From NCBI GenBank assembly GCA_017302455.1, contig JAFLDO010000047.1, positions 1 through 33,180 on the forward strand: a stretch of 33,180 nucleotides of DNA, given 5' to 3'. Positions 1-33,180 of the stretch are shown in pieces; within the stretch, counting starts at the first letter, position 1, and the number at the start of each line of letters is the position of its first letter. A program made the translations under genes and the position numbers. Source of the stretch: Accumulibacter sp. GTDB lineage: Bacteria > Pseudomonadota > Gammaproteobacteria > Burkholderiales > Rhodocyclaceae. The notes beneath the pieces were generated by a model. It saw only the letters and a list, made by a program, of their open reading frames with translations. It ran no database searches and was not told where the DNA came from.

Positions 1-49
1 CGTCGTCATGCTGGTCGCTCCTCACGAAGTCGTGCAGAATCGGCGCCAT
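1..49 (-). CDS. Start of an unknown gene, coupled to the upstream hypothetical gene (partial)
   Basis: An ATG at 49-47 on the minus strand overlaps the TGA of the gene at 49-975 by one base (TGATG). It opens a frame that stays open to the window edge and reads MAPILHDFVRSDQHDD. The overlap is the classic arrangement for translational coupling, so the two products probably act together. Only 16 codons are visible, so no family can be assigned. The gene continues to the left of the window. Confidence 0.5.
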   Translation of the reverse strand, partial: MAPILHDFVRSDQHDD

Positions 50-975
50 CACCGCGATGGAGCCGTCATGCAGAATAGTTCGTGGGGTCTGGGCGGGCGA
101 CCTCTCCGCGTAGCGGCTTCGTTCAACCCAATCGACGACAAGGACCGCTTAACGGACGTAAAATCATTATCAGTCACTCCGATTCTCGAAAAAAGCATAC
201 TGAATTGCTGCATGAGATGCTCAATCCACGGCGATTTTAGTTTTGCCACAGGTGCGGCGAGGTCATCATCCCCATAGAATCGCGGACACCGCATTCTTTT
301 ATCATTTCTCGAGACCCAAACGTCTTTAGACAAACCGGCGACGATTTCGCGCACTAAGCTTGTCGGGATGTGGTGTATTTCGCACAGCAAGGCAACATAA
401 TTCCCTGAAGCACCACTGAGCGTTGGCATCTGCTGCAGAAGATAGAAGCCGGCTAGGCGGTTATCTGTCAGTTCTTTAACAACACTTTCCATCTTCGTTG
501 CATTCGCTTTTAGGTGGTCCCTGCGTGCCTCTATCGAGTCGCAAGATGCTCTATGCTTTTTATTTTCCTTATAAGCTTCCATTGCCGACTTCATTTTTTG
601 GCAACGAGTCGCGGAGCGGCCGTCATTCTCTTTGTGCCTAAAGTGCGCTTCATAAATTTCGTCCACCCCCTTCGTGTGCAGAAGCGACTCTGAGAGCGAC
701 TCGCTTTTAAGGAGGTTTTTCAGCGTATTTAGACAGTCCGCATGGATGCGGTCCATGGCAATATTCGCCCCGTCAGCGAGGACCCAGTCGTTAAGGGAGA
801 CCACGGGAATATAGTTGTAGATTTGCGTCTTATCCTGTGCAGCGTCGCATCGCGCAGTGATAACGAGTCCGAACACTGAAGTGTTCTGGTAGTTTTCTGC
901 GTAGGAGCAAGAAAAGACGGTACCCTGAGTGAATTCATTTGCACGCGGCTCGTCGAACATTAGTGATTTTGTCAT
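49..975 (-). CDS. Hypothetical protein, possible defence-island component
   Basis: A 308-residue protein I do not recognise. The N-terminal 70 residues (FTQGTVFSCSYAENY, then GLVITARCDAAQ and YIPVVSLNDW) look like a compact beta-rich domain with several Cys residues. The middle (about 110-170) is charged and probably helical or coiled coil. The C-terminus ends in a basic, Pro-rich tail. No signal peptide or membrane segment is seen. Its DNA is clearly more AT-rich than the flanking hsd genes, which suggests separate acquisition. It lies 183 bp downstream of hsdR on the same strand and overlaps the next gene by one base. The position beside a restriction operon makes a defence role plausible, but that is inference only. 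The ATG at 975 has no clear ribosome binding site; a second Met at residue 6 is an alternative start. Confidence 0.65.
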   Translation of the reverse strand: MTKSLMFDEPRANEFTQGTVFSCSYAENYQNTSVFGLVITARCDAAQDKTQIYNYIPVVSLNDWVLADGANIAMDRIHADCLNTLKNLLKSESLSESLLHTKGVDEIYEAHFRHKENDGRSATRCQKMKSAMEAYKENKKHRASCDSIEARRDHLKANATKMESVVKELTDNRLAGFYLLQQMPTLSGASGNYVALLCEIHHIPTSLVREIVAGLSKDVWVSRNDKRMRCPRFYGDDDLAAPVAKLKSPWIEHLMQQFSMLFSRIGVTDNDFTSVKRSLSSIGLNEAATRRGRPPRPHELFCMTAPSR

Positions 976-1158
976 TCCGGATTTTTAATTTTCTTCGGCT
1001 AATCGAAAAACCATTCCAGCAAACTAAAGTCTCTTACCATCAGTCCCTTAGCGCTCTTCGAAACTCAAAAACCCGGGAAAGCAAGTCAAAGATGCATTTG
1101 TTATTCGAATTTTTTCTTCTTAGAACAGCATTGCTCTGACCGCTCCGCGCTTGCGGAG

Positions 1159-4100
1159 CTAGGCCACCGCCCGCTCCCGAATCTCCTCCAGCACCCGCAC
1201 AATTTGTGTCACCTTCGCCTCGGGGAACACCCCGAACGGCCCCTGCGCATTGATGTCGGTATACGGCGACTCGAACAGACGCCCCGGCTCCATCACCCCG
1301 TTCTGCGTCAACTCCTCGACCACCAAATTGATGAACTCAATCTGGTTCGGCGTCGCCGTGGTGCCCCCGATGAAATCGCTGAAGGCCTGCATCGCGGCGT
1401 CCCGGTCCAGTCCCACGAGGGAGCGGATGAAAACGCCCAGGCCGTGGCTTTTCTCCCTCGCTTCCTTGATGAGCTCAGGTGAGCCACCGGCTTCCAGCAG
1501 CATCTTTTCCAGCTCAGCCAGGTCGGTCGGCGTGAGGGGCTGATTGCGGCGCAGCCGTTGCAACGCCAAGTGTGACTCGTGGGCTCGCAGGAAGGTGCGT
1601 GCCTTGTCCTTGAACTTCGCCATGTTCAGGCCGGCTGTTACTTGCGGGAGGTCGATGGTGGCAAGGTCTCCAATCTCATCCTCGAAATCCGTATAGACGA
1701 CCTTCTTCTCTCCCTTGGGGATGAGCTTGACCAAGGCCCGCAGCCGGCGGCGAACCGTTTCAAGCATCGGTACGGTCACACCTTCCCACCAGTCTTCACT
1801 CGCGACCGCCTGAATGAGCACCATCTCCGCGTTGATGGCCGGAATCGCGGACTGCTCTTCCAGTGCGCTGGCCAGGGCTTGAATTTTCTCCTTCAGGCCG
1901 GTGAAGGCCGGCAGTGCCTGCAGCACCGCGAGCTGCGTGCGCAGCACCAGCATGTCGAAGCGCTTCGCTTCCTCGTCCTCATCGACGAGCTCGGTCGGCA
2001 GCCCTGCGACGCGATTGGTCAGCACTTCAAAGTCATCGGGCCCCAGAACTTGCCACGCTTCCGGTTTGGCGTACTTCTCGACGTACCGTCGGTGCGGTCT
2101 GACGACGAAGTTGTCCTGATTCATTGCGGCCACGTTCTCATGCAGCATCGCCGCCGTCTCGGCCCGCAGTTGCGCCTCGGTGAGGTGCCCGCCATACGGC
2201 GCAGCGACCTGGTCGCTGGCGGTTTGCCCACGGGCCAACTTGGCATCCAGGCTGGAGATGAGTTGCAGCCGTGCCCCGAACAGCCGCTTGCTGAGCGGCT
2301 CGGCGGCCGACCCGTCGTCGAAGTTCGGGTTCTGGCTGAAGAATTCCAGGTTTTGGCAGAAATCGAAGATGTAGAAGTTCTGCTTGTCCTCGCCCGGGCC
2401 GAACAGGTCCTTGCACAGACGGGTTCCGCGCCCGACCATCTGCCAGAACTTGGTCTTCGAGCGGACAATTTTGAAGAAAACCAGATTCACCACCTCGGGC
2501 ACGTCGATGCCGGTGTCGAGCATGTCGACCGAGACGGCGACGTGCGGCATCTTGTTCTTGGCCGAAAAGTCGTCGATGAGGCTCTGGGCGTATTCCGTCT
2601 TGTAGGTCACCACCCGTGCGAAGTGACCCTTGTAGTGCGGGTAGTTGGCGTCAAAGCGCTGGGCGATGAAGTCGGCGTGGTCGTTGTTCTTGGCGAAGAT
2701 GATGGTCTTGCCCAGCCGGTCGCCGCCCGCGACCTTTTGCCCCTTGGTCATCAGGGTCTCGAGCACCTTGTCGACGGTGTCCGTGTTGAACAGCCACTTG
2801 TTCACCGCCTCGGCGTTCACCTCTTCTGGCACCGTACCGTCGTCGCTCCACTCGAGGGCGTCCCAGGCTTCCTTCTCCTCTTCGGAGAGGTCCTCGTACT
2901 TGATGCCTTCGCGCTGGAATTTCAGCGGCACGGAGATGGGGACTGGCGGCACCAGGTGCTTGTCGGCCACGGCTTCATCGAGGCCGTAGGCGTCCGTCGG
3001 CACGCCGGTTTCGAGGTCGAACAGGCCGTAAGTGTTGTGGTCGATTTCGTCCTTGGGTGTGGCGGTGAGCCCTACCAGCAGCGAATCGAAGTAGTCGAAG
3101 ATGGCGCGGTACTTCTGATAGACGGAGCGATGCGCCTCATCGATGATGATGAGGTCGAAGTGGCCGACGCCAAAGCGACGTTGCCCATCGAACGCCTCGT
3201 CAATCAGCCCCATCATCGTCGGGTAGGTCGACACATACACCCGCCCTTCGGTGGCCTTGTCGGTCACCAGATTCACCGGCGCCGAATCCGGCAGGTGCGC
3301 CTTGAAGGCATTTACCGCCTGATTGACCAGCGCCACCCGGTCGGCGAGGAACAGCACGCGCTTTGCCCAATTGCAGCGCATCAGGATGTCGGCGAGCGCA
3401 ATCACTGTCCGGGTCTTGCCGGCACCAGTTGCCATCACCAGTAGCGACTTGCGCAGCTTGTCCGTCTCGAAGCTCTCGCCGACGCGGCGCACCGCCCGCG
3501 TCTGGTAGTAGCGCTCGATGATGGCGCTGTTGATGACGGCTTCCGACAGCTTCTTGCGGCTGCTGCGCCGCTGGATGAGGAGCTCGAGCTCGGGCTTCTT
3601 GTAGAACCCTTGCACCGCACGCGGCGGGTAGGACTTGTCGTCCCACATCCAGTGTTCGTAGCCGTTCGAATAGAAGATGACTGGGCGCTGACCGTATTGC
3701 GCCTCCAGGCAGTCCGCGTAAAGCTTGGCCTGCTGCTGACCCACCGTCGGGTTCTTGTTCGTCCGTTTCGCCTCAATCAGGCCGAGCGGCTTGCCGTCGT
3801 CGCCCCACAGCACGTAATCGACGTAGCCCTTGTTCTCTGCGTTGGGCATCCCGGTCACTTCGACTTCAAAGCTCTTCGCCGGGTCGAGATTCCAGCCGGC
3901 CTCCTTCAGCAACGTGTCGATGAAGAGCTTGCGGGTCTCGGCTTCCGAATAGTCGTGCGTGTCAGGCTGGGCCGTGTTGGCCTGCCGTATCGCTGCGAAC
4001 TCCTCACGCAGGCGACGCAGCTCCTCATCCAGTGCCGCCCGTTCGGACAACAGGGAGGACAGCTTCTCGTCCCTCGTGCGTAGCTCGACTTCGAGCTTCT

Positions 4101-4566
4101 GCAGTTGCTCGATGGTTTGCGCCGGCAGTGCGGACGCGGTTGGGAGCAACTTGATGTCGAAGCGCTGGCTCGGGTCTGGACGGGTGACGCGCCCGTAGGT
4201 GCGGGCAAGCCAGTAGCAGAAGTGGAAAAGCTCGCGGGTGGTATTCACCGCGTCGGCGGGCGCCATCTTCTTGGCGCTGTGGACCGCCATGTTGCCCAGG
4301 TCCTTGATGAGCCGAGCCTTGGTGAAGAGCGCATCCCCGGCCGTCTGCCGGAAGGTCGGTTCGTGAATCAGCGCGCTGAGATTGTCCTGATAGGGCAGCC
4401 TCAGCGACTTGTCGTGCTTATAGAGCCAGGCGACACCCAATTCCAGCGTGCGCCGCGCATAGAAGCAGGATGCCCGGGCATCCGTATTCGCCAACTCCTC
4501 CGCCTTCGACGCCGACTCGAAGAGAAAGGCCCACTCGGGAAGGCTGAGGAAGGCGAAGTTGCTCAT
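1159..4566 (-). CDS. hsdR: Type I restriction enzyme, R subunit
   Basis: The motor and nuclease subunit of a type I restriction-modification system, 1135 residues. The N-terminus resembles a DUF4145 helical domain, followed by a coiled-coil-like stretch (about 155-200). A PD-(D/E)xK nuclease follows, with Asp250 (GYVDYVLWG) and Glu265-x-Lys267 (LIEAKRT). The SF2 helicase core has Walker A MATGAGKT (Lys384), DEAH box IIIDEAHRS (476-479), VGLTATP and the motif VI-like GRGTRL. The C-terminal part fits the EcoEI-R-C type (type IB-like) domain. The start ATG overlaps the stop of the upstream DUF262 gene by four bases (ATGA). All catalytic motifs appear intact, so the enzyme should be functional. 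It is the last gene of the hsdM-hsdS-X-hsdR operon. Confidence 0.95.
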   Translation of the reverse strand: MSNFAFLSLPEWAFLFESASKAEELANTDARASCFYARRTLELGVAWLYKHDKSLRLPYQDNLSALIHEPTFRQTAGDALFTKARLIKDLGNMAVHSAKKMAPADAVNTTRELFHFCYWLARTYGRVTRPDPSQRFDIKLLPTASALPAQTIEQLQKLEVELRTRDEKLSSLLSERAALDEELRRLREEFAAIRQANTAQPDTHDYSEAETRKLFIDTLLKEAGWNLDPAKSFEVEVTGMPNAENKGYVDYVLWGDDGKPLGLIEAKRTNKNPTVGQQQAKLYADCLEAQYGQRPVIFYSNGYEHWMWDDKSYPPRAVQGFYKKPELELLIQRRSSRKKLSEAVINSAIIERYYQTRAVRRVGESFETDKLRKSLLVMATGAGKTRTVIALADILMRCNWAKRVLFLADRVALVNQAVNAFKAHLPDSAPVNLVTDKATEGRVYVSTYPTMMGLIDEAFDGQRRFGVGHFDLIIIDEAHRSVYQKYRAIFDYFDSLLVGLTATPKDEIDHNTYGLFDLETGVPTDAYGLDEAVADKHLVPPVPISVPLKFQREGIKYEDLSEEEKEAWDALEWSDDGTVPEEVNAEAVNKWLFNTDTVDKVLETLMTKGQKVAGGDRLGKTIIFAKNNDHADFIAQRFDANYPHYKGHFARVVTYKTEYAQSLIDDFSAKNKMPHVAVSVDMLDTGIDVPEVVNLVFFKIVRSKTKFWQMVGRGTRLCKDLFGPGEDKQNFYIFDFCQNLEFFSQNPNFDDGSAAEPLSKRLFGARLQLISSLDAKLARGQTASDQVAAPYGGHLTEAQLRAETAAMLHENVAAMNQDNFVVRPHRRYVEKYAKPEAWQVLGPDDFEVLTNRVAGLPTELVDEDEEAKRFDMLVLRTQLAVLQALPAFTGLKEKIQALASALEEQSAIPAINAEMVLIQAVASEDWWEGVTVPMLETVRRRLRALVKLIPKGEKKVVYTDFEDEIGDLATIDLPQVTAGLNMAKFKDKARTFLRAHESHLALQRLRRNQPLTPTDLAELEKMLLEAGGSPELIKEAREKSHGLGVFIRSLVGLDRDAAMQAFSDFIGGTTATPNQIEFINLVVEELTQNGVMEPGRLFESPYTDINAQGPFGVFPEAKVTQIVRVLEEIRERAVA

Positions 4567-6290
4567 AGCTTAGCTTTCTCCCGGATAAAGCTGTTCATCC
4601 GCTCCGCCAGTGCGACCCGGCGCTGTTGCAGGAAGTCGCGATAACACGCCGTGGCCCAGAGCTCAGGGTCGGTGGGCACACACTGACTGGTCAGCGCCTC
4701 CGCGCCCTGCTTGTCGACGATGGTGGCCAGGTAAGCGCTCGCTTCCTTGTTGCTGATGCGCCGGTTCGTCTGACCCGTGATGAAGGCCATGTTGGCGATT
4801 TCATTGATTTCGCCGGTCTCGTAGCCCTGCGCCTTGAGCAGGGACTTCGGGATGATGTGATGCCACTGGATGAAATGGAGCTTGCCCTGGTGGGTCAGCG
4901 ACAACCCTAGGCCGCTGTACCAGTCCTTGGCACCCGAGGCCTTCAACGCCAAGTAAGCTAGCGAGAACAGCGGGCTATTCACCCCGCGGCCCGCCAGGTC
5001 GCCCGGCTCAACATGCAGGCGGCCGAACTGGCGCTTGACCGGCTCCATCAGCTTGCCGATGTCCTGGTCGCGGAAAACGATGGCCAGGTCCTCGTTCAGC
5101 AGGGTTTCCGTCGAACCCCGCGAATAGCGACCGCGCGCGTTGGCCACCAGCAGCCAGTGCAACAGCTTGTTCTGCTCATCGGCGGTGAGTTTGTTGTCCG
5201 TTACCCGGCTCACGGCCGCGAGCGTATGGATGAACATCGGTGAGGACAGCAGGGATTCGTCCTCAATGCCGACGTTGGTGCGCAGGAAGTTGATGGCAAA
5301 GCGCAGTCCTTCTTTGGCCTGCTCCCAACCCACCTTGAGCTTGTCCACCGGCGTGCTCGCCACCGAACGGAACAGGCACTGCTGCGTGGCGAAGACGACG
5401 ATGGCCCGCACCAGGTGGCCCAGCTCAATCGTGAACCAGCTCTGCTCGCACTCCTCCTGGAAAGCCTCGAGTTCCTTCAGCAGGTTCGGCCAGCGCGAGG
5501 TCATCTGCGCCAGCGCCAAGTCGGACGAGCGCAGCTTTGCACCGAGCGAATTCACCCGCACGAAGATTTCTGTGACCTCTTCGTAGCTCATGGCGCGTTC
5601 AAGAACATGAACCACGTATTGGTAGTTCTTGATGGCGCGCAGCTTCTTCAGGCGGTCGGAATACTTCTGGTAACGCGGGTCGTCGAGGTCCTTGATGCCC
5701 GCCTTCTTTAATATATCGGTGTCGTTTGCCGTGCCGAAAACATGGCTCACCGACACCCAGTTGGGTTGCGACAGCAGGTTCTTGCTCGCGACCACGAAGG
5801 TGCGGCGATTGAGCTTTTCCTGCAGGCCCTGCTCGACCTCGTCGGGCTCTTCCGCCTCGTCGTTCACTTCGTCGTCAGGAGTGAGCGGTGAAGGCTCATC
5901 GGTTTCCACCTCGGTGTCGTCGGTGGGTGGGCCGTCCGGGTGTTCGAGGTTGAACAGGATGTCGATAGGGCGCTTACGACCACGGACCGACACCATCTCT
6001 CCGCCCAGCACGGCGGTCAGTGAAGTCAGCCGTTGCTGGCCGTCGAGCAGCAGCTTGCGGCCGGCAAAAGCATTGGTCTCCTGCGCAATGGCGAAATCCC
6101 GCGTCGGCACCGGCTCGTCGGTCTCCCACATCAGGATGGAGCCGCTGGGGTAGCCGCGGTAGAGCGAATCGAGCAGGTCGCGGACCCGAGTGGCTTGCCA
6201 GACGTAGTGGCGCTGGATTTCCGGCAAGCGCAGCTCGCCGCGCTTGTACATGTCCACCAGGGTGCCGATGGGGATGTTTTGCTGCTGCAT
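4563..6290 (-). CDS. DUF262 / HNH-type GmrSD-like protein within the hsd operon
   Basis: A 575-residue protein with an N-terminal DUF262 (GmrS/ParB-like NTPase) domain: IPIGTLVDMYKRGELRLPEIQR, then LLLDGQQRLTSL, the conserved DGQQR motif. An acidic linker (about 115-150, rich in Asp, Glu and Pro) follows. The C-terminal region carries an HNH-like motif, QWHHIIPKSLL, followed by a conserved Asn in NEIANMAFITGQTNRRIS, as in the DUF1524-type nuclease half of GmrSD. GmrSD enzymes are type IV restriction systems that attack modified DNA. The gene sits two bases after hsdS and overlaps hsdR by four bases, so it is co-translated with the type I system. It could be an autonomous type IV enzyme or an accessory subunit; the sequence does not decide. 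It is full length with its motifs intact. Confidence 0.88.
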   Translation of the reverse strand: MQQQNIPIGTLVDMYKRGELRLPEIQRHYVWQATRVRDLLDSLYRGYPSGSILMWETDEPVPTRDFAIAQETNAFAGRKLLLDGQQRLTSLTAVLGGEMVSVRGRKRPIDILFNLEHPDGPPTDDTEVETDEPSPLTPDDEVNDEAEEPDEVEQGLQEKLNRRTFVVASKNLLSQPNWVSVSHVFGTANDTDILKKAGIKDLDDPRYQKYSDRLKKLRAIKNYQYVVHVLERAMSYEEVTEIFVRVNSLGAKLRSSDLALAQMTSRWPNLLKELEAFQEECEQSWFTIELGHLVRAIVVFATQQCLFRSVASTPVDKLKVGWEQAKEGLRFAINFLRTNVGIEDESLLSSPMFIHTLAAVSRVTDNKLTADEQNKLLHWLLVANARGRYSRGSTETLLNEDLAIVFRDQDIGKLMEPVKRQFGRLHVEPGDLAGRGVNSPLFSLAYLALKASGAKDWYSGLGLSLTHQGKLHFIQWHHIIPKSLLKAQGYETGEINEIANMAFITGQTNRRISNKEASAYLATIVDKQGAEALTSQCVPTDPELWATACYRDFLQQRRVALAERMNSFIREKAKL

Positions 6291-6292
6291 GC

Positions 6293-7477
6293 TCAGAGTT
6301 CTCCCCGGAAAGCTCGAGACTGAAGGGCAGCGAAAAGTGCGCCAAACTCCTCAAGAGCTCGTCGGTGCACTACTTTATTCGCTATCACGGTTTCGACATG
6401 CTTTGCGTATTGGGATTGAAGCTCCAACGGCGGTTGCGGGATTTTCATGGCTTGGACTTCAGTGGCATTGATGTTTGCCATACCGATAATGCTTTTGCAC
6501 ATGCTACGCAGAGTACGCTTTGCATAGGACGTGTTCATGAATCCAGCCAGGTACTCGGGGTCGTTAGCCGCGTTAATGCGTAGACGAATCAGATAACCCG
6601 CATAAGCCATTGGCTCCGACCTACGGTAGATGGCTGTTTTCCCGACCAAGTCAGCACTGTTTGTGCGATTGAAGAGGACATCGCCCTGCCTCACCAGATA
6701 GCGCTCGTGCTGACTTTCATCGAGGTCCATGTACTTAAGGTCAACAAAGTCCATTTCGCCGGACCGAGTAATGTTGTTCATTCGCAGCACCGGAAACTTA
6801 CCGTCAGCGGATGACTTTTCACTTGTCCCGTATGAGGCTGAGGCCAGTAAGTCGCCGACGGCACGTACTGGCCATTTTTTGGTGTTCGTTGCAGGGTCTC
6901 CGAACATCTCGATGAAAATCCCCCGCTGCAGCTCATCCAGCAGCGCCAAGGCTTCCCGCCGCTTGGCACGAAGCGCATCGGCTTGGTCAAGGATGGCGGC
7001 GATGCGGCGTTGTTCTGAGAGTGAGAGAAGTGGAATTTTGAGCTCCCCAATTTGGGTTAGGCTCAAATTTTGTATCGTGCCGGTAACTGTCGCTCCGCGC
7101 ATTTGCTTTTGCGCATCCTCGCCCTCCAGCCAATGACGAAGAAAAGGGCGATAGATTTTTTCTGACGTACGGAGAATGGCTACTGCTTGATTGCAATTTA
7201 GTGGAGGTGCGTTTTCAGGGACGACGCCAGTACGCCCAATGCTGCCTGCAATGGATAGCAGGACATCTCCTGGAAGAATTTGAGAGCGCTTTAACAATTG
7301 ATGGACCTGGCCATCGATGAACAGCGTGTCCTTTTCAAAATTTACAACGCCACCAGAAATGTTCTGAACTCGCAGAAAGCCGACACCCTCGTCAGCAAAG
7401 TCAAATCCGATGGAGGTTGGCGTGGTTCCCTTTGTGATTAGTTCACAAAGGTCTTTTAGTGGAACTCTCGTTGCCAT
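6293..7477 (-). CDS. hsdS: Type I restriction-modification specificity subunit
   Basis: The DNA-recognition subunit, 394 residues from the ATG at 7477. It has the usual two half-subunits. The first target recognition domain starts at about residue 2 (RVPLKDLCELITKGTTP). It is followed by the conserved helical spacer LSEQRRIAAILDQADALRAK. The second domain begins around WPVRAVGDLLASASYGTSEKS, and a second helical region closes the protein. The ATG shares one base with the hsdM stop (TGATG), and this decides the start over an in-frame TTG one codon upstream. Base composition is lower in GC inside the recognition domains than in hsdM and hsdR, as is usual for these rapidly exchanged segments. 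The recognised DNA sequence cannot be predicted by eye. Confidence 0.93.
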   Translation of the reverse strand: MATRVPLKDLCELITKGTTPTSIGFDFADEGVGFLRVQNISGGVVNFEKDTLFIDGQVHQLLKRSQILPGDVLLSIAGSIGRTGVVPENAPPLNCNQAVAILRTSEKIYRPFLRHWLEGEDAQKQMRGATVTGTIQNLSLTQIGELKIPLLSLSEQRRIAAILDQADALRAKRREALALLDELQRGIFIEMFGDPATNTKKWPVRAVGDLLASASYGTSEKSSADGKFPVLRMNNITRSGEMDFVDLKYMDLDESQHERYLVRQGDVLFNRTNSADLVGKTAIYRRSEPMAYAGYLIRLRINAANDPEYLAGFMNTSYAKRTLRSMCKSIIGMANINATEVQAMKIPQPPLELQSQYAKHVETVIANKVVHRRALEEFGALFAALQSRAFRGEL

Positions 7478-9015
7478 CAAGACAACATCCCCTCAAGCGC
7501 TTTCATCCCCTCCTGAATCTCCTCCTCCAGCTTGACCAGCTTGGCCAGAATCTCCTTCGGTGGCAGGTGCTCCACCGTTTCATGCACCACTTCCTTGTAG
7601 CGGTTGATGGAGAGGTCATAGCCCTGGGCAGCAATGTCGGCCTTGGGCACACAGAAACTCTGCTCGGTACGCGAGCGCTGTCGTTCGTCCCCGTTCCGCT
7701 GCTGCCAGCGCGCCAGCACATCCGGCAGGTTGTTCTTGACGTGCTCTGCCTCCGAGAGCGGTTGCAGCGGAGCCACGCCGAGCTTGTCTTCCGCCAACAG
7801 AGGCTGACGCTTGTCGTCCAGACTCCAGCCGTCGCCCTGCATGTCGTAGAACCAGACCTGGTCGGTGCCGCCCGAATTGGTCTTGGTAAAAATCAGAATC
7901 GCTGTCGACACGCCGGCATAGGGCTTGAAGCAGCCCGAGGGCAGCGAGAGGACTGCATCGAGCTTCTGCTCCTCGACAATCATCCGGCGCAGTTCCTTGT
8001 GCGCCTTGCTGGAGCCGAACAGCACGCCGTCCGGCACGATGACCGCCGCGCGCCCGCCGGGCTTCAAGAGTCGCAGGAAGAGTGCGAGGAACAGCAGCTC
8101 GGTCTTCTTCGTTTTGACCAGCGCCAGCAGGTCTTTGGCGGTGTTCTCGTAGTCCAGCGACCCCGCGAAAGGCGGATTGGCGAGGATGAGGGAGTACTTC
8201 TCCTCGTCGCCGGCGTGGTCCTGCGCCAGCGAATCCTTGTAGCGGATGTCCGGGTTATCGACGCCGTGGAGCGCCATGTTCATGCTGCCGATGCGCAACA
8301 TGGTGTTGTCGAAGTCGTAGCCGTGGAACATGCCGTGGTGGAAGTGCTCACGGGCCGTAGCATCGTTGAACAGCGCCGGATGCTTCTCGCGCAGGTATTC
8401 CCCCGCTGCCACCAGGAAGCCGCAGGTGCCGCTGGCTGGGTCGCAAATGACGTCCTTGGGCGTGGGCCCGGTGAGCTCCACCATCAGCTTGATGATGTGA
8501 CGCGGCGTGCGGAACTGACCGTTCTGACCGGCGGCGGCAATCTTGCCGAGCATGTACTCGTAGAGGTCGCCCTTGGTGTCGCGGTCCTCCATCGGTACGT
8601 GGTCGAGCATGTCCACCACCTTGGCCAGGAGGCCGGCGGTCGGGATGGTGAAGCGTGCGTCCTTCATGTGGTGACTGTAGGTCGAGCCATCGCCGCCACG
8701 GGTGCGCAGGAAGGGGAAAACGTGCTCGCCCACCACCTCGAACATCTCGGCCGGCGCGAAGTTCTTGAACCGCGACCAGCGAAGGTCATCGTAGGCCCGC
8801 CCCTTGGGGTCCGTGCCTTCGGGGAAGATGCGGTTCGCCATCGGCCGCCTGAGGAGCGTCGCCTTGCTCTCCTCCAGGGTGTGCGCGTCATCCAGCCGGC
8901 GGATGAAGAGCAGGTAGGTAATCTGCTCCAGCACCTCCATCGGGTTCGAAATCCCACCCGACCAGAAGGCGTTCCATACGGCGTCGATTTGGCTACGAAG
9001 TTCGCCAGTCAGCAT
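7477..9015 (-). CDS. hsdM: Type I restriction-modification DNA methyltransferase subunit
   Basis: An N6-adenine methyltransferase, 512 residues. It combines an N-terminal HsdM helical domain (LRSQIDAVWNAFWSGGI, then LEQITYLLFIRRLDD) with a Rossmann methylase domain. The S-adenosylmethionine motif DPASGTCGF is at about residues 192-200 and the catalytic NPPF motif at about 280-283. I place the start at MLTGELRSQ (9015) because AGGAA lies just upstream and homologues begin there; the open frame extends 21 codons further without support. It is the first gene of the operon and directly overlaps hsdS. Together with HsdS it would form the modification enzyme protecting host DNA. Confidence 0.95.
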   Translation of the reverse strand: MLTGELRSQIDAVWNAFWSGGISNPMEVLEQITYLLFIRRLDDAHTLEESKATLLRRPMANRIFPEGTDPKGRAYDDLRWSRFKNFAPAEMFEVVGEHVFPFLRTRGGDGSTYSHHMKDARFTIPTAGLLAKVVDMLDHVPMEDRDTKGDLYEYMLGKIAAAGQNGQFRTPRHIIKLMVELTGPTPKDVICDPASGTCGFLVAAGEYLREKHPALFNDATAREHFHHGMFHGYDFDNTMLRIGSMNMALHGVDNPDIRYKDSLAQDHAGDEEKYSLILANPPFAGSLDYENTAKDLLALVKTKKTELLFLALFLRLLKPGGRAAVIVPDGVLFGSSKAHKELRRMIVEEQKLDAVLSLPSGCFKPYAGVSTAILIFTKTNSGGTDQVWFYDMQGDGWSLDDKRQPLLAEDKLGVAPLQPLSEAEHVKNNLPDVLARWQQRNGDERQRSRTEQSFCVPKADIAAQGYDLSINRYKEVVHETVEHLPPKEILAKLVKLEEEIQEGMKALEGMLS

Positions 9016-9081
9016 TGAATCATTCCTGTGTTTCCTGTCCTGCGGCCTGTTCTCTGCCGCATGGCGGACGCATTGCAAGCG

Positions 9082-9110
9082 ATGCTATCCGCCGCGTCTA
9101 TGTCAATCAA
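9082..9110 (-). promoter_or_regulatory. Candidate sigma70 promoter for the hsd operon
   Basis: On the minus strand TTGATT (9110-9105) and TAGCAT (9087-9082) are separated by exactly 17 bases, about 70 bases upstream of the hsdM start. Neither hexamer is perfect, so this is a suggestion. The remainder of the 243-bp gap between trfA and hsdM shows nothing else I can name. Confidence 0.35.
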
Positions 9111-9258
9111 GTTTGCTGATGCCGATGCGATGAGGCTAACCGAGATGCTTCATATCCCGGCGCGCACCGCCCCGCCTTGCAACGAGCCGAGGGTACCAGC
9201 AAGCGCTGCCATCGCGGCATGGCTGCGCTTGGGCATCAGTTGCCGACGAGTAACGTCG

Positions 9259-10353
9259 TCATGGGGTTTTCTGCTCACTGGCCGGCGGTGCAGCTTGGGG
9301 CGACTGCCACCTGACCAACTCCACCGTGAGGTGCGACTCCGTGAGTTCGTATGCGGAGATGCGCACCTTTTCCGGCACGTCCTCACGCTGCAAGCGCGCC
9401 AGAGCCTGTTTTAGCCGACGCCGGAACTCCCGAAGTTCGCAGACGACCCCACTCCAAAGGAACACATCGGTGACTTTCAAAGGATATGGTTTGGCATGAG
9501 AGCTGTAGTAGCTCGCCAGCCACGCAGGCAGCCCTGAGTAGTCATGCAGCGCCGCGTCAGTCACCGCGCTCCAGTCTTCCGGCCCAAAGAGGCGGGCCAT
9601 GGAGTCCAGAACGCGAAAGGAAATCAGGTCGCTTCCCTTGAGCGCGCGCGCGTCGGTGTCTCGGCCCTGGTAGCCGTCGTCGAAGACGGCATCGAGCAAA
9701 CGAGGCATCGGGATGTCGACCCGTTTCACCCGGATGCGCAAGTGGGCAGCGTTGAGCCGAATCAGGCTGTCGCGAATGGCCCGGTGCGTATTGGCGCTGT
9801 AGGTGACGTTCAAGTCCCGCACCAGCTGCCAGAAAGTCACTTTGACCCAGCGCAGCTCGCTCCCCGGACAGAGCGGCCGGTCGTCGCGATAGTAGTTGAG
9901 GCAGGCTGCAAAGACCCGGCGGTCGTAATCGCCCAGCGGATGGCCCGTTAGGGTGAGGGACATGTCGCCCTGCACCCCTATCTCCACGTTCATTAGCGGT
10001 TTGTCGGTGACCTCGGCGGCGCTGAACAAGGAGGAGCGCAGGAAGGCGTTCGGAAGGCCCACCGTCGCTTCGCGCCAGGTGGGGAGATACACATCCTCGC
10101 CCCGACGCACCGCCCGCTGCTGCCTGGCCTGCCGGACCTCGGTGACGGAGGCGTTGTCGGGTAACACGAGCACAGGCTCCTTCTCGGCCGCCATCCGTCT
10201 CAGCTGGCTGCGCGCGACCGATTCGAGCGTCGCGGCAGCCGCACAGGCGAGGTCCTGGGTCAGGCAGTCCGGCGCCGACTCCGAAGCCCGCCGTGCGGCT
10301 GCGGCCTGAGCGTGGAGCTCGGCAATCTGCTCAGCGCTGCGGCGCATGGCCAT
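9259..10353 (-). CDS. trfA: TrfA-like plasmid replication initiator
   Basis: A protein of 364 residues resembling TrfA, the iteron-binding initiator of IncP plasmids such as RK2. The family signature is clear towards the C-terminus: YYSSHAKPYPLKVTDVF, with a following helix (ELREFRRRLKQALARLQRE), matches the conserved YFSSHREPYPLK segment of TrfA. The middle also follows the pattern of two winged-helix domains (VTFWQLVRDLNVTYS; IRDSLIRLNAAHLRI). The start MAMRRSAEQIAELHAQ is chosen because GGAG lies six bases upstream; Met codons at 10380 and 10434 have no such site. The gene overlaps the small ribbon-helix-helix gene upstream by about 23 bases, and iterons lie beyond that, as expected for an autoregulated plasmid replicon. 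It is intact, so this island may have replicated, or still replicate, outside the chromosome. Confidence 0.85.
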   Translation of the reverse strand: MAMRRSAEQIAELHAQAAAARRASESAPDCLTQDLACAAAATLESVARSQLRRMAAEKEPVLVLPDNASVTEVRQARQQRAVRRGEDVYLPTWREATVGLPNAFLRSSLFSAAEVTDKPLMNVEIGVQGDMSLTLTGHPLGDYDRRVFAACLNYYRDDRPLCPGSELRWVKVTFWQLVRDLNVTYSANTHRAIRDSLIRLNAAHLRIRVKRVDIPMPRLLDAVFDDGYQGRDTDARALKGSDLISFRVLDSMARLFGPEDWSAVTDAALHDYSGLPAWLASYYSSHAKPYPLKVTDVFLWSGVVCELREFRRRLKQALARLQREDVPEKVRISAYELTESHLTVELVRWQSPQAAPPASEQKTP

Positions 10354-10534
10354 GCTGGGCTCCGGCTGCACGTTGAACATACGCGGCCAGGAGCCCGCGA
10401 AGGACCACCGACGCGCACACGCCTTGCACCGCACAAAGTGATGCGAATTCGTTCTTCAGGTCTTCCGGCAACCAGATTTTCATCTGCACCGAGCCCGCGC
10501 GCTGCCGGCCGGATTTTTCGGTTTTTATTTTCAA
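10331..10534 (-). CDS. Small ribbon-helix-helix (CopG/Arc-like) DNA-binding protein
   Basis: A small frame whose product contains MKIWLPEDLKNEFASLCAVQ followed by GVCASVVLRGLLAAYV, the beta strand plus two helices of a ribbon-helix-helix protein. It ends in a short Gln/His tail that overlaps the trfA start. Two starts are possible. A TTG at 10534 has GGAGAAG just upstream (67 residues) and is used here; the ATG at 10483 gives 50 residues and has no good ribosome site. Such small regulators commonly precede plasmid initiators and control copy number or initiator expression, and that role is inferred here. The overlap suggests translational coupling to trfA. Confidence 0.6.
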   Translation of the reverse strand: MKIKTEKSGRQRAGSVQMKIWLPEDLKNEFASLCAVQGVCASVVLRGLLAAYVQRAAGAQHGHAPQR

Positions 10535-10631
10535 ATGTCTTCTCCACAGGGACGCAATGAGGCCCCACGGGGAGGTATAGCGCGCAAAGTGCGCATGACA
10601 TCTGACGACCGCTACCCAGCGCGCATCGATG

Positions 10632-10719
10632 CTTGGCCTCAAAACACGCTTTACTTGGCGTCGAAACACACGGCACTTGGCGTGGCCCCACATTTCGCTT
10701 GGCGTCAAAACACGCTCTT
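10632..10719. repeat. Four iterons at exact 22-bp spacing (candidate oriV/operator)
   Basis: Direct repeats begin at 10632, 10654, 10676 and 10698, each 22 bases apart, with a 17-bp core close to CTTGGCGTCAAAACACG. Copies 1, 2 and 4 match well; copy 3 is degenerate after CTTGGCGT. A partial fifth copy (TTTGGCCTC) starts at 10718. A spacing of two helical turns is the hallmark of initiator-binding iterons; RK2 iterons are likewise 17-bp units spaced about 22 bp. They lie upstream of the ribbon-helix-helix/trfA pair and so could be the replication origin, an autoregulatory operator, or both. Confidence 0.82.
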
Positions 10720-10800
10720 TGGCCTCCGACTGGAAAATCGCCGCGCGGCACCGGGCGTTTTCGTGGGTATCCACCCGGTAATCCTTAATCCTTTAATCCG
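10720..10800. other. Origin-like segment beside the iterons: hairpin and TAATCC repeats
   Basis: Next to the iterons is a hairpin-forming stretch (ACCGG at 10750-10754 pairing with CCGGT at 10775-10779, and inner GTGG/CCAC around GTAT). Three TAATCC hexamers follow at 10779, 10786 and 10794, in the most AT-rich run of the neighbourhood. Iterons beside a short A+T-rich direct-repeat run is how the unwinding region of an iteron plasmid is built. The functional reading is inference; no clear DnaA box was found. Confidence 0.4.
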
Positions 10801-11537
10801 TCCCTCTGGGCCTCGCGCTTCGAGCGCCTCCCTCGCAAAGCGGGCTTCAGGCTTACACGAGACACGCTGAACCAGGTCTTCGACTGCATGCGCGCAGTCC
10901 CACTTCCGGCAACCAGGCTGGCCAGTGTGCTCAGTGGAAAACAGCCCGAGCGCCACCCGCAAGACGGGTTGGTTCGCATCAGCGCTCCGTCCTGGCTGCC
11001 CTGATGAAACCGGCGAGTCGCCACCTCAAAACGCTCACGACACCAGCCCCAACCCACTCGGTTCGCCGACGTTGATTCCGGAAAACAGCCCACCTTGCGC
11101 AACGCGACGCGGAAGAACGCCGACACAAGCCTCAAGGGGAACAGGTTCGCCATCGAGTCGCAGGCTTAACCCATTGACTTGCTCACGCAGCCGCTTGCGA
11201 ACCCGGTTAAGCCATACCCGTCATCGCGTAAAAATGCCGCAATCCGACACTCACGGTGCTTTCAACTTCCGCGCAGTTGGACTACGGTGGACCTCAGCTA
11301 CTTGGATAGCTACGCGTTCGGTATCGGTTGATGGGGCAGCAGTTCGCTCCAGGGCGTCATTTTGTGAACAGACCACGAAATGGGGCCTAGGCAATGAGCA
11401 TTGTCAGCAACTTCACCGGGCGCACTGCCGCTAAGCCAAAAAGCCTTTTTATCTCATGGCTTTACGACCCACCGACTCAGTTGTCCGCAGGGTCGCAGGC
11501 GGCTCCCGCACCTGTTGCTTCCACTTGGCCGCCTCGG
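10801..11537. other. Apparently non-coding region with a 12-bp direct repeat
   Basis: About 0.74 kb without a convincing gene. Frames on both strands exist, but their products are low in complexity, rich in Arg, Ser and Pro, and lack domains or ribosome sites. GGAAAACAGCCC occurs twice in direct orientation (10936-10947 and 11080-11091), and GGTTCGC recurs nearby (about 10971, 11060, 11144). A structured RNA, partition site or origin extension is possible. I see no named element. Confidence 0.4.
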
Positions 11538-11831
11538 TCAGCGTTCCTCTCGCCTCACGTCCAACGCAAAGCGCATGGCTTGCAGGCACGCCAGCAGAAA
11601 ACCCGCGTTGAAGTTTCCACGGTTGATGCGCCGGTTGATGACGGCCGCGCTGCGTTTGATACCCAGCGGCTTCAACGCTTCCGAAAGCTCGCTGTAACCC
11701 CAGCCGCGCTCGCGCATCGCGCGCTTGAGCACGACGCTCGCCTGCAGCCCCCACATCTCGGTGGCCACGGATTCACTTCTCGTGGCCTCTGGCCGCACCC
11801 CCACCGAAATCCGCCTGCCTGGCTTGTTCAT
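11538..11831 (-). CDS. DUF6471-type small protein, HTH-like
   Basis: A 97-residue protein. The central part, LKRAMRERGWGYSELSEALKPLGI followed by INRRINRGNFNAGFLLACLQAM, resembles DUF6471 family proteins, which look like a short Cro/C1-type helix-turn-helix fold. It would be a DNA-binding regulator. The ATG at 11831 has GGGAG seven bases upstream, supporting this start. It is divergent from the transposition operon starting at 11947, so its promoter region is shared with tnsAB and it may regulate that operon; this is inferred from position only. The family name comes from memory of its pattern and was not searched. Confidence 0.65.
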   Translation of the reverse strand: MNKPGRRISVGVRPEATRSESVATEMWGLQASVVLKRAMRERGWGYSELSEALKPLGIKRSAAVINRRINRGNFNAGFLLACLQAMRFALDVRREER

Positions 11832-11888
11832 TTTCTCGCTCCCTACCCGTTCCGCGCTTCGACGGAGACGAAGGCATTAGAGTCAATT

Positions 11889-11917
11889 TTGGCACGTACA
11901 CCTGCCGTGTTTCTACA
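11889..11917 (+). promoter_or_regulatory. Weak candidate promoter for the transposition operon
   Basis: TTGGCA (11889-11894) and TCTACA (11912-11917) are 17 bases apart, 30 bases upstream of the tnsAB start. The -10 hexamer matches the consensus poorly, so this is tentative. The 115-bp gap between the divergent DUF6471 gene and tnsAB must hold promoters for both. Confidence 0.25.
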
Positions 11918-11946
11918 TTCTGATTCACCCCTTGTGGAGATTAGAA

Positions 11947-14652
11947 ATGCTTGAAACACCCCAGCGGGAGCGCCTGCTCGACCGCCTTGGGCTCCCGAGC
12001 GCCGGAAGGCGTCCCATTCTTGACGCGGCCAAGTACGCCCCTGTGCGCAAGGTCGAGTCGAAGGGCGGCGGTAACGTCCTTACGCCCTATCAAAGCCTGA
12101 AAATGCAGCGGACCGTGGAAACGGAAAGCCGCCATCTTGAGTTCCCGGCCGCTGTCAGCCACGAACATGACCCGACGGTGCTGGAGTACTTCCCGCAGCC
12201 CTGCCGTTTGAAGTTCGAACTGGTGGACGCCGACGGAGAAATCCATGCTGTCGACCACACGCCGGACTTTCTCGTCATTACCGAACGAGGGGTCTGGCTG
12301 GAGGAGTGGAAGCACTGGCGAAAGCTTGAAAACCTCGCTCGCCGCTCTCCCTGGCGGTATCAGCTCGACCTAGATGGGCGCTGGTGCGCCCCCGGCATCG
12401 AGCAGTGGCTCGCCGACCGTGGCATCGGTTACCGCATCCGCACGGACCGCGACATTCCCCAACGACGCATCGAGAACACGCTGTTCCTCGAAGACTATCT
12501 GGCCCCTGGGGCGCCGCCTTGCCCAATCGATGTCGCCCTGAAGGTGCGTGATGCGCTGGAGCGTGACGCCACCCTGTACCTGGCGGAGCTTTACGAAACC
12601 GTTGAGTGCCGTCCGGACGACATCTTCAAGCTGATTGCCGACGGCCTCGTGGTGGCCGAAGTCGATGATGCGTCGCTGAGCGAACCAACCCGCTGCCGCG
12701 TGTTTCGCGATACGGCGGTCCGCGATTTCGAACGGATGCGCTCACTCCCACCCCCGTTCTCGCTTCGGGGCACGCTCGACATCACCGTTGGCGCACGACT
12801 CACGTACGACCAGCTGCCTTACACGGTCATCATGGTCGGAGGCTCGAAGGTCGTTCTGCAATCCGACGACAAGCGGTCGGTCGAAGTCTCGTTGGAAACG
12901 CTCGAATCGCTCGCCCTGCAACAGGACGTCGTGATGGCCGATGGGTCGGTGCCGACTTCGGCCCCTGTTCGCCTGTCGGACTTCACCGAAGCCGAGTTAC
13001 GGGCGGCACTGGAGCGCCGAACCGCGCTCGAGCAGGTCACCAGACCCAACCGGAGTCAGCGCCGTCATTTGAAGGCTCTGGCCATTGCAAAGCTGAGCGG
13101 AACGGATGAACTCGTTGCACTCATCCCACAACTGGGGCAGCGCGGAAACCGGACCCCGCGCTTGAGCGCCGAGCAGGAGGACGCGCTGGAACAGGTCATC
13201 CGCGAGGCGTATCTGATTTCAAGCGCCCCCAATGCCAAACACTGCTACCTCAAGCTGAAGACGCTGTGTGCCAGCCGCGGTATCAAGGCGCCGTCCTACC
13301 CGACGCTGATTAAGCGCATCAAGGCGAAGTCGCCGAAGGAGTCCGACTTGGCACGCCACGGCAAGCGCGTGGCCTACCAGAATGCGGAGTTCGTACCCGT
13401 CCTGTATATCGACACACCGGTACACGGTTCGCGTGCGTTCCAGTACGTGCACATGGACCACACCGAGCTCGACATCGAGCTCGTATCGCTGAAAACCGGG
13501 AAGGTGCTTGGGCGTCCGTGGCTGTCATTGGCGATTGACGCCTTTACGCGTCGAATTGTCGGCCTCTATCTGTCGTACGACCCGCCGTCGTACCGCTCGA
13601 ACATGATGCTGCTGCGGGACATTGTCCGACGCTATCGGCGTTTGCCGCAGTTCATCGTCGTTGATAACGGTGCTGACTTCCGCAGCGAGGATTTCAAGCG
13701 CTTCACCGAACTGATGCGCATCCATGTCCGGTATCGCCCATCGGGCCAGCCGCGTCACGGCGCAGTCATGGAACGCATCTTCGGCCGCACCCATACCGAG
13801 TACGTGCATAACCTTGCCGGCGACACGAAGGCGCTGAAGGAAGTCCGCAAAACGACTGGGAAGTTTCTCCCCTCGCGCTTGGCGGAATGGACGCTCTCCT
13901 ACTTGTACTACGGCCTCGAGTACTGGGCTTTCACCTATTACGACACAGCAGAGCACTCAACACTGGGGCTGAGCCCGCGCGAAGCCTTCGAGCGGAGCGT
14001 GGCCACGTCGGGGCTTCGGGCACATCGGGTCGTCACACTGACCCAGGACTTCCTCATCCTGACGTGCCCGACGGTCGGACGGACAGGAAGGCGTTCGGTC
14101 GACCGGCAGCGTGGCGTCAAGGTGCACAACAACTATCGGTATTGGTGCCCCGAACTGCGGGACCCACAGCTCCATGGTCAGAAGGTGCCGACCCGTTACG
14201 ACCCATGGGACGCCTCGACAGTGTATGTGCAGGTCAACAAGCACTGGGTGCCTGCTCAATGCAAGGTGCTCGCGGGGCTTGGTCAGCTCACGGAAAAAGA
14301 GCGCGAACTCATTTCCGACGAAATGCGAAATCGCTTCCGCATCTCGGAAAACGAGGAGCTCACCCTGCAACGGGTAGCCGAGTTCATGCGCATCTTCACC
14401 CCTCAGGGCGCCATGGAACTGGCGCTCGAGCGACAGCATGAAAACCGCGAGTTGTACCGGGACCTCGGGATGGGGGCTATCTCCCCAACCAGCTCGGTGC
14501 CGCTGTTGCCTGCCGTCGCCCCTCAACCGCCCCAAAAACAGGCGGTAGCAAAGACCGCCGTCGTCGCGGTTGCGCTGCCACCGCCCGTTCAGACCGCCGA
14601 GTCAGCTGCTGACCTCGCGTACTCCGACCTCCCCGATTTCGACACCTTTTGA
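11947..14652 (+). CDS. tnsAB: TnsA-TnsB fusion transposase of a Tn7-like element
   Basis: A 901-residue protein that joins both strand-cutting activities of Tn7-type transposition. Residues about 50-200 are TnsA-like: Glu65 in SRHLEF, Asp107 in HTPDFLV and Glu120-x-Lys122 in WLEEWK form the PD-(D/E)xK nuclease that cuts the 5' ends. The rest is TnsB/Mu/TniA-like. An HTH region (about 340-460) precedes an RNase H-fold DDE domain with Asp504 (MDHTELD), Asp573 (VVDNGADF) and Glu609 (GAVMERIF), the last two 35 residues apart as in retroviral-type integrases. A Mu-C-type beta-barrel and a Pro/Ala-rich tail follow; the tail probably contacts the ATPase. The ATG at 11947 is preceded by GGAG. All catalytic residues are present, so cut-and-paste transposition is predicted. 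The next gene starts 14 bases on. Confidence 0.88.
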   Translation: MLETPQRERLLDRLGLPSAGRRPILDAAKYAPVRKVESKGGGNVLTPYQSLKMQRTVETESRHLEFPAAVSHEHDPTVLEYFPQPCRLKFELVDADGEIHAVDHTPDFLVITERGVWLEEWKHWRKLENLARRSPWRYQLDLDGRWCAPGIEQWLADRGIGYRIRTDRDIPQRRIENTLFLEDYLAPGAPPCPIDVALKVRDALERDATLYLAELYETVECRPDDIFKLIADGLVVAEVDDASLSEPTRCRVFRDTAVRDFERMRSLPPPFSLRGTLDITVGARLTYDQLPYTVIMVGGSKVVLQSDDKRSVEVSLETLESLALQQDVVMADGSVPTSAPVRLSDFTEAELRAALERRTALEQVTRPNRSQRRHLKALAIAKLSGTDELVALIPQLGQRGNRTPRLSAEQEDALEQVIREAYLISSAPNAKHCYLKLKTLCASRGIKAPSYPTLIKRIKAKSPKESDLARHGKRVAYQNAEFVPVLYIDTPVHGSRAFQYVHMDHTELDIELVSLKTGKVLGRPWLSLAIDAFTRRIVGLYLSYDPPSYRSNMMLLRDIVRRYRRLPQFIVVDNGADFRSEDFKRFTELMRIHVRYRPSGQPRHGAVMERIFGRTHTEYVHNLAGDTKALKEVRKTTGKFLPSRLAEWTLSYLYYGLEYWAFTYYDTAEHSTLGLSPREAFERSVATSGLRAHRVVTLTQDFLILTCPTVGRTGRRSVDRQRGVKVHNNYRYWCPELRDPQLHGQKVPTRYDPWDASTVYVQVNKHWVPAQCKVLAGLGQLTEKERELISDEMRNRFRISENEELTLQRVAEFMRIFTPQGAMELALERQHENRELYRDLGMGAISPTSSVPLLPAVAPQPPQKQAVAKTAVVAVALPPPVQTAESAADLAYSDLPDFDTF

Positions 14653-14666
14653 GCTTTACCTTGAAC

Positions 14667-15686
14667 ATGAACACCCACATCTCTAACAGCCAACCGGCGC
14701 TCAACGCCCCGAACATCCGCGGCCAACGTATCCGCCATACCCGCATTGCCTCCACCATCGACGAGTGTCGCCTCATGCTCGCCGCGGGCGATAACGCAAA
14801 CCTACTTCTCCTGTGTGGCCCAACAGGGGTCGGCAAAAGCACCCTGGGCGATTTCCTTGTCGAGTCGGAACTCAAGGACCAAGCGGCAGTGCTGTCCGCG
14901 AATCCGGGCTACGTTCCGGCCATTCGTGTCGAGGCTCCCTCCTCCGGTGAGCGCGACTTCTCATGGCGTCTGTTCTATCAACGCATGCTCGATGCACTCG
15001 AGGGCGAGCTCGACGCCCCGCGAACGGCATACGGCATCGACCCGGTAACGGGGAAGGTTGTACGTCCGGTCGGTCCGCAAACCAACCGCCTCTCAGGCTT
15101 GCGCACGGCCGTGGAGCGTTCGCTGCGTAATCGCGGCACGCGTATCGTCGTTGTCGATGAGGCGGCACACATGATGCGTCAGTGTCATCCCAGCCGCCTC
15201 GTCGAACAGTTCAACACGCTGAAATCGCTTTCGAACGAGTCCCATGTGCAGTGGATTCTGCTGGGGTCCTACGACCTTTTCGAGCTCGTCTCGCTGAGCG
15301 CCCAACTTGCTCGCCGCACCCACGTCATCCATTTCGGCCGGTATCGGGAAGATAACGATGAGGACGTCCGAGCCTTTCGCGGTTGCCTGAAAAAATTCGC
15401 GGACGGGTTGCCAGCCTTGAAGGACCTCGACCTGCTGCAATACGCCGACGCATTCCAGCAGAACACGCTGGGATGCGTGGGAACGCTGCGTACCGTGCTC
15501 GTGCGCCTCAACCTTCTGGTCGCTGAAAAGGGCTGGTCGGAAGACGTGCTGTGCAAAGCGTTGCTGACCGAGGCACAGACCGACCAAATCCTGCGAGAAA
15601 TCGTGGAGGGCGAGGAGCGCATTGCGCCGGGGCTCAAGCGCAATCTGGCCGTGCAACAGCCCAAGACTGGGCGGAGGGTTGCGTGA
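14667..15686 (+). CDS. tnsC: TnsC/TniB-type AAA+ ATPase
   Basis: The ATP-dependent regulator that links target recognition to the transposase, 339 residues. Walker A is LLLCGPTGVGKSTL, Walker B is RIVVVDEAAHM and a sensor-like motif is WILLGSYDLFEL. This order fits the TnsC/TniB family rather than IstB or MuB. I take the ATG at 14667 (MNTHISNSQ); an in-frame TTG at 14649 overlapping the tnsAB stop would add six residues, and neither start has a strong ribosome site. The gene ends in TGATG shared with tniQ. In this family ATP-bound TnsC oligomerises on target DNA at the site marked by TniQ and recruits TnsB. Confidence 0.88.
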   Translation: MNTHISNSQPALNAPNIRGQRIRHTRIASTIDECRLMLAAGDNANLLLLCGPTGVGKSTLGDFLVESELKDQAAVLSANPGYVPAIRVEAPSSGERDFSWRLFYQRMLDALEGELDAPRTAYGIDPVTGKVVRPVGPQTNRLSGLRTAVERSLRNRGTRIVVVDEAAHMMRQCHPSRLVEQFNTLKSLSNESHVQWILLGSYDLFELVSLSAQLARRTHVIHFGRYREDNDEDVRAFRGCLKKFADGLPALKDLDLLQYADAFQQNTLGCVGTLRTVLVRLNLLVAEKGWSEDVLCKALLTEAQTDQILREIVEGEERIAPGLKRNLAVQQPKTGRRVA

Positions 15687-16963
15687 TGAGCACATTGCAC
15701 AATCCGCGCTCGACGCTGCACGCCCTGGAACCGATGGGCCGCGGCACCCCTGAAGTCGAGAGCCTGACGAGCTATTTCTGTCGTCTCGCCTACTCCCACG
15801 GAATGACAGCGCAAAAGCTGGCTGACTGGGTCGTCGCCCACTTTGAGCAGTCCGTGTGCCAGAAGTACGGCTGGCATCAGCGCAGCTTCTCCAGCATGTC
15901 GCCGGAAAGCGAGCAGTGGGCAGCCTGGCTGGCAGCACTGACCGGCATCGCCTCGCTCGACCAGCACACGCTGGCGCCCTGGCGCGCGGTACTGGGCACT
16001 CCCGGGCTGGCACCGAAATCCGACCGCTGGTGCCCATGCTGCCTGGCCGAGGACAAGGAAACTGGCGACGAGCCTTACCTTCACTTGGCGTGGGATGTCG
16101 CACCCGTCACGGTCTGCTTGCGTCACAAGGTACAGTTGGCAACGACCTGCCCACATTGCCAGCGCACCAATGTTCGGAATCGGTCGGCGGTCGTTGTTCC
16201 GGGCTACTGCACGTCGTGTGGTGGGTTTCTCGGTGATGCCGAAACCGAACCCGCGACCCCGGAAGCCTTGTGGACAGCGCGCCAAGTAGGCCTGATGTTG
16301 CAGGCGGCCCCGAAGGTGGCTCCCACGGGATTGGTTCCTTTGCTGGAAACGGTCATCGAGCGCATGGCAGATGGCCGACCGAGCACATTCGCGAGCCGCT
16401 ACGGCTTCTCGAAGAGTGGCATCTCTCACTGGCTCAACAAGGGCGGGATTCCCACACTGAAGGCGTGGCTGACCATCGCGCTGCACGGAGGCATTGGACT
16501 CGACAAACTTTTCGCCGGCGACATCGAAGGCTGGGAGCCTCCGCTCACGCCTGTTCAGATGTCCATCGAGCTACCCGAGTCCCCGCGTGCAGGCATCAAG
16601 TCGCGGGAGCTGGACTGGGACACCATCCGCGCTCAGTTGCAGGCGCTGCTCCAGGAGCCCGAACCGGTTTCGGTCCATCAAGCTAGCGAACGCCTTGGTG
16701 TCGACCGCAAGAACCTGTACCTGCGCGCCAACATCGAGACCCGTGCCCTTGCCGACCGCTACCAGCGCCACCGCGCGTCGGTCGGCGCACAGCGCCAAGC
16801 CCGGCTTCAGGCTCAGATTAGCAACGTCCTCGATGAGCGTCTTGAAGCGGGTTACGAAGGGATGAGCGCACGCGACATCTGGAACCGGCTCGACACCGAG
16901 GCTCAGTCGGTGCCCGGCATCTTCCATCACATCAGCCAAGTCATAGACTCTCGGCGGACCTGA
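15686..16963 (+). CDS. tniQ: TniQ/TnsD-type target selector
   Basis: A 425-residue protein with the TniQ layout. The N-terminus ESLTSYFCRLAYSHGM matches the family start. Zinc-binding clusters follow: CPCC at 116-119, then CLRHKVQL, CPHC and CTSC. The C-terminal half (about 225-425) has two helix-turn-helix-like stretches, FASRYGFSKSGISHWLNKGG and VHQASERLGVDRKNLYLRAN, and a basic helical end. TniQ proteins of this length behave like TnsD, binding a fixed chromosomal site and recruiting TnsC. The nearest conserved gene is tRNA-Ala, 224 bp away, which is the obvious candidate target. The start ATG shares one base with the tnsC stop and has GGAGGG upstream. A strong terminator follows the stop. 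Confidence 0.88.
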   Translation: MSTLHNPRSTLHALEPMGRGTPEVESLTSYFCRLAYSHGMTAQKLADWVVAHFEQSVCQKYGWHQRSFSSMSPESEQWAAWLAALTGIASLDQHTLAPWRAVLGTPGLAPKSDRWCPCCLAEDKETGDEPYLHLAWDVAPVTVCLRHKVQLATTCPHCQRTNVRNRSAVVVPGYCTSCGGFLGDAETEPATPEALWTARQVGLMLQAAPKVAPTGLVPLLETVIERMADGRPSTFASRYGFSKSGISHWLNKGGIPTLKAWLTIALHGGIGLDKLFAGDIEGWEPPLTPVQMSIELPESPRAGIKSRELDWDTIRAQLQALLQEPEPVSVHQASERLGVDRKNLYLRANIETRALADRYQRHRASVGAQRQARLQAQISNVLDERLEAGYEGMSARDIWNRLDTEAQSVPGIFHHISQVIDSRRT

Positions 16964-16990
16964 CCCACACAAAACCACCGCCGAAAATGA

Positions 16991-17017
16991 AAACGGGACC
17001 GAACGGTCCCGTTTTTT
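16991..17017 (+). terminator. Intrinsic terminator of the tnsAB-tnsC-tniQ operon
   Basis: A perfect 10-bp stem, AAACGGGACC (16991-17000) with GGTCCCGTTT (17005-17014) around a GAAC loop, runs into a run of T residues. It lies 28 bases after the tniQ stop and ends the rightward transcript. Confidence 0.9.
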
Positions 17018-17091
17018 TCAACCTACATTCCGAGCGGCGCTAGCCTGCACGGACAGCAAAGCCAGCAAGCCTACTATGCGCAACCGAATAA

Positions 17092-17174
17092 ACCAAAATG
17101 TGGCCCATCGGGAAATAAAGCATAAAGTGTCCGCGTGGCCACTTTATGCTTAACGGCACAACTGAGAACAGTTG
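17092..17174. repeat. Inverted-repeat cluster between tniQ and tRNA-Ala (candidate element end)
   Basis: Two hairpins are visible. AAGCATAAAGTG (17118-17129) pairs with CACTTTATGCTT (17140-17151) around 10 bases, and CAACTG (17159-17164) pairs with CAGTTG (17169-17174). In addition ACCAAAAT (17092-17099) is the inverse of ATTTTGGT (17183-17190), which includes the tRNA CCA end. This is where the transposon or island end should lie. The long repeat could be a pair of transposase-binding sites. Read on the minus strand it is followed by TTTATTT and could instead be the tRNA terminator. The rest of 16964-17186 holds the operon terminator and nothing else I recognise. Confidence 0.45.
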
Positions 17175-17186
17175 GGCGCTGAATTT

Positions 17187-17262
17187 TGGTGGACCGAAGG
17201 AGGATCGAACTCCCGACCTCTGCATTGCGAACGCAGCGCTCTCCCAGCTGAGCTATCGGCCC
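17187..17262 (-). tRNA. tRNA-Ala (anticodon CGC)
   Basis: A 76-base cloverleaf with encoded CCA. The acceptor GGGCCGA pairs with TCGGTCC (one G-T pair), the D arm is GCTC/GAGC and the anticodon stem is CTGCG/TGCAG. The loop TTCGCAA gives anticodon CGC, which reads GCG. The T arm contains TTCGATC. It lies 52 bases after the tsaC stop on the same strand and may be read from that operon or from its own promoter. Its 3' side faces the transposition module, as expected for an integration target. Confidence 0.96.
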
Positions 17263-17314
17263 TGAAAGAGCGCGCATTATAGGCACGCGCCCTGCGGATG
17301 TGAACCCCTCGGCC

Positions 17315-18367
17315 TCAGGTTTCGTCGTCCTCCGCGCCCGATCCGACGGCGGCACGGCCCAGGCGGTCGGCGACAGCGCGCCAGTCCGGGCCAGCCGGCA
17401 GGTTCTCGATGAGGATGAAATCGGCATCGAGCGCGTCCATCGCTCGCAGGCTGGCGTAGAGTTCCTGCGCGTAGGCGGCGGGGTCGGACGGCATGCACTG
17501 CCAGATAAGGCGGGAGTCCTGCGGGTTGGGCGCTGCATGCGCGAGCACGGCGACACGACTTCCCTCCCCTGCCAAGGCCGTGGCCTCGGCGGCGAGCAGC
17601 GCAGGCTCGATCAGCCGCAGCGGAGTGCGTGGCGCGTAATGGGCCGCGAGCGCGCCCGACACACGTGGAGCAACTGCCGTCTGCGCAGACGCCACCGCTT
17701 CGGCTTCGCCGCGCACGCGCGGCCGGCGGCCGATGACGCGAGCGATGTCTTCGGGCGTGATCGCGCCCGGACGCAGGATCTCCGGCACGTCGCGCGAGAA
17801 GTCGAGGATGGTCGATTCGATACCGACTGCGCAGGCGCCGCCATCGACGATCATCGCCACGCGTTCGCCGAGTTCTTCCTGCACGTGCGTGGCGGTGGTC
17901 GGGCTGATGCGGCCGAATCGGTTGGCGCTGGGTGCGGCGATACCCGAGTCGAAGACCTGCAGCATGGCCAGCGCGATGGAATGCGAGGGTACGCGCAAGC
18001 CCACGGTGTCCTGGCCGCCGGTGACTTCGTCGGGTACGTCCGCCGTGCGCTTGAGGATCAGCGTCAGCGGACCGGGCCAGAAGGCGCGGGCCAGCGCGAT
18101 GGCGTCCTTGGGAATGCTGGCGGCCCAGCGCGGCAGGTGGTCGGCCGAGGGCAGATGCACGATCAGCGGATGGTCGGCGGGGCGCCCCTTGGCGGCGAAG
18201 ATCTTCTTCACCGCCAAGGGGTTGAGTGCATCGGCAGCGAGACCGTACACCGTCTCGGTCGGCATGCCGACGATGTCGCCGGCGCGCAAGAGCGCCGCCG
18301 CTTCGTGGATTGCGACCAGCGTGGACGGCTCGATGCGCCCGCGCGGTTTGGCCCCGGCGCTACTCAT
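17315..18367 (-). CDS. tsaC: Threonylcarbamoyl-AMP synthase (Sua5/TsaC)
   Basis: Makes threonylcarbamoyl-AMP from threonine, bicarbonate and ATP, the first step of the t6A37 modification of ANN-decoding tRNAs; cytoplasmic. At 350 residues it is the long Sua5 form. The YrdC domain (about 15-205) contains GMPTETVYGLAADA, KIFAAKGRPADHPLIVH, GLRVPSH and APSANRFGRISPT; the C-terminal Sua5 domain follows a Gly/Ala-containing linker (SGALAAHYAPRTPLRL). The gene starts 10 bases after purK and is last in the folD-purE-purK-tsaC operon. There is no sign of damage despite the nearby island. A short YrdC-only paralogue might exist elsewhere, so the symbol could equally be sua5. Confidence 0.94.
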   Translation of the reverse strand: MSSAGAKPRGRIEPSTLVAIHEAAALLRAGDIVGMPTETVYGLAADALNPLAVKKIFAAKGRPADHPLIVHLPSADHLPRWAASIPKDAIALARAFWPGPLTLILKRTADVPDEVTGGQDTVGLRVPSHSIALAMLQVFDSGIAAPSANRFGRISPTTATHVQEELGERVAMIVDGGACAVGIESTILDFSRDVPEILRPGAITPEDIARVIGRRPRVRGEAEAVASAQTAVAPRVSGALAAHYAPRTPLRLIEPALLAAEATALAGEGSRVAVLAHAAPNPQDSRLIWQCMPSDPAAYAQELYASLRAMDALDADFILIENLPAGPDWRAVADRLGRAAVGSGAEDDET

Positions 18368-18377
18368 CGGCGCGCGC

Positions 18378-19532
18378 TCATTCGTCCCGGATGCCGATCA
18401 CAGCCCGGGCCTGCATGGCGCGCTCGAGGACCACGGCTGCGTCATCGCCGACGACCGTGAAGTGGCCCATCTTGCGCCCCGGACGGGCGTGATGCTTACC
18501 ATACAGATGCAGGCTGAGCCCCGGCACCGCATGCAGCAGCGACCAGTCCGGCTCGCGATAGACACCGTTGGCCTGGCCGCCCTCGTACCACAGCTCGCCG
18601 AGCAGGTTGACCATTACCGCTGCCGAGTGCTGGCGCGGCATGGCGAGCGGCAGGCCGCACAGCGCCCTCACCTGCTGCTGGTACTGGCTGACGTCGCAGG
18701 CGTCGATGGTGTGGTGGCCGCTGTTGTGCGGTCGCGGCGCCATCTCGTTGACGAACAACTCGCCGCGGCAGACGAAGAACTCCACCCCCAACGTGCCGAT
18801 GTAGCCGAGCCGTTCGGCGATGCGTTCGGCGATTTCCTGCGCGCTGTCGCGCAAACAGGCCGAGGCGCGCGCCGGGGCGATGGTCACGTCGAGGATGCCG
18901 TTGCGGTGCTGGTTCTCGCCGGTCGGGAAGGTGCGCACTACGCCCGCTTCGTCGCGCGCGAGGACGACCGAGACTTCGTAGTCGAGCGCCAGCATCTTCT
19001 CCAGCACGCAGGGCTCACCCTTGAACTGGTGGAAGGCGGCAAGCGCCTCGTCGCGGTCGGCGACGCGAGCCTGGCCCTTGCCGTCGTAGCCGAAGCGGGC
19101 GACCTTCAGGATCGCCGGGAAAAGGCCGGCGTTGGCATTGCGGATGTCGTCCTCACTGCGGATCGCGGCAAACGGGCCGTGCGGCAAGCCGTTGTCGGCG
19201 AGGAAGGTCTTCTCGGCGATGCGGTTCTGGCACACGCCGACCGCGGCGGCGGACGGATGCACCGGTATGAACTTGCTCAGGTAGTCGAGCGTGTCGGCCG
19301 GCACATTCTCGAACTCGGTGGTCACCGCGGCACATTCGTTGCCCAGCGTATCGAGCGCGACGTAGTCGTCGTAGCCCGCCACCAGGTGACGGTCGGCGAT
19401 CAGCCCGGCCGGGCTGTGCGGATCGGGGTCGAGCACCCACACCTTGTAGCCCATCTCGTGGGCCGCGGAAACGAAGAAGCGGCCGAGCTGGCCGCCGCCG
19501 AGCATCCCGAGGGTGGCAGGAGGCAGAATCAT
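18378..19532 (-). CDS. purK: N5-carboxyaminoimidazole ribonucleotide synthase
   Basis: Carboxylates AIR at the expense of ATP to give N5-CAIR in purine synthesis. The 384-residue protein shows the ATP-grasp fold. An N-terminal pre-ATP-grasp domain begins LPPATLGMLGGGQLGRFF. The central ATP-binding part holds PAILKVARFGYDGKGQ and VLEKMLALDYEVSVV, and a conserved end contains GVEFFVCRGELFVNEMAPRPHNSGH, with the metal-binding Glu and Asn residues. The length is typical. It starts 11 bases after purE; the two enzymes act consecutively. Confidence 0.96.
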   Translation of the reverse strand: MILPPATLGMLGGGQLGRFFVSAAHEMGYKVWVLDPDPHSPAGLIADRHLVAGYDDYVALDTLGNECAAVTTEFENVPADTLDYLSKFIPVHPSAAAVGVCQNRIAEKTFLADNGLPHGPFAAIRSEDDIRNANAGLFPAILKVARFGYDGKGQARVADRDEALAAFHQFKGEPCVLEKMLALDYEVSVVLARDEAGVVRTFPTGENQHRNGILDVTIAPARASACLRDSAQEIAERIAERLGYIGTLGVEFFVCRGELFVNEMAPRPHNSGHHTIDACDVSQYQQQVRALCGLPLAMPRQHSAAVMVNLLGELWYEGGQANGVYREPDWSLLHAVPGLSLHLYGKHHARPGRKMGHFTVVGDDAAVVLERAMQARAVIGIRDE

Positions 19533-19543
19533 CGTGGTCGCTC

Positions 19544-20035
19544 TCAGTCCAGCTTCATGTCCAGCACTGCCTGCGTCTGGCGGGCACGGAAGGCCTCGAG
19601 CCTGTCGGCCAGCGCGGCGTCTTCATTGGCGAGCAGCGCCACCGCGAACAGCCCCGCGTTGGCGGCGCCCGCCTCGCCGATGGCGAAGGTGGCGACCGGG
19701 ATGCCCTTGGGCATCTGCACGATCGATAGAAGCGAATCCTGTCCGGACAGCGCCTTCGACTGCACTGGCACGCCAAGCACCGGCAGCGTGGTCTTGGCCG
19801 CGACCATGCCCGGCAGATGGGCCGCTCCGCCGGCGCCGGCGATGATGGCCTTGAGGCCACGGCCGCGAGCGGACGCTGCATATTCGAACATCAGGTCGGG
19901 CGTACGGTGGGCGGAGACGACCCTCGCCTCGTAGGGAACGCCGAACTCTTCCAGCATCGTCGCTGCAGCGCGCATTGTCGGCCAGTCCGAGTTCGAGCCC
20001 ATGATGATGCCGATGACCGGTTTGCTTTCGCTCAT
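19544..20035 (-). CDS. purE: N5-CAIR mutase, class I PurE
   Basis: Converts N5-CAIR, the product of PurK, to CAIR. The 163-residue protein starts [16 protein letters not shown] and carries the conserved SAHRTPD and the [13 protein letters not shown] loop followed by [18 protein letters not shown], all typical of the octameric class I enzyme. The start at 20035 lies 9 bases after folD. Pairing with an adjacent purK fits the bacterial two-step route. Confidence 0.97.
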
Positions 20036-20044
20036 CGTCTGTCC

Positions 20045-20920
20045 TTACTTGCCAACCGCACGCGCAGCGCGATCGGCGGAGATAACGGTGTTTTCCAGCA
20101 GCATCGTGATGGTCATCGGCCCCACTCCACCCGGCACCGGCGTGATGGCGCCGGCCACTTCGCTGGCGGAGGCGAAATCCACGTCGCCGCACAGCTTGCC
20201 TTCGTCCGGGCCGTTCTGCAGGCGGTTGATGCCCACGTCGATGACGACGGCGCCAGGCTTGACCATGTCACCGGTGACGAAGCGGGGCTTGCCGACGGCT
20301 GCGACGAGGATGTCGGCGCGCCGGGTGTGGAAGGCAAGATCGCGCGTCCTGGAGTGGCAGACGGTCACGGTAGCGCCGGCGTTGGTCAGCAACATCGCCA
20401 TCGGCTTGCCGACGATGTTGGAACGCCCGATCACCACGGCTTCGGCGCCGGCGAGCTTGACGTCCACCGACTCGAGCATCTTCATGACGCCGTGCGGGGT
20501 GCACGGCAGGAAGGCTTCCTGATTCTGTGACAGGCGGCCGACGTTCTCGGCGTGAAAGCCATCCACGTCCTTGGCCACGCTGATGGCCTCGAGCACGGCG
20601 GCCTCGTCGAACTGCGGCGGCAGCGGCAGTTGAACCAGGATGCCATGCACGGACGGGTCGGCGTTCAGCTCGGCCAGCTTCGCCATCACGTCGGCCTGCG
20701 CCACGTCCTGCGGATAGTCGAAACGCAGCGAACGGATGCCGGCCTTCTCGCAAGCGGCGACCTTGTTGCGCACGTAAACGGCGGAAGCCGGGTCGACACC
20801 GACCAGCAACACCGCGAGACAGGGCTGGACGCCGCGCGCGCTGAGCGCGGCGGCACGATCGGCAATCTCGCCGCGCACGCGCGCCGCGAGAGCGTTGCCA
20901 TCAATGATGCGAGCCGTCAT
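20045..20920 (-). CDS. folD: Methylenetetrahydrofolate dehydrogenase/cyclohydrolase
   Basis: A bifunctional enzyme converting 5,10-methylene-THF to 10-formyl-THF, the formyl donor for purine synthesis, which explains its place upstream of purE and purK. The protein is 291 residues from MTARIIDGN; ten extra codons upstream in the frame are not supported. Signature stretches are [17 protein letters not shown] (with the catalytic Lys of the family), GILVQLPLP, the NADP-binding [17 protein letters not shown] and the C-terminal [23 protein letters not shown] at 20955-20950 is a possible -10 box 30 bases upstream. First gene of the operon. Confidence 0.96.
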
Positions 20921-21004
20921 CGGGAAGGCCTTGGAAGAAAAAGCTCGCAATTTTAACAGCTTCCGTGCGACGACGAGGAGTGCCGTCGTGCCCGTTGATC
21001 GTGC

Positions 21005-21619
21005 TCAGGCGTTGGCGGGCTCCTCGACCCGCGCGGCAACCGCCTGCCGGCCGCGCTCGAAAGCTTGCCGATTGATGTCGACCAGTTGCGGCTTGCGCGC
21101 GCCGAAGCGCGCCAGCACGGCGTTTAGCAGCACATCGGCGGGAAACGTCAGGCGGTCGGCCATCGCCCCCAGCATGACGGTGTTGCCCAGGCGGATATTG
21201 CCAAGCTCGAGCGCCATCGCGCTGGCGTCGAAGGCATGCACCTCGAGGCCGAGCGCCCGCATCTGCGCGATCGGGTCGTCCGGATATTCATACAGACCGA
21301 TATTCACCACCGGCGGCACGAGACGACCGAGATTGACCAGCGCCACACCTCCCGGCCTGAGCATGTGCGACCAGCGCAGCGCCTCGGCCGCTTCGAAGCC
21401 GACGAGCAGATCGGCATCGCCCGGCATGATCTGCGGTGACAGCACCTGCGGGCCGAAACGCAAGTGCGAGGTCACCACCCCGCCGCGCTGGCTCATGCCG
21501 GCCACTTCGGTCTTCTTGACGTCGTAGCCGAGCGACAGCGCCGCTTCGGCGAGGATCTCGGTCGCGGTCATCACGCCCTGACCGCCGATGCCGCACACGA
21601 GGATGTTGGTGATCGTCAT
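21005..21619 (-). CDS. iorB: Indolepyruvate:ferredoxin oxidoreductase, beta subunit
   Basis: The gamma-type (pyruvate-ferredoxin oxidoreductase C-like) subunit of IorAB, which oxidatively decarboxylates arylpyruvates to aryl-acyl-CoA and reduces ferredoxin. The 204-residue protein starts MTITNILVCGIGGQGVMT, with the glycine-rich motif of the family, and carries EVAGMSQRGGVVTSHLRFG. The start is fixed by AGGAAG upstream and the 10-base gap to iorA; the open frame runs 26 codons further but overlaps iorA. The final gene of the iorAB unit; folD follows 84 bases on. Confidence 0.93.
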   Translation of the reverse strand: MTITNILVCGIGGQGVMTATEILAEAALSLGYDVKKTEVAGMSQRGGVVTSHLRFGPQVLSPQIMPGDADLLVGFEAAEALRWSHMLRPGGVALVNLGRLVPPVVNIGLYEYPDDPIAQMRALGLEVHAFDASAMALELGNIRLGNTVMLGAMADRLTFPADVLLNAVLARFGARKPQLVDINRQAFERGRQAVAARVEEPANA

Positions 21620-21629
21620 CGTCGCTTCC

Positions 21630-23501
21630 TCAGACATTCTTGTGCAGGAAATTGACCGGATGCTCCGGGGCCGCATGGACGATGGCCTCCGGCGCACAGG
21701 GCTGCACGCACAAGCCGCAGCCGGTGCAGGCCGAGGTTTCGATGCGCACGAAGGCCAGTTCCACCTCCTTGCCCGAGGGCTTCACCTCGGTGGCGCGGCG
21801 AGTGACGTGGATGGCCGGGCAGCCGACGTCGATGCAGTTGCCGCAGCCGGTGCATTTGTCGGCGATGACCTTGTAGGGTTGCGTGGCCTCGTAGTGGTCG
21901 ATGAGCACGCACGGCCGGTCGGTGATGATGACCGAGGGCTCAGGGATTTTCGTCTCCTCGCGCAAGGCCTTGAACAGCACAGGCAGCTGATACGGATCGA
22001 GCACGCGGATGCGCTCCTTCTTCACTCCGAGCGCTTCGCACAGCCTGGCGAAGTCGATGCGCGGCGCGTCCTCGCCGTGGATGTCGCGCCCGGTGCCGGG
22101 ATTCTCCTGGCCGCCGGTCATGCCCACCGCGCGGTTGTCCAGCAGCAGCACGGTGACGTTGCCGCGGTTCCAGACGATGTCGAGGAGGCCCTGCATGCCC
22201 ATGTGCAGGAAGGTGGAATCGCCGATCACCGCGACCACGCTCTTCTTCGCATCGGCCTCGCCGCGCCCCTTGTCCATGCCCAGCGCAACGCCCATCGAGG
22301 CGCCCATCGAGATGCAGGTGTCGAGCGCGTTCCAAGGCTGGCCGGCGCCCAACGAATAGCAGCCGATGTCGCCCGAGATGTTGATGTTGCGCAGCTGCGC
22401 GAGCGTGTAATAGATGCCCAGGTGCGGGCAGGCCACGCACATCGTGGGTGGGCGCGGAAACACCGCCTGCAGCGCGGCATGAACGGCCTTGGGCACCGGT
22501 TCGCCGAACATGCCGGCCACGGCCGGCCGCAATACGTCGGGCGCCAGCTCGCCGATTCGCGGCAGCACCTCCTTGCCGAAACACGCGATGCCTGCCGCGC
22601 GCAGTTCGGTTTCGACCAGCGGCTCCGTTTCCTCGACCACCAGCACCCGATCGGCCATCGTCGCCAGCTGGCGCGCTCGCTCGATGGGCAAGGGGTGCGA
22701 CAGGCCGAGCTTGAGCACCGGCGCATCGGGGAAAGCCTCGCGCACATGCATGAAGGCCGGCCCGGAGGCGACGAAGCCGAGGCGGCGATCGCTGCCTTCG
22801 TAGAGCGTGTTCCATTCGCTGGTTTCGGCTTCGGCGCGCAGCGCGTCGTCGCGCTGATGCATCAGCGGCAGGCGCGGCTTGGCGTTGCCCGGCACCATGA
22901 CCCAGCGCCGTGCGTCCTTGGCGAAGCCAGCGGGCTCGTGGGCCTCGCGCTCGCGCGGCTGCACCCTGCCCTTGACGTGGCAGATGCGGGTAGTCAGCCG
23001 CAGGATGACCGGGCAGCGATGCGCCTCCGACAGCGCGAAGGCGGCGCGCGTCATGTCGTAGGCTTCCTGTGCGTCGGCGGGCTCGTACACCGGCACGTGC
23101 GCAAAACGGCCCCAGTAGCGCGAGTCCTGCTCGTTCTGCGAGGAGGACATGCCCACGTCGTCGGCAACGGCGATCACCAGACCGCCCTCGGTGCCGGTGA
23201 CGGTCATCGTCATCAGCGCATCGGAGGCGACGTTGAGACCGACGTGCTTCATCGCGCAGAAGGCACGCGCGCCGACCATCGAGGCACCCAGCGCGACCTC
23301 CAGCGACACCTTCTCATTGACCGACCACTCGGCGTACAGCTCGGGGTATTTCGCCAGCTCTTCGAGGATTTCGGTCGACGGTGTGCCGGGATAGGCCGCC
23401 GCGACGCGACAGCCGGCATCGCGTACCGCGAGGGCGACGGCCTCGTTGCCGGACAGGAACAGACGGCTCGCAACGACACTGCCGGGCAGGGATGCACCCA
23501 T
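21630..23501 (-). CDS. iorA: Indolepyruvate:ferredoxin oxidoreductase, alpha subunit
   Basis: The thiamine-diphosphate and iron-sulfur subunit, 623 residues. The N-terminal pyrimidine-binding domain begins near FLSGNEAVALAVRDAG and contains AYPGTPSTEI. The TPP-binding part includes SGDIGCYSLGAGQPWNALD and GDSTFLHMGMQGL. Two ferredoxin-like 4Fe-4S motifs lie at the C-terminus: CTGCGNCIDVGCP and CTGCGLCVQPCAP. In Azoarcus/Thauera-type bacteria the enzyme serves anaerobic phenylalanine/phenylacetate metabolism, a role inferred here. GGAG lies nine bases upstream of the ATG. An FNR box sits about 75 bases upstream, matching an oxygen-sensitive enzyme. Confidence 0.95.
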   Translation of the reverse strand: MGASLPGSVVASRLFLSGNEAVALAVRDAGCRVAAAYPGTPSTEILEELAKYPELYAEWSVNEKVSLEVALGASMVGARAFCAMKHVGLNVASDALMTMTVTGTEGGLVIAVADDVGMSSSQNEQDSRYWGRFAHVPVYEPADAQEAYDMTRAAFALSEAHRCPVILRLTTRICHVKGRVQPREREAHEPAGFAKDARRWVMVPGNAKPRLPLMHQRDDALRAEAETSEWNTLYEGSDRRLGFVASGPAFMHVREAFPDAPVLKLGLSHPLPIERARQLATMADRVLVVEETEPLVETELRAAGIACFGKEVLPRIGELAPDVLRPAVAGMFGEPVPKAVHAALQAVFPRPPTMCVACPHLGIYYTLAQLRNINISGDIGCYSLGAGQPWNALDTCISMGASMGVALGMDKGRGEADAKKSVVAVIGDSTFLHMGMQGLLDIVWNRGNVTVLLLDNRAVGMTGGQENPGTGRDIHGEDAPRIDFARLCEALGVKKERIRVLDPYQLPVLFKALREETKIPEPSVIITDRPCVLIDHYEATQPYKVIADKCTGCGNCIDVGCPAIHVTRRATEVKPSGKEVELAFVRIETSACTGCGLCVQPCAPEAIVHAAPEHPVNFLHKNV

Positions 23502-23540
23502 GTGCGGAACTCCTCGGAGGAACGGACGAAAGAAAGTCCG

Positions 23541-23582
23541 ACCTTACCGCCCACGCGCGACCAGGCTATTGATACAAATCAA
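23541..23582 (-). promoter_or_regulatory. FNR/ANR box and -10 element upstream of iorA
   Basis: On the minus strand TTGATTTGTATCAA (23582-23569) is a perfect FNR-family site, TTGAT-N4-ATCAA. Downstream, TAAGGT at 23546-23541 is a plausible -10 hexamer. If transcription starts near 23534, the box is centred at about -41.5, the standard class II activation position. This predicts that iorAB is switched on when oxygen is low. Confidence 0.72.
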
Positions 23583-23609
23583 CAGCCATCATGAACGATA
23601 TTGAATCGT

Positions 23610-24248
23610 TTAGCGACCCGCAGGCCCGGGCTCCACGGTGACGACGTGCTGAACGAGTTCGGCGAGCGAATTGGCCCCCATCTTTTCCATCACGCGCGCG
23701 CGGTGCACTTCGACCGTCTTGATGCTGATGCCCAGCACGTCGGCGATCTGCTTGTTGAGCTTGCCGGCGATGATGAGGTCGAGCACTTCGCGCTCGCGCT
23801 GGGTGAGATGCTCGAGGCGGCGCGCGGTGTCGGCCTCGATCTGGCGCTTGCCGCGGCTGGCGCGCTCCTGGTCGAGGCATTGCTCGATCAGCCGCAACAT
23901 GTCGCGTTCGCCAAAGGGCTTCTCGATGAAATCGGCCGCGCCCTTCTTCAGCGCCGCCACCGCCATCGGCACGTCGCCATGGCCGGTGATGAAGATCACC
24001 GGCAGGGTGCAGTGCCGCCGCCCGAGCTCATCGAACAGCTCCAGCCCACTCATGCCCGGCATGCGCACGTCGAGCACGATGCAGCCGGTCATCTCGCGCG
24101 CATACGCTTCGAGAAAGGATTCGGCGCTGTCGAACGGACAAACGACGTAGCCATTGGATTCGAGCATCCACACGAGCGAATCGCGCAGAGCCTCGTCGTC
24201 GTCGACGACGTAGATGTACTGGTCAGGTGCTGCGGGCAAGTCGCTCAC
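23610..24248 (-). CDS. FixJ/LuxR-family response regulator
   Basis: A two-domain response regulator of 212 residues. The receiver (about 10-125) has the acidic pocket VVDDDE (Asp16-18), phosphorylation site Asp60 in CIVLDVRMPG, the conserved Thr in FITGHGD and the Lys in FIEKPF. The C-terminal LuxR/NarL-type HTH is about 145-205: LTQREREVLDLIIAGKLNKQIADVLGI by segments, then KTVEVHRARVMEKM. The order and sequence are those of FixJ-type activators. The start is GTG at 24248 with GAGG upstream, and it overlaps the end of the kinase gene by 26 bases, so the kinase is its partner. Its targets are unknown; iorAB and aceE are the immediate neighbours. Confidence 0.93.
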   Translation of the reverse strand: MSDLPAAPDQYIYVVDDDEALRDSLVWMLESNGYVVCPFDSAESFLEAYAREMTGCIVLDVRMPGMSGLELFDELGRRHCTLPVIFITGHGDVPMAVAALKKGAADFIEKPFGERDMLRLIEQCLDQERASRGKRQIEADTARRLEHLTQREREVLDLIIAGKLNKQIADVLGISIKTVEVHRARVMEKMGANSLAELVQHVVTVEPGPAGR

Positions 24249-26316
24249 TGGCTGCCTCGATCGGAAGGGTAAACGAGAATATGGTACCGCCTTCCGGATT
24301 GTCGTCGACGATCAGCCGTCCGTCGTGAAACTCGATGATCGAGCGACAGATGTTGAGGCCCATGCCCATGCCTTCCGCCTTCGTCGTGTAGAAAGGGGTG
24401 AACAGGCGCTGCCGGTTTTCCTCGCTGATGCCGTGGCCACGATCGATGACCGCGACCTCGACCGCATGATCGTCAACCGTCTGCGCGCGCACCGTCAGCA
24501 GTCGGTCCTGCGGCAAGGTGTCGGCCATTGCATCGCAGCCGTTGCGGATCAGGTTGAGCACCACCTGCTCGATCATGATGCGGTCCGCATACACCGCCGG
24601 CAGCTCCGGCGCCACCTCGGCGACGACGCGTATGCCGAGGCGGCGGGCATCGATGTCGGCGAAGCCGATCGCGTCGTCGAGCACATCGTCGAGCTGCACT
24701 GCACTGCGCCGAGGCTCACTCTTCTTCACGAACTCGCGAATGCGCCGGATGATCTTGCCCGCACGCTCGGCCTGAAAGCTCGCCTTCTGCATGGCGCCGA
24801 GGATGTCCTCCTGCTTCCACTGCCCACTCTGCATGCGGGTGACGCAGCCGGCGCAGTAGTTGGCGATGGCCGACAGCGGCTGGTTGAGCTCGTGCGCCAG
24901 CGTGGATGCCATCTCGCCCATGGTGATCAGGCGCGAGGTGCGTTGCAGGCGCTCCTCCTGCTGACGCGAGATCTCGGCGGTGTGCTTGCGGTCGGTGACG
25001 TCGGTGGCGATGCCCATGCGCACCACCCGGCCATCGACCCAGCGCGTAGCGTGCTCGCGCACGTGGTACCAGCGCCCGGACAGCGGATGCTGCAGTTCGC
25101 CGTCGAAGAGCTCGCGCGGCAGATCGGCCGTGCCGAGGCCGCGCGGATCGACGGTGTAGTCGCCACGTTCCGGCTGCAGCACGGCAACGCCGCGCACGGT
25201 GCGGCCGACGGCATCGAAGCCGTGGATGGCCTTGAATGCACGGTTGGCGAAAAGGATCTCGTCCGTGCGCGCATCGGCCACGAACACCGCGGCATCGAGT
25301 CCGTCGATCACCGCTTCGAAACGCGCATGTGCCGCCTCGAGCGCAGCGCGCACCCGCTTCGGCTCGGTGATGTCGGTGATCGACGCCATCCAGCCCGTCT
25401 GACGGCCGTCGATGTCGATCAGCGGCGAGAGGTAGAAGCGCGTGTCGAGCCGCTCGCCGTTCTTGCGCCGGATGTGCATTTCGAAACCGCTCGCCGGCGC
25501 CCGTCCCGCCAGGGTCAGTTCGAGATTGCGCCGGCAGGCTTCGCGCGACTCCTCCGGCCAGTAGGGAAAAGGCGGCGATAGCCCGACCAGCTCCGACTCG
25601 TCGAATCCGACGAGACGGCAGAACGCGGAGTTCACATAGATGATGCGCCCGGTGAGATCGATCGCCCGCAGCCCGGTGATGACGGAATCTTCCATCGTCT
25701 TGCGAAAGGCGGACTCGGTGCGCAACGCGTCCTCGGCGGCCTTGCGCGCAGTGATGTCGTGTGCCACGGCGTAGACGAGCTTTTCCTCGTGCTCGGGGTT
25801 GATGCTCCACACCAGCCACTTGAAGCTGCCGTCGGCACAGCGGCAACGGTTCTCGAAGGTCACCGGCTCGCCCGCCGCGAGCCTGCGCATCTGCTCGACC
25901 GTCGTCGTGACGTCGTCGGAATGAACCAGATGAAGCAGCGGCGTGCCGACCAGCGCTTCCGGTGAATAACCGAGCGTACGCTCGAACGCGGGATTGCAGC
26001 GGCGAAAGTTGCCTTCGAAACCGATCACCCCCAGCATGTCCAGCGACAGTCGGTACAGGCGGTCGCGCTCGCGTTCAGCGGAAACCCGGCGGCGGACATG
26101 GCTGCGCAAAGACCACAGCGTCGCGAGCACGACGACCGAAAGCCCGCCGATGAGCACGGCCGGCAGTACATAGGGCCGCTCGTCCGACGGCACGGCGGCG
26201 ACGACGTCGAGCGACAGCATCAGGGCGAGCAGGCCGAGGCTCGCAACGGCCACCGGCGCATGAACGAACGATCGCAGGCGAACCGAGGCGCGGTGGACGA
26301 GGGGACGGCGGTACAT
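24223..26316 (-). CDS. Membrane-bound PAS sensor histidine kinase, FixL-like architecture
   Basis: A 697-residue sensor kinase. Two transmembrane segments are close together near the N-terminus (about 20-42 and 49-70) with a very short periplasmic loop, so sensing is probably cytoplasmic or within the membrane. Three PAS domains follow, roughly 85-195, 205-320 and 325-440; each ends with a PAC-like segment such as WLVWSINPEHEEKLVYAVAHDIT. The phospho-acceptor is His475 in LAHELNQPLSAIANY. The ATPase part has an N box (NLIRNGCDAMA) and G boxes (DRGHGISEENRQRLF; GMGMGLNICRSI). I see no clear FixL-type heme histidine, so calling it an oxygen sensor would be a guess. The ATG at 26316 is used; a TTG at 26367 is an alternative. 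Confidence 0.9.
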   Translation of the reverse strand: MYRRPLVHRASVRLRSFVHAPVAVASLGLLALMLSLDVVAAVPSDERPYVLPAVLIGGLSVVVLATLWSLRSHVRRRVSAERERDRLYRLSLDMLGVIGFEGNFRRCNPAFERTLGYSPEALVGTPLLHLVHSDDVTTTVEQMRRLAAGEPVTFENRCRCADGSFKWLVWSINPEHEEKLVYAVAHDITARKAAEDALRTESAFRKTMEDSVITGLRAIDLTGRIIYVNSAFCRLVGFDESELVGLSPPFPYWPEESREACRRNLELTLAGRAPASGFEMHIRRKNGERLDTRFYLSPLIDIDGRQTGWMASITDITEPKRVRAALEAAHARFEAVIDGLDAAVFVADARTDEILFANRAFKAIHGFDAVGRTVRGVAVLQPERGDYTVDPRGLGTADLPRELFDGELQHPLSGRWYHVREHATRWVDGRVVRMGIATDVTDRKHTAEISRQQEERLQRTSRLITMGEMASTLAHELNQPLSAIANYCAGCVTRMQSGQWKQEDILGAMQKASFQAERAGKIIRRIREFVKKSEPRRSAVQLDDVLDDAIGFADIDARRLGIRVVAEVAPELPAVYADRIMIEQVVLNLIRNGCDAMADTLPQDRLLTVRAQTVDDHAVEVAVIDRGHGISEENRQRLFTPFYTTKAEGMGMGLNICRSIIEFHDGRLIVDDNPEGGTIFSFTLPIEAASERLARST

Positions 26317-26467
26317 GAGGGAAGTCGGACGGTAGTTGGCGTATCGTGGCAGCGCGGCTGGTGACAATGGAGACGCAGGCGCGTCCGAATTCTGGAGAGT
26401 CGTTCACGCGGGCGTCATCCGGTTAACCCCTAGCCTGTCGAAAAGCTCCAGTATGCATCTAATTTTA

Positions 26468-26499
26468 TTGCACATCCCGAAATAACGTTTTATATTTCG
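26468..26499 (+). promoter_or_regulatory. Sigma70-type promoter of aceE with an overlapping inverted repeat
   Basis: TTGCAC (26468-26473) and TATATT (26491-26496) are spaced by exactly 17 bases, about 110 bases upstream of aceE. CGAAATA (26478-26484) and TATTTCG (26493-26499) form an inverted repeat covering the spacer and -10, a typical position for a repressor operator. It is not the PdhR consensus. The rest of the 290-bp gap to the divergent kinase gene shows nothing else. Confidence 0.62.
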
Positions 26500-26606
26500 A
26501 AACGGCAGCCGCCTGCGATCCAGGCGATACCGCTTTAAGGTCAAGCAGCACGATGAGCCGCCCAACCGGGCGAAAATCTTCAACCGCAGGGCATGAGGAG
26601 ACAAAC

Positions 26607-29285
26607 ATGACCGGGAACCAGCAACTTCTGCAATCCGACACGGACACCCAGGAGACCCAGGAATGGCTCGAGGCAATCGCCTCGGTGATCGAGCACGAAG
26701 GGCCGCAGCGCGCGCACTTCCTGATCGAGACGCTGATCGCGACAGCGCGCCAGGAGGGGGTGAACATTCCGTACTCCGCCACGACCGAGTACATCAACAC
26801 GATTCCGGCCGAGTTCCAGCCGCCCTACCCGGGCGACCCGGACATGGAGATCAAGCTGCACTCCTACATCCGCTGGAACGCGATGGCGATGGTGGTGCGC
26901 GCGAACAAGAACACCAACGTCGGCGGCCACATCGCGTCCTTCGCCTCGGCGGCAGCGCTCTACGACGTCGGCTTCTCGCACTTCTGGCATGCCCCCTCCG
27001 AGCAGCACGACGGCGACATGATCTATTTCCAGGGCCACTCGGTGCCTGGCGTCTATGCCCGCGCCTTCATGCTGGGCCGTCTGACCGAAGAGCAGATGGA
27101 CAACTTCCGCCAGGAAGTGGGCGGTAAGGGCATCTCGTCCTATCCGCACCCCTGGCTGATGCCGGATTTCTGGCAGTTCCCCACCGTGTCGATGGGCCTG
27201 GGCCCACTGTGCGCCATTTACCAGGCGCGCTTCATGAAGTACATGGCCAGCCGCGGCATGATCGACGCCGCACGCGCGGAACAGCGCAAGGTGTGGGCAT
27301 TCCTCGGTGACGGCGAGACCGACGAGGTCGAGTCGCTGGGTGCGATCGGCATGGCCGCGCGCGAGAAGCTCGACAATCTGGTCTTCGTCATCAACTGCAA
27401 CCTGCAGCGCCTGGACGGCCCGGTGCGCGGCAACGGCAAGATCATCCAGGAACTCGAATCCGAATTCCGTGGCGCCGGCTGGAACGTCATCAAGGTCATC
27501 TGGGGCACCGTGTGGGACAGCCTGCTCGCGCGCGACAAGAAGGGCATCCTCAAGCGCCGCATGATGGACGCCTGCGACGGCGAGTATCAGACCTTCAAAG
27601 CCAAGGACGGCGCCTATGTGCGCGAACACTTCTTCAACACGCCCGAACTCAAGGCGCTGGTCGCCGACTGGACGGACGACCAGGTGTGGCAGCTGAACCG
27701 TGGCGGCCACGACCTGTTCAAGATCTTTACTGCGTACAAGGCGGCCAGCGAGCACAAGGGCCAGCCGACCTTGATTCTGGCCAAGACCATCAAGGGCTAC
27801 GGCATGGGCCAGGCCGGCGAGGCGATGAACATCTCGCACCAGCAGAAGAAGATGGACGTCGAGGCGATCCGCCGCTTCCGCGACCGTTTCGGCCTGCCGG
27901 TGCCGGACGACAGGCTGGAAGAACTGCCCTACCTGAAGTTCGAGGAAGGGTCGCCTGAATACAAATACATGATGCAGCGGCGCATGGACCTGGGCGGATT
28001 CCTGCCGCAACGCCGCACAAAGGCTGCAGCGCTGGTCGTGCCCGCTCTGGATGCCTTTGCCGCGCTGCTGAAGGCGTCGGGCGAAGGTCGCGAGCTGTCG
28101 ACCACGATGGCCATCGTGCGCATCATGAACACGCTGCTGAAAGACAAGCAGATCGGCAAGCACATCGTGCCGATCGTGCCGGACGAGAGCCGCACCTTCG
28201 GCATGGAGGGCATGTTCCGCCAGTACGGCATCTGGAACCAGGAAGGCCAGAAGTACGTGCCGGAGGACCATGACCAGCTCATGTTCTACAAGGAAAGCCA
28301 GACCGGCCAGGTGCTCCAGGAAGGCATCAACGAAGCCGGCGCCATGGCCGACTGGATCGCCGCTGGCACCGCCTACAGCGTGCACGGCGTGCAGATGGTG
28401 CCGTTCTACATCTTCTATTCGATGTTCGGCCTGCAGCGCACGATGGACCTGTGCTGGGCAGCAGCCGACCAGCGCACCCGCGGCTTCATGATCGGCGGCA
28501 CCGCCGGGCGCACCACGCTGAACGGCGAAGGCCTGCAGCACGAGGACGGCCACAGCCTGCTGCTGGCCAACATGATCCCCAACTGCATCAGCTACGACCC
28601 GACCTTCCAGTACGAGGTCGCGGTGATCGTGCAGGACGGCATGCGCCGGATGTTCGCCGAGCAGGAAGACATCTATTACTACATCACGGTGATGAACGAG
28701 AACTACGAACATCCCGAGATGCCGGCCGGTGCGGAGGGCGACATCCTCAAGGGCCTGTACGCCTTCCGCAAGGGCGGCGACGGTGCGGGCCCACGCGTGC
28801 AGCTGATGGGCTCGGGCACGATCTTCCGCGAGGTGATCGCGGCCGCCGACCTGCTGAAGCACGACTGGGGCGTCGAGGCCGACATCTGGGGGGCACCGAG
28901 CTTCAACGAATTGGCCCGCGACGGTCAGGCCGTCGAGCGCTGGAACCTGCTGCACCCGATGGAAGAGCCGAAGAAGTCGCACGTCGCCCACAAGCTCGAA
29001 GGCGCGCACGGCCCGGTCATCGCCGCTACCGACTACATCCGCATGTTCGCCGAGCAGATCCGCCCCTTCGTCAATAGCAGCTACGTCACGCTGGGCACCG
29101 ACGGCTTCGGCCGCTCCGACACCCGCGAGCAACTGCGCCACTTCTTCGAAGTGGATCGCCGGTGGGTGACACTGGCGGCGCTCAAGGCCCTGGCCGATGA
29201 CGGCGTGATCGGCCGCGACAAGGTCGCGGCAGCCCTGGTCAAGTACAACCTCGACCCGAACAAGCCGAACCCGATGTCGGTCTGA
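26607..29285 (+). CDS. aceE: Pyruvate dehydrogenase E1 component (homodimeric)
   Basis: Decarboxylates pyruvate on thiamine diphosphate and passes the acetyl group to the lipoyl arms of AceF. At 892 residues it is the single-chain AceE type of proteobacteria. The start MTGNQQLLQS is set by GAGGAG seven bases upstream. Visible motifs include ANKNTNVGGHIASFASAA, the TPP-binding GDGETDEVESLGAIG ending in INCNLQRLDGPVRGN, and the C-terminal half with FGRSDTREQLRHFFEVD. First gene of aceE-aceF-lpdA. It has its own promoter upstream and is divergent from the sensor kinase. Codon use is like the rest of the core region. Confidence 0.97.
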   Translation: MTGNQQLLQSDTDTQETQEWLEAIASVIEHEGPQRAHFLIETLIATARQEGVNIPYSATTEYINTIPAEFQPPYPGDPDMEIKLHSYIRWNAMAMVVRANKNTNVGGHIASFASAAALYDVGFSHFWHAPSEQHDGDMIYFQGHSVPGVYARAFMLGRLTEEQMDNFRQEVGGKGISSYPHPWLMPDFWQFPTVSMGLGPLCAIYQARFMKYMASRGMIDAARAEQRKVWAFLGDGETDEVESLGAIGMAAREKLDNLVFVINCNLQRLDGPVRGNGKIIQELESEFRGAGWNVIKVIWGTVWDSLLARDKKGILKRRMMDACDGEYQTFKAKDGAYVREHFFNTPELKALVADWTDDQVWQLNRGGHDLFKIFTAYKAASEHKGQPTLILAKTIKGYGMGQAGEAMNISHQQKKMDVEAIRRFRDRFGLPVPDDRLEELPYLKFEEGSPEYKYMMQRRMDLGGFLPQRRTKAAALVVPALDAFAALLKASGEGRELSTTMAIVRIMNTLLKDKQIGKHIVPIVPDESRTFGMEGMFRQYGIWNQEGQKYVPEDHDQLMFYKESQTGQVLQEGINEAGAMADWIAAGTAYSVHGVQMVPFYIFYSMFGLQRTMDLCWAAADQRTRGFMIGGTAGRTTLNGEGLQHEDGHSLLLANMIPNCISYDPTFQYEVAVIVQDGMRRMFAEQEDIYYYITVMNENYEHPEMPAGAEGDILKGLYAFRKGGDGAGPRVQLMGSGTIFREVIAAADLLKHDWGVEADIWGAPSFNELARDGQAVERWNLLHPMEEPKKSHVAHKLEGAHGPVIAATDYIRMFAEQIRPFVNSSYVTLGTDGFGRSDTREQLRHFFEVDRRWVTLAALKALADDGVIGRDKVAAALVKYNLDPNKPNPMSV

Positions 29286-29305
29286 GCGCGCAAGGAGACA
29301 AGAAC

Positions 29306-31021
29306 ATGAGCCAACTCATTGAAGTGAAGGTTCCGGACATCGGCGATTTCGACGCGGTGCCGGTGATCGAGCTGTTCGTGAAGGTCGGCGACACCATCGC
29401 CGTAGATGACGCGATCGCGACCCTGGAGTCCGACAAGGCGACGATGGACGTGCCTTCCTCGCACGCCGGCGTGGTGAAGGAGATCCTTGTCGGGATCGGC
29501 GACAAGGTGTCCGAGGGCACGGTGCTGATCAAGCTGGAGGCGGCGGCTACGACCGTCGCAGCACCAGTATCTGCCGCACCCGCACCCGCACCCGCACCCG
29601 CACCCGCAACTGCACCCGCAACTGCACCTGCGCCAGCCCCCGCAGCGGCTCCCGCCGCCGCATCCGCACCGGCCGCTGGCCCGGCCGCAGCCGGTGGCGT
29701 GGTCGAGGTGAAAGTGCCGGACATTGGCGACTTCGACGCGGTGCCGGTCATTGAGCTGTTCGTGAAGGTGGGCGACACCATCAAGATGGACGATGCCATC
29801 GCCACGCTCGAATCCGACAAGGCCACCATGGATGTGCCGTCGTCGCACGCCGGCGTGGTCAGGGAAGTGCTGGTCAAGGTCGGCGACAAGGTCGGCGAAG
29901 GCAGCGTGCTGTTGAAAGTGGAGGCTGCGGGAACAGGCTCTGTCGTCGCAGCGCCCACCGCAGTTACCTCTCCGGCCGCGGCGGCCGCAGCGCCCCTGCC
30001 CGCGCCGCTGGTGGACGGCAGCCCCGCCGCCAGCGCACCGGCCTCCATGCCCGTCGCCCCCGCGGTCGCACCTCCAGCGGTCAAGGTCGGCGGCAGGCTG
30101 CACGCCAGTCCCTCGGTTCGCGCCTTCGCGCGCGAGCTGGGTGTCGATCTCGCACAGGTCAAAGCAAGCGGCCCAAAAGGTCGCATCGTCAAGGAGGATG
30201 TCGCCGCCTTCATCAAGAGCGCGATGAGTTCCGGCGTCGTGCCTGGCAGAACGCCGGCCGCCGCACCGGTCGGCAGCCTCGGTGGCGGCCTCGATCTGCT
30301 ACCGTGGCCGAAGGTCGATTTCGCCAAGTTCGGCGAGGTCGAGATCAAGCCGCTTTCCCGCATAAAGAAGATCTCCGGCCAGAACCTCGCCCGTAACTGG
30401 GTGATGATCCCGGCGGTGACCTACCACGAGGATGCCGACATCACCGATCTGGAAGCCTTCCGCGTCCAGATGAACAAGGAGTACGAGAAGTCCGGCAAGA
30501 AGCTCACCATGCTCGCCTTCATCATCAAGGCCTCGGTGCGCGCGCTGCAGGAGTTCCCCGAGTTCAACACCTCGCTCGACGGTGACAACCTCGTCTACAA
30601 AAAGTACTTCAACATTGCCTTCGCAGCCGACACCCCCAACGGACTAGTCGTGCCGGTCGTAAAGGATGCCGACAAGAAGAGCGTGTTCGAAATCGCCGCG
30701 GAAACCGGCGTGCTGGCCAAGAAGGCGCGCGACGGCAAACTCGGCCCGGCCGACATGTCCGGCGCCTGCTTCACCATCAGCTCGCTCGGCGGCATCGGCG
30801 GCACCTACTTCGCGCCCATCGTCAATGCGCCCGAAGTCGCGATCCTCGGCGTCAACAAGTCGGTGATGAAGCCCGTTTGGGACGGCAAGCAGTTCGTGCC
30901 GCGCCTCACCTTGCCGATGTCGCTGACAGCGGACCACAGGGTCATCGACGGCGCGCTGGCGACCCGCTTCAATGTGTACCTCGCACAACTGCTGGCGGAC
31001 TTCCGCCGGGTCATGCTCTAA
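29306..31021 (+). CDS. aceF: Pyruvate dehydrogenase E2, dihydrolipoamide acetyltransferase
   Basis: The core of the pyruvate dehydrogenase complex, transferring acetyl groups to CoA; 571 residues. There are two lipoyl domains, with lipoylated Lys44 and Lys172 in the motif LESDKATMDVPSS. They are joined by flexible Ala/Pro linkers, the first containing a run of alternating Ala-Pro (DNA repeats of CACCCG around 29579-29610). A peripheral-subunit-binding domain (HASPSVRAFARELGV, then GPKGRIVKEDV) follows. The catalytic domain ends with His544 and Asp548 in DHRVIDGA. AAGGAG precedes the ATG, 20 bases after aceE. The two lipoyl domains are nearly identical in protein and DNA. Confidence 0.97.
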   Translation: MSQLIEVKVPDIGDFDAVPVIELFVKVGDTIAVDDAIATLESDKATMDVPSSHAGVVKEILVGIGDKVSEGTVLIKLEAAATTVAAPVSAAPAPAPAPAPATAPATAPAPAPAAAPAAASAPAAGPAAAGGVVEVKVPDIGDFDAVPVIELFVKVGDTIKMDDAIATLESDKATMDVPSSHAGVVREVLVKVGDKVGEGSVLLKVEAAGTGSVVAAPTAVTSPAAAAAAPLPAPLVDGSPAASAPASMPVAPAVAPPAVKVGGRLHASPSVRAFARELGVDLAQVKASGPKGRIVKEDVAAFIKSAMSSGVVPGRTPAAAPVGSLGGGLDLLPWPKVDFAKFGEVEIKPLSRIKKISGQNLARNWVMIPAVTYHEDADITDLEAFRVQMNKEYEKSGKKLTMLAFIIKASVRALQEFPEFNTSLDGDNLVYKKYFNIAFAADTPNGLVVPVVKDADKKSVFEIAAETGVLAKKARDGKLGPADMSGACFTISSLGGIGGTYFAPIVNAPEVAILGVNKSVMKPVWDGKQFVPRLTLPMSLTADHRVIDGALATRFNVYLAQLLADFRRVML

Positions 31022-31031
31022 GGAGATCGCC

Positions 31032-32846
31032 ATGAGTCTCGTGGAAGTCAAGGTTCCGGACATCGGCGATTTCGATGCAGTGCCGGTGATCGAACTGTTC
31101 GTGAAGGTCGGCGACAACATCAAGGTCGACGACGCGATCTGCACGCTGGAGTCCGACAAGGCGACTATGGACGTGCCGTCCTCTGCCGACGGCGTGGTCA
31201 AGGAAGTACTGGTCAAGGTCGGTGACAAGGTCGGCGAAGGCGCTGTTCTGCTGAAGGTCGAGGCGGCGAAAGCCTCTGCAGGGGCAGCCTCAGCTGCGAA
31301 TGCAGCGCCAGCCCAACCCGCAACCCCGATAGTCGCTCAAGCGGCTCCCAAAGCCGCGCCGACAGCAGCCTCGCACGGAGGCGCCGCCGATGCCGAATAC
31401 GACATGGTCGTCCTAGGTGCCGGTCCGGGTGGCTACTCCGCCGCCTTTCGTGCCGCCGACCTGGGCCTGAAAACCGCCATCATCGAGCGCTATCAGACGC
31501 TTGGCGGCGTGTGCCTGAACGTCGGCTGCATCCCGTCCAAGGCGCTGCTGCATGTTGCTTCGGTGATCGAGGAAGCGGAACACGTTCACACCGCCGGCGT
31601 CCAGTTCGCCAGGCCCTCGGTCGACGTCGATGCGCTTCGCAAGCACAAGGACGGCGTGATCGGCAAGCTCACCGGCGGCCTGGCGGGCATGGCCAAGGCA
31701 CGCAAGGTCGACGTCATCCGGGGTTATGGCTGCTTCCTCGATCCACATCACATCGCGGTCGAGGAAACCACCGGCAGCGCTCAGGACAAGACGGGCGCGA
31801 CGAAGGTCGTGAAGTTCAAGCAGTGCATCATCGCCGCGGGCTCGGCCGCGGTGCATCTGCCCTTTATCCCGCGCGATCCTCGTATTGTCGATTCAACCGG
31901 CGCCCTGGAACTACGCCAGGTGCCCGGCAAGATGCTGGTCATCGGCGGCGGCATCATCGGCCTCGAGATGGCCACGGTGTATTCCACGCTGGGCGCGCGC
32001 ATCGATGTCGTCGAGATGCTCGACGGCCTGATGCAGGGCCCGGACCGCGACGCGGTCAAAGTATGGGAAAAACAGAACGCCCATCGCTTCGACAACGTCA
32101 TGCTCAAGACCAAAACCGTTGCGGTGGAGGCGAAAGAAGACGGCCTGTGGGTCAAGTTCGAGGGCGACAAGGCCCCCACCGAGGCGGTGCGTTACGACAT
32201 GATCCTGCAGTCGGCGGGCCGCTCGCCCAACGGCAAGAAGATCGGCGCCGAGAAGGCAGGCGTCATCGTCGGCGATCGCGGTTTCATAACCGTGGACGCG
32301 CAGATGCGCACCAACGTGCCGCACATCTTCGCGATTGGGGACATCGTGGGCCAACCCATGCTCGCCCACAAGGCCGTGCACGAGGCACACGTGGCTGCCG
32401 AAGTCGCCGCAGGTGAGGCACAAGGCAACTCGGAGCTGGCGCGCGCGGCATTCGACGCCACGGTGATTCCAGGCGTGGCCTACACGCATCCGGAAGTAGC
32501 CTGGGTTGGCTACACGGAGGCGCAGGCCAAGGCCGAAGGCAAGAAGGTCGACACGGCGAAATTCCCGTGGGCCGCCTCGGGCCGCGCGATCGCCAACGGC
32601 GCCGACTACGGCTTCACCAAGCTGATCTTCGACGCCGAGACCCACCGCGTCATCGGCGGCACCATCGTCGGCCCTTCGGCGGGCGACATGATCGGCGAAG
32701 TGTGCCTGGCGATCGAGATGGGCGCGGACGACGTCGATATCGGCAAGACCATCCACCCGCATCCGACCTTGGGCGAAACGGTCGGTATGGCCGCCGAAGT
32801 CGCGCACGGCAGCTGCACGGATCTTCCCCCGATCAAAAGAAAGTAA
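31032..32846 (+). CDS. lpdA: Dihydrolipoamide dehydrogenase (E3) with N-terminal lipoyl domain
   Basis: Reoxidises the lipoyl groups of the complex with FAD and NAD+. The 604-residue form carries an extra N-terminal lipoyl domain (Lys43 in LESDKATMDV), nearly identical to those of AceF, then an Ala/Pro linker. The oxidoreductase follows: FAD motif VVLGAGPGGYSAA, redox cysteines 161 and 166 in GGVCLNVGCIPSK, NAD motif VIGGGIIGLEMA and the C-terminal active-site His577 in HPHPTLGETV. Lipoyl-E3 fusions are known in betaproteobacteria. The ATG at 31032 is chosen because AGGAG, overlapping the aceF stop, lies upstream; the frame extends 20 codons further into aceF. Confidence 0.96.
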   Translation: MSLVEVKVPDIGDFDAVPVIELFVKVGDNIKVDDAICTLESDKATMDVPSSADGVVKEVLVKVGDKVGEGAVLLKVEAAKASAGAASAANAAPAQPATPIVAQAAPKAAPTAASHGGAADAEYDMVVLGAGPGGYSAAFRAADLGLKTAIIERYQTLGGVCLNVGCIPSKALLHVASVIEEAEHVHTAGVQFARPSVDVDALRKHKDGVIGKLTGGLAGMAKARKVDVIRGYGCFLDPHHIAVEETTGSAQDKTGATKVVKFKQCIIAAGSAAVHLPFIPRDPRIVDSTGALELRQVPGKMLVIGGGIIGLEMATVYSTLGARIDVVEMLDGLMQGPDRDAVKVWEKQNAHRFDNVMLKTKTVAVEAKEDGLWVKFEGDKAPTEAVRYDMILQSAGRSPNGKKIGAEKAGVIVGDRGFITVDAQMRTNVPHIFAIGDIVGQPMLAHKAVHEAHVAAEVAAGEAQGNSELARAAFDATVIPGVAYTHPEVAWVGYTEAQAKAEGKKVDTAKFPWAASGRAIANGADYGFTKLIFDAETHRVIGGTIVGPSAGDMIGEVCLAIEMGADDVDIGKTIHPHPTLGETVGMAAEVAHGSCTDLPPIKRK

Positions 32847-32859
32847 TTTCAGCGCCAAC

Positions 32860-32894
32860 AATGAAAAAGCCCGCATCGTGCGGGCTTTTTCATT
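32860..32894. terminator. Strong bidirectional terminator after lpdA
   Basis: A perfect 16-bp stem, AATGAAAAAGCCCGCA (32860-32875) with TGCGGGCTTTTTCATT (32879-32894) around TCG, carries A and T runs on both sides. It ends the aceE-aceF-lpdA transcript and would also stop leftward transcription from the rRNA operon. The 120 bases beyond, to 33016, contain nothing I can identify. Confidence 0.93.
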
Positions 32895-33016
32895 GGCTGT
32901 CACAACCCACGGCGCTTTTGCAGCAGCGTTGTCAGACTACTTACCGCTCAGCTTTTGATTTCCTTTTCTCGCGCGTGCGGATTTGAGTGGTGTTGTTTTC
33001 CGGATCGTGAACGTAA

Positions 33017-33051
33017 AAACACCCGCCGTCCTCGAAGGGCGGCGGGTGTTT
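33017..33051 (-). terminator. rRNA operon terminator
   Basis: AAACACCCGCCG (33017-33028) pairs with CGGCGGGTGTTT (33040-33051), and the 11-base interior can pair further. Read on the minus strand it is followed by a short T run, eight bases after the end of 5S rRNA. This is the expected end of the rRNA operon transcript. Confidence 0.85.
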
Positions 33052-33059
33052 GCGTAGTT

Positions 33060-33176
33060 AGTCTGACGATGACCTACTTTCACGAGGGCGGACCTCACTA
33101 TCATCGGCGCGGTCTTGTTTCACGGCCCTGTTCGGGATGGGAAGGGGTGGTACCAAGACGCTATGGTCGTCAGACT
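33060..33176 (-). rRNA. rrf: 5S ribosomal RNA
   Basis: The minus strand contains the conserved 5S blocks GACGACCATAGCG, CACCCCTTCCCATCCCGAAC, GCGCCGATGATAGTG and GTGAAAGTAGGTCATCGTC, in order. The two ends (AGTCTGACGACC and GGTCATCGTCAGACT) pair to form helix I, which sets the approximate ends (117 bases). The 23S and 16S genes should lie to the right of the window. The sequence looks betaproteobacterial. Confidence 0.95.
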
Positions 33177-33180
33177 GTGA

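Follow-up and report, generated by a model that had tools for sequence, protein, structure and literature searches.

A Tn7-like transposon with a TnsD-like TniQ at tRNA-Ala(CGC) in Accumulibacter sp., and relatives at other tRNA-like genes

The locus described here bears on the reading of DNA by TnsD/TniQ proteins and on the way in which elements move from one safe insertion site to another. In a 33,180-bp stretch of Accumulibacter sp. DNA (contig JAFLDO010000047.1, assembly GCA_017302455.1; hereafter the window), a tnsAB-tnsC-tniQ operon ends close to a tRNA-Ala(CGC) gene. Does this mark a transposon that homes to the tRNA gene, and where are its relatives inserted? Judging from sequence comparisons, the window very probably holds the right-hand portion of a Tn7-like transposon that moves by cut and paste and carries defence genes as cargo; its TnsD-like TniQ would home to tRNA-Ala(CGC).

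Transposition genes, cargo and right end

The following features were annotated in the window.

1159-4566, minus: hsdR, defence cargo (Pfam, PADLOC)
4563-6290, minus: GmrSD-N-type protein (presumably DUF262), defence cargo (Pfam, PADLOC)
6293-7480, minus: hsdS, defence cargo (Pfam, PADLOC)
7477-9078, minus: hsdM, defence cargo (Pfam, PADLOC)
9259-10434, minus: TrfA-like replication-initiator gene, cargo (Pfam TrfA, 7.1e-08)
10632-10719: four iteron-like repeats at 10632, 10654, 10676 and 10698 (22-bp spacing), each starting CTTGGC
11538-11831, minus: DUF6471 gene, divergent from tnsAB (Pfam PF20075, 1e-21)
11947-14652, plus: tnsAB, fused TnsA nuclease and TnsB DDE transposase (ORF call, Pfam, PDB match)
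14649-15686, plus: tnsC, AAA+ regulator (ORF call, Pfam, motifs, PDB match)
15683-16963, plus: tniQ, TnsD-type target selector (ORF call, Pfam, PDB, fold model)
16993-17018, plus: terminator-like hairpin and T-run 3' of tniQ (by eye; also in L043-L047)
17091-17105 (plus), 17118-17132 (plus), 17137-17151 (minus): three TnsB-site-like repeats of the AAGCATNNNNTGGCC type
17149-17160: element right end, ...CTTAACGGCACA (...GGCACA), terminus at 17160
17161-17165: right copy of the expected target-site duplication, ACTGA, predicted from relatives
17187-17262, minus: tRNA-Ala(CGC), attachment gene, 3' end facing the element (ARAGORN, Rfam)
17315-18367, minus: Sua5/TsaC, host gene past the target (Pfam)
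18378-19532, minus: purK, host gene past the target
19544-20035, minus: purE, host gene past the target

As the first-pass annotation had described, the three transposition genes are intact and overlapping, with 4 bases shared at both the tnsAB/tnsC and the tnsC/tniQ junction. They make up a Tn7-like gene set (TnsA-type nuclease and DDE transposase, TnsC ATPase, TniQ/TnsD), the Pfam matches of TnsAB (901 aa counted from the ATG) to the TnsA N-domain (23.4 bits, cut-off 26.5) and to rve (29.8 bits, cut-off 32.6) being just below threshold. TnsAB also matched Mu-transpos_C and HTH_Tnp_Mu_2. Residues D107, E120 and K122, and D504, D573 and E609, were unchanged across 19 aligned TnsAB proteins; from their motifs they are assigned catalytic roles. 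TnsC (345 aa, TTG start codon) has AAA_22 and TniB domains and carries GPTGVGKS and VVDEA. TniQ (426 aa) has a TniQ domain and, from about residue 310, a C-terminal part with a helical extension in a predicted model of middling quality (mean pLDDT 70.4, pTM 0.37).

Compared with PDB sequences only, TnsAB was by far closest to the TnsAB of 9bw1 (8.5e-134); TnsC matched a PDB TnsC at 1.7e-38, and TniQ was nearest to TnsD of a TnsD-TnsC-DNA complex (1e-24). The TnsC sequence of 9bw1 is the same as in the type I-B CAST entry 8fcu. For all three window proteins, then, the nearest PDB sequences come from a type I-B CAST, presumably PmcCAST. TnsD bound to DNA and TnsC was also the best Foldseek match of the TniQ model (4.8e-14), with TM-scores of just 0.35/0.33.

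Between the right terminus and the tRNA there are 26 bp; the end of tniQ is 224 bp away from the tRNA (17187-16963), as first annotated. The repeats at 17091-17151 are probably TnsB binding sites. The inverted repeat at the right end was also considered as an RNA terminator of the tRNA; this was dropped, as the inner arm appears to vary among relatives like a TnsB site, unlike a paired stem. TGT...ACA ends with several TnsB sites are represented in the window by the right end; left ends were observed in L112, G481 and G448. The window contig starts inside the element, whose left part is outside the assembly. When the end pattern and the predicted junction were searched in G000, the best matches other than the known right end had 2 or 3 mismatches, which is chance level, and the left end was therefore taken as absent from the assembly. 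Scans for the left ends of L044-L047 gave nothing convincing, with a partial two-site cluster in L047 alone. The L043 genome contains a left end, L112, which was tried as the partner of L043 and dropped; its flank does not fit the empty site G551, nor does it fit the duplication of L043.

The cargo includes a restriction system. The iteron-like repeats are positioned upstream of the trfA-like gene, whose product has a 74% identical copy in the G481 element (L115) and a 52% identical one in L107, upstream in the L046 genome. Of the 14 core loci (defined below) that include DNA upstream of tnsAB, 13 have the DUF6471 gene at the same position and on the same strand; none was detected in the remaining one, from Caballeronia. 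It is a fourth conserved core gene and likely encodes a regulator. Scans of nine element proteins with Pfam and of ten with PADLOC (six from the cargo, DUF6471, TnsAB, TnsC and TniQ) named neither a resolvase nor a Cas protein, in agreement with the first-pass annotation; since the contig starts inside the element, these absences hold for its visible part only. No CRISPR-like array was present among the 20 of 53 direct-repeat families given for positions 6000-17400. In the visible part, then, neither the cas effector genes and CRISPR array of a CAST nor the TniR resolvase and res-site targeting of Tn5053/Tn402 were found; the target is an RNA gene.

Insertion sites among relatives

A scan of genome contigs placed five of five TniQ relatives beside tRNA-Ala(CGC), and wider searches raised this to 13 loci; a search of this kind had been proposed earlier as a check. 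The core set comprises 25 loci whose TniQ is related at about 38% identity or above; one of them is unreadable because its contig ends too early. In all 24 readable loci, 26-30 bp separate the element end from the 3' end of an RNA. In 23 of the 25, a Tn7-type end faces an intact RNA gene, which places insertion about 30 bp past the 3' end at a near-fixed distance; the other readable locus, G512, ends at a tRNA-Ser 3' fragment. The 23 targets are tRNA-Ala(CGC) (13 loci), tRNA-Val(CAC) (4), tmRNA (4), tRNA-Ser(TGA) (1) and tRNA(CAT) (1). The description as a tRNA-Ala-targeting Tn7-like element therefore stands for the window and is too narrow for the family. The gene order, earlier called unusual, is the standing one: the tniQ-side end was target-proximal in 24/24 readable loci.

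The Caballeronia locus, with 4.9 kb of other DNA between tniQ and the right end, was at one stage held to be an exception with no RNA adjoining tniQ. This was rejected once its right end was located 28 bp from a tRNA(CAT) gene. Contrary cases lie further away: in G470 (TniQ 32%) the right end is clear and no RNA gene follows it, and at six other distant loci (G765, G518b, G621, G442, G1146 and G832) no RNA was seen at any end that could be detected. Class-level TniQ relatives are distant, and no tRNA was present in the regions examined at eight distant places.

Two complete relatives (23.9 and 40.1 kb) both carry 5-bp target duplications, ACATC in G481 and CCTTT in G448, with left and right copies directly abutting the TGT and ACA termini. 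G481 also contains a short, older element with a clipped left end, for which no matching duplication was found. Empty site L077 matches the occupied flank of L044, and L071 that of L043. The comparison proposed earlier for ends and a 5-bp duplication gave duplications in these two relatives; the left junction of the window was not found.

TniQ, target choice and rival explanations

Between one tRNA-Ala and two tRNA-Val elements, TnsAB is 80-82% identical and TniQ 58-60%, identity being lowest in the last 46 TniQ residues. This difference appears to reflect a target switch accompanied by TniQ change. In the TnsAB tree the Val elements are nested inside the Ala elements (AU p 0.0029, the Ala group having been defined after the tree was viewed); TniQ trees conflict on the position of the Val pair, with weak support. 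These trees did not separate fast divergence of the TniQ of the Val elements from its clean replacement. Similarity of the TniQ C-terminus tracks the target, and the rule fails in one of the 23 labelled loci (G038). The Caballeronia TniQ, whose target is tRNA(CAT), most resembles the tmRNA type in residues 1-335, and its end is nearest to that of the Ser type (44%). A correlation was shown between the target and TniQ, chiefly its last ~45 residues, and this region may determine the target.

Because relatives insert at almost equal distance from tRNA-like genes, the family forms a natural series of one machine with different targets: ends and spacing are common to the 23 loci and the target varies. 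Two close lineages that differ in target and TniQ provide paired proteins for mapping the specificity part, without CRISPR. One Tn7-like clade might have been repeatedly retargeted among Ala(CGC), Val(CAC), Ser(TGA), tRNA(CAT) and tmRNA, mainly via TniQ change. The change would fall mostly in the C-terminal ~45-90 residues, with ends, spacing, TnsAB and TnsC kept. The T-loop GTTCGA and the CCA end would be the common readout and the TniQ C-terminus would pick the gene, giving a natural code for protein-guided insertion that includes TniQ homing to tmRNA. For this scenario, readout and code taken together, we judge the chances evenly balanced. Homing of TnsAB elements to tRNA genes is already known. 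TniQ homing to tmRNA, the retargeting series and the conserved DUF6471 gene were not found in print in literature coverage that lacked one key paper. A claim to the first tmRNA-homing transposon was dropped, as transposons of a kind not given are reported at the E. coli tmRNA locus in the available text of PMC10121019.

It is barely conceivable that tniQ lay next to the tRNA ancestrally, or that the two are adjacent by chance. The same host DNA with tsaC does follow the tRNA in the window, in L043 and, by eye, in L044, but other DNA follows it in L045, L046 and L047 (by eye), five RNA gene types are faced at one spacing, and target duplications and matching empty sites exist. Sites lacking a tns match also speak against ancestral adjacency, a contrary case named at first: 26 of 29 flank loci (L071-L099) had no such match within the stretch examined, and two of them match occupied flanks. 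Alternatively, an integrating element of another kind, with a tyrosine integrase, could use the tRNA for attachment, with the tns genes as passengers. Integrases often insert at tRNA and tmRNA genes (for tmRNA, PMC10121019, available text), and G512 fits with its tRNA-Ser fragment. We consider this very unlikely: the boundary that stays fixed coincides with the TnsB-type end and lies outside the tRNA, the duplications of G481 and G448 sit right at TGT and ACA, and no integrase was named among the window proteins scanned (Pfam, PADLOC).

Homing might also be guided by a crRNA, as in a CAST remnant, and not by TniQ. Type V-K CASTs direct guide RNAs to tRNA genes (PMC11406308, as far as available), and the left part of the window element lies outside the assembly. 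Yet the scans of window proteins named no Cas protein, TniQ is TnsD-like (PDB, Foldseek) and target identity mostly tracks TniQ similarity, which makes RNA guidance highly improbable. Less remote, though still improbable, is a TniQ that only bridges to another reader of the tRNA gene, e.g. DUF6471, as TnsF reads comM in Tn6022, for which a bridging TniQ is proposed in the accessible part of PMC10293859. The conservation of DUF6471 would suit such a role. Against it, the Caballeronia element keeps its 28-bp spacing with no DUF6471 detected, and TniQ is long, has its modelled C-terminal extension, best resembles DNA- and TnsC-bound TnsD (at a low TM-score) and tracks the target with its C-terminus.

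According to the preferred reading, a Tn7-like transposon homing by TniQ, the long TniQ would act as TnsD and bind the tRNA gene, direct binding being suggested by the near-fixed distance and fixed orientation. TniQ would recruit the TnsC ATPase, and TnsAB would insert the element so that its right end lies 26-30 bp past the tRNA 3' end, presumably duplicating 5 bp as in G481 and G448. The tRNA stays intact and the element occupies the intergenic/terminator stretch behind it. In relatives the same machinery is aimed at other tRNA-like genes, and the divergent DUF6471 gene would probably have a regulatory part.

Comparison with known systems

Tn7 (TnsABCDE, attTn7 at glmS) uses TnsA, TnsB and TnsC with the selector TnsD, duplicates 5 bp and inserts past the 3' end of a conserved gene, its operon reading away from the target. 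The present family shares the TnsA/B/C functions, a TnsD-type selector, the 5-bp duplication (in G481 and G448) and insertion past a gene 3' end. Unlike in Tn7, TnsA and TnsB of the window are fused, no TnsE was seen, the target is an RNA gene and the operon reads towards it. The TniB-like ATPase and TniQ domain matches (Pfam) recall Tn5053/Tn402 (TniABQR), but the window has a TnsA-type nuclease region, no resolvase in view and a fixed RNA-gene target instead of res sites.

In CyCAST (type I-D CAST, Tn7745), TnsAB is fused and TnsD homes to tRNA-Leu, inserting about 30-33 nt downstream, according to the available part of PMC10293859. The window likewise has a fused TnsAB and insertion downstream of a tRNA. 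In CyCAST a TniQ accompanies Cascade and TnsD is a second, separate protein, whereas the present elements have one TniQ and a spacing of 26-30 bp. PmcCAST (type I-B2 CAST, Tn7744) has a fused TnsAB, TnsC and a TnsD targeting a tRNA gene (PMC11406308, available text), and its pTarget carried tRNA-Val (PMC10293859, available text). The window has the same combination of fused TnsAB, TnsC, TnsD-type protein and tRNA-gene target. It differs from PmcCAST in that no CRISPR-Cas or second small TniQ was seen in its visible part. The present elements occur in the family and order of the window genome, target Ala(CGC), Val(CAC), tmRNA, Ser(TGA) and tRNA(CAT), and have the divergent DUF6471 gene. Compared with PDB sequences only, the window TnsAB would belong with the tRNA-homing subfamily that has fused TnsAB and is related to CAST I-B2 and I-D.

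The transposition genes and the right end of the element

The window contig starts within the element and holds its right-hand part only, with the following features:

11538-11831: DUF6471 gene, divergent from tnsAB
11947-14652: tnsAB (fused TnsA and TnsB), intact ORF, named by Pfam
14649-15686: tnsC, intact ORF, named by Pfam
15683-16963: tniQ, intact ORF, named by Pfam
17187-17262, minus strand: tRNA-Ala(CGC), 3' end toward tniQ

The three intact transposition genes of the first-pass annotation were confirmed as ORFs at these positions, the TnsA and rve domains of TnsAB scoring slightly under the Pfam cut-offs. Both junctions (tnsAB/tnsC and tnsC/tniQ) are 4-base overlaps, and the coordinates confirm the 224 bp from tniQ to the tRNA 3' end. 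TnsAB had also been credited with complete nuclease and DDE residues. D107, E120 and K122, presumably the PD-ExK motif, and D504, D573 and E609, presumably the DDE triad, are all invariant in 19 aligned TnsAB proteins. Of the 14 core loci (see below) whose upstream region was covered, 13 have a DUF6471 gene that stands divergent to tnsAB (four of these were examined with Pfam); the Caballeronia locus, with no DUF6471 match, is the sole exception. DUF6471, for which no mention was found in the literature searched, is proposed to regulate the transposition operon. A TrfA-like initiator gene and four iteron-like repeats (22-bp spacing) also lie inside the transposon (9259-10719); the TrfA-like protein has a 74% counterpart in the G481 element.

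A search of a collection of genome contigs with the window TniQ returned five relatives (66-91% identity). In all five, tRNA-Ala(CGC) stands behind tniQ in the same position and orientation. The tniQ-tRNA spacer of the window and its relatives is conserved up to ...CTTAACGGCACA (or near-identical) and divergent beyond. This break, the element right end, is at position 17160 of the window, and three AAGCATNNNNTGGCC-type repeats (at most 2 mismatches) lie just inside it. Tn7-like ends typically have a TGT/ACA terminus plus several such sites. In Aromatoleum toluolicum (L051, 1260-1560) a remnant of the right end was seen, made up of the tail of tniQ and the spacer as far as the tRNA 3' end; the tRNA itself is absent.

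The window contig (C69) may be foreign to its genome bin (G000): contig C92 holds a second tsaC-purK copy, 71-73% identical, and the flank agrees better with genus group g334 (76-86% in pieces at least 338 bases long) than with members of its own genus (about 70-77% over longer pieces). A 5S rRNA gene occupies 33061-33174, at the right contig edge.

Empty sites, duplications and repeated use of the site

The window flank was searched against 199 genomes of the family, giving 29 loci (L071-L099). TniQ was matched in three; TnsAB, TnsC and TniQ gave no match in 26 (at most 1.5 kb each side of the flank match). Sites without a tns match in that stretch therefore exist. Empty L077 has CTTTCTCCGGAACATCCCGGACTTGTTCG ahead of the tRNA, and occupied L044 is identical directly past its ACA. 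L071, also empty, matches the flank of occupied L043 except at a few bases. One of the 26, L097 (L097/L122, G425), has a different end-like repeat before its tRNA-Ala(CGC) and no adjacent tns match; this is perhaps a remnant of the more distant lineage.

The expected 5-bp duplications were found in two complete relatives, G481 (23,944 bp, ACATC at both sides) and G448 (40,064 bp, CCTTT at both sides). The joined G448 flanks pair as a stem (AAAGCCCGACCT / AGGTCGGGCTTT), which puts the element where a terminator-like hairpin behind the tRNA has its loop. Each of the two genomes also carries an older and shorter element immediately to the left of the newer one (G481, L116 12480-15862; G448, L119/L120, old right end read by eye), so this tRNA site has been used at least twice. 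The older G481 element is clipped at its left end and showed no matching duplication.

Spacing and choice of RNA targets among TniQ relatives

A TniQ profile matched at least 31 places in at least 26 of 395 family genomes and at least 13 of 399 order genomes, two genomes being common to both lists; no more than four candidates per genome were scored. The RNA gene behind tniQ was checked in the regions of all matches listed. The core set comprises 25 loci whose TniQ has at least about 38% identity with that of the window over the aligned part: the window, L043-L047, G481, G448, G505, G656, G660, G581, G1059, G775, G707, G643, G038, G593, G616, G566, G933, G818, G512, G1104 and Caballeronia L217, the last found by searching plasmids. 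In several of them (G660, G581, G643, G038, G818, G512) only fragments of tniQ are present. The count leaves out a second, inverted copy from G505 as well as additional fragments from G481 and G656. The two inverted tniQ and tRNA-Ala copies of G505 (L121, contig C138) stand face to face and may be an assembly palindrome.

In 23 of the 25 core loci an intact RNA gene lies on the opposite strand, with its 3' end 26-30 bp from the element end. The element had been described as tRNA-Ala-targeting; this holds for 13 core loci, all tRNA-Ala(CGC), but the others use tRNA-Val(CAC) (4), tmRNA (4), tRNA-Ser(TGA) (1) and tRNA(CAT) (1). In G512 a tRNA-Ser 3' fragment was seen by eye at 30 bp from the end, and the G1104 contig stops before a right end could be read. 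For scoring, a terminal ACA was sought at 24-31 bp only and the best fit to CTTAACGGCACA was taken (judged by eye, 9-12 of the 12 bases agree); listing without this restriction gave the same ends. Core loci were picked by TniQ similarity, independently of their tRNA. If 60 RNA genes in 4.5 Mb are assumed, with five permitted positions at each, the odds that a single random insertion would fit are of order 1e-4.

Caballeronia at first seemed to break the pattern, since tniQ there has no RNA gene close by. This view was dropped once its right end was found 4.9 kb beyond tniQ, 28 bp from tRNA(CAT), other DNA filling the interval; this end was also the sole match of a right-end DNA search of the plasmid collection. 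Among distant relatives (TnsAB 27-37% where present), ends lie 26 bp from tRNA-Val(CAC), several kb past tniQ (G518a, G443), 26 bp from tRNA-Ala(CGC) (G637b, G912), 25-28 bp from tRNA-Ser (G953 25, G917 26, G637a 28) and 28 bp from tRNA-Arg(CCG) (G454). G618 and G978 are beside tRNA-Ala(CGC) without a clear ACA, and G591 is a broken frame overlapping a tRNA-Ser. G470 has a clear end with no RNA gene behind; neither end nor RNA was found in the stretch examined of G765, G518b, G621, G442, G1146 and G832. Such loci speak against extending the rule to every TniQ and leave the core set untouched. By contrast with the core set, the distant TniQ regions L125-L132 (8 regions, 7 genomes) show no tRNA in the stretches examined.

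Twenty-two core loci aligned at the RNA 3' end share only scattered invariant bases, chiefly the T-loop GTTCGA and the CC.CCA end. The TnsAB tree joins the Val elements G775 and G707 to the Ala element L047 as sisters (100/100); a tree keeping Ala elements together was rejected (AU p 0.0029, the group being named after the tree was seen). L047 and G707 share 82% (TnsAB), 77% (TnsC) and 58% (TniQ) identity. Over TniQ residues 381-426, L047 is 36% identical to G707 vs 70% to the window. This comparison represents one switch between the Ala and Val targets. In TniQ trees the tmRNA group stays separate, and the Val pair is sister to all Ala elements in one and with L047 in the other, both weakly supported. 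When either TniQ C-terminal segment is compared with sequences below 85% identity, the closest one shares its target in 22 of 23 labelled loci, G038 being the exception; part of this agreement is due to shared descent. In the Caballeronia TniQ, the only core TniQ with a tRNA(CAT) target, residues 1-335 are most similar to the tmRNA type and the end is most similar to the Ser type.

Relation to known systems

Homing to tRNA genes by TnsAB elements is already known, and Tn7-like elements downstream of tRNAs were noted in PMC8649781. No TniQ paired with tRNA-Ala and no TniQ homing to tmRNA was found in the literature searched; Hsieh and Peters 2022, the main paper on this subfamily and outside the search, may already list some of the targets. 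Prophages, satellites, mobilizable elements and transposons all occur at the tmRNA locus of E. coli (PMC10121019, where the relevant passages name no TniQ homing). In PMC12452197, ssrA is mentioned as a PCR reference gene.

The nearest solved homologues of TnsAB (8.5e-134) and TnsC (1.7e-38) are type I-B CAST proteins, and that of TniQ (1e-24) is TnsD in a type I-B CAST TnsD-TnsC-DNA complex. The TniQ structure model, of moderate quality (mean pLDDT 70.4, pTM 0.37), has the same TnsD as its best fold match (E 4.8e-14), although the TM-scores are 0.35/0.33. HTH extensions at the C-terminus of TnsD proteins are believed to recognise the target, and CyCAST shows TnsD-mediated insertion 30-33 nt past a tRNA-Leu gene (PMC10293859). 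Type I-B2 and I-D CASTs come from a TnsAB-fused subfamily, in which TnsD uses varied tRNA genes (PMC11406308). Taken together, the CAST-like homologues and the published tRNA homing by TnsD suggest that the window element would work like the homing half of type I-B2/I-D CASTs, whose CRISPR half was not seen in the part of the element present here.
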